A stretch of 33,253 nucleotides of DNA. Origin: an uncultured Oscillospiraceae bacterium (GTDB lineage: Bacteria; Bacillota; Clostridia; Oscillospirales; Oscillospiraceae). The DNA lies in contig CALXFT010000022.1 in assembly GCA_944387635.1 (NCBI GenBank), positions 1-33,253 of the forward strand, given 5' to 3'. Numbering within the stretch: the first letter of the stretch is position 1; each line of letters begins with the position of its first letter. The notes beneath the pieces are model-generated. The model saw nothing but the letters and a program-made list of their open reading frames with translations. It did no database searches and had not been told where the DNA came from. Position numbers and translations under genes: made by a program. This document shows, in pieces, positions 1 to 33,253 of the stretch.

Positions 1-80
1 TGATGATCGGCATCATGGCCGTCAGCGCCGTGGGCATTGTGGCAGTTATCGTTCTCCTGCGCAAGCGCGGCAAGAAGTAA
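1..80 (+). CDS. C-terminal end of a membrane-anchored protein (partial)
   Basis: Only the last 25 codons or so are present, read in the frame that starts at position 3 and ends with TAA at 78-80. They encode a hydrophobic stretch rich in Val, Ile, Ala and Gly followed by a short basic tail (LRKRGKK). This is the layout of a single C-terminal transmembrane anchor, as at the end of sortase-anchored or tail-anchored surface proteins. The residues before the helix lie outside the window, so an LPxTG motif can be neither confirmed nor excluded. The function is unknown. Confidence 0.6.
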   Translation, partial: MIGIMAVSAVGIVAVIVLLRKRGKK

Positions 81-92
81 GATAAACCCATA

Positions 93-126
93 AAAATCAG
101 AGGTCAGATATCTGGCCTCTGATTTT
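93..126 (+). terminator. Intrinsic terminator after the partial gene
   Basis: A long, nearly perfect inverted repeat starts 13 bases after the stop codon. The arms are AAAATCAGAGG and CCTCTGATTTT around an inner CAGATATCTG palindrome. The A-rich left and T-rich right flanks would let it work in either direction. Confidence 0.8.
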
Positions 127-200
127 CGATTAACGATCTGCTCGCGCGTCCTTACGGCGCGGCGCTCCGCGAGCATCCCGCCCTTGCGGGGAAACCAAGA

Positions 201-223
201 GGCCCGGACATTGCGTCCGGGCC
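201..223 (-). terminator. Hairpin terminator of the alcohol dehydrogenase gene
   Basis: A perfect 9-bp stem, GGCCCGGAC and GTCCGGGCC with a 5-base loop, lies 17 bases beyond the stop codon of the leftward gene. The T tract on the minus strand is short, so it may be a weak terminator. Confidence 0.6.
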
Positions 224-239
224 TTGGATCGTTCTTGAT

Positions 240-1295
240 TTACAGCAGCACCAGGGGCTTGATCAGATCTCTGGGCTTGTCCTTCATCATCATCAGGGCG
301 GGTTCTACGCCCTCCAGTCCCTGGAAGGTGTGGGTAATGAGCTTCTCAGGGTGGATTCTTCCGGCCATGACCAGACGGGCCAGCTTCTCGGAACGCACCC
401 GGCCGCCGGGCATCAGTCCGCCCCGGATGGTCTTGTGGCCCATGCCGCAGCCCCATTCGCCCCGGGGGATCTTCACATAGTCCCCCTCGCCCAGGTAGTT
501 GACGTTGCCGATGATCCCGCCGGGCTTCAGCATCCGGATGGCCTGGTCAAAGGTGTCGTTGTCGCCGCCGGCCACGATGATCTTGTCCACGCCCTGGCCC
601 CGGGTCAGATCCATGATCTGCTCCACAATGTCGCCCTGGCGGTAGTTGATGATCTCCGTGGCGCCGAATTCCCGGGCCAGGTTTGCGCAGTTGGTGCGGG
701 AGCCGACGGCGTAGATCTGGGCCGCGCCGCGAATGGCAGAGGCCGCCACGGACATAAGCCCCACAGGGCCGATGCCGATAACCGCCACATTGTCGCCGAA
801 CTGGATGTCCGCCAGCTCCGCGCCGTGGAAGCCTGTGGGTACCATGTCGCTGATCATGCAGGCGGCCCCCAGGTCCATGCCCTGGGGAAGAAGAGCCAGG
901 TTGCCGTCGGCGTCGTTTACGTGGAAGTACTCGCCGAAGACGCCGTCCTTGAAGTTGGAGAATTTCCAACCGGACAGCATGCCGCCGGAGTGCATGGGAT
1001 ATCCCTCCTGGGCGGCCTTGGAATTCCAGTCCGGGGTGATGGCGGAAACCAGAACCCGGTCGCCGGGCTTGAAGTCCTTCACCAGGGCGCCGACCTCCAC
1101 AACCTCGCCAACGGCCTCGTGTCCCAGAATCATATTGTGACGGTCGCCAATGGCTCCGGCCCAGACGGTGTGAACGTCAGAAGTGCAGGGCGCCAAAGCG
1201 ATGGGTTTGCAAATGGCGTCCATTGGCCCGCATATGGGCCTTTCCTTCTCGATCCAACCGGTTTCACCGATCTGAAGCATTGCAAATCCTTTCAT
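240..1295 (-). CDS. adh: NADP-dependent zinc secondary-alcohol dehydrogenase (TbADH/isopropanol dehydrogenase type)
   Basis: The 351-residue protein matches the Thermoanaerobacter brockii/Clostridium beijerinckii NADP-dependent alcohol dehydrogenase family along its whole length, from the MKGFAML start to the DLIKPLVLL end. The catalytic zinc ligands are at the family positions, Cys37, His59 and Asp150, with Glu60 beside them. The Rossmann motif GIGPVG is at 174-179. Ser199, Arg200 and Tyr218, which bind the 2'-phosphate of NADP in this family, are all present, so NADP(H) is the likely cofactor. It would interconvert secondary alcohols or aldehydes with ketones or alcohols in the cytoplasm as an electron sink. 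The start is supported by an AAGGAGAA ribosome site at 1303-1310. It is a single-gene unit. A Rex-like operator sits just downstream of its -10 box, which suggests control by the NADH/NAD ratio. Confidence 0.93.
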   Translation of the reverse strand: MKGFAMLQIGETGWIEKERPICGPMDAICKPIALAPCTSDVHTVWAGAIGDRHNMILGHEAVGEVVEVGALVKDFKPGDRVLVSAITPDWNSKAAQEGYPMHSGGMLSGWKFSNFKDGVFGEYFHVNDADGNLALLPQGMDLGAACMISDMVPTGFHGAELADIQFGDNVAVIGIGPVGLMSVAASAIRGAAQIYAVGSRTNCANLAREFGATEIINYRQGDIVEQIMDLTRGQGVDKIIVAGGDNDTFDQAIRMLKPGGIIGNVNYLGEGDYVKIPRGEWGCGMGHKTIRGGLMPGGRVRSEKLARLVMAGRIHPEKLITHTFQGLEGVEPALMMMKDKPRDLIKPLVLL

Positions 1296-1347
1296 AATTC
1301 AGTTCTCCTTGCTGTTTTTGCATATTTTGAATCAGGAAATTTTCCTG

Positions 1348-1371
1348 TATTCGATAAATTTTTATCAATAA
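1348..1371. promoter_or_regulatory. Probable Rex operator of the alcohol dehydrogenase promoter
   Basis: Two inverted half-sites, TATTCGATAA and TTATCAATAA, are separated by 4 bases. Read on the minus strand, the core is TTGATAA-AAAT-TTATCGA, the 7-4-7 layout of the published Rex consensus TTGTTAA-N4-TTAACAA with one or two changes per arm. It lies directly downstream of the -10 box, over the likely transcription start. The rex gene at the end of this window has a very similar element in the same relative position. Assignment to Rex is inference. Confidence 0.65.
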
Positions 1372-1372
1372 A

Positions 1373-1401
1373 ATTATATCATATTATGCGCCAATAAGCA
1401 A
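1373..1401 (-). promoter_or_regulatory. Sigma-A type promoter of adh
   Basis: On the minus strand TTGCTT (1401-1396) and a perfect TATAAT (1378-1373) are separated by exactly 17 bases in an AT-rich patch upstream of the gene. Confidence 0.7.
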
Positions 1402-1457
1402 TAGGAATTATATGAAAATTTCGTTAAATTATGTCCGGCCGGAAATCTTCCGGAGAC

Positions 1458-1486
1458 TTGCGTCTTGTCGAATTGTGTAGTATAAT
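1458..1486 (+). promoter_or_regulatory. Sigma-A type promoter of the PfkB kinase-pyridoxamine kinase unit
   Basis: TTGCGT (1458-1463) and TATAAT (1481-1486) are 17 bases apart, and the start codon follows 36 bases after the -10 box. Confidence 0.7.
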
Positions 1487-1522
1487 ACCCAAAGCCAGTA
1501 AACTGTTTTCCAGGGAGGATTT

Positions 1523-2449
1523 ATGGGTATTGTTGTGATCGGAGCGGTTTTTGTGGATATCAAGGGTTATCCCGAAGACGTATTTCTCCCCACGGGCAGA
1601 AACGTGGGCAGGGTGGAGCATATCCACGGAGGCGTTGCCCGGAATGTGGTCGAAGACATCGCCAACTGCGAGCTTCGCCCAACCTTTGTCAGCCTGGTGG
1701 ACGAGTCCGGCACCGGGGCCGATGTGGTGCGCAAGCTGAACAGCCACAAGGTCAACACTGATTTCATCCGCAAGACCCCCGACGGCATGGGCACCTGGCT
1801 GGCCGTGTTCGACAACGACGGCGACGTCTGCGCCTCCATCTCCAAGCGGCCCAACCTGATGCCCATTTTACAGACCCTTCAGGAGCACGGCGACGAGATC
1901 TTCGCAAATGCCGACAGCGTGATCATGGAGATCTGCGTGGACAAGGAGATTGTGAAGGCCGTTCTCGCCCTGGCGAAGAAGCACCATACCAGGGTCTACG
2001 GGGTCGTGGCAAACATGAATATTGCCCTGGAGCGCCGGGACTTTTTGAAGTCCCTGGACTGCTTCGTATGCAACCGGCAGGAGGCCGGAATCCTGTTCTC
2101 CGACGACTACACCGGCCGGTCTGTCCGGGAGCTGGAGGAGGTCCTGGACCAGAGAATCCACGCGGCCAGGATCCCTGCCATGATTATCACCCTGGGGGCG
2201 GAAGGGGCCGTGTATGCCAACCTGAAGGGCGAGCGGGGCTTCTGCCCTGCCCGGAATGTCAACGTGAAGGACACCGCGGGCGCCGGAGACGCCTTCTGCG
2301 CCGGGGCCGCCATCGGCCTGACCTACGGCAAGGATCTGGGGCAGGCCTGCGAAATCGGCGCCATGCTGGCCGCCTCGGTTCTCGTCACCTCCGAAAACGT
2401 GTGTCCCCGATTCCTGCCAACGGAGCTGGGGCTGGATATGGATGTTTAA
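1523..2449 (+). CDS. PfkB-family carbohydrate/nucleoside kinase, pseudouridine-kinase-like
   Basis: This 308-residue cytoplasmic kinase of the ribokinase/PfkB superfamily would transfer phosphate from ATP to a sugar or nucleoside. The N-terminal GGVARN motif (36-41) is typical of pseudouridine kinases and close relatives. The C-terminal signature DTAGAGD (250-256) supplies the anion hole and the catalytic base Asp256. The start is fixed by a GGGAGG ribosome site about 5-10 bases upstream and a good promoter before it. It is followed after only 3 bases by a pyridoxamine kinase, so the two are co-transcribed. No pseudouridine glycosidase gene lies beside it, so the substrate is uncertain; adenosine-, ribose- or aminosugar-type kinases are alternatives. 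Confidence 0.85.
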   Translation: MGIVVIGAVFVDIKGYPEDVFLPTGRNVGRVEHIHGGVARNVVEDIANCELRPTFVSLVDESGTGADVVRKLNSHKVNTDFIRKTPDGMGTWLAVFDNDGDVCASISKRPNLMPILQTLQEHGDEIFANADSVIMEICVDKEIVKAVLALAKKHHTRVYGVVANMNIALERRDFLKSLDCFVCNRQEAGILFSDDYTGRSVRELEEVLDQRIHAARIPAMIITLGAEGAVYANLKGERGFCPARNVNVKDTAGAGDAFCAGAAIGLTYGKDLGQACEIGAMLAASVLVTSENVCPRFLPTELGLDMDV

Positions 2450-2452
2450 TCT

Positions 2453-3280
2453 ATGGAATACAAGCGTATTTTATCCATTCAGGATCTCTCCTGCCTGGGC
2501 CAGTGTTCCACAACGGTGGCCATGACGGTGCTCAGCGCCTGGGGGCATGAGACCTGCGTGCTGCCCACGGCCCTGCTGTCCACCCACACCGGGGGCTTTG
2601 GGACCCCGGAGGTGGTCCATCTGGACGACTTTCTTTTCAGGACCCTGGACCACTGGGAGCGCCGCGGCATAACCTTCGACGCCGTTCTGATCGGGTACCT
2701 TGGCAGTCTGAAGGCCGTGGACGCGGCGCGGCAGGCGGTCTCCCGGCTGCTGGCCCCCGGCGGCGTCTGCGTTCTGGACCCGGTCATGGGGGACCGGGGC
2801 AGGCTCTACTCCGGCTTTGACCTTGAGTATGTGGAGGCCATCCGGGACCTGTGCCGGATCGCACACATTATGCTTCCCAACACCACCGAAGCGGCCCTTC
2901 TGACCGGGACGCCCTATGAGGAGGCGGAGGGAGCGGCCTATGCCCGGAAGCTTCTGGACAAGCTGGACCATCCCCAGGTCCTGCTCACCGGCGTTGGCCC
3001 CACGGCAGATCAGACCGGCTTTCTGCTGAAGCAGGGGGGAAACGTACGATCTTACCATCACCGGCGCATCGGCGCCGGCTGTCACGGCACCGGGGATCTC
3101 TTCGCCGCCTGCCTGACCGGAGCCTGGATGCGGGGCAATGAACCGATGGAGGCGGGCCGGATGGCGGCGGACTTCGTGTGCGCCTGCGTGGAAAACACCC
3201 AGGGGGACCCGGACCACTGGTACGGAGTCAAGTTCGAGCCCCTGCTGGCAAAGTGGATACAGGAGAGGAAGGGGCAGTGA
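2453..3280 (+). CDS. Pyridoxamine/pyridoxal kinase
   Basis: The 275-residue protein belongs to the pyridoxamine kinase branch of the ribokinase superfamily and would phosphorylate vitamin B6 vitamers in PLP salvage. Visible features are the start MEYKRILSIQDLSCLGQCS, a DPVMGD motif near residue 108, and the active-site signature GAGCHGTGD at 207-215. There Asp215 is the expected catalytic base, and the Cys-His pair is typical of kinases that accept hydroxymethyl-pyridine or -pyrimidine substrates. The gene starts 3 bases after the upstream kinase stop with no strong SD of its own, suggesting translational coupling. A terminator overlaps its last codons. PLP-dependent cysK lies elsewhere in the window, but no direct link is visible. 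Confidence 0.85.
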   Translation: MEYKRILSIQDLSCLGQCSTTVAMTVLSAWGHETCVLPTALLSTHTGGFGTPEVVHLDDFLFRTLDHWERRGITFDAVLIGYLGSLKAVDAARQAVSRLLAPGGVCVLDPVMGDRGRLYSGFDLEYVEAIRDLCRIAHIMLPNTTEAALLTGTPYEEAEGAAYARKLLDKLDHPQVLLTGVGPTADQTGFLLKQGGNVRSYHHRRIGAGCHGTGDLFAACLTGAWMRGNEPMEAGRMAADFVCACVENTQGDPDHWYGVKFEPLLAKWIQERKGQ

Positions 3281-3297
3281 CTGCCCCTCTTTTTTTT
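3271..3297 (+). terminator. Intrinsic terminator overlapping the pyridoxamine kinase stop codon
   Basis: A perfect 7-bp stem (GGGGCAG, CTGCCCC) has the TGA stop codon as its 3-base loop and is followed by TCTTTTTTTT. The terminator begins inside the coding sequence. Confidence 0.9.
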
Positions 3298-3330
3298 CGC
3301 GGATCTCTTCCACTTTCGATTCCTTTGTTG

Positions 3331-3336
3331 TATAAT
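3331..3336 (+). promoter_or_regulatory. -10 box of the polysaccharide deacetylase promoter
   Basis: A perfect TATAAT occurs 33 bases before the start codon. The -35 region 17 bases upstream (TTCCAC) is poor, so the promoter may need an activator or use an extended -10. Confidence 0.5.
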
Positions 3337-3368
3337 ATTATGTAAACAAAAAGTCGGAGGAAGCGGCT

Positions 3369-4835
3369 ATGAAGACCAAAACAAACAAACCCGCCCGTCT
3401 GCGCAAAGGGCTGGGGATCCTTTTCCTGCTCATGGCACTCCTGGGGAGCCTTGTCTGGACCGTTCTGTTCCGGATCAACCGGTTTTCTCTGTCCGTGACA
3501 ACGGTGGGGGACAGCGTGGTGGAAATTGAATACGGCGGGCGTTTTGAGGAGCCGGGGGTGACGGTGTCCCTTCACGGGACCCGGTTCTGGAAGACGGGGA
3601 TCCCCGTTTCCGGGGCGAAGCTGACGATGGAGGGGCAGGTGGATGAGGCTGTGCTGGGACGCTACACCCTGGTCTATCACGCCTCCTGGATGGGGCTCTC
3701 CGCCCAGACGGAGCGGAAGGTCTGCATTGTGGATACCCAGAGCCCGGTGATCCGGCTGACAGAGCCGCCGGATGGCTTCTGGGACGGCCGCGGGTCCTTT
3801 CAGGAGCCGGGGTTTTCGGCGGTGGACAACTATGACGGGGACATCACGGACCAGGTGCGGATTCTCCACGAGCCGGGCCTGGTGACCTACTCCGTAACGG
3901 ACCGCTGCGGCAACCCGGCCAGTGTTCAGCGGAAGATCCCCGTGTTTGACCGGGAGCCGCCGGTGATCGAGCTGACAGGCGGCCAGAACCTCACCATCGG
4001 AGTGGGCAAGCCCTATACAGAGCCGGGGTTCCGGGCGGAAGACGCGGTTGACGGGGATCTGACGGCCCAGGTTCTGGCGGAGGGAACGGTGGACTGGCTG
4101 CGGCCCGGCATGTACGACATTACATACAGCGTCAGCGACGCCCAGGGAAACGCCGCCTCTGTTACCCGGCAGGTGGAGGTAGTGGCCCAGCCCCGGCCTG
4201 AGACCCAATGGCCCCAGGAGAAGACCATCTACCTGACCTTTGACGACGGTCCCGGTCCTCACACCCGCCGTCTGCTGGATGTTCTGGACCGGTGGAATGT
4301 AAAGGCGACCTTCTTTGTTACGGGCTTCGGTGATACGGAGCTGATGAAGCAGATTGTGGAGCGGGGACACAGCATCGGCATTCACACAGTTACCCACGAC
4401 TATGAGACCATCTACTCCAGCCCGGAGGCGTATTTTGACGATCTGTACCGGATGCAGGAGATCATCTACGCGGCCACGGGGGTGCGGACCACTTTGATGC
4501 GGTTCCCCGGCGGCAGTTCCAATGAGGTCAGCTGCGCGCTCAGCCCGGGGATCATGACCACCCTGACCCAGGCCGTTCAGGACGCGGGCTTTCAATACTT
4601 CGACTGGAATGTGGACAGCGACGACGCGGGCAGGGCAAGAGATGCCAAAACCGTGTTCGAAAATGTGACCGAGGGCCTTGCCCAGACGCGGGTCGCCATG
4701 GTTTTGCAGCACGACATCCACGGCTACAGTGTGGACGCGGTGGAGCAGATTATTGCCTGGGGTCTGGACCGGGGCTATGCCTTCCGGCCTCTGAACGAAC
4801 ACAGCCCGGGCTTTCACCACCAGGTGAACAACTGA
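3369..4835 (+). CDS. Membrane-anchored polysaccharide deacetylase with Ig-like (DUF5011-type) modules
   Basis: The 488-residue protein begins with a basic cytosolic tip and one membrane helix (about 13-35), then two or more Ig-like modules of the DUF5011 type. The repeated pattern 'EPGF.A.D..DGD(I/L)T.QV' is seen near 140-160 and 220-240. A C-terminal NodB deacetylase domain follows. The NodB motifs are TFDDGP with Asp292/Asp293, the metal-binding HTVTH (His339, His343), RFPGGSSN from Arg378, and QHDIH with catalytic-type His448. It most likely removes acetyl groups from N-acetylated wall glycans such as peptidoglycan, outside the membrane, which commonly gives lysozyme resistance. The SD GGAGGAAG lies 6 bases before the ATG. 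It is a single-gene unit between a terminator and the leftward lipoprotein gene. Confidence 0.9.
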   Translation: MKTKTNKPARLRKGLGILFLLMALLGSLVWTVLFRINRFSLSVTTVGDSVVEIEYGGRFEEPGVTVSLHGTRFWKTGIPVSGAKLTMEGQVDEAVLGRYTLVYHASWMGLSAQTERKVCIVDTQSPVIRLTEPPDGFWDGRGSFQEPGFSAVDNYDGDITDQVRILHEPGLVTYSVTDRCGNPASVQRKIPVFDREPPVIELTGGQNLTIGVGKPYTEPGFRAEDAVDGDLTAQVLAEGTVDWLRPGMYDITYSVSDAQGNAASVTRQVEVVAQPRPETQWPQEKTIYLTFDDGPGPHTRRLLDVLDRWNVKATFFVTGFGDTELMKQIVERGHSIGIHTVTHDYETIYSSPEAYFDDLYRMQEIIYAATGVRTTLMRFPGGSSNEVSCALSPGIMTTLTQAVQDAGFQYFDWNVDSDDAGRARDAKTVFENVTEGLAQTRVAMVLQHDIHGYSVDAVEQIIAWGLDRGYAFRPLNEHSPGFHHQVNN

Positions 4836-4859
4836 CCCCCGGTCCGATCAAAGAAAAGA

Positions 4860-4891
4860 CCCGCGCCGCCCGGATGATCGGACGGTGCGGG
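4860..4891 (-). terminator. Possible second terminator hairpin downstream of the DUF4430 gene
   Basis: Arms CCCGCGCCG and CGGTGCGGG form a 9-bp stem with one G-U pair. On the minus strand the hairpin is followed by TCTTTTCTTTGATC. It lies beyond a stronger hairpin of the same orientation and may also insulate the convergent deacetylase gene. Confidence 0.4.
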
Positions 4892-4900
4892 CCGTAATGC

Positions 4901-4928
4901 AAAAGGGGCGGACGCTGCCGTCCGCCCC
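4901..4928 (-). terminator. Intrinsic terminator of the DUF4430 lipoprotein gene
   Basis: A perfect 9-bp stem (GGGGCGGAC, GTCCGCCCC, 6-base loop) starts 6 bases after the stop codon of the leftward gene and is followed on the minus strand by TTTT. Confidence 0.75.
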
Positions 4929-4934
4929 AAATTC

Positions 4935-5363
4935 TTATCCTTCCGCCACAAGGGAGTAGACCGCGCCGTCGGTGACGTCGGTCAGGTCAATGCCGGTCTG
5001 GGCGTACTCGCCGTCAATGTAGAAGGCCCAGTACATCTGGTCTGCGTCCCAGTCCAGGGTGATGCCGTTGACGGTGGTGACATACAGGCCGTACTCGCCC
5101 TCTTCACCGGCGATCAGGCCCTCGGCCAGCAAGGCATCGCCTACGGTCTTCTTGTCCGTGGTGTAGTCGAAGGTGGTCTCATTTCCATCCGGGTCAGTGA
5201 CGATCACCTGGAAGGAAACGCTCTGGGCCGGTTCGGTCTCGGTGCCGGCGTCGCTGCATCCCACGAAGCTCAGTGCCATAGCCGCAATCAGCACCATACA
5301 TCCGATGAGACACAGCATGGATTTCATGCTGAATCTACGCATAGTTGTACGCTCCTTATTCAT
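4935..5363 (-). CDS. DUF4430 (transcobalamin-like) lipoprotein under a cobalamin riboswitch
   Basis: The 142-residue protein starts MNKERTTMRRFSMKS, has a hydrophobic signal helix and a lipobox-like FVGC, so it should be a lipoprotein on the outer face of the membrane. The mature part is a single DUF4430 domain, the family related to the C-terminal beta domain of transcobalamin and intrinsic factor. The family pattern is visible: TVGDALL, GLYVTTVNG, YWAFYIDGEY and a closing DGAVYSLV. The start at 5363 has a GAGAGG site 7 bases upstream that lies in the riboswitch expression platform. An in-frame ATG at 5342 has its own AAGGAG and is a real alternative. The riboswitch and the divergent corrinoid transport operon suggest it binds or hands over corrinoids at the cell surface; this is inference. 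Confidence 0.85.
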   Translation of the reverse strand: MNKERTTMRRFSMKSMLCLIGCMVLIAAMALSFVGCSDAGTETEPAQSVSFQVIVTDPDGNETTFDYTTDKKTVGDALLAEGLIAGEEGEYGLYVTTVNGITLDWDADQMYWAFYIDGEYAQTGIDLTDVTDGAVYSLVAEG

Positions 5364-5364
5364 T

Positions 5365-5567
5365 ATTTTTCCTCTCTGCACCGGTTTCCGCGGCGGAGGA
5401 AATGGGCTGCCGGATATTCCGGCTCGGCGCGCCCCTCGCTCGGCCTTCTCGGATCGCTCCAATGACCAACCCGCCGCTGCGGCGCGGCAGTTTGAGCGGG
5501 GGATAAAAGCGCCTTACGGCGACGGACTCGCGCAGGATTCGCACCTGCTTCCCCGAACAGCAGGGCC
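5365..5567 (-). promoter_or_regulatory. Cobalamin riboswitch upstream of the DUF4430 gene, with SD-sequestering platform
   Basis: Reading leftward, the leader shows in order GGGGAA (5554-5549), a GCAGGTGCGAATCCTGC hairpin, CGCCGTAA, CATTGG (5464-5459), GAGAAGG (5450-5444) and a B12-box-like GAGCCGGAATATCCGG (5425-5410). These follow the cobalamin riboswitch core order. The CATTGG, GAGAAGG and GAGYCGG.AT elements recur in the same order in the divergent leader. Downstream, TTTCCTC (minus strand, 5402-5396) can pair with GAGGAAA (5374-5368), with an inner CGCCG/CGGTG stem. This would bury the ribosome site of the start at 5363, so control is probably at translation. The stretch 5364-5922 contains no protein gene; it holds the two divergent leaders. 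Confidence 0.82.
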
Positions 5568-5596
5568 ATTATAGCACATTTCCATAAGAAACTCAA
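5568..5596 (-). promoter_or_regulatory. Leftward promoter of the riboswitch-DUF4430 transcript
   Basis: On the minus strand TTGAGT (5596-5591) and a perfect TATAAT (5573-5568) are separated by 17 bases. The riboswitch begins right after it. Confidence 0.75.
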
Positions 5597-5615
5597 TCCC
5601 ATTTTGAATTCCTTA

Positions 5616-5644
5616 TTGCACATTGGGAAAAAATGTGCTACACT
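5616..5644 (+). promoter_or_regulatory. Rightward promoter of the cobalamin uptake/assembly operon
   Basis: TTGCAC (5616-5621) and TACACT (5639-5644) are 17 bases apart. It is back to back with the leftward promoter, with about 20 bases between the two -35 boxes. Confidence 0.55.
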
Positions 5645-5654
5645 GAATCCGACA

Positions 5655-5897
5655 TTTGAAATATGACAGAAAACAGTCACTGTTGAATTGGAATGGGGAA
5701 ATCCCAACGGTACCAAGCCGCCGTAGACGGACAAAAAAAGCCGCTTATCCCATTGGCGAAGGCTGAGAAGGGGTAGGCAACCAGGCGTCCGGAGTCGGCA
5801 TACGGACTTTGACTGAGCCGGTCAGACTCTTGGGGACGGTCTGGGGGCTTTGCGGCTGTATCCGCATGGTTCGCGGGCGGAGCCGCGCCGATTTTTC
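5655..5897 (+). promoter_or_regulatory. Cobalamin riboswitch of the ECF-cob operon
   Basis: The leader contains GGGGAA (5695-5700), a CGGT..CCAA.CCG hairpin, CCGCCGTAGACGG, CATTGG (5751-5756), GAGAAGG (5765-5771) and a B12-box-like GAGTCGGCATACGG (5792-5805). The order and several elements match those in the divergent leader. The following genes transport corrinoids and build the nucleotide loop, which fits the assignment. The aptamer should end near 5815. The rest is expression platform: GGGGACG (5832-5838) can pair perfectly with CGTCCCC (5897-5903), the left arm of the terminator, as an antiterminator. The exact aptamer borders are uncertain. Confidence 0.8.
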
Positions 5898-5918
5898 GTC
5901 CCCGAAAGGGGACTTTTT
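5898..5918 (+). terminator. Riboswitch-controlled intrinsic terminator before the first operon gene
   Basis: GTCCCC, a GAAA tetraloop, GGGGAC and TTTTT form a compact terminator that ends only 4 bases before the ATG at 5923. Its right arm GGGGA also serves as the likely ribosome site of that gene, so the hairpin could act on both transcription and translation. Confidence 0.85.
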
Positions 5919-5922
5919 CTTT

Positions 5923-6792
5923 ATGCGCAGCGACGCCTTTTCCAAATATCACCCGCTGACCAACTTCGTTTTCTTCCTGGGGGCCATCGGCTTCGCGGTG
6001 GTGATCCAGCACCCGGCCTACATTGGCGCCAGCTGCGTGGGGGGAGCGCTGTACCTTCTGCTGCTGAAGGGGCGCAAGTGCCGGAATATGCTGCTGGGAA
6101 TGCTCCCGCTGGTCGTGCTCATGGCGGCCTGGAATCCCCTGTTCAATACCTACGGCGAGCATGTGCTGTTTACGGTCTTCGGAAGGCCGTACACTCTGGA
6201 GGCTCTGTGCTACGGCATGGCAATTGCCGGGATCTTCGCGGCGATGATGCTGTGGTTCAGCTGTTACAGCGCGGTGCTGACCAGCGACAAATTTATCTGT
6301 CTGTTCGGGAAGCTGATCCCGGCCTTGTCGCTGCTGATCGTCATGGTGCTCAGAATGATTCCCAACCTGGTCCGCCGGGGTAAGCAGATCCTGGACGCCA
6401 GAAAATCCATCGGAAAAGGAGTCGGGGAGAACAACAGCCTGAAACAGAAGCTCCACGGCGGTATGCAGGTCCTGTCCGCTCTGACCGACTGGGCCTTGGA
6501 GGGCAGCATCGTCACCGCGGACTCCATGCGGGCTCGGGGCTACGGCACGGCCAGACCCACAAGCTTCCGGCTTTATCATATGACGCTTCAGGACTGGGCG
6601 CTGCTGGCGTGGATGGTTCTTCTGGCAGCCCTGGTCATCGCGGCAGGCGGGACCGGAGCGGAATACACGCCTCAGATCGACATCCCACGGCCCGGCTGGG
6701 GCTTTATCGCCTACTGCCTGTATCTCATGATCCCGTCACTGCTGCATGGAAAGGAGGCCGTTCAATGGGCTGTCTCGATATCCAGAATCTGA
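5923..6792 (+). CDS. ecfT: ECF transporter transmembrane component (EcfT/CbiQ family)
   Basis: The 289-residue integral membrane protein starts MRSDAFSKYHPLTN. It has hydrophobic segments near 14-48, 54-72 and 100-130, an amphipathic cytoplasmic region, and two helices at the end. The coupling-helix motif Ala204-Arg205-Gly206 in SMRARGYG is the EcfT signature that contacts the ATPases. It couples ATP hydrolysis to substrate uptake through the S component. I place the start at 5923, directly after the riboswitch terminator; an upstream in-frame ATG at 5809 lies inside the riboswitch and is unlikely. It is the first gene of the riboswitch-controlled operon and overlaps the next gene by 28 bases. 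Confidence 0.88.
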   Translation: MRSDAFSKYHPLTNFVFFLGAIGFAVVIQHPAYIGASCVGGALYLLLLKGRKCRNMLLGMLPLVVLMAAWNPLFNTYGEHVLFTVFGRPYTLEALCYGMAIAGIFAAMMLWFSCYSAVLTSDKFICLFGKLIPALSLLIVMVLRMIPNLVRRGKQILDARKSIGKGVGENNSLKQKLHGGMQVLSALTDWALEGSIVTADSMRARGYGTARPTSFRLYHMTLQDWALLAWMVLLAALVIAAGGTGAEYTPQIDIPRPGWGFIAYCLYLMIPSLLHGKEAVQWAVSISRI

Positions 6793-8426
6793 CATTTGAA
6801 TATTCCACTGGCCGGGAGCCGTCACTGCGGGATGTGAGCCTGACCATCGGAAAAGGGGAGTATGTGGTCCTGTGCGGGCCTTCCGGAAGCGGCAAGACCA
6901 CGCTCCTGCGGCATCTGAAAACCATGCTGACTCCCTACGGGAAGCGAAGCGGCGCTGTGTACCTGGACGGGACGCCTCTGGAGCGGATGACGCAGAAGGA
7001 CCAGGCTGCGAAGATCGGGTTCGTCATGCAGAACCCCGAGGACCAGATCGTCACGGACAAGGTCTGGCATGAACTGGCCTTTGGGCTGGAGTGCCTGGGG
7101 GTGGACCCCAAGGCCATGCGGCTTCGGGTAGCGGAAATGGCCAGCTACTTCGGAATCCAGAGCTGGTTCCAGCGGGATGTGGCCAGCCTGTCCGGCGGGC
7201 AGAAGCAGCTTCTGAATCTGGCCTCCATTATGGCCATGCAGCCGCAGATTCTGATTCTGGACGAGCCCACCAGCCAGCTGGACCCCATCGCCGCCTCGGA
7301 TTTTATGAATACGGTCAAGAAGATCAATCTGGAGCTGGGGACCACCATCCTGATTACGGAGCACCGGCTGGAGGACATCTACCACCGGGCGGACCGGGTG
7401 GTGGTCATGGACCAGGGCCGTATCCTGGCAAACGATACGCCCCGGAAGGTGGGGCAGCTCCTGTGGCGGCAGGATCATCCCATGTTTGCGGCACTGCCCG
7501 CGCCTCTGCGGGCATATTACCAGGCGGGGGAACGGGGAGAGGGGCCGATTACAGTCCGGGAAGGCCGGGACTGGCTGACCGGGACCTTTGAAAACCGGCC
7601 GGTGACCATTCCGGAGCCTGCGCGCGGGGAAAAGACCTTCCCGGAAAAGGACCCGGCCCTGAAGGCCAAGGGCCTGTGGTTCCGGTATGAAAAGGACGGC
7701 CCCGACGTCTTGCAGGACCTTTCGGTCACGGTTCCCAGGGGCAGCCTCTTTGCCATTGTGGGCGGAAACGGGGAGGGGAAGTCTACCACCCTGAAGGCCT
7801 TCTGTGGCGTCTGCAAGCCCTACCGGGGAAAGATTGAGATCTTCGGCAGGCCTCTGAGGGAATACAAGGCGGACCGGCTCTACAAAAATTGCGTGGCCAT
7901 GCTTCCCCAGGATCCCAAGAGCCTGTTCGTCAAAAGCACGGTGCTGGAGGACCTTCGGGAGATGTGCCGGGAGCCGGAGAAAATCGAAGCCGTGGCCCGG
8001 ACCTGCAACATCGTGCCGCTGCTGGACGCCAATCCACAGGACCTGTCCGGCGGCGAGCAGCAGCGGGCGGCTCTGGCCAAGGTATTGCTCACCGAACCGA
8101 AATTGCTTCTGCTGGACGAGCCTACCAAGGGCCTGGACAGCATGTTCAAAAAACAGCTGGCAGACATTCTGCGGGCCTTACAGGCCAGAGACGTCACCAT
8201 TGTTATGGTCTCCCACGATGTGGAGTTCTGCGCGGAATACGCGGATCTGGTGAGCATGTTCTTTGGCGGCCAGATCCTGACCACAGATACGCCCCGCCGC
8301 TTCTTCGGGCAGAACAGCTTCTACACCACGGCGGCCAGCCGCATGAGCCGGTGCATTTTTCGAAATGCCGTCACGGCGGAGGATGTGGCGGAGCTGTACC
8401 TGGCCAATCTGGAGGGAAGGTCATGA
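6765..8426 (+). CDS. ECF transporter ATPase with two fused ABC domains (EcfA-EcfA')
   Basis: The 553-residue protein carries two complete nucleotide-binding domains in one chain. Domain 1 has Walker A GPSGSGKTT (38-46), signature LSGGQ (142-146) and Walker B ending Asp166-Glu167. Domain 2 has Walker A GGNGEGKST (333-341), signature LSGGEQ from 427 and Walker B with Asp451-Glu452. A linker of about 60 residues joins them. Such fusions replace the separate EcfA1/EcfA2 pair and are usually dedicated to one vitamin rather than shared. The start at 6765 has AAGGAGG at 6751-6757 and lies inside the end of ecfT. It overlaps the next gene by ATGA. It would power corrinoid uptake with the neighbouring T and S components. 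Confidence 0.92.
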   Translation: MGCLDIQNLTFEYSTGREPSLRDVSLTIGKGEYVVLCGPSGSGKTTLLRHLKTMLTPYGKRSGAVYLDGTPLERMTQKDQAAKIGFVMQNPEDQIVTDKVWHELAFGLECLGVDPKAMRLRVAEMASYFGIQSWFQRDVASLSGGQKQLLNLASIMAMQPQILILDEPTSQLDPIAASDFMNTVKKINLELGTTILITEHRLEDIYHRADRVVVMDQGRILANDTPRKVGQLLWRQDHPMFAALPAPLRAYYQAGERGEGPITVREGRDWLTGTFENRPVTIPEPARGEKTFPEKDPALKAKGLWFRYEKDGPDVLQDLSVTVPRGSLFAIVGGNGEGKSTTLKAFCGVCKPYRGKIEIFGRPLREYKADRLYKNCVAMLPQDPKSLFVKSTVLEDLREMCREPEKIEAVARTCNIVPLLDANPQDLSGGEQQRAALAKVLLTEPKLLLLDEPTKGLDSMFKKQLADILRALQARDVTIVMVSHDVEFCAEYADLVSMFFGGQILTTDTPRRFFGQNSFYTTAASRMSRCIFRNAVTAEDVAELYLANLEGRS

Positions 8427-9127
8427 AACGAAGCGTCTGCATCAACCTGTTTACCTGGCTGATCCTGATCCCGCTGACCTTGTTTCTGGGGACCCGGCTG
8501 ACAGGACGGTGGTACTACCTGACCAGCACCCTGGTCATCATTGAGGCCATGTTGCCCTTTTTCTTCTCCTTTGAGACCCGGAAGCCCCAGGCCAGGGAGT
8601 TGGTGACCATTGCCGTCCTGTGCGCCCTGGCTGTGGCCTCCCGGGTGGTGGTCCTGATCCCCAACTTCAAGCCTACCACGGCCATCATTATGCTTTCGGG
8701 CATCGCCCTGGGGCCGGAGGCTGGCTTTGTCACCGGGGCTGTGACGGCCTTTGCCAGCAACTTCTTCTTCAGTCAGGGACCATGGACCCCCTGGCAGATG
8801 ATGGGATACGGCTTCGGCGGCTTCTTTGCCGGCGTGATTTTCGCCAAAAGGAGAGCCTGGCGCAATCCGGCGGGGCTGGCGTTGTTTGGCTTTTTTACCA
8901 TTTTGCTGGTGGTAGGGCCGCTGCTTGACTGCTGCACGCTGTTCACCACGGGCAGCAGGCTGTCCTGGAGCTATGCGGCGGCGGTTTTTATCGCCGGATT
9001 CCCCTACAATCTTCAACATGCCCTGGCCTGCGGCGCGACCATGCTGGTGTTCGGCAAGCCGCTGCTGGCGAAGCTGGACCGGCTGATTGTAAAATACGGC
9101 ATGATGGATGCCCGGAAGGAGGGCTAG
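8423..9127 (+). CDS. ECF transporter substrate-binding (S) component, probably for cobalamin or cobinamide
   Basis: The 234-residue protein has six or so membrane helices and no soluble domain, the size and shape of an ECF S component. The segment with GIALGPEAGFVTGAV followed by SNFFFSQGPWTPWQM resembles CbrT-like S components assigned to cobalamin uptake. The assignment is strengthened by the cobalamin riboswitch and by the cob genes in the same operon. The start ATG overlaps the ATPase stop (ATGA) and has GGAGGGAAGG before it. It could instead carry cobinamide, alpha-ribazole or dimethylbenzimidazole. The C-terminal tail is basic and cytosolic. Confidence 0.82.
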   Translation: MKRSVCINLFTWLILIPLTLFLGTRLTGRWYYLTSTLVIIEAMLPFFFSFETRKPQARELVTIAVLCALAVASRVVVLIPNFKPTTAIIMLSGIALGPEAGFVTGAVTAFASNFFFSQGPWTPWQMMGYGFGGFFAGVIFAKRRAWRNPAGLALFGFFTILLVVGPLLDCCTLFTTGSRLSWSYAAAVFIAGFPYNLQHALACGATMLVFGKPLLAKLDRLIVKYGMMDARKEG

Positions 9128-9129
9128 CC

Positions 9130-9870
9130 ATGCGTCAGAAACTCTATCTCTCCACCATTGACCCGAAGGCAGGACAGCTTGCCAGGGATTACGGCCTTGG
9201 CGTAGAGATCGCGGAATACTGCACCGCCTGGAATATGGACGCGGACTTTGCCCGGACCGATCAGACGGTTCGCAGGGCCATAGACGGTGTACAGCGGCGG
9301 ATCTTTCACGTCCCCTTCAATGAACTCTTTCCCTGCGCCATTGATCCCCAGGCCCGGGCTTTGGCGGCCCGCCGTTACCGTCAGGCCATGGAATTGGCCG
9401 CTGAGTACGACTGTAAGAAACTGGTGATCCACGGCGGCTATGTGACCAATGTATACTTCCCCGCCTGGTATACCCAGCAGTCCGTCTGCTTCTGGCGGGA
9501 ATTCCTGGAGACGGCCCCTGAGGACGTGACCATTTTCCTGGAAAACGTGCTGGAGGAAGAACCCCAGATGCTTCTGGACATTCTGAGGCAGGTAAAGGAC
9601 CCCCGGCTTCGGATGTGCCTGGATGTGGGGCATGCCCATGTGTATTCGAAAATCCCGGTGATGGAATGGCTGGAGGCCTGCGCCCCTTGGATCGGCCACT
9701 TCCACATCCACAACAATGACGGAAGCTGGGACAGTCACTGTCCCCTGGATCAAGGGACCATTCCCATGGAGAAATTGCTCGGACGGATCGAACAGCTGTG
9801 TCCCCAGGCCAGCCTGACCCTGGAACTGGCGGAGGCGGAATCCTCTGTCCGGAATTTACTGGAGGCGTGA
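9130..9870 (+). CDS. Xylose-isomerase-like TIM-barrel protein of unknown role in the cobalamin operon
   Basis: The 246-residue protein is of the sugar phosphate isomerase/epimerase (AP endonuclease 2) superfamily, a metal-dependent TIM barrel. Likely metal ligands are Glu138 (FLENV), Asp165 and His168 (LDVGHAH), His190 (HFHIHNNDG) and Glu232 (LTLELAE), so it appears catalytically intact. It starts 2 bases after the S-component stop, with AAGGAGGG at 9116-9123, and ends 3 bases before cobT, so it is firmly part of the operon. No standard cobalamin step is assigned to this fold. Possible roles are processing of a corrinoid side chain, a lower-ligand sugar or phosphate step, or an unrelated housekeeping reaction. 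The function is unknown. Confidence 0.8.
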   Translation: MRQKLYLSTIDPKAGQLARDYGLGVEIAEYCTAWNMDADFARTDQTVRRAIDGVQRRIFHVPFNELFPCAIDPQARALAARRYRQAMELAAEYDCKKLVIHGGYVTNVYFPAWYTQQSVCFWREFLETAPEDVTIFLENVLEEEPQMLLDILRQVKDPRLRMCLDVGHAHVYSKIPVMEWLEACAPWIGHFHIHNNDGSWDSHCPLDQGTIPMEKLLGRIEQLCPQASLTLELAEAESSVRNLLEA

Positions 9871-9873
9871 ACA

Positions 9874-10968
9874 ATGGAAACAATACTTTTGAAACGGCTG
9901 AAGGGAATCACGCCCTTGGATGGGGACGCCATGTCGGCAGCACGGGCCAGACAGGCCCAATTGGCCAAGCCGCCCGGCAGTCTGGGACGGCTGGAAGATC
10001 TGTCTGTACAGCTGGCGGGGATTACGGGGAAGGTCCATAACCATATCCCAGGCAAGCAGCTGCTGGTCTTTGCGGCGGACAACGGCGTGGTGGAGGAGGG
10101 TGTTTCCAGCGCGCCTCAGTCGGTGACGCTGATGCAGACTGTGAACCTGACCCGGGCCAAGACCGGGGCCAGTGTTCTGGCCAAACACTTCGGCTGCGGC
10201 GTCACCGTCTGCGATGTGGGGGTCAACGCTGAGATTCGGGATTCCGGGGTACTGGACCGGAAGATCGCCTACGGAACCCGGAACATAGCGAAAGGCCCGG
10301 CCATGGACCGGGATCAGGCCCTTCGCGCCATTCTGACCGGCTGGGACCTGGCTCTGGAGACGGAGGCGGATGTGCTTGGGATCGGGGAAATGGGCATCGG
10401 CAACACCACCACATCTTCGGCGGTGCTGGCGGTGCTGCTGGAGGCCGATGTGGAAGCTGTAACCGGCCGGGGCGGCGGCATTACCGACGACAGCTTCCGC
10501 AAGAAAAAGGAAGTGATCCGCCGGGCCATTGCCCGCAACGCGCCGGACAAGGACGATCCGGTGGATGTGCTGGCGAAAGTGGGCGGGTTTGACCTTGCCG
10601 CCATGTGCGGCGCGTTTCTGGGCGCTGCTGAAGCCCGGAAACCTGTGGTCATCGACGGATTTATTTCGGCGGTGGCGGCCCTGTGCGCCGTTCGGCTGTG
10701 TCCTCTTGTCCGGGGATACCTGATTCCCAGCCATGCGTCCTTTGAGATTGGCTATCAGCTGGCAATGAAGGCCATGGAGCTGGAGCCCATGTTCCTTTTG
10801 GGAATGCGGCTGGGAGAGGGCAGCGGCTGCCCTCTGGCTTTCCAGGTCCTGGAAGCCGCCTGCGCCGTCATCAACGACATGGCGACCTTTGACCAGGCGG
10901 GGATCGACGACGGGTATCTGGAGCCCATTCGGCAGGGGGATCGCTTTACCGTGGAGGGGAGAACATGA
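9874..10968 (+). CDS. cobT: Nicotinate-nucleotide--dimethylbenzimidazole phosphoribosyltransferase (CobT)
   Basis: The 364-residue protein matches CobT from end to end: the substrate-binding KPPGSLGRLE near residue 32, the FAADNGV motif near 67, a GIGEMGIGNTTTSSA block, and the catalytic RLGEGSG motif with Glu315. It moves phosphoribose from nicotinate mononucleotide to a lower-ligand base such as 5,6-dimethylbenzimidazole to give alpha-ribazole phosphate, the activated lower ligand of cobalamin. No bza or bluB gene for making the base is nearby, so the base probably comes from outside. It overlaps the following gene by ATGA. Confidence 0.95.
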   Translation: METILLKRLKGITPLDGDAMSAARARQAQLAKPPGSLGRLEDLSVQLAGITGKVHNHIPGKQLLVFAADNGVVEEGVSSAPQSVTLMQTVNLTRAKTGASVLAKHFGCGVTVCDVGVNAEIRDSGVLDRKIAYGTRNIAKGPAMDRDQALRAILTGWDLALETEADVLGIGEMGIGNTTTSSAVLAVLLEADVEAVTGRGGGITDDSFRKKKEVIRRAIARNAPDKDDPVDVLAKVGGFDLAAMCGAFLGAAEARKPVVIDGFISAVAALCAVRLCPLVRGYLIPSHASFEIGYQLAMKAMELEPMFLLGMRLGEGSGCPLAFQVLEAACAVINDMATFDQAGIDDGYLEPIRQGDRFTVEGRT

Positions 10969-11510
10969 TCTGCTTCATCTCCGGCGGCGCCAAGAACGGC
11001 AAATCCACCCTGGCCCAGAACCTGGCTTTGTCACTGGCCCGGGGCGGGACCCATTACTATGTCGCCACCATGATCCCCACGGACGGGGAGGACCGGGAGC
11101 GGATTCGCCGCCATGTGGAAGACCGGAAAGGTCTGGGATTTGAGACCATTGAGTGCGGCCGGAATATTCTTTCCTGCCTGGACGGAGCGGACCGAGAGGC
11201 CACCTTCCTGCTGGACAGCGCTACGGCGCTTCTGATGAACGAGCTGTTCCCGCCGGAAAAGAACTATGAGATGGACGTCCCGGCTGCCAAACGCTGCGCG
11301 GAAGAGCTGACGGCCTTTGCCGGATCGGTCCGGAACGCGGTGATCGTCAGCGACTACCTGTATTCCGACGCCATCCGCTACGACCGGAGCACCCAGGTCT
11401 ACCAGCAGTGTCTGGCGGACATCGACCGGGCTCTGGCGGCGGTCAGCGACACGGTGGTGGAGGTTTCCGCCGGGCAATACATTGTGCACAAGGGAGCGCT
11501 GAAGCTGTGA
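10965..11510 (+). CDS. CobU-family adenosylcobinamide kinase/guanylyltransferase, with altered C-terminal half
   Basis: The 181-residue protein is close in length to CobU. The N-terminal P-loop GGAKNGKST (7-15) is intact. The segment RIRRHVEDRKGLGFETIE corresponds to the family's RHxxxRPxxWxT(V)E region, whose His is guanylylated in Salmonella CobU. The later part is unusual: where CobU has NEVGxGIVP this protein has SDYLYSDAIRYD, and the conserved FRDxxGRxNQ helix reads YQQCLADIDRAL. A second, short CobU-like protein two genes on keeps those C-terminal features. It would phosphorylate adenosylcobinamide and/or activate it with GTP. The start overlaps cobT and the stop overlaps cobS. Confidence 0.85.
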   Translation: MICFISGGAKNGKSTLAQNLALSLARGGTHYYVATMIPTDGEDRERIRRHVEDRKGLGFETIECGRNILSCLDGADREATFLLDSATALLMNELFPPEKNYEMDVPAAKRCAEELTAFAGSVRNAVIVSDYLYSDAIRYDRSTQVYQQCLADIDRALAAVSDTVVEVSAGQYIVHKGALKL

Positions 11511-12256
11511 GGACTTATCTGCATGCCTTTGCCATGTGCCAGAGCATGTTCTGCGCCATTCCCTGTCCCTGGAAGATCTGGGACGAGGATGCCAGGGATA
11601 AAATGCTCCTGGCGCTGCCCCTGGTGGGGCTGGAGATCGGCCTGCTGTGGGCAGGACTGGCCTGGGCGGCGCAGGAGTTGGGACTGCCGGATCTGATCCG
11701 GGGGATTCTCCTGGCTGCCTGGCCCTACGCGGCCACAGGGTCCATCCACCTGGATGGATTCATGGACGTCACCGACGCGGTGGGGTCCTGCCGCAGCCTG
11801 GAGCGGAGGCGGGAGATCCTGAAGGATTCCCATGTGGGGTCCTTTGCGGTGATCGGCCTGTGCCTGACGGTCCTGGCCCAGTTCGCTTTTTTTTCTGCCG
11901 GAGAAGGGGACTGGCGGATTCTGATCTTCTTACCGGCAGTGAGCCGCTGCGGCTCTGCTCTGGCGGTGACGGGACTGAAATCCATGTCCACCAGCCAATA
12001 TGCGGCCCAGGAAAAGCCCAGATCCCGATTGGCTGTTCTTGGGGCTGTGCTTGCGAGCGTTATGGCCGCCGGATGGCTGTTCTGCGGGAAATATGTCCTG
12101 GTCCTGGCCGGGTGTTTGGGGGGATATGGTCTTGCCCTGCGCAAGGGATACCGCTCCCTGGAGGGGATGAACGGGGACATTGCCGGATACGCCCTGACCA
12201 AGGGAGAGCTCTGGGGCGCTTGTATTTATGGACTGATGGCGGGAGGAATATTATGA
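11507..12256 (+). CDS. cobS: Adenosylcobinamide-GDP ribazoletransferase (cobalamin synthase, CobS)
   Basis: The 249-residue polytopic membrane protein carries the CobS signature HLDGFMDVTDA (81-91), with the Asp pairs expected to hold Mg2+. Later blocks are LKDSHVGSFAV and the membrane helices from about 125 on. It joins adenosylcobinamide-GDP to alpha-ribazole (phosphate) at the membrane, the last joining step of cobalamin assembly. I place the start at a GTG (11507) that overlaps the preceding stop (GTGA), with AGGGAG 10 bases upstream. This retains the family's N-terminal helix, and no in-frame ATG fits as well. It overlaps the next gene by ATGA. Confidence 0.92.
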   Translation: MRTYLHAFAMCQSMFCAIPCPWKIWDEDARDKMLLALPLVGLEIGLLWAGLAWAAQELGLPDLIRGILLAAWPYAATGSIHLDGFMDVTDAVGSCRSLERRREILKDSHVGSFAVIGLCLTVLAQFAFFSAGEGDWRILIFLPAVSRCGSALAVTGLKSMSTSQYAAQEKPRSRLAVLGAVLASVMAAGWLFCGKYVLVLAGCLGGYGLALRKGYRSLEGMNGDIAGYALTKGELWGACIYGLMAGGIL

Positions 12257-12627
12257 TACTGATCATTGGCGGCGCGTATCAGGGGAAGCTGGGATTTGCC
12301 CGGGACGCGTTTTCCGTGACGGAGGCGGAAATCTTCGACTGTACCGGAGCCTCCATCGACTTTTCCAAGCGGTGCGTCCGGCATCTGGAGGAATTTTGCT
12401 ATGCCTGCGTAGAGGCCGGGGTGGAGCCGAAGGACTATTTTCTGGAGCATAAGGACCAGTGGCGGGACAGCATTCTGATCTGCCGGGACATTTTCTGCGG
12501 CGTGGTACCCACGGACCCGATACAGCGGGAATGGCGTCAGGCTGCCGGACGGCTGTGCCAGTATCTGACGGTGGAAGCGGAGCGGGTCAGCCGGATCTTC
12601 TGCGGACTGGAGCAGCGGCTGAAATGA
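12253..12627 (+). CDS. Short second CobU-like protein with a degenerate P-loop
   Basis: The protein has only 124 residues against about 180 for CobU. Its start MILIIGGAYQGKL aligns with the CobU P-loop, but the Ser/Thr after the Lys is Leu13. The middle section with the guanylylated His is missing. Its C-terminal half, from ICRDIFCGVVP (76-86) through REWRQAAGRLCQYL to a final GLEQRLK, follows the CobU C terminus closely. It looks like the complement of the other CobU-like protein of the operon, which keeps the front and has lost the back motifs. It may be a partner subunit or a decaying duplicate. It sits between cobS and cobC with 4-base overlaps on both sides, so it is co-translated. Confidence 0.78.
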   Translation: MILIIGGAYQGKLGFARDAFSVTEAEIFDCTGASIDFSKRCVRHLEEFCYACVEAGVEPKDYFLEHKDQWRDSILICRDIFCGVVPTDPIQREWRQAAGRLCQYLTVEAERVSRIFCGLEQRLK

Positions 12628-13175
12628 CTGTTTACCTGATCCGGCATGGAAAGACCTTGGCCAACGAAGGGCATCTGTACTGTGGCAGCACGGACCTGCC
12701 CCTGTCACCGGGGGGAATCGAGGAACTGGGGCGCTTAGCTTACAGGATGCCGAAGGCCCGGTTCATCACCAGCGGCATGCTTCGGACCGAGCAGACCCTG
12801 GAGCGGCTCTTTGGACAGGTTCCCCACATCCGGGATTCCCGGTTCCGGGAGGTGGATTTTGGGATCTTTGAGATGAAAAGCTATGAGACCCTCAAGGATA
12901 CGCCTGCCTATCAGGCGTGGATCACCGGGGATAACCGGGCCAATGTACCCCCCGGCGGGGAGAGCGGTCAGGCTATGGCAAAGCGAGTCCTGGAGGCCTT
13001 TTCTCAGGTTCAGGCCTCCGGCCAGGACACGGTGATCGTGACCCACGGCGGCGTGATCGCGGAGATTATGGCCCGTCTGTTCCCGGAGGAGGGAAAGAAT
13101 CGCTATCAGTGGCAGCCGGAGAACGGGAAGGGCTACGCCATCCGCGGCGGGACCTACCGCCCCATACCGGAATAA
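12624..13175 (+). CDS. cobC: Alpha-ribazole phosphatase (CobC), histidine phosphatase family
   Basis: The 183-residue protein belongs to the phosphoglycerate-mutase-like histidine phosphatases. Arg7-His8-Gly9 in LIRHGKT carries the nucleophilic His. A second His141 lies in IVTHGG, and FREVDFGIFE provides the acidic block typical of CobC-type enzymes. It would remove the phosphate from alpha-ribazole phosphate or cobalamin phosphate, closing nucleotide-loop assembly. The ATG overlaps the previous stop by 4 bases. It is the last gene of the operon and is followed by a strong terminator. Sequence alone does not exclude a different histidine phosphatase, but the context is decisive. Confidence 0.87.
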   Translation: MTVYLIRHGKTLANEGHLYCGSTDLPLSPGGIEELGRLAYRMPKARFITSGMLRTEQTLERLFGQVPHIRDSRFREVDFGIFEMKSYETLKDTPAYQAWITGDNRANVPPGGESGQAMAKRVLEAFSQVQASGQDTVIVTHGGVIAEIMARLFPEEGKNRYQWQPENGKGYAIRGGTYRPIPE

Positions 13176-13177
13176 GC

Positions 13178-13210
13178 AAAGACGCAGGCCGGAAATCGGT
13201 CTGCGTCTTT
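13178..13210. terminator. Bidirectional terminator between the cobalamin operon and cysK
   Basis: A perfect 13-bp stem but for one G-T pair (AAAGACGCAGGCC, GGTCTGCGTCTTT) with a 7-base loop lies 2 bases after cobC and 8 bases after the convergent cysK stop. It has A and T runs on its outer sides. Confidence 0.85.
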
Positions 13211-13218
13211 TACGTGGT

Positions 13219-14151
13219 TTACGGGGTAAACAGGGGGGTGGAGAGATACCGGTCTCCGGTATCCGGCAGCAGAGCCACAATGGTTTTTCCCGTGTTTTCC
13301 GGCCGCTTGGCCAGGTTGACCGCCGCCCAGAGGGCCGCGCCGGAGGAAATGCCTGCAACAACGCCCTCGGTTTTCCCCAGCAGTCTGCCGGCTTCGTAGG
13401 CGTTTTCGTTGGTCACGGGGATGATCTCATCGTAAATGCTGGTGTCCAGGACCTCCGGGATAAAGCCCGCGCCGATGCCCTGCAGATTGTGGGGGCCGGG
13501 TGCGCCGCCGCTGAGTACCGCGGAGGTGGCAGGCTCCACGGCAACCACCTTTACCATGGGATTCTGAGACTTCAGATAACGGCCGGTACCGGTGATGGTG
13601 CCGCCGGTTCCGACGCCTGCCACGAAGATGTCCACCTGGCCGTCGGTGTCCCGCCAAATCTCCGGCCCGGTGGTGCTGTAGTGGGCCTGGGCATTGGCGG
13701 GATTGACGAACTGACCGGGGATGAAGCTGTCCGGAATCTCAGCGGCCAGTTCCTCGGCCTTGGCAATGGCGCCGGACATGCCCTTGGCTCCCTCGCTGAG
13801 AACCAGCTCCGCGCCGAAGGCGGTCATCAGAAGCCTGCGCTCCATGCTCATGGAGTCGGGCATGACAATGATGACCCGATATCCCCGGGCGGCGGCCACA
13901 CAGGCCAGACCGATGCCCGTATTGCCGGAGGTGGGCTCAATAATCACGCTGTCCGGCTTCAGGAGGCCTTTGGCCTCGGCGTTGTCGATCATGGCCTTTG
14001 CCACCCGATCCTTGACGGACCCGGCGGGGTTCAGATATTCCAGCTTGGCAAGCAGTTTTGCATTCAGTCCCAATTTCTTTTCCAGATGGGTAAGCTCCAG
14101 CAGGGGCGTATTGCCGATGAGCTGCTCCACAGAGGTGTAAATTTGGCTCAT
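13219..14151 (-). CDS. cysK: Cysteine synthase A (O-acetylserine sulfhydrylase)
   Basis: The 310-residue PLP enzyme makes cysteine from O-acetylserine and sulfide in the cytoplasm. The PLP lysine is Lys47 in NPAGSVKDR, the substrate loop TSGNTG is at 74-79, and the phosphate-binding GTGGT follows in the C-terminal domain. The length and the ending fit CysK rather than cystathionine beta-synthase. AGGAGG at 14165-14160 supports the start. It is a single-gene unit with its own promoter, and no cysE or sulfate-assimilation gene is beside it. No T-box or S-box leader fits in the short 45-base leader. Confidence 0.95.
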
Positions 14152-14196
14152 GATTCAGTCCTCCTGTTCCATACGATCATAATTCGCGTTTCTCTG

Positions 14197-14226
14197 ATTA
14201 TAGCCCGGGGACATGGATTTTGTCAA
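14197..14226 (-). promoter_or_regulatory. Promoter of cysK
   Basis: On the minus strand a consensus TTGACA (14226-14221) and a consensus TATAAT (14202-14197) are separated by 18 bases. Confidence 0.8.
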
Positions 14227-14257
14227 TAGGCTGCCGGCTCGGAGCCTGAGGAAAGTC

Positions 14258-14286
14258 TTTACATCCATGGAGGTCCATGGTAGAAT
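14258..14286 (+). promoter_or_regulatory. Promoter of the LUD-domain gene
   Basis: TTTACA (14258-14263) and TAGAAT (14281-14286) are 17 bases apart, 26 bases before the start codon. Confidence 0.65.
14265..14280. promoter_or_regulatory. 16-bp palindrome filling the -35/-10 spacer of the LUD-domain gene
   Basis: CCATGGA-GG-TCCATGG is an inverted repeat with 7-bp arms. It occupies all but one base of the promoter spacer, a position where a bound dimeric repressor, or a MerR-type activator, would control the promoter. The regulator is unknown. Confidence 0.55.
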
Positions 14287-14311
14287 GAAATCAAAAACGG
14301 AGGGATCTCGT

Positions 14312-14950
14312 ATGACCCAGTGGGAACAAAAATACTATGATAAGCGCGGTCAGCTCCTGGCTCGGAACCTGGAGAGCCGGCACTTTCAGGCATGCTACTG
14401 CGCCAACCGGCAGGACGCCTTGGAAAAGGCTTTGGCGTGGATTCCGGAAGGCTCCTCCGTGGGCTGGGGAGGCGCTCTGTCTGCTCAGCAAATCGGTCTG
14501 ATGGACGCGGTCAAGGCCGGTCCCTACCGGGCCATTGATCGGGACATGGCAAAGGACCCCCAGGAGCGGGAGCGGCTGGTCCGGCAGACCCTGCTTGCCG
14601 ACGTCTTTATCACCGGCGCCAATGCCCTGAGCATGGACGGCCAGATGGTGAACATCGACCGCATGGGCAACCGGCTGGCGGCCATCAACTACGGCCCCAA
14701 AACCGTTCTGGTCATAGCGGGGATGAATAAGGCGGTCGATTCCCTGGAAGCGGCCGTGACCCGGGCTCGGACCATCGCGGCCCCCATGAACAAGCAGCGA
14801 TTTGACGGAAAGACCCCCTGCGAGATCACCGGCGTCTGCGGCGACTGCAAGAGTGAAGAATGCATCTGCAACCAGATCCTCATCACCCGCCGCTGCCGCC
14901 CTGGGGGCAGGATCAAATTCATCCTGGTGGGGGAGAACCTGGGATTCTGA
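14312..14950 (+). CDS. LUD-domain (DUF162, lactate-utilization-type) protein
   Basis: The 212-residue protein has a single LUD domain, the fold shared by LutB and LutC of lactate utilization. It shows the family blocks GSSVGWGGALS near 45-56, DVFITGANALSMDGQMVNID and GPKTVLVIAGMNKAV. A Cys cluster near the end (CGDCKSEECIC) could bind a metal or an iron-sulfur centre, but it is not the classical ferredoxin motif. Small stand-alone LUD proteins are common in anaerobes and their biochemical role is not established. The start has GGAGGG at 14299-14304. It stands alone, with its own promoter and terminator, and no lut or lactate permease gene is nearby. Confidence 0.85.
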   Translation: MTQWEQKYYDKRGQLLARNLESRHFQACYCANRQDALEKALAWIPEGSSVGWGGALSAQQIGLMDAVKAGPYRAIDRDMAKDPQERERLVRQTLLADVFITGANALSMDGQMVNIDRMGNRLAAINYGPKTVLVIAGMNKAVDSLEAAVTRARTIAAPMNKQRFDGKTPCEITGVCGDCKSEECICNQILITRRCRPGGRIKFILVGENLGF

Positions 14951-14984
14951 TTTTGGCCCTTCGGCAGGAAATAATCGACAGTAC

Positions 14985-15015
14985 AACGTCCGGCCCCAGG
15001 AAGGGGCCGGACGTT
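14985..15015. terminator. Terminator hairpin between the LUD-domain gene and the U32 peptidase gene
   Basis: A perfect 13-bp stem (AACGTCCGGCCCC, GGGGCCGGACGTT, 5-base loop) lies between two convergent genes. There is no strong T run on either side, so the direction is unclear. Confidence 0.65.
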
Positions 15016-15048
15016 GCGGGTTTACTTTCATAATAGCCTTCGTGGAGG

Positions 15049-16269
15049 TTATTTTGCGGACAGGTCCACGGCCCGGCGGAGAATGGAGTGGGCCGGTACG
15101 GGCCTGGGCAGCCGCATAGTGAAGCGCATCTGAGGAGTCTTTGGCTCTTCCAGGGGATTTCCCTCGGGATCGGTCATGGGACCGGCGGCCATGGAGAAGG
15201 GACGAAGGTCCGGCCCCACCACTTCCAGGGGATCGCCCACCCGGAACTTGTTGTTCAGGCTGCAGAGGGCAAGGCCTGTGTCATCGCAGGAGAGGACCTT
15301 GCCGCAGATCTGCCATTGGCGGATGTACCGGGAGTGCTCCACGTACTGGCCGGGTTCGCCGAAATAGAAGCCGGTGGAGTAGAGACGGTGAGACACATGC
15401 TCCACCTCGTCCCGCCAGACAGGATCGGGGGGACGCCCGGCGGCAGCGTCGTCGATGCAGTGGCGGTAGGCTCCGGTGACGATGGCGGCATAGTAGGCGG
15501 ATTTGGCGCGGCCTTCGATTTTGATGCAGTCCACCCCGGCGTCCATCAGCTCCGGCAGGTGGTCGATCATGCACATGTCCCGGGAATTCAGGATATAGGT
15601 CCCTTTCTCGTCTTCAAAAACCGGGAAGTACTCCCCGGGCCGTTTCTCCTCCATCAGGGCATACTGGTACCGGCAGGGCTGGGCGCAGGCGCCGCGGTTG
15701 GAGTCCCGGCCGGTCATGTAGTTGCTCAGAAGACACCGTCCGGAGTAGCTGACGCACATGGCGCCGTGACCGAAGGTCTCGATCTCCAGGGCGGGATCAG
15801 TCTTCTGCCGGATGGTCCGAATCTCGTCCAGGCTCAGTTCCCGGGCCAGGACCACCCGGCTTGCGCCCAGGTCGAACCAGGCCTGGGCGCATTCGTAGTT
15901 GGCAATGGACTGCTGGGTGGAGATGTGCCGCTGGCATTTGGGAGCGTATTTCCCGGCCAGGGTGAAAGCTCCCAGATCCGCCAGGATCAGCGCGTCGACC
16001 CCGGCGTCCTGGAGCCGCTCCAAATAGGCGGGAAGCTGTGCGACTTCCTGGTTGCGGGGCATGGTGTTCACGGTGACATGACAGGCGACACCGTGCTCAT
16101 GGGCATATCGCACGGCTTTGGGCAGCTCCTCCGGGGAGAAATTCCCCGCGAAGGAGCGCATACCAAAGTCTGTCCCGGCCAGGTATACGGCGTCGGCTCC
16201 GTAGAGAACGGCCATTTGCAGCCGTTCCATGTCGCCGGCGGGACTGAGCAGTTCCAATTTTCTCTTCAT
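15049..16269 (-). CDS. U32-family peptidase, probable tRNA uridine-hydroxylation protein (TrhP-like)
   Basis: The 406-residue protein begins with the family pattern ELLSPAGDMERLQMAVLYGADAVYL-type barrel start. It holds the U32 signature around ETFGHGAMCVSYSGRC, with Cys172, Cys179, Cys195 and Cys199 spaced as the iron-sulfur ligands of this family. Members such as TrhP and RlhA are now linked to hydroxylation of tRNA or rRNA rather than peptide cleavage. In Bacillus the trhP1-trhP2 pair lies in the same operon as mltG and the methyltransferase trmR. Here mltG is directly upstream with a 1-base TGATG overlap, but trmR is absent and there is one U32 gene. It is the last gene of the tmk operon. 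Confidence 0.88.
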   Translation of the reverse strand: MKRKLELLSPAGDMERLQMAVLYGADAVYLAGTDFGMRSFAGNFSPEELPKAVRYAHEHGVACHVTVNTMPRNQEVAQLPAYLERLQDAGVDALILADLGAFTLAGKYAPKCQRHISTQQSIANYECAQAWFDLGASRVVLARELSLDEIRTIRQKTDPALEIETFGHGAMCVSYSGRCLLSNYMTGRDSNRGACAQPCRYQYALMEEKRPGEYFPVFEDEKGTYILNSRDMCMIDHLPELMDAGVDCIKIEGRAKSAYYAAIVTGAYRHCIDDAAAGRPPDPVWRDEVEHVSHRLYSTGFYFGEPGQYVEHSRYIRQWQICGKVLSCDDTGLALCSLNNKFRVGDPLEVVGPDLRPFSMAAGPMTDPEGNPLEEPKTPQMRFTMRLPRPVPAHSILRRAVDLSAK

Positions 16270-18029
16270 CAGCCGTCCCTCGCTGCCGCGAACTGGGCGC
16301 GCCAGGCTTCGTGCTCTTCCTGCGTGGTGGAGAACTGATGGGTCAGCGTGGCGGGATTGAGCACATAGTAATAGTAGTTGGTGGTGGCGGGGTTCAGCGC
16401 CGCCTTCAGACTGGCAAGACCGGGGTTGGAGATAGGCGTGGGGGTCAGGCCGGTATTGGTATAGGTGTTGTAGGGGCTGTCCACCTGCAGGTCCTCGGTG
16501 GTCAGGTCTGTTTTGCCGTCCAGGGCGTAGACGATGGAGGCGTCGATGTTCAGATAGGGGGGATTGTCGCCCCAGTTGAACAGACGGTTGTAGATGACGG
16601 AGGCGATGATGGGACTTTCTTCACTGTTGGCGGTCTCCTTTTCAATCATGGAGGCCACAATGGTGATGTCCCGGGTGGTGAACCGGTTCTCGGCGATATA
16701 TTCCTCGCTCTTGCCGCCCTGCCGCATCAGATTGGCCAGATACTCGTTCAAGGTGTCGATCTGGGCCTGCATCTCCTCATCGAAGCGGTAGCCGAAGTTG
16801 TCCAGCATCTTCTCCAGCGCTTCCTTTGGGGTGGAGTTTTTATAGAATTCGTAGGTGTCCGGGAACAGGAAGCCTTCCAGGCAGTATTCCGTACCCCGCT
16901 CCACATAGGTCAGGAACCAGTAATCGTCCAGCTCGCCCTCGGCCGCGTAGGAGCCCAGGTCCACAGCGGTACAGATCCGGTTCTCTTCCAGAAGCGAGAA
17001 AATCTGACGGCAGGTGTAGCCTTCCGGAATGGTCAGCGTCACCACCTCCCGGCTGGAACGGGGGGTCATAAAATTGACAAGGGCGTGGTAGTCGTACCGG
17101 GTGTTCAGGTCGTAAATGCCGGGCTGAATGTCCTCCTCGGCATTGGAGATGGAGGCGTAGAGGCTGAACAGGCTCTTATACCGGATCAGTCCGGCGTCAT
17201 AGAGCTTATCGGTGATATCCTCCATGGTGTCCGCATCGTAAATGGTGACGGTGACCACCTTGTCCTCTTTTCCGAAGGCCAGGATCTCAGCGGCGCAAAC
17301 CCAGAGCATCCGTCCCGCTGTGACGCCGATGGCCAGAATCAGGGCCAGCCATACAAAGGTCACCAGAATGTTGGGGATGCCCAGAAAGCCCTCGCCCTTT
17401 TTCTTCTTGGGGCGGCCCTTTCGGGCAGGCCGGTCATGGGTGGGAATGGCGTCCGAATCGTCGGGCTTGTGGAACATGGCGTCGAACTCTTCGCCGTTGT
17501 CCCGGTACTCCTGGTCGATTTCATCCTCAGGCTCCGGCGTTTCGTCTTCTGTGGTTTCCTCCTGGAATGCCGGATCATCCAGGATGCCGAAATCAAAGGG
17601 GGGTTCTTCTTGGCCATGACCGAGCATGCCCTGATAGTCCATGGCATGGTCGTCCGCGGTGAGCTCCTGCCTGACCTCGGGGACGGACAAGAGGGAATCC
17701 GCCGGAAGCGTGTCCTCGTTTTCGGCATCGGGATGGTCATCCACATTGGGAATCTTCTCCATAAAGGCCGCGCCGGTGGGGCGGGTGCGTTCCGGCTCGG
17801 AAACCGGGGCCGGGGGCTCCGACTGGGGGGAGGTTTCGGATTCCGGGGGACCCGGGAGCACATCCGGTTCCGGGGTGACGACAGCTTCGCCGCCGCTGTC
17901 CGCCTCGGCCGTCTCGGGCCGGAATAAAGTGTCTTCCGTGACAGGCAAGACCGCGTCTTCAGCCGTGAGCTCTGGCTCCGGAGAAAGAACCGGCTCCTCC
18001 TGGGGCTGGGGGAATTGTTTTTCGTCCAT
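16269..18029 (-). CDS. mltG: Endolytic murein transglycosylase (MltG/YceG)
   Basis: The 586-residue protein has three parts. Residues 1-200 are a cytosolic, strongly acidic, Pro- and Glu-rich low-complexity region. A basic KKKK stretch precedes one membrane helix (about 218-245). An extracellular YceG domain follows. The catalytic Glu is expected to be Glu463 in ASMIEKETA, and later motifs are VIYNRL and the closing ALNPATTNYYYYV. MltG cuts nascent glycan strands and so sets their length. The start at 18029 has GGGAGGAG upstream and lies 16 bases after the DJ-1 stop; the reading frame upstream of it overlaps that gene and is not used. The long acidic N-terminal tail is the odd feature. Confidence 0.92.
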   Translation of the reverse strand: MDEKQFPQPQEEPVLSPEPELTAEDAVLPVTEDTLFRPETAEADSGGEAVVTPEPDVLPGPPESETSPQSEPPAPVSEPERTRPTGAAFMEKIPNVDDHPDAENEDTLPADSLLSVPEVRQELTADDHAMDYQGMLGHGQEEPPFDFGILDDPAFQEETTEDETPEPEDEIDQEYRDNGEEFDAMFHKPDDSDAIPTHDRPARKGRPKKKKGEGFLGIPNILVTFVWLALILAIGVTAGRMLWVCAAEILAFGKEDKVVTVTIYDADTMEDITDKLYDAGLIRYKSLFSLYASISNAEEDIQPGIYDLNTRYDYHALVNFMTPRSSREVVTLTIPEGYTCRQIFSLLEENRICTAVDLGSYAAEGELDDYWFLTYVERGTEYCLEGFLFPDTYEFYKNSTPKEALEKMLDNFGYRFDEEMQAQIDTLNEYLANLMRQGGKSEEYIAENRFTTRDITIVASMIEKETANSEESPIIASVIYNRLFNWGDNPPYLNIDASIVYALDGKTDLTTEDLQVDSPYNTYTNTGLTPTPISNPGLASLKAALNPATTNYYYYVLNPATLTHQFSTTQEEHEAWRAQFAAARDG

Positions 18030-18045
18030 GGTATGCTCCTCCCGG

Positions 18046-18588
18046 TCAGCGGATGACGATCTGCTCTGCCACAGACCGGGCAGCCTCCGGACCACGCAGG
18101 GCGGAGATAATGGCCAGGCCGAAGGGGACGGCGCAGCCCGCGGAGGCACCGGTGACCAGGTTGCCGTCGGTGACAGCAGGGGCGCCGGGGTCGTGGTGGG
18201 CTTTGGTCATCTGGCTTTCACAGCCGGGATAGCAGGTAGTGTTCCTGCCGTCGGTGATGCCCAGGTCCGCCAGCACTGTGGGACCGGCGCAGATGGCGGC
18301 GGTGAGCTTGCCGTTATCCCAGGCGAACCGGATCAGATCCATGGCGGCCTGACTGCCGCGAATGGAGGCTACGCCGCCCAGACCTCCGGGAAGGATGACG
18401 CCTTCCAGCTCGGTCAGATCCACCTGACCCAGCTCCAGATCGGCCTCAATGCGGATGCCGTGGCTTCCGGTGATGACCTTGCCGCCGATGCCGACGGTAG
18501 CGGTGGGGACCCCGGCACGACGCAGAAGATCCAGAGGGGCTACAGCTTCGGTTTCTTCAAAACCGGTTCCAAGTAACATGTAAATCAT
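18046..18588 (-). CDS. DJ-1/PfpI family protein
   Basis: The 180-residue protein is of the DJ-1/YajL branch. The family Glu (Glu12 in GFEETEAV) and the reactive Cys100 in AAICAGPTVLAD, the nucleophile elbow, are both present, as is the ILPGGLGG block near 65-72. DJ-1-like proteins are implicated in protection from oxidative or glyoxal damage, and the exact role is debated. The ATG overlaps the tmk stop by 4 bases (ATGA) and has GGAGG 7 bases upstream, so it is translated with tmk and followed by mltG. Confidence 0.9.
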   Translation of the reverse strand: MIYMLLGTGFEETEAVAPLDLLRRAGVPTATVGIGGKVITGSHGIRIEADLELGQVDLTELEGVILPGGLGGVASIRGSQAAMDLIRFAWDNGKLTAAICAGPTVLADLGITDGRNTTCYPGCESQMTKAHHDPGAPAVTDGNLVTGASAGCAVPFGLAIISALRGPEAARSVAEQIVIR

Positions 18589-19259
18589 TTTAAATCCTCC
18601 AAACAGGCCGCAACACAGCGGTATATTTCTTCGTGGATATCCTCGGCGGAGCGCATCCGGCCGTCCTGAACACAGGACACCAGCTTCCACCCATAGCGCT
18701 GGGCCGCGGCACGGCCGGCCTGTCTGCAGGAAGCCAGGTAAACGGTATCCTGTTCGTGAATATCGGCGTGGGTATTGGTGTCCTGCTCCCGGCGGCGCAT
18801 GAGCTGCTCCGTGAAAACCGTAGGCATGTCCAGATAAATGGTCAGATCGGGGCGAGGGAGCCCCAGCTTCTCAAATTCAAAGTCCGAAAGCCAGTCCAAA
18901 AACGCGTCCCGCTCCTCCGGCGGGAGCTTGGAGGACTGATGCACGGCATTGGAAGTGGTGTAGCGGTCGGATATCACCAGGCCGCCGGCCTGATACCAGC
19001 CGCCCCATACCTTCTTGTAGGAGGCATAGCGGTCCACGGCATAGAAGGTGGATGCGGCGTAGGCGTTTACGTCCGATGGGGAAGTGCCAAACTCCCCGCC
19101 CAGGTACATCCGGATCAGCGCGGAGCTTGGCTCGGAATACTGTGGAAAAATCATCTGTTGAAAGGCCTGGCCCCGGGCTTCCAGCCGCTGGGTCAGCAGA
19201 CGGAACTGTGTGGATTTGCCGGAGCCGTCGGTGCCTTCGATAACAATTAGTTTGCCCAT
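18585..19259 (-). CDS. tmk: Thymidylate (dTMP) kinase
   Basis: The 224-residue P-loop kinase has Walker A GTDGSGKST (9-17), the DRYTTSNAVHQSS segment that corresponds to the nucleotide-binding DR motif, and a basic lid at MRRREQDT. It converts dTMP to dTDP in the DNA precursor pathway. Two features differ slightly from the commonest tmk form: a Trp-rich insertion KKVWGGWYQAGG, and Arg residues in the lid rather than the P-loop. A related deoxynucleoside or nucleotide kinase remains possible. AAGGAGAA lies 7 bases before the ATG. It is the first gene of the leftward unit tmk, DJ-1, mltG, U32. Confidence 0.88.
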   Translation of the reverse strand: MGKLIVIEGTDGSGKSTQFRLLTQRLEARGQAFQQMIFPQYSEPSSALIRMYLGGEFGTSPSDVNAYAASTFYAVDRYASYKKVWGGWYQAGGLVISDRYTTSNAVHQSSKLPPEERDAFLDWLSDFEFEKLGLPRPDLTIYLDMPTVFTEQLMRRREQDTNTHADIHEQDTVYLASCRQAGRAAAQRYGWKLVSCVQDGRMRSAEDIHEEIYRCVAACLEDLK

Positions 19260-19322
19260 TTATGTTCTCCTTATGGTGTGGACATATTTGGATGGACCCG
19301 CTCAGGGCGGATCAACAGTCTT

Positions 19323-19351
19323 AATATAGCATATTTCATCAAATTTGTCCA
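19323..19351 (-). promoter_or_regulatory. Promoter of the tmk-mltG operon
   Basis: On the minus strand TGGACA (19351-19346) and TATATT (19328-19323) are 17 bases apart, upstream of tmk. Confidence 0.6.
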
Positions 19352-19422
19352 CCACTGCCAGAAAAGCGGAATCTTAATTTTCTGAAAACACCGGAACAAT
19401 CCGCCGATTCCCGCATCTGCGG

Positions 19423-19451
19423 TTGCAAAAAAAGGAAAAAGGTGGTATGAT
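19423..19451 (+). promoter_or_regulatory. Promoter of the DEAD-box helicase gene
   Basis: TTGCAA (19423-19428) and TATGAT (19446-19451) are 17 bases apart, about 45 bases before the start codon. Confidence 0.6.
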
Positions 19452-19495
19452 ATTCTCAGAGGATTATATCTTACTAATGACAAAGGAAAACATAC

Positions 19496-20680
19496 ATGGA
19501 AGTTACATTTGAAAGCCTCGGCCTGTCCGAGGCAATGCGCAAAGCGTTGGAGCAGAAGGGATACGGATATCCCACCACCATTCAGGCCCAGGCCATTCCT
19601 CCGTTTCTGGAGTGGAAGGATGTGATCGCCAAGGCGCCTACGGGTACCGGAAAGACCTTCGCTTTCGGCATTCCCATGATCGAGCACATCGATCCGGCGG
19701 TGGAGGGGGTCCAGGGGCTGATTCTGGCGCCCACCCGGGAGCTGGCCATTCAGATCGGCGAGGAGCTGCGGGGCCTGCTGACCTATTTCCAGGGGATTCG
19801 GGTGGCGGTGCTCTACGGCGGCGCCGGCATCGGCGGCCAGATCAAGCAGTTGGAACGCAAGCCCCAGATCGTGGTAGCCACCCCGGGACGGCTTATGGAC
19901 CATTACAATCGCAAAACCATCCGCCTGGACAAGGTTCAGACTGTGGTCCTGGACGAGGCGGACCGGATGCTGGACATGGGCTTTTTTAAGGATGTGACCC
20001 GGATTATTGAGAAGGTAAAAAACCGCCGGAATCTGGGCCTTTTCTCCGCCACCATTTCCCAGGAGGTCATGACGGTCTCTTGGATGTATCAGCGCGATGA
20101 GGTGGAGATCACGGTGGAGCCCAAGCACGAGGACCGTCCGGACATCGACCAGTACAGCCTGACCTGCACCCCGCTGGAGAAGGCGGAGACCACCCTTCGG
20201 CTGATCCGCAGCCAGGGCTATGGCCGTGTGATGATCTTCTGTAATACCAAGCACATGTGCCAGCGTTTGTGCGACGATTTTCAGAGGGCCGGACTGGACT
20301 GCGACTGTATTCACGGCGACATTCGTCAGAAGCAGCGTGAGAAGACCATGCAGCAGTACCGGGACGGAAAGCTTGCCGTCCTGATTGCCACGGACGTGGC
20401 CTCCCGGGGCATCGACGTGGAGGACGTGGATTGCGTAATCAACTATGACGTCCCGGAGGAGAATGAATACTACGTCCACCGGATCGGCCGGACCGGCCGG
20501 GCCCAGCGAAAAGGCATTGCCTGGAGCATAGTCAGCAATTTCTCGGAGAAGGCCAAGCTGGATGAGATCTGCAAGTTCTGCGCCTTTACGGTTCATCCCA
20601 TGATTCTGGAGGCTGACGGGACGCTCCGGGAGGAGGAAGTCAAGCCCGCTGCCGTGCCGAAAAAAAGGAGATTCCGGTGA
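19496..20680 (+). CDS. DEAD-box ATP-dependent RNA helicase
   Basis: The 394-residue helicase has all the motifs in order: the Q motif (YPTTIQAQAIP), motif I APTGTGKT, Ia PTRELA, Ib TPGR, motif II DEAD, motif III SAT, then TDVASRGID and HRIGRTGR of the second RecA-like domain. It ends in a very short basic tail (PKKRRFR) without the RNA-binding extension of DbpA or CsdA types, so it is a minimal core helicase. It would remodel RNA in ribosome assembly or decay. An AAAGG site lies about 9 bases before the ATG. The stop overlaps the next gene's GTG start (GTGA). Confidence 0.95.
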   Translation: MEVTFESLGLSEAMRKALEQKGYGYPTTIQAQAIPPFLEWKDVIAKAPTGTGKTFAFGIPMIEHIDPAVEGVQGLILAPTRELAIQIGEELRGLLTYFQGIRVAVLYGGAGIGGQIKQLERKPQIVVATPGRLMDHYNRKTIRLDKVQTVVLDEADRMLDMGFFKDVTRIIEKVKNRRNLGLFSATISQEVMTVSWMYQRDEVEITVEPKHEDRPDIDQYSLTCTPLEKAETTLRLIRSQGYGRVMIFCNTKHMCQRLCDDFQRAGLDCDCIHGDIRQKQREKTMQQYRDGKLAVLIATDVASRGIDVEDVDCVINYDVPEENEYYVHRIGRTGRAQRKGIAWSIVSNFSEKAKLDEICKFCAFTVHPMILEADGTLREEEVKPAAVPKKRRFR

Positions 20681-21570
20681 ATCCCCGGGAGCGGGGGTTT
20701 CTGCTCCTGACCAGCCGCCTGGGTGACCCGGAGCGGCGGCCCCTTTCTCCGGCGCGGCTGAGGACCCTTGCGTCCCGGGTTTGTGAGGCCATTCCGGAGG
20801 ACCCGGACCGGGAGCTTGTGCCGGATGACCTGATCGCAATGGGCTTTGACCCGGAATTTGCCCGACGAATCCAGGCTTTGCTCCAGCAGGAGCACCGGCT
20901 GGAGGCCTATGTAAGGCGGGCGAAGCAGTTTGACTGTGTGCCAGTGACCCGGGTCAGCCCGGACTACCCAGCGCTTCTGCGGCGCCGGCTTGGATTGGAC
21001 AGCCCCGGCTGCTTCTGGGCCAAGGGGGATCTGGCCATTTTACACACACCGGCCCTCTCCCTGGTGGGGAGCCGGGAGCTTCAGGAGCCAAACCGCGCCT
21101 TTGCGGCCCGGGTGGGCGTCCTGGCCGCGCGGCAGGGCTTGACCTTAGTATCCGGCAATGCCCGGGGAGCGGACCGGACGGCCCAGGAGGCCTGTCTGGA
21201 GGCAGGGGGGCAGGTCATCAGCATCGTGGCCGACGACCTGCGCAGTCAGCCTTTACAGAAACATGTGCTGTATCTGAGCCAGGAGGACTACGACGAGGCT
21301 TTCTCTGTCCAGCGGGCGTTGAGCAGAAACCGCAGCATCCATGCCTGGGGGGCTGTGACCTTTGTGGCCCAGGCGGACCTGGGAAAGGGCGGCACCTGGG
21401 ACGGGACAGTGAAAAACCTGCGTTGCGGCTGGACCCCTGTGGCCTGCTTTCAGGACGGAAGCGAAAGCGCTCGCCGGCTGGAGGATTTGGGAGCCTTTCC
21501 GCTGACCATGGAGGAGCTGGAACAGCTTCGGATCTCCGAGATCGGCAGATTCTCCCTGTTCGACCCATGA
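20677..21570 (+). CDS. DprA-like DNA-processing protein (divergent paralogue)
   Basis: The 297-residue protein has a helical front part and a DprA-type Rossmann domain. Recognisable blocks are SLVGSRE near 129, SGNARGADRTA in place of the usual SGxAxGIDxxAH, and LSRNRSIHAWGAVTFVAQADLGKGGT in the place of the SRNRIIAGLS segment. DprA loads RecA on incoming single-stranded DNA. The Ile-Asp and His changes suggest a divergent paralogue, perhaps with a nucleotide- or ligand-binding role instead. The start is a GTG overlapping the helicase stop, with AAAAAAGGAG 6 bases upstream, so it is translationally coupled to the helicase. There is no topA next to it, as is usual for true dprA. Confidence 0.78.
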   Translation: MNPRERGFLLLTSRLGDPERRPLSPARLRTLASRVCEAIPEDPDRELVPDDLIAMGFDPEFARRIQALLQQEHRLEAYVRRAKQFDCVPVTRVSPDYPALLRRRLGLDSPGCFWAKGDLAILHTPALSLVGSRELQEPNRAFAARVGVLAARQGLTLVSGNARGADRTAQEACLEAGGQVISIVADDLRSQPLQKHVLYLSQEDYDEAFSVQRALSRNRSIHAWGAVTFVAQADLGKGGTWDGTVKNLRCGWTPVACFQDGSESARRLEDLGAFPLTMEELEQLRISEIGRFSLFDP

Positions 21571-21594
21571 CCGGTCCCGTCATGGGTCCGTTTT
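21562..21594 (+). terminator. Intrinsic terminator overlapping the DprA-like gene stop
   Basis: GACCCATGAC and GTCATGGGTC form a perfect 10-bp stem with a 7-base loop followed by CGTTTT. The TGA stop codon lies in the left arm. Confidence 0.8.
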
Positions 21595-21618
21595 CCATAG
21601 CTTTCATTGAGGTTTTAT

Positions 21619-22764
21619 ATGAGCAAATTCTTCCCACGATTTTTTATTCTGCTGATCCTGACAGTCCTCACCGTAACCATGGTCCCGGGGGCCGCGGCGG
21701 AGGAGACGGCCCTGGAACAGAGCATTGCCCAATTGGTGGAGAACCAGGATAACCGCCGGTTCATACAGGCCATGCTGAACTACTATCTGGAAAAGGATCA
21801 GGCGGTGCGTCAGACTCTGGAGGACGGTTACTCGGCGGTTTTCTTCTTCGAGGGGTGTTCGGACAATCTGGATGAGCTTCAATACCAGGATCTGACCTAC
21901 TACCGGGTATCGGCTGTGTGCCTGGCCCTGCGCATGGACGCCCAGGGACGGCCTTACTTATGCTATTACAATGAAGATTGCAGCACCCTTCCGGACCGGC
22001 CCCTGGAATACGGCGCCTGGGAACTGGAGGATGTTGGCGAGGTGGGTCCTGCCACCATCTGTGACGGGACTTATGAGATCTTCTCCGTGCGCCACGGCGG
22101 CGCCTATGAAGCCTTGCATGTACGCACGGACGTCTCCGACGGAACCCTGCCTGCCATATATATGACTTCAGAGGGCTATACCAGGGCCCGGGCCACCCAC
22201 ATCAATGTCCACACCCGGACAAGCAATCACACCATTCAGGGGGCTATGTGGTCTTCGGGATGTCTTCTGGTGGGCGGCGGCGATTTCCGGGAATTTCTGG
22301 AGATGATGGATTCGGTCTACTATACGGCCTATGACACCTTTCAGATCGGCGACCGGGTGGGTACCTTAACCATCAACCGGCAGTGCCTGAAGGAACGGCT
22401 GTATGAGCTGTATCAGAACACCGATGCGGTGGACATGCTCCTGGCGTCGTCCAGGCAGATCCTGCCGGAGCGTTATCTGAGCCAGTGCAGTGATGTGCAG
22501 GAATTTCAGGAGGAGAAGCTGCTTCAGATCACCGCGCCGACCCAGCTTCGGACCCTGCCGTGCAGCCGGTCTACGGACCCCCGGTCTCTGACAGAGGCCC
22601 ATCTGGACGAGGGGGACGAGGTGCTGGTGACGGGGGCGATCCGCAACAGCGCGGGAAACGTGTGGTACCTGACGGAAAAAGACGGGCGCACCTTCTACCT
22701 GTTCAGCGGCTGCACCCGGGAGCCTGGATGGTTCCTGTCCATGTTCCGCAGCGTTTTCGGCTGA
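21619..22764 (+). CDS. Secreted protein with YkuD-like SxGC motif and SH3-like tail
   Basis: The 381-residue protein starts MSKFFPRFFILLILTVL with a clear signal peptide ending near AAAEE, so it is exported. The central part contains INVHTRTSNHTIQGAMWSSGCLLV, with His198, His204, Ser213 and Cys215. This resembles the His...S(H)GC active site of L,D-transpeptidases and DUF5675-like proteins, but the family's HGC His is replaced by Ser. The C-terminal 80 residues look like a bacterial SH3-type domain (TQLRTLPC...DEGDEVLVTG...VWYLTEKDGRTFYLFSG), which often binds cell wall. It may act on the wall, but the assignment is inference. GAGG lies 6 bases before the ATG at 21619; an upstream in-frame TTG is less likely. 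Confidence 0.7.
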   Translation: MSKFFPRFFILLILTVLTVTMVPGAAAEETALEQSIAQLVENQDNRRFIQAMLNYYLEKDQAVRQTLEDGYSAVFFFEGCSDNLDELQYQDLTYYRVSAVCLALRMDAQGRPYLCYYNEDCSTLPDRPLEYGAWELEDVGEVGPATICDGTYEIFSVRHGGAYEALHVRTDVSDGTLPAIYMTSEGYTRARATHINVHTRTSNHTIQGAMWSSGCLLVGGGDFREFLEMMDSVYYTAYDTFQIGDRVGTLTINRQCLKERLYELYQNTDAVDMLLASSRQILPERYLSQCSDVQEFQEEKLLQITAPTQLRTLPCSRSTDPRSLTEAHLDEGDEVLVTGAIRNSAGNVWYLTEKDGRTFYLFSGCTREPGWFLSMFRSVFG

Positions 22765-22871
22765 CCCTGCGGTTTAAGGCTTTGAAGATATTTCACTGAG
22801 TATTCTTTGGGATTTGCTCTCCTTTTATCGGGGAATTTACAAATTGTTCAGACAAACCCAAACAGGCTTGG

Positions 22872-22877
22872 TATAAT
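22872..22877 (+). promoter_or_regulatory. -10 box of the ABC transporter-FtsX permease unit
   Basis: A perfect TATAAT lies 28 bases before the start codon. No good -35 is at 17 bases; the region instead holds the small inverted repeat TTGT-TCAG-ACAA (22844-22855), which could be a regulator site. Confidence 0.5.
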
Positions 22878-22904
22878 GAACTGGATTGAACGGAGGGGAA
22901 ATCC

Positions 22905-23606
22905 ATGGCTTTTGTAGAATTTTACGGCGTCGGAAAAACGTATCATATGGGCGAAGTGGCCATTGAGGCCCTGCATGACGCCAGCTTTGAGGTGGAAAAA
23001 GGGGAGTTTACGGTGATTGTCGGCCCCTCCGGAGCGGGTAAGACCACCTTGCTGAACATTTTGGGCGGCATGGATACTCTGACCACCGGAACGGTCTTCC
23101 TGGACGGCAGAGAGATCTCGGCCCTGAACCGCAAGCAGCTGACGGAATACCGTCGGCATGACGTGGGATTTGTATTTCAGTTTTATAACCTGATCGGGAA
23201 CCTGACTGCCCTGGAAAATGTGGAGCTGGCCAACCAGATTTGCAAGGAGCCTCTGGACGCCGCCAAGGTGCTCAAGGATGTGGGACTTGAGACGCGGATG
23301 AAGAATTTCCCCAGCCAGCTCTCCGGCGGCGAGCAGCAGCGTGTTGCCATTGCCCGGGCTTTGGCGAAGAACCCGAAGCTCCTTCTGTGCGACGAACCCA
23401 CCGGCGCCTTGGACTACCAGACCGGCAAGGCCATTTTGAAGCTGCTGCAGGACACGGGCAGAAGGACCGGCATGACCATCATCGTCATCACCCACAACGG
23501 CGCTCTGACCGCCATGGCGGACCGGGTTATCCAGGTCAGAAGCGGCACCGTCGCGTCGGTGCAGCTGAACGAACATCCACAGGACGTTTCGGAGATCGAA
23601 TGGTAA
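22905..23606 (+). CDS. ABC transporter ATP-binding protein (MacB/LolD type)
   Basis: The 233-residue ATPase has Walker [10 protein letters not shown] (near 43-51), the Q-loop [16 protein letters not shown], signature [15 protein letters not shown], Walker [13 protein letters not shown] and the H-loop ITHN. The [14 protein letters not shown] and DEPTGALD wording is typical of ATPases paired with FtsX/MacB permeases, which drive mechanotransmission rather than classical transport. The next gene, overlapping by about 7 bases, is exactly such a permease. The start has GGAGGGG upstream. No two-component system is adjacent, which is common for bacitracin-type relatives, so the substrate is unknown. 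Confidence 0.93.
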
Positions 23607-26600
23607 TGAAAAGAAAGGCGATGCGCACCAACCTGCGCCAATCCATCCTCAGATCCCTGGGCAGATACATCGCCATTGCGACGATCATTGCCCTGGGCGC
23701 CAGCATTTTCGTAGGTCTTCGCATGACCAAGGCGGATATGGTTGCCACAGGACAGGCATATATGGATGAACAGAATATGTTTGACCTGCGGCTGGCCACA
23801 TCCTATGGCTGGGATCAGGATCAGCTTGCGCAGGTCGCTCAGCTGGAGGGTGTCGACCAGGCCGAAGGTGGGTTCTATATGGATCTGATCGTCCGGCAGG
23901 AGGCGAAAAAGAACGCGGAGGATCAGGTTTTTCGGGTCCACAGCATCCCCCAGTCCCTGAACCAGGTGCAGCTGCGCCACGGACGGATGCCTGAAAATCC
24001 CGACGAATGCCTGGCCGACGTCTTTTTCAATGACGAAAGCGTTTTGGGTACGAAGATTCTGGTCAGCGAAGCAAATGACGAGGACAACCTGGAGGACCTG
24101 ACCCGGCGGGAGTTTACCGTGGTGGGCCTGGCCAGTTCGCCGCTGTACATGGACATGAATCGAGGCAACACCTCTGTGGGCAGCGGCACAATTGAGAACT
24201 TTTTGTACGTTCCCGAGGAAGCCTTCGACGTGGACTACTACACGGAGATCTATCTGACCCTCCCCGGTGATTATGCCATTTATTCGGAAGCCTATAACGA
24301 CGCCATGGATCAGGCCGCGGACAGCCTGGAGCCGGAACTGGAGCGGTTGGCGCAGCAGCGGCTGGAGCAGGTGCGCCAGGAAGCGGAGGACGCCTATGCC
24401 GATGGTATGGAGGAATACGAAGACGGTCTGAAGTCTTTTTATGACGGGACCCATGAGGCCTATGAAGAACTGAAAGACGGCTATTGGGAACTGATAGACG
24501 CGGAGCAGGAGATCGCGGACAATGAACAGTCCCTTCTGGACGGCGAAGATGCTCTGGACGATGCCCGGATCACCATCCAGGAGAGCAAGATCGCCTTGCA
24601 GACCGGACGTCAGACCTTGGCCGACGCCAAATCGGAGGCTTATGGCCAGCTCAATGCGTCTAGTATGGAACTGCTGGAACAGATCCAGAACCTGTCCATG
24701 GACAGCCAGACCCTGACGGACCAGCTCCTGCAGATCAACGCCAGTCTGGTGGACGTGAACGCCGCCATTCTTCCCCTGGAGACGGAACTGGCAATGATCG
24801 ATGCCTCCATTGCCCAGACCGAATCCCAGATCGACATGGTGGATCTGACCATCAGCATGACGGATCAGTCCATTGCCTGGGAGCAGGCGAAGGAGCAGCC
24901 CGACGCGGACCGCATCGCTCAGTTGGAGCAGCAGAAGCAGGAGGCTCTGGACCGGCGGGCCGAGCTGGAAGCGCAGCTGGCAGAGCAGCAGGCCCAGCGG
25001 GAGGCCTGCCTGGCGGAGCTGGCCCCTTACTACGCGCAGAAAGAAGACCTGGAACGGCAGCAAAGCGAGCTGGAGGCAGAGCAGCAGGCTTTTGAGGACA
25101 GCATCGCGGCCCTTACGGAGCAGATGGTGCAGCTGGCTGCCCAGCAGGTCCTGATGGAAAATGAATTTGTGGCGGCGGAAGCCCAGCTGGAATCCGGTGA
25201 GGCCCAGCTGGAAGCGGCGGAAGCCCAGCTGGTCCTGCAGGAGGAGCTGATTGCCCAGGGCTGGGAGGCGCTGGAGGAAGGCAGGCAGGAGCTGGCCGAC
25301 GGATGGCAGGAATACCGGGACGGCAAGGAGGAAGCGGAGCAGGAACTGGCCGACGGACGTACCGAACTGGCTGACGCCCGCGCCGAGCTGGCTGACGCCC
25401 GGGAGACCATCGACGCCATGACGGACCCTGGGCTGCATGTGCTGGACAGGACCTCCAATGTAGGCTACACCTCGCTTGACAGCAGCTCGGACATTGTGGC
25501 CGGCGTGTCCAAGGTGTTCCCCATGTTCTTCCTGCTGGTGGCGGCGCTGGTGTGCATCACCACCATGACCCGTATGGTGGACGAAGAGCGGACCCAGATC
25601 GGCACCCTGAAGGCTCTGGGCTACAGCAACCGGGCCATCATCAGCAAATACATGCTCTATGCCGGTTCCAGCGCGATTCTGGGCTGCGGCATGGGTGTGG
25701 TAGTGGGAAGCGTGGTCTTCCCGGCCATTCTGTGGGAGGCCTATAAGATCATGCTGTGCATAACGGACCGGATCGTGCTGACCTTCGATCTGGGCCTGTG
25801 CCTGACTGTGGTTGCCTCCTACACTCTGGTGGAACTGGCGGTCACCTGGTACTGCTGCTACCGGACCCTGGACGAGGTCCCGGCGGAGCTGATCCGGCCC
25901 AAGGCCCCGGACGCGGGGAAGCAGCTCCTGTTTGAAAAGCTGCCCGGCTGGAAAAAGGTCAGCTTCCTGAACAAGGTCACCATCCGGAACATCTTCCGCT
26001 ACCATCAGCGGCTGGCCATGATGCTGGTGGGCATTGGCGGCTGTACAGCGCTGCTGGTTACGGGCTTCGGTCTGAAGGACTCCATCGTCAACATTGCCAA
26101 CTTCCAATATGAGGATATCACCACCTATGATATACAGGTCTATTTCTCGGAAGGTCTGACCGAGGCGGATCAGGAGGCCTTTTCCGAAGATGTGGAGGAA
26201 TATATCTCAGATATTGCTTTCTACCACCAATCCAGCGCGACCTTGGTCACCGAGGATCAGACCCGGGACATCTACCTCATCGCCTCGGATGGTGAAATCC
26301 AGCGGTTTATCAACTTCAACAACGGCAGCCAGGCGCTGTCCATGCCGGGGGTGAACGAGGTGCTGCTGTCTGTGGGCGTGGCGGAGGCCCTGGGGATCCA
26401 GGAGGGGGATACCATCACTCTGCGGGATCTGGACCTGCAGACCATGGAGCTGAAGGTCTGCGGAATTTATGATAACTATGTGTACAACTATGCCGTTGTC
26501 CTGCCGGAAACCATTGCCGCCAACTGGGGAACGGAGCCGGAGACTCAGATGGCCATGGTGAGCGTGGGGGAAGGCCAGGACGTACATAAGGCCAGTGCGG

Positions 26601-27082
26601 AGACCACGTCTCTGGACCCGGTCATAAACGTTTCCGTCAGCGACGATCTGGCCTCAATGGTCAGCGGCATGATGGACGCCCTGAATCTGGTGGTTGTGGT
26701 CATCGTGATCTGCGCGGGACTACTGGCGGCCACGGTGCTGTACAACCTAACCAACATCAACATCAACGAGCGCATCCGGGAGATTGCCACCATCAAGGTC
26801 CTGGGCTTTAACGCTGTGGAAACGGCGATGTACATCTTCAAGGAGAACCTGGCCCTGACCGGCATGGGTATGGCTGTGGGACTGGTGTTCGGCAAGCTGC
26901 TGCTGGATTTCGTCATCAGCCAGATCAAGATCGATTTTGTCTGGTTCCAGGCCCGAGCCTTGCCGCCGTCCTACCTCTGGTCCGCCCTGCTGACCATCCT
27001 GATGGCGGTGCTTGTGGACTTTATCTTCTACTTCAAGCTGGAGAAGGTGAATATGGCCGAAGCGCTGAAGTCTGTGGAGTGA
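23600..27082 (+). CDS. Giant FtsX-like ABC permease with long extracellular coiled coil
   Basis: The 1160-residue permease starts with a basic tip and one membrane helix (about 25-45), then an extracytoplasmic region. Residues about 230-607 are a long coiled coil rich in Glu, Gln, Ala and Leu, with repeated phrases such as EAQLESGEAQLEAAEAQL and ELADGRTELADARAELADAR. The first FtsX domain (about 633-760) carries ERTQIGTLKALGYSNRAI. An extracellular segment and a second FtsX domain (about 1019-1160) follow, with NERIREIATIKVLGF. Such permeases use ATP from the partner ATPase to move the outside domain. Start codons at 23600 and 23606 are both possible; GGAG at 23591 favours 23600. A role in envelope work or export is inference. 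Confidence 0.88.
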   Translation: MVMKRKAMRTNLRQSILRSLGRYIAIATIIALGASIFVGLRMTKADMVATGQAYMDEQNMFDLRLATSYGWDQDQLAQVAQLEGVDQAEGGFYMDLIVRQEAKKNAEDQVFRVHSIPQSLNQVQLRHGRMPENPDECLADVFFNDESVLGTKILVSEANDEDNLEDLTRREFTVVGLASSPLYMDMNRGNTSVGSGTIENFLYVPEEAFDVDYYTEIYLTLPGDYAIYSEAYNDAMDQAADSLEPELERLAQQRLEQVRQEAEDAYADGMEEYEDGLKSFYDGTHEAYEELKDGYWELIDAEQEIADNEQSLLDGEDALDDARITIQESKIALQTGRQTLADAKSEAYGQLNASSMELLEQIQNLSMDSQTLTDQLLQINASLVDVNAAILPLETELAMIDASIAQTESQIDMVDLTISMTDQSIAWEQAKEQPDADRIAQLEQQKQEALDRRAELEAQLAEQQAQREACLAELAPYYAQKEDLERQQSELEAEQQAFEDSIAALTEQMVQLAAQQVLMENEFVAAEAQLESGEAQLEAAEAQLVLQEELIAQGWEALEEGRQELADGWQEYRDGKEEAEQELADGRTELADARAELADARETIDAMTDPGLHVLDRTSNVGYTSLDSSSDIVAGVSKVFPMFFLLVAALVCITTMTRMVDEERTQIGTLKALGYSNRAIISKYMLYAGSSAILGCGMGVVVGSVVFPAILWEAYKIMLCITDRIVLTFDLGLCLTVVASYTLVELAVTWYCCYRTLDEVPAELIRPKAPDAGKQLLFEKLPGWKKVSFLNKVTIRNIFRYHQRLAMMLVGIGGCTALLVTGFGLKDSIVNIANFQYEDITTYDIQVYFSEGLTEADQEAFSEDVEEYISDIAFYHQSSATLVTEDQTRDIYLIASDGEIQRFINFNNGSQALSMPGVNEVLLSVGVAEALGIQEGDTITLRDLDLQTMELKVCGIYDNYVYNYAVVLPETIAANWGTEPETQMAMVSVGEGQDVHKASAETTSLDPVINVSVSDDLASMVSGMMDALNLVVVVIVICAGLLAATVLYNLTNININERIREIATIKVLGFNAVETAMYIFKENLALTGMGMAVGLVFGKLLLDFVISQIKIDFVWFQARALPPSYLWSALLTILMAVLVDFIFYFKLEKVNMAEALKSVE

Positions 27083-27134
27083 CCGGCAAACCACCGCAGA
27101 TCTGCCGCTTCGGGAGATGCCGGAGCGAAACAAG

Positions 27135-27165
27135 ACCGGAGGCTTCCGTTCACGGAGCCTCCGGT
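27135..27165 (+). terminator. Terminator after the FtsX-like permease
   Basis: ACCGGAGGCTTCCG and CGGAGCCTCCGGT form a stem with a single bulged T and a TTCA loop. The T tract after it is short (GTTTCC). Confidence 0.6.
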
Positions 27166-27198
27166 TTCCGCGTCCAAATAAAAATGAGAGATTGTATC

Positions 27199-27227
27199 TT
27201 GTAAGAGTTGACAAAGAGTGGTATAAT
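27199..27227 (+). promoter_or_regulatory. Promoter of the CobW-like GTPase pair
   Basis: TTGTAA (27199-27204) and TATAAT (27222-27227) are 17 bases apart. A consensus TTGACA also occurs at 27208 but is only 8 bases from the -10 box and cannot pair with it. Confidence 0.65.
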
Positions 27228-27286
27228 ACTCTGTGGTAGATTTTTACATGGAAGTATCCAATGCAATTCTGTTAGAAGGTGTTTTT

Positions 27287-28498
27287 ATGACAAAGATTGA
27301 TATTTACTCCGGTTTCCTGGGGGCGGGCAAGACCACCCTGATTAAAAAGATGATCGGCGAAGCCTACAAGGGCCAGAAGCTTGTGCTCATCGAGAATGAG
27401 TTCGGTGAGATCGGCATCGACGGCGGCTTCCTTCAGGATGCCGGGATCAACATTACGGAGATGAACTCCGGCTGTATCTGCTGCTCTTTGGTGGGCGATT
27501 TCGGTAAGGCCCTGACCCAGGTCATCGAGCAGTACCATCCCGACCGGATTCTCATTGAACCTTCCGGCGTGGGCAAGCTCTCCGACGTCATCGGCGCGGT
27601 GAACAAGGTCACCGGCGAGAACGTCTCCCTGGGCTACACCGTTGCCGTGGCCGACGCCGGGAAGGTGAAGGTCTATATGAAGAACTTCGGAGAGTTCTAC
27701 AACAACCAGATCGAGACCGCCTCCACCATCATCCTGTCCCGGACCGATTCCATTCCTCAGGCCAAGCTGGACGCCGCCGTGGAGCTGCTGCGGCAGCACA
27801 ATGCTGTGGCGACCATCGTCACCACTCCCTGGAACCAGCTGACCGGCGGGCAGCTGCTTAAGGCCATGGAAGGCAAGGCGTCTCTGGCTTCGGAGCTGGC
27901 ACGGATGGAAATGGAACGGCTGGCGAAGGAAGAGGAAGAAGCGGAGCATTGCGGCTGCCATCATCATGGGGAGGACGAGGAGCACGGCCATGAGGACCAC
28001 TGCTGCCACCATCACCATGAAGAGGACGAGGCGCATGACCACGATGGCCACTGCTGCCACCATCACCATGAGGAGGACGAGGAGCACGGCCATGAGGACC
28101 ACCACTGCCACCATCACCATGAGGAGGATGAGGAGCATGACCATGAGGGCCGCTGCTGTCATCACCACCATGATGCGGATCATGAAGGCCATCATCACCA
28201 CCATCATCACCACCATCATCACGCCGATGAGGTGTTCACTTCCTGGGGCGTGGAGACGGCCAGAAAGTTTGAAATGGGCGCGGTGGAAGCGGCTCTGCAC
28301 GAACTGGACTCCGGTAAGTATGGTATGATCCTCCGGGCCAAGGGCATCCTGCCTGCCGCGGACGGAAGCTGGATCCATTTTGACTATGTGCCTGAGGAGT
28401 TCAACGTCCGCTCCGGCGGCGCGGACGTCACCGGCAAGCTCTGCGTCATCGGCTCGAAGCTGAATGAGGCCGGAATTGCCGCTCTGTTTGGGGTGTAA
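27287..28498 (+). CDS. COG0523/CobW-family metal chaperone GTPase with His/Cys-rich repeats
   Basis: The 403-residue GTPase has P-loop GFLGAGKTT (9-17), the NEFG switch (37-40), the metal-binding GCICC (Cys63, Cys65, Cys66), EPSGVG (91-96) and LSRTD as base-recognition motif. Between the GTPase and the C-terminal CobW_C domain lies an insertion (about 218-312) of four 17-residue His/Cys/acidic repeats, a partial fifth and 11 consecutive His. COG0523 proteins deliver metals, often zinc, to client enzymes, or act in cobalt and nitrile hydratase maturation. The insert suggests heavy metal storage or transfer (Zn, Ni or Co). The start at 27287 has AAGG upstream; an upstream in-frame GTG lies at the transcription start and is rejected. 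It is followed by a second COG0523-like gene. Confidence 0.92.
   Translation: MTKIDIYSGFLGAGKTTLIKKMIGEAYKGQKLVLIENEFGEIGIDGGFLQDAGINITEMNSGCICCSLVGDFGKALTQVIEQYHPDRILIEPSGVGKLSDVIGAVNKVTGENVSLGYTVAVADAGKVKVYMKNFGEFYNNQIETASTIILSRTDSIPQAKLDAAVELLRQHNAVATIVTTPWNQLTGGQLLKAMEGKASLASELARMEMERLAKEEEEAEHCGCHHHGEDEEHGHEDHCCHHHHEEDEAHDHDGHCCHHHHEEDEEHGHEDHHCHHHHEEDEEHDHEGRCCHHHHDADHEGHHHHHHHHHHHADEVFTSWGVETARKFEMGAVEAALHELDSGKYGMILRAKGILPAADGSWIHFDYVPEEFNVRSGGADVTGKLCVIGSKLNEAGIAALFGV
27950..28222 (+). repeat. 51-bp tandem repeats encoding His/Cys-rich units, plus poly-His run
   Basis: Four in-frame 51-bp units start at 27950, 28001, 28052 and 28103. They encode 17-residue blocks of the type CCHHHHEEDEEHGHEDH. 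A partial fifth starts at 28154. The run ends in 11 alternating CAT/CAC codons (28190-28222). Units differ by substitutions but not in length. Confidence 0.9.
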
Positions 28499-28501
28499 GC
28501 C

Positions 28502-29446
28502 ATGCAGCAGATTCCGGTTTATGCCTTTACCGGATTCCTGGATTCCGGGAAGACCAAATTTATTCAGGAGACCCTGGAAGATCCCCGGTTCAACGCCGGG
28601 GAGCGGACCCTGCTGCTGGTATTCGAGGAGGGAGAGGAGGAGTACGACTCCTCCACCTACCCCCATCAGAACGTGTATCTGGAGGTGCTGGACCAGCAGA
28701 CCGTGTCCCCGAAGGAGCTGCAGGCCCTGGCAAAGAAGTACAAGGCCCAGCGGGTTGTGGCAGAGCTGAACGGCATGCAGCAGGTGGGAGATCTGTATAT
28801 GCGCTTCCCGGAGAACTGGGTGCTGGCGCAGGAGGTCATGTTTGCCGATTCCACCACCATCATGGCTTACAATGCCAATATGCGCAATCTGGTTATGGAC
28901 AAGCTGGTGGGCGTGCAGATGGTGGTCTTCAACCGCCTGGAGCCCGGCGCCGATGTGATGCCCTTCCACAAGCTGGCCCGGGCCGCCAGCCGCCGGATCG
29001 ACATCCTCTACGACTATACCGACGGCCATACCCAATTCGACGAGATTGAGGACCCGCTGCCCTTTGATATTAACGCGCCGGTCATCGAGGTCAGGGACGA
29101 GGACTATGCCCTGTGGTATCGGGATGTGTCCGAGGAGCCGGAAAAGTACGAGGGAAAGACCGTCCGGTTCAAGGCCCAGGTGGCCATGCTCCGCCGGGAC
29201 AAGGACGGCATGTTCGCCCCCGGTCGGTTCGTCATGACCTGCTGTGTGGAAGACATTCAGTTCTGCGGCATTCCCTGCCGGTATGCCCAGTCCGCGGCTC
29301 TGACCTCCCGTTCCTGGGTCATGGTCACGGCGAAGATCTCCGCGGAAAAGCACAAGCTTTACAAGGGAGAGACCGGACCGATCCTGACGGCTCTGGAGGT
29401 CGTCACCGGAGCGGAGCCGGCGGAGCCCGATGTAGCAACATTCTGA
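28502..29446 (+). CDS. COG0523-like GTPase fused to a YcgQ/DUF1980-like C-terminal domain
   Basis: The 314-residue protein opens with a COG0523-type P-loop GFLDSGKTK (11-19) and a shortened GTPase domain. It lacks the CxCC metal motif and the EPSG box (AELNGMQQVG is in its place). Residues from about 215 on resemble the C-terminal OB-like domain of YcgQ/TIGR03943 proteins: GKTVRFKAQVAM, FVMTCCVEDIQFCGIPC and WVMVTAKI. In Bacillus, yciC (COG0523) and ycgQ-ycgR are zinc-regulated genes, so a fusion beside a His-rich COG0523 GTPase is consistent with a metal trafficking unit. It starts 3 bases after the upstream stop with only a weak SD, implying coupling. Confidence 0.78.
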   Translation: MQQIPVYAFTGFLDSGKTKFIQETLEDPRFNAGERTLLLVFEEGEEEYDSSTYPHQNVYLEVLDQQTVSPKELQALAKKYKAQRVVAELNGMQQVGDLYMRFPENWVLAQEVMFADSTTIMAYNANMRNLVMDKLVGVQMVVFNRLEPGADVMPFHKLARAASRRIDILYDYTDGHTQFDEIEDPLPFDINAPVIEVRDEDYALWYRDVSEEPEKYEGKTVRFKAQVAMLRRDKDGMFAPGRFVMTCCVEDIQFCGIPCRYAQSAALTSRSWVMVTAKISAEKHKLYKGETGPILTALEVVTGAEPAEPDVATF

Positions 29447-29461
29447 GAAAATACAATTTCC

Positions 29462-29499
29462 AAAAGGACAGGAACTGCCTTGCGGCGCCTGTCCTTTTT
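29462..29499 (+). terminator. Intrinsic terminator after the GTPase pair
   Basis: AAAAGGACAGG and CCTGTCCTTTTT form an 11-bp stem with a 15-base loop, 16 bases after the stop codon. Confidence 0.85.
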
Positions 29500-29525
29500 C
29501 CATAGGCGGCCGTTGGAAAATGTGC

Positions 29526-29554
29526 TGTACATTTTCCCGGGCCTGGGGTATAAT
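29526..29554 (+). promoter_or_regulatory. Promoter of rarA
   Basis: TGTACA (29526-29531) and TATAAT (29549-29554) are 17 bases apart, 45 bases before the start codon. Confidence 0.6.
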
Positions 29555-29599
29555 GAAGCAAAGGACCATATCCTGGAAACCCGGAAGGGGGAGAACATT

Positions 29600-30868
29600 A
29601 TGTATCAGCCGCTGGCGGATCTGCTGCGTCCCCAATCGCTGGACGAGGTTTTCGGACAGGAGCATATTTTAGGACCGGACGGGGTGCTTCGCCGGCTCAT
29701 TGCCTCCGGAAACATCCCCAACATGATCTTCTACGGTCCCAGCGGCACGGGGAAGACCACTGTGGCCAATATCATTGCCAAGCAGACCAGCCGCACCCTC
29801 TATAAGCTCAACGCCACTACGGCATCAACGGCGGACATCAAGGACATTGTGGCCCAGCTGGATACCTTTCTGGCCCCCAACGGGGTCCTGCTGTACCTGG
29901 ACGAGATCCAGTCCTTCAACAAGAAACAGCAGCAATCCCTGCTGGAGCACATCGAAAACGGAAAGATTACCCTCATTGCCTCCACCACGGAAAACCCCTA
30001 TTTCTATGTGTTCAACGCCATTCTCAGCCGCTCCACGGTGTTTGAGTTCAAGCAGATCTCCGCGGAGGCGGCCCTGAAAGCCGTCAAACGAGCGGTGGCC
30101 TATATGGAGCGTCGGACCGCCCTGCATGCCAGGGTCGAGGAGGAGGCCCTGGAGTACATTGCCGGATCCTGCGGCGGCGACCTGCGTAAGGCTATGAACG
30201 CTGTGGAGGTCCTGTTCTCGGTGGGACAGCAGCGGGAAAACACCATATCCATCACCCTGGCAGACGCCAAGGCGGTGACGCAGAAAAGCGCCCTGCGGGC
30301 AGACCGGGACGGGGACAACCATTACGATCTGCTCTCCGCTCTGCAAAAATCCATCCGGGGCTCGGACCCGGACGCGGCCTGCCACTATTTGGCAAGGCTC
30401 TTGGAGGTGGGGCAGATGCAGTCCGCGTGCCGCCGTCTCATGGTGATCGCCGCGGAGGATGTGGGTCTTGCCTATCCGCAGATCATTCCCATCGTCAACG
30501 CCTGCGTGGATATGGCCCTGAAGCTGGGCATGCCGGAGGCCCGGATCCCCTTGGGAGACGCGGCGGTCCTCATGGCCACCAGTCCTAAGTCCAACTCCGG
30601 CCACATTGCCCTGGACGCGGCGCTGGCCGATGTGCGAAAGGGCAGGAGCGGAGATTTTCCCCGGCACTTGCAGAACGTCCACGCCGACAGCTACACCATG
30701 GAGCGGGAGCAGGGATATCTGTATCCCCACAATTACCCGAATCACTGGGTCCGGCAGCAGTACCTGCCCGATGAGCTGGTGGGTACAAAATATTACGAAT
30801 ACGGCCCCAACAAGCTGGAGCAGGCGGCCAAGCAGTATTGGGACGCGGTGAAGAAACAGGAGGGATAA
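29600..30868 (+). CDS. rarA: Replication-associated recombination protein A (RarA/MgsA), AAA+ ATPase
   Basis: The 422-residue AAA+ protein shows the RarA order: PLADLLRPQSLDEVFGQEH at the start, Walker A GPSGTGKTT (46-54), Walker B LLYLDEI with Asp101-Glu102, sensor 1 in IASTTENP, arginine-finger region ILSRS and the C-terminal AAEDVGLAYP helix bundle that tetramerises. It acts at stalled replication forks. The usual HRF after DEI reads QSF here, a minor change. GGGGGAG lies 7 bases before the ATG at 29600. A small DUF951 gene follows after 2 bases. Confidence 0.95.
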   Translation: MYQPLADLLRPQSLDEVFGQEHILGPDGVLRRLIASGNIPNMIFYGPSGTGKTTVANIIAKQTSRTLYKLNATTASTADIKDIVAQLDTFLAPNGVLLYLDEIQSFNKKQQQSLLEHIENGKITLIASTTENPYFYVFNAILSRSTVFEFKQISAEAALKAVKRAVAYMERRTALHARVEEEALEYIAGSCGGDLRKAMNAVEVLFSVGQQRENTISITLADAKAVTQKSALRADRDGDNHYDLLSALQKSIRGSDPDAACHYLARLLEVGQMQSACRRLMVIAAEDVGLAYPQIIPIVNACVDMALKLGMPEARIPLGDAAVLMATSPKSNSGHIALDAALADVRKGRSGDFPRHLQNVHADSYTMEREQGYLYPHNYPNHWVRQQYLPDELVGTKYYEYGPNKLEQAAKQYWDAVKKQEG

Positions 30869-30870
30869 CC

Positions 30871-31068
30871 ATGGACATCCGGCTCAACGACATTCTGGTC
30901 ATGAAGAAGCCCCATCCCTGCGGGGAAAAGCGGTGGCTGGTCCTGCGCACAGGCGCGGACTTCCGGCTTCGCTGCCTCGGCTGCGGCCATGAGATCATGA
31001 CCCCCAGATTCAAAGCGGAGAAGAACATCCGGTCTGTGGAGCGAAAAGAAGCTGTGCAGACCGATTGA
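30871..31068 (+). CDS. DUF951 family small protein
   Basis: The 65-residue protein starts MDIRLNDILVMKKPHPCG and carries the DUF951 features: a first Cys-Gly pair (HPCGEKRWLVLRTGADFRLRC) and a second CLGCG, which together look like a small zinc site. Members of this family lie near ychF or parB in Firmicutes and have no established function. AGGAGGG lies 6 bases before the ATG and it follows rarA after 2 bases, so it is co-transcribed. A terminator follows. Confidence 0.88.
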   Translation: MDIRLNDILVMKKPHPCGEKRWLVLRTGADFRLRCLGCGHEIMTPRFKAEKNIRSVERKEAVQTD

Positions 31069-31081
31069 ATCAGCCAACAGC

Positions 31082-31127
31082 CCAGACAGGGACCGTGCCT
31101 TTGCCGGTTCCTGTCTGGATTTTTTTA
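31082..31127 (+). terminator. Strong intrinsic terminator after the rarA unit
   Basis: CCAGACAGGGACCG and CGGTTCCTGTCTGG form a 14-bp stem with one G-T pair and a 9-base loop, followed by ATTTTTTT. Confidence 0.9.
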
Positions 31128-31307
31128 CCGGACCCCTTCGACGGCCTGTACGGGAGGGAAATGCCGTCAAGCCCGGATTGAAGACGCATGGGGCGGAATC
31201 GGACAGGGCTTTGCCTGAACTTGCGGCGATCTGCGGCACGGGAACCGACCGACTTCTTTCCGGCGGCAGGGTATACTGGAACCAGAAAATACCGGGGGGT
31301 GAAAGGC

Positions 31308-32069
31308 TTGACCGTATATGTGGATTTGGTGGTAATTCTGAACTTTTTGGTGGATCTTTTGCTTCTCATGGGGACGAACCGGCTGGCCGGATTCCCGCTG
31401 GGGATCCGACGATGTATTCTGGGGGCCATGATCGGCGCGGTGTACAGCGGCGCGTGTCTGATTCCCGGATTTCGCTTTTTGCGGAATCCGCTCTGGCGCG
31501 GCGTCAGTCTTGGGCTGATCTGCGGCGCGGCCTTTGGCTGGAACCGAAGCGCCTGGAAACGCGGGGGTGTTTTTGTGATGCTGAGTATGGCCTTGGGCGG
31601 GCTGGCGCTCAGCTTGGGACGGGGGGATTTCCCGGACCTGGTCCTATCCGCGGCGGGCATGTGGCTGCTTTGCCGGGTGGCCTTCGGACAGGGAGTGGGC
31701 GGCAGGGAATACGTACCCCTGACCATTTCCTACGGTGGGAAAACCGTCAGCCTCATCGCTTTGCGGGATACGGGGAACACCCTGCGGGACCCGGTCTCGG
31801 GAGAGGGGGTCTTCGTCCTGTCCGGGGAAGCGGCCCAAAGGCTCACCGGCCTGACCGAGGGGCAGCTGCGGGACCCGCTGAAGACCATTGCCCAGAGGCC
31901 CATCCCCGGTCTGCGGCTGATCCCATACAGGACGGTGGGGCAGGGGAGCGGCATGCTGCTTGCCATGCGGCTTTCCGAGGTGAAGGTGGACGGAAGGCGG
32001 CAGGAGGCGGTGGTGGCATTTTCTCCGGAGGGACTGGCGGGGGCCTGTCAGGCCCTGGTGACGGTATGA
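31308..32069 (+). CDS. spoIIGA: Sporulation sigma-E factor processing peptidase SpoIIGA
   Basis: The 253-residue membrane aspartic protease cleaves pro-sigma-E in the mother cell. The N-terminal half (1-125) has about five hydrophobic segments, starting [19 protein letters not shown]. The soluble half has the catalytic aspartyl motif [11 protein letters not shown] with Asp154. It is shorter than Bacillus SpoIIGA (about 309). No ATG fits: the start is most likely TTG at 31308, with the SD GGGGGGTG 6 bases before it; GTG at 31299 is an alternative. A -10-like TATACT (31272-31277) lies upstream with a poor -35, as expected for a Spo0A-dependent promoter. sigE follows after 31 bases. Confidence 0.9.
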
Positions 32070-32100
32070 GCGGAAACAGGCGCGGAACAGGAGGGAAATT

Positions 32101-32805
32101 ATGATACTGTTAAAATGGCTGCGAAAATTGGGACTGCTGACAGAACAGGGGATCTACTACATCGGCGGCAGCGACGTTTTGCCGCCCCCCTTAAAAGGGG
32201 TACAGGAGCAGGAGGCCCTGGAGGCCCTGGAGCGGGGAGAGGAAGGGGCGAAGAGCCGGTTGGTGGAACACAATCTGCGATTGGTGGTCTATATCGCCCG
32301 CCGGTTTGAGAACACCGGGATCAATCTGGAGGACCTGATCTCCATCGGGACCATTGGCCTCATGAAAGCCATCGGTACCTACCGGCTGGAAAAGAAGATC
32401 AAGTTGGCCACCTACGCCTCCCGCTGCATTGAAAACGAGATCCTCATGTACATCCGGAAGACGGCCAACCAAAAGGCGGAGGTCTCCCTGGATGAGCCGA
32501 TCAATATGGACTGCGACGGCAATGAGCTGCTGCTTTCTGACATTCTGGGGACGGAGGAGGACATGATTCTGCGCCCTCTGGAAGATGACGTGGATATACG
32601 GGTCCTGCGCCAGGCGCTGGAAGAGCTGCCGGACCGGGAGCGGGAGATCGTGCAGATGCGCTTTGGCCTGGCGGGCAGGAAAGAACTGACCCAGAAGGAG
32701 GTGGCGCAAAAAATGGGAATCTCGCAGTCCTACATTTCCCGCCTGGAAAAGCGGATTATGCAGCGGCTGAAAAAGGAATTCATTCGACAGACAAGCTGCG
32801 CTTGA
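32101..32805 (+). CDS. sigE: RNA polymerase sporulation sigma factor SigE (pro-form)
   Basis: The 234-residue sigma-70 family factor drives mother-cell transcription in early sporulation. The conserved [13 protein letters not shown] (19-31) marks the junction between pro-sequence and mature protein. The pro-sequence here is only about 19 residues, a basic-amphipathic helix, against 27 or so in Bacillus. Region 2 has [16 protein letters not shown] and [14 protein letters not shown]. Region 4 has [15 protein letters not shown] and a helix-turn-helix with [18 protein letters not shown] lies 5-6 bases before the ATG. It is paired with its processing protease spoIIGA; the usual next gene, sigG, is missing and a rex gene follows instead. 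Confidence 0.95.
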
Positions 32806-32831
32806 CTTTTTCGGTGGATCCGTGGTACAAT
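32802..32831 (+). promoter_or_regulatory. Promoter of rex
   Basis: TTGACT (32802-32807) overlaps the sigE stop codon and TACAAT (32826-32831) follows after 18 bases. Confidence 0.7.
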
Positions 32832-32832
32832 T

Positions 32833-32857
32833 TTATCGATAATTTTTTTATCGATAA
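32833..32857. promoter_or_regulatory. Probable Rex autoregulatory operator
   Basis: Two identical palindromic half-sites TTATCGATAA are separated by five T, directly downstream of the -10 box of rex. The right half differs at one base from the right half of the element in the adh promoter, and the position relative to the -10 box is the same. Autoregulation by Rex is inference. Confidence 0.7.
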
Positions 32858-32887
32858 GTATTTGATGGATTGCGGTGATGGAGGAAA

Positions 32888-33253
32888 ATGGAAGGAAAGA
32901 AAATCTCAAAAGCAGTGCTGAAGCGGCTGCCCGGCTACCTGGCCTATCTGAAGAGTATGCCGGAAGACGCCCCGGCGAACATATCCGCCACAGCCCTGGC
33001 AAACGCTCTGGGTATGGGCGAGGTCCAGGTACGTAAGGACCTGGCTATGGTCTCCGATGGCGGCCGGCCCAAGATCGGCTATCTGCGGGAGAGCCTCATC
33101 GAGGACATCGAGCAGTTCCTGGGTTATGACAACACTACCGACGCGGTGCTCATCGGCGCGGGTAAGCTGGGCCAGGCGTTGATGGGCTACAGAGGATTTG
33201 ACGAATACGGCCTGAACATTCTGGCGGCTTTCGACGCCAATCCCCAGATGGAC
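32888..33253 (+). CDS. rex: Rex-family redox-sensing transcriptional repressor, variant DNA-binding domain (partial, cut by window end)
   Basis: The first 122 residues are present. They show the Rex winged-helix start KKISKAVLKRLPGYLAYL, the recognition region VQVRKDLAMVSDGGRPKIGY, and the start of the NAD(H)-binding Rossmann domain with IGAGKLGQAL (Gly90, Gly92, Gly95) and AAFDANPQ. Canonical Rex proteins read QIRQDLNCFGGFGQQGYGY in the recognition region, so this is the variant form found in many Clostridia. Rex senses the NADH/NAD ratio and represses fermentation genes, including alcohol dehydrogenases. GGAGG lies 3 to 8 bases before the ATG. Its promoter overlaps the sigE stop and contains a probable Rex operator. 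Confidence 0.92.
   Translation, partial: MEGKKISKAVLKRLPGYLAYLKSMPEDAPANISATALANALGMGEVQVRKDLAMVSDGGRPKIGYLRESLIEDIEQFLGYDNTTDAVLIGAGKLGQALMGYRGFDEYGLNILAAFDANPQMD

Follow-up and report, generated by a model that had tools for sequence, protein, structure and literature searches.

A riboswitch-linked DUF4430 lipoprotein as a probable corrinoid catcher for CbrT-type ECF importers of Clostridia

To our knowledge, ECF importers of the B12 type are thought to need no separate protein to catch their substrate. A locus in an uncultured, gut-type Oscillospiraceae bacterium (assembly GCA_944387635.1, contig CALXFT010000022.1) raises the question of whether this view fits all of them. The whole stretch of DNA that was analysed, 33,253 nt and here called the window, contains a small lipoprotein gene that is divergent from what appears to be an operon for corrinoid import. 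As discussed below, it is quite likely that the lipoprotein is a membrane-anchored, outer-face corrinoid-capture subunit of a CbrT-type ECF importer, passing the corrinoid to the S component. The lipoprotein gene and the elements around it are as follows.

4905..4928, minus strand: terminator-like hairpin of 10 pairs, 3' of the lipoprotein gene (sequence and fold)
4935..5342, minus strand: DUF4430 lipoprotein, 135 aa, with a predicted transcobalamin beta-domain fold (ORF, Pfam, model, alignment)
5379..5394 (limits approximate), minus strand: leader stretch aligning with a covarying hairpin of relatives (covariation)
5392..5579, minus strand: cobalamin riboswitch aptamer in the leader of the lipoprotein gene (RF00174, full length)
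5568..5596, minus strand: sigma-70-like promoter site, TTGAGT-17-TATAAT, with extended -10 (consensus match alone)

The open reading frame ends at 4935 and encodes 135-142 aa, depending on whether ATG 5342 or ATG 5363 serves as the start. The initial annotation chose 5363, which is possible, but ATG 5342 fits the start of relatives (ATG in that column in 23 of 24 aligned rows) and has AAGGAG standing ahead of it. DUF4430 (PF14478) is the sole Pfam match at E <= 0.01, at 29.5 bits against a curated cut-off of 23.8, in line with the stand-alone domain proposed earlier; at that threshold there is no periplasmic-binding-protein domain of the BtuF kind, and the alpha/alpha toroid domain is missing from this one-domain protein. 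The N-terminus resembles a signal peptide and closes in ...SFVGC. With ATG 5342 as the start, the acylated Cys is residue 29, giving a predicted signal peptide of residues 1-28 followed by acylated Cys29. An alignment of 61 proteins, comprising the window lipoprotein and 60 from the 80 loci described below, has Cys in this column in 60 and a PF14478 match at E <= 0.01 in all 61, which upholds the predicted lipoprotein anchor. The same genome has a single DUF4430 match, the window lipoprotein itself; the assembly is 2.36 Mb long and about 90% complete, so absences from it carry little weight.

The promoter-like site at 5596-5568 agrees with the consensus at 10 of 12 positions, shuffled sequence having a mean of 0.4 such sites per region. 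With a promoter-like site, a riboswitch and a terminator of its own, the lipoprotein gene looks like a self-contained transcription unit. Convergent to it, at 3369-4835, lies a gene for a polysaccharide deacetylase with bacterial Ig-like domains.

What kind of protein this is emerges from its predicted structure. The best match of the modelled domain is 3u7z, with 37% identity across 95 residues and an rmsd of 0.9; transcobalamin, haptocorrin and intrinsic factor come next, and the rows after them score well below, in Foldseek and VIA-align lists that leave room for other beta-grasp relatives. The predicted beta-grasp fold matches transcobalamin over the whole domain, which favours the relation to the transcobalamin beta domain put forward in the initial annotation. 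A helix at 67-74 is followed in the model by strands at 77-82 and 85-91, and so the beta-hairpin inserted after the conserved helix, part of the definition given in the main text of Burroughs et al. (PMC1796856), is present. Conservation in the mature domain is highest for Gly, Tyr, Trp, Phe, Val, Leu, Ala, Asp and Thr residues, with no His or Cys listed as conserved, and these residues sit where transcobalamin has its ligand-anchoring strands. The conserved face (residues 77-121) could also serve protein contact rather than ligand.

The regulation of the gene points to B12. Its aptamer (5579-5392) scores 46.9 bits with RF00174 (gathering score 31.5, E 6.7e-9). A genome-wide search at E <= 0.05 turned up no other RF00174 match. 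The aptamer was found again at 50.7 bits by R1, a covariance model made from 23 cobalamin riboswitches of the bacterial family with the window left out; the claim that the lipoprotein gene has its own cobalamin riboswitch is thereby sustained. Of the 23 training riboswitches, four immediately precede a DUF4430 gene of the first survey and at least two others (L039, L051) stand a few kilobases ahead of a different DUF4430 gene; none comes from the 80 loci. Between the aptamer core and the start, relatives share a covarying leader hairpin of 6 pairs, 4 of them with changes on both sides (24 sequences). Masking of the ribosome site was considered for this leader, the predicted fold pairing UUUCCUC with the purine stretch before ATG 5363. 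An exact complement of at least 6 bases occurs in 3 of 71 relatives, and the mean longest complement is 3.9 bases against 3.2 in shuffled sequence; on this result from the 71 relatives, no masking mechanism is claimed and just the small covarying hairpin is supported.

The plus strand carries a second aptamer and, beginning about 560 bases from the lipoprotein gene, an operon with ecfT as its first gene.

5644..5823 (core 5687-5811), plus strand: second, divergent cobalamin aptamer ahead of the ECF/cob operon (RF00174, R1)
5898..5913, plus strand: terminator-like hairpin and T-run, lying between ecfT and the second aptamer (sequence)
5923..6792, plus strand: EcfT-like membrane protein (via a relative)
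6765..8426, plus strand: fused EcfA1-EcfA2 ATPase (two ABC_tran stretches)
8423..9127, plus strand: S component, CbrT-like (PDB match 6fnp)
9130..9870, plus strand: TIM-barrel protein related to the cobamide-remodelling phosphodiesterase CbiR (NF041277)
9874..10968, plus strand: CobT (PF02277, E 7e-130)
10965..11510, plus strand: CobU (PF02283)
11513..12256, plus strand: CobS, start uncertain (PF02654)
12253..12627, plus strand: shortened CobU-like protein beside the complete CobU (family matches)
12621..13175, plus strand: CobC-like alpha-ribazole phosphatase (TIGR03162)

The second aptamer falls under gathering with RF00174 (27 bits, E 1e-4), and its core reaches 44.2 bits (E 9.5e-7) with R1. 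The hairpin at 5898-5913 suggests transcriptional control of the ECF operon. Because that operon has its own aptamer and terminator-like hairpin, the B12 switches, two of them standing back to back, seem to serve one divergent unit each.

Several genes of the operon were assigned from more distant matches. The EcfT-like protein matches nothing in Pfam or NCBIfam at E <= 0.01 and is 38% identical over 229 residues to a CbiQ-matching EcfT (that of L222, described below); the sole PDB match of the S component at E <= 0.001 is 6fnp (ECF-CbrT, PMC5997447), at E 2e-8; and both the CbiR-like barrel (NF041277, E 3e-13, 49.7 bits) and the CobC-like protein (TIGR03162, 116.5 bits) are under their cut-offs, 105 and 162.9, respectively. 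An S component of the CbrT family, EcfT (recognised through the relative) and two EcfA ATPases are the parts of ECF-CbrT, and the operon would encode such a corrinoid importer, ATP-driven transport being putative. The initial annotation had placed a corrinoid transport operon beside the lipoprotein; going by its EcfT, fused EcfA1A2, CbrT-like S, CbiR-like and CobT/U/S/C genes, this is an operon for corrinoid import and remodelling. CbiC has no match in the genome, and one B12-binding-domain protein was found there, a combination consistent with salvage rather than corrin-ring synthesis. B12 demand rests on that one protein, because the methionine synthase activation domain likewise has no match in this assembly, which is about 90% complete. 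Further along the window, 27233-29446 contains two genes of the CobW type: the first combines a long His-rich region with CobW_C, and in the second a DUF1980_C domain accompanies a weak cobW match.

Is this arrangement peculiar to one genome? In a sample of 120 genomes of the same bacterial family, DUF4430 occurs in at least 83 and RF00174 in at least 88. Among the matches listed, window included, there were 41 DUF4430 matches whose open frame does not exceed 235 aa, and longer stretches were taken for 39 of the other 40 loci (the copy at G088:C3:12721 being left out) and for L130, from the same genus. A tblastn match to the window protein was found in 27 of these 40. The other 13 as a rule have a stronger type of DUF4430, with ecfT and ecfA beside it in 9 and an S component in 8 of those 9, the exception (L118) being at a contig edge.

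When the 27 loci are combined with the window, an S-component gene lies immediately downstream of DUF4430 in 24 of 28. The four that differ are the window and L112, both with a divergent ECF/cob operon, L127, whose DUF4430 gene adjoins a RuvB-like gene, and L131. A first S-component profile, made from full ECF operons, recognised 17 of the 24 downstream genes, and 7 others were recognised in translations (L106, L108, L113, L117, L124, L138, L139); in 4 of the 7 genomes (G008, G010, G035, G106) there is a match to the A6 profile described below, which excludes them. Cobalamin riboswitches lie upstream in 17 of the 28, 14 at or above gathering and 3 (L103, L117, L131) below it or with R1 alone. 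No riboswitch was detected in 11 (L107, L113, L116, L121, L125, L127, L129, L132, L136, L138, L140), of which L113 begins at a contig edge and has no upstream DNA. The class of riboswitch varies, with AdoCbl-II (RF01689, above gathering) in L067/L106 and RF01482 (below gathering) in L091/L131. A lipobox Cys is present in 11 of the 28; of the 17 others, 16 have an N-terminal hydrophobic anchor and L113 is cut by the contig end. The same-genus locus L130 has the hydrophobic-anchor form, a riboswitch and an S component. In L131, three further cobalamin aptamers occupy the opposite strand (7022-8380, minus strand); downstream of them is a dockerin-containing protein of 942 aa (3976-6804, minus strand) whose start is signal-like.

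A larger set came from a scan with the lipoprotein alignment A2, one genome per species, from which the best 80 of at least 526 relatives were picked on protein similarity alone. These 80 come from Oscillospiraceae, Lachnospiraceae and other Clostridia, Roseburia inulinivorans among them. R1 has 89 matches in the 80 loci at E <= 1, or 91 with the window's two. A cobalamin riboswitch on the same strand, at most 1 kb upstream, precedes the gene in 75 of these best 80, the median distance from aptamer core to protein match being 73 bases in the 75. Upstream R1 matches are absent from L155, L218 and L221, with at least 2.6 kb of upstream DNA examined, and from L165 and L179, with less than 600 bases examined. 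The second S-component profile, built from the 24 downstream genes of the family survey, finds an S-component gene immediately downstream in 63 of the best 80. A divergent operon with ecfT and S, as in the window, accompanies 6 more (L142, L143, L144, L146, L202, L215), 5 of them with ecfA and L146 without; neither a downstream nor a divergent S component was seen in 11 of the 80 within the stretches examined, some of which end at contig edges. Twin divergent riboswitches occur in 8 of the best 80. A survey of genomes for riboswitch-DUF4430 pairs near ECF-B12 operons was what the initial annotation had called for, with DUF4430 genes of relatives lacking a B12 riboswitch as the finding that would count against it; that finding did not materialise, such pairs being common and 75 of the 80 genes linked, although the family survey has 11 of 28 without a detectable riboswitch. 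The strict lipobox pattern is present in 71 of the best 80, and because the remainder, like 17 of the 28, depart from it, lipid anchoring is not universal.

Variants of the arrangement were also seen. Riboswitch-linked tandem DUF4430 lipoproteins of two or three copies occur in L178, L167 and L215 from 4001 and in L214 at 653-1258, and a plasmid search with the three-copy protein returned one Subdoligranulum record, at 39.7% identity. Two tandem cobalamin riboswitches stand upstream of the DUF4430 gene in L169 (3214-3932) and L212 (1054-1663). Fusions of DUF4430 to the S component were considered, and the longer lipoproteins of the 80 loci proved to be tandem DUF4430 copies instead; none was present in 5 stretches with longer frames (L225-L229), the S component of L225 and L229 being a separate frame. 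In L222 (G015:C12:20000-34000, at 779-9998) an operon downstream of a cobalamin riboswitch encodes an SLH-anchored DUF4430 protein (1110 aa), an SLH protein of 506 aa that weakly matches the alpha/alpha toroid, another DUF4430 protein, CbiQ and a fusion of EcfA-EcfA-S (880 aa); it resembles a bacterial transcobalamin in split form on the S-layer. A comparable EcfA-EcfA-S fusion is present in L224, together with an SLH protein whose toroid match is weak.

The pairing can also be followed in reverse, starting from the S component. A6, a profile of 12 DUF4430-linked S components, gave 48 matches at E <= 1e-12 in 47 of the same 120 genomes, 35 of them strong (E < 1e-30). The strong matches directly follow DUF4430 in 33 of 35 cases (26 by coordinates and 7 of the remaining 9 on inspection), or 21 of 23 once the 12 profile members are set aside; the two strong matches with no preceding DUF4430 are in G096:C109 and G019:C199. 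The window S component is outside the 48 matches, and the A6 profile aligns with it at 94.8% probability. CbrT 6fnp is the only PDB match of the profile at E <= 0.1 (E 2e-25). From this match and the reverse pairing, the S-component family is, by sequence, CbrT-like, and its genes almost always accompany one for the lipoprotein or for the variant with a membrane anchor.

The fold, the B12 riboswitch and the neighbouring B12-type importer together make the lipoprotein probably the corrinoid catcher of that importer. A lone beta domain of the transcobalamin type would be tethered to the membrane through lipid on Cys29, presumably at the outer face. When cellular corrinoid is low, both cobalamin riboswitches would be ON, and the lipoprotein and the ECF-CbrT/cob operon would be made. 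The lipoprotein would then catch cobamides or cobinamide crossing the cell wall and deliver them to the CbrT-like S component, EcfT and EcfA would drive import, and the CbiR-like protein, CobT, CobU, CobS and CobC would remodel or complete the imported corrinoids. Analogy with beta-domain-only carriers underlies the expectation of capture and passage to the S component: in humans, the beta domain of transcobalamin binds cobalamin and cobinamide on its own (PMC5599065), and B12 carriers with a beta domain only occur in some organisms, zebrafish for one (Benoit et al. 2018, as cited in the accessible text of PMC11107200). On this analysis corrinoid capture appears likely and the hand-over plausible. 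A point against capture is that the toroid half, which closes over the ligand in transcobalamin, is missing from the lipoprotein. It may be that the S component stands in for the alpha domain, the two proteins forming a two-part cradle with the corrinoid sandwiched at the membrane surface, a speculative extension that we hold to be somewhat doubtful. Moreover, CbrT alone, with no partner, binds cobalamin and cobinamide (accessible text of PMC5997447), so a catcher is not strictly needed.

Other functions have to be weighed against capture for the importer. The lipoprotein might be a general corrinoid store or shield at the surface, guarding against competitors or serving cell-cell sharing, with no direct hand-over to an ECF importer. 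The lipoproteins that carry DUF4430 two or three times in tandem (L167, L178, L214, L215) look like capacity builders, all but L215 have no S gene in the stretches examined, and the window lipoprotein looks like its own transcription unit. Against this, a CbrT-type S component overlaps or directly adjoins the gene in 63 of 80 loci and in 24 of 28, and the reverse count is 33 of 35, which makes a store an unlikely function. The one-to-one pairing of a small, membrane-anchored protein with a short S component would also suit an assembly or gating subunit that binds no ligand and stabilises its S component, as CbiN stabilises CbiM. In fold and in pattern of conservation, however, the protein agrees with the beta domains of B12 carriers, and the gene is divergent from the ECF operon in the window and in 6 of the 80 loci, which leaves this role rather improbable.

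That the lipoprotein binds some other ligand co-regulated with B12, such as cobalt or another metal, is the least probable of these readings. The PDB title of the closest solved structure, 3u7z, is 'putative metal binding protein', but Gly/Tyr/Trp/Phe/Val/Leu/Ala/Asp/Thr are conserved in the region of the ligand-anchoring strands, with no His or Cys listed, the partner S component has CbrT as its sole PDB match, and the operon includes genes for cobinamide salvage.

If corrinoid capture is the function, a conserved, riboswitch-linked capture lipoprotein tied to one S family would alter the no-catcher view for corrinoids. The pair of DUF4430 protein and S component is a concrete candidate that recurs in many records from Oscillospiraceae and Lachnospiraceae; the orphan structure 3u7z gains a testable function, and a bacterial one-domain counterpart of the human B12 carriers is offered. 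Should the cradle exist, ECF transport would have a form assisted by a binding protein, and the S components linked to DUF4430 would constitute a widespread, unrecognised corrinoid importer family of gut Clostridia.

How does this compare with known systems? BtuG of Bacteroides has a beta-propeller fold, unrelated to the DUF4430 lipoprotein. It is likewise a riboswitch-linked surface lipoprotein feeding a B12 importer, but it acts with outer-membrane BtuB in Gram-negatives, and no homologues were detected outside Bacteroidetes (accessible text of PMC6143338). ECF-CbrT of Lactobacillus delbrueckii (6FNP) has an S component that is a clear relative of the one described here and transports cobalamin and cobinamide; its gene cluster includes an undescribed cbrS gene, and the accessible text of PMC5997447 describes no extracellular partner and reports CobS/CobU/CobT homologues, present in the window operon, as not found in L. 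delbrueckii. RUMGNA_00854 of Ruminococcus gnavus (PDB 3u7z) is, like the lipoprotein, a stand-alone DUF4430 protein, deposited as putative metal-binding.

The beta domain of transcobalamin, haptocorrin and intrinsic factor belongs to the transcobalamin-like clade of the SLBB superfamily; the lipoprotein differs from that group in having no alpha/alpha toroid and in being bacterial, paired with an ECF S component and riboswitch-linked. In their main text, Burroughs et al. 2007 (PMC1796856) describe the transcobalamin-like SLBB proteins found in low-GC Gram-positives as mostly secreted, predict that they scavenge B12 or its precursors, and place their genes in operons with a CbiO-like ATPase and a CbiQ-like membrane protein. 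Their architectures there are multidomain, with a toroid or other extracellular domains, whereas the lipoprotein has one domain; the words riboswitch and lipoprotein are absent from that main text, and CbrT was characterised later, in 2018 (PMC5997447). DUF4430 is likewise not in the main text of a 2013 regulon survey (PMC3766115), and searches of open-licence papers turned up none that we recognised as tying DUF4430, or any transcobalamin-like protein of bacteria, to a cobalamin riboswitch. Transcobalamin-like surface proteins working with CbiO/CbiQ were already proposed in 2007 (PMC1796856, main text), and the new element, as far as found, is a variant of that theme: a one-domain lipoprotein, under riboswitch control, with a CbrT-type S component as its near-constant partner.
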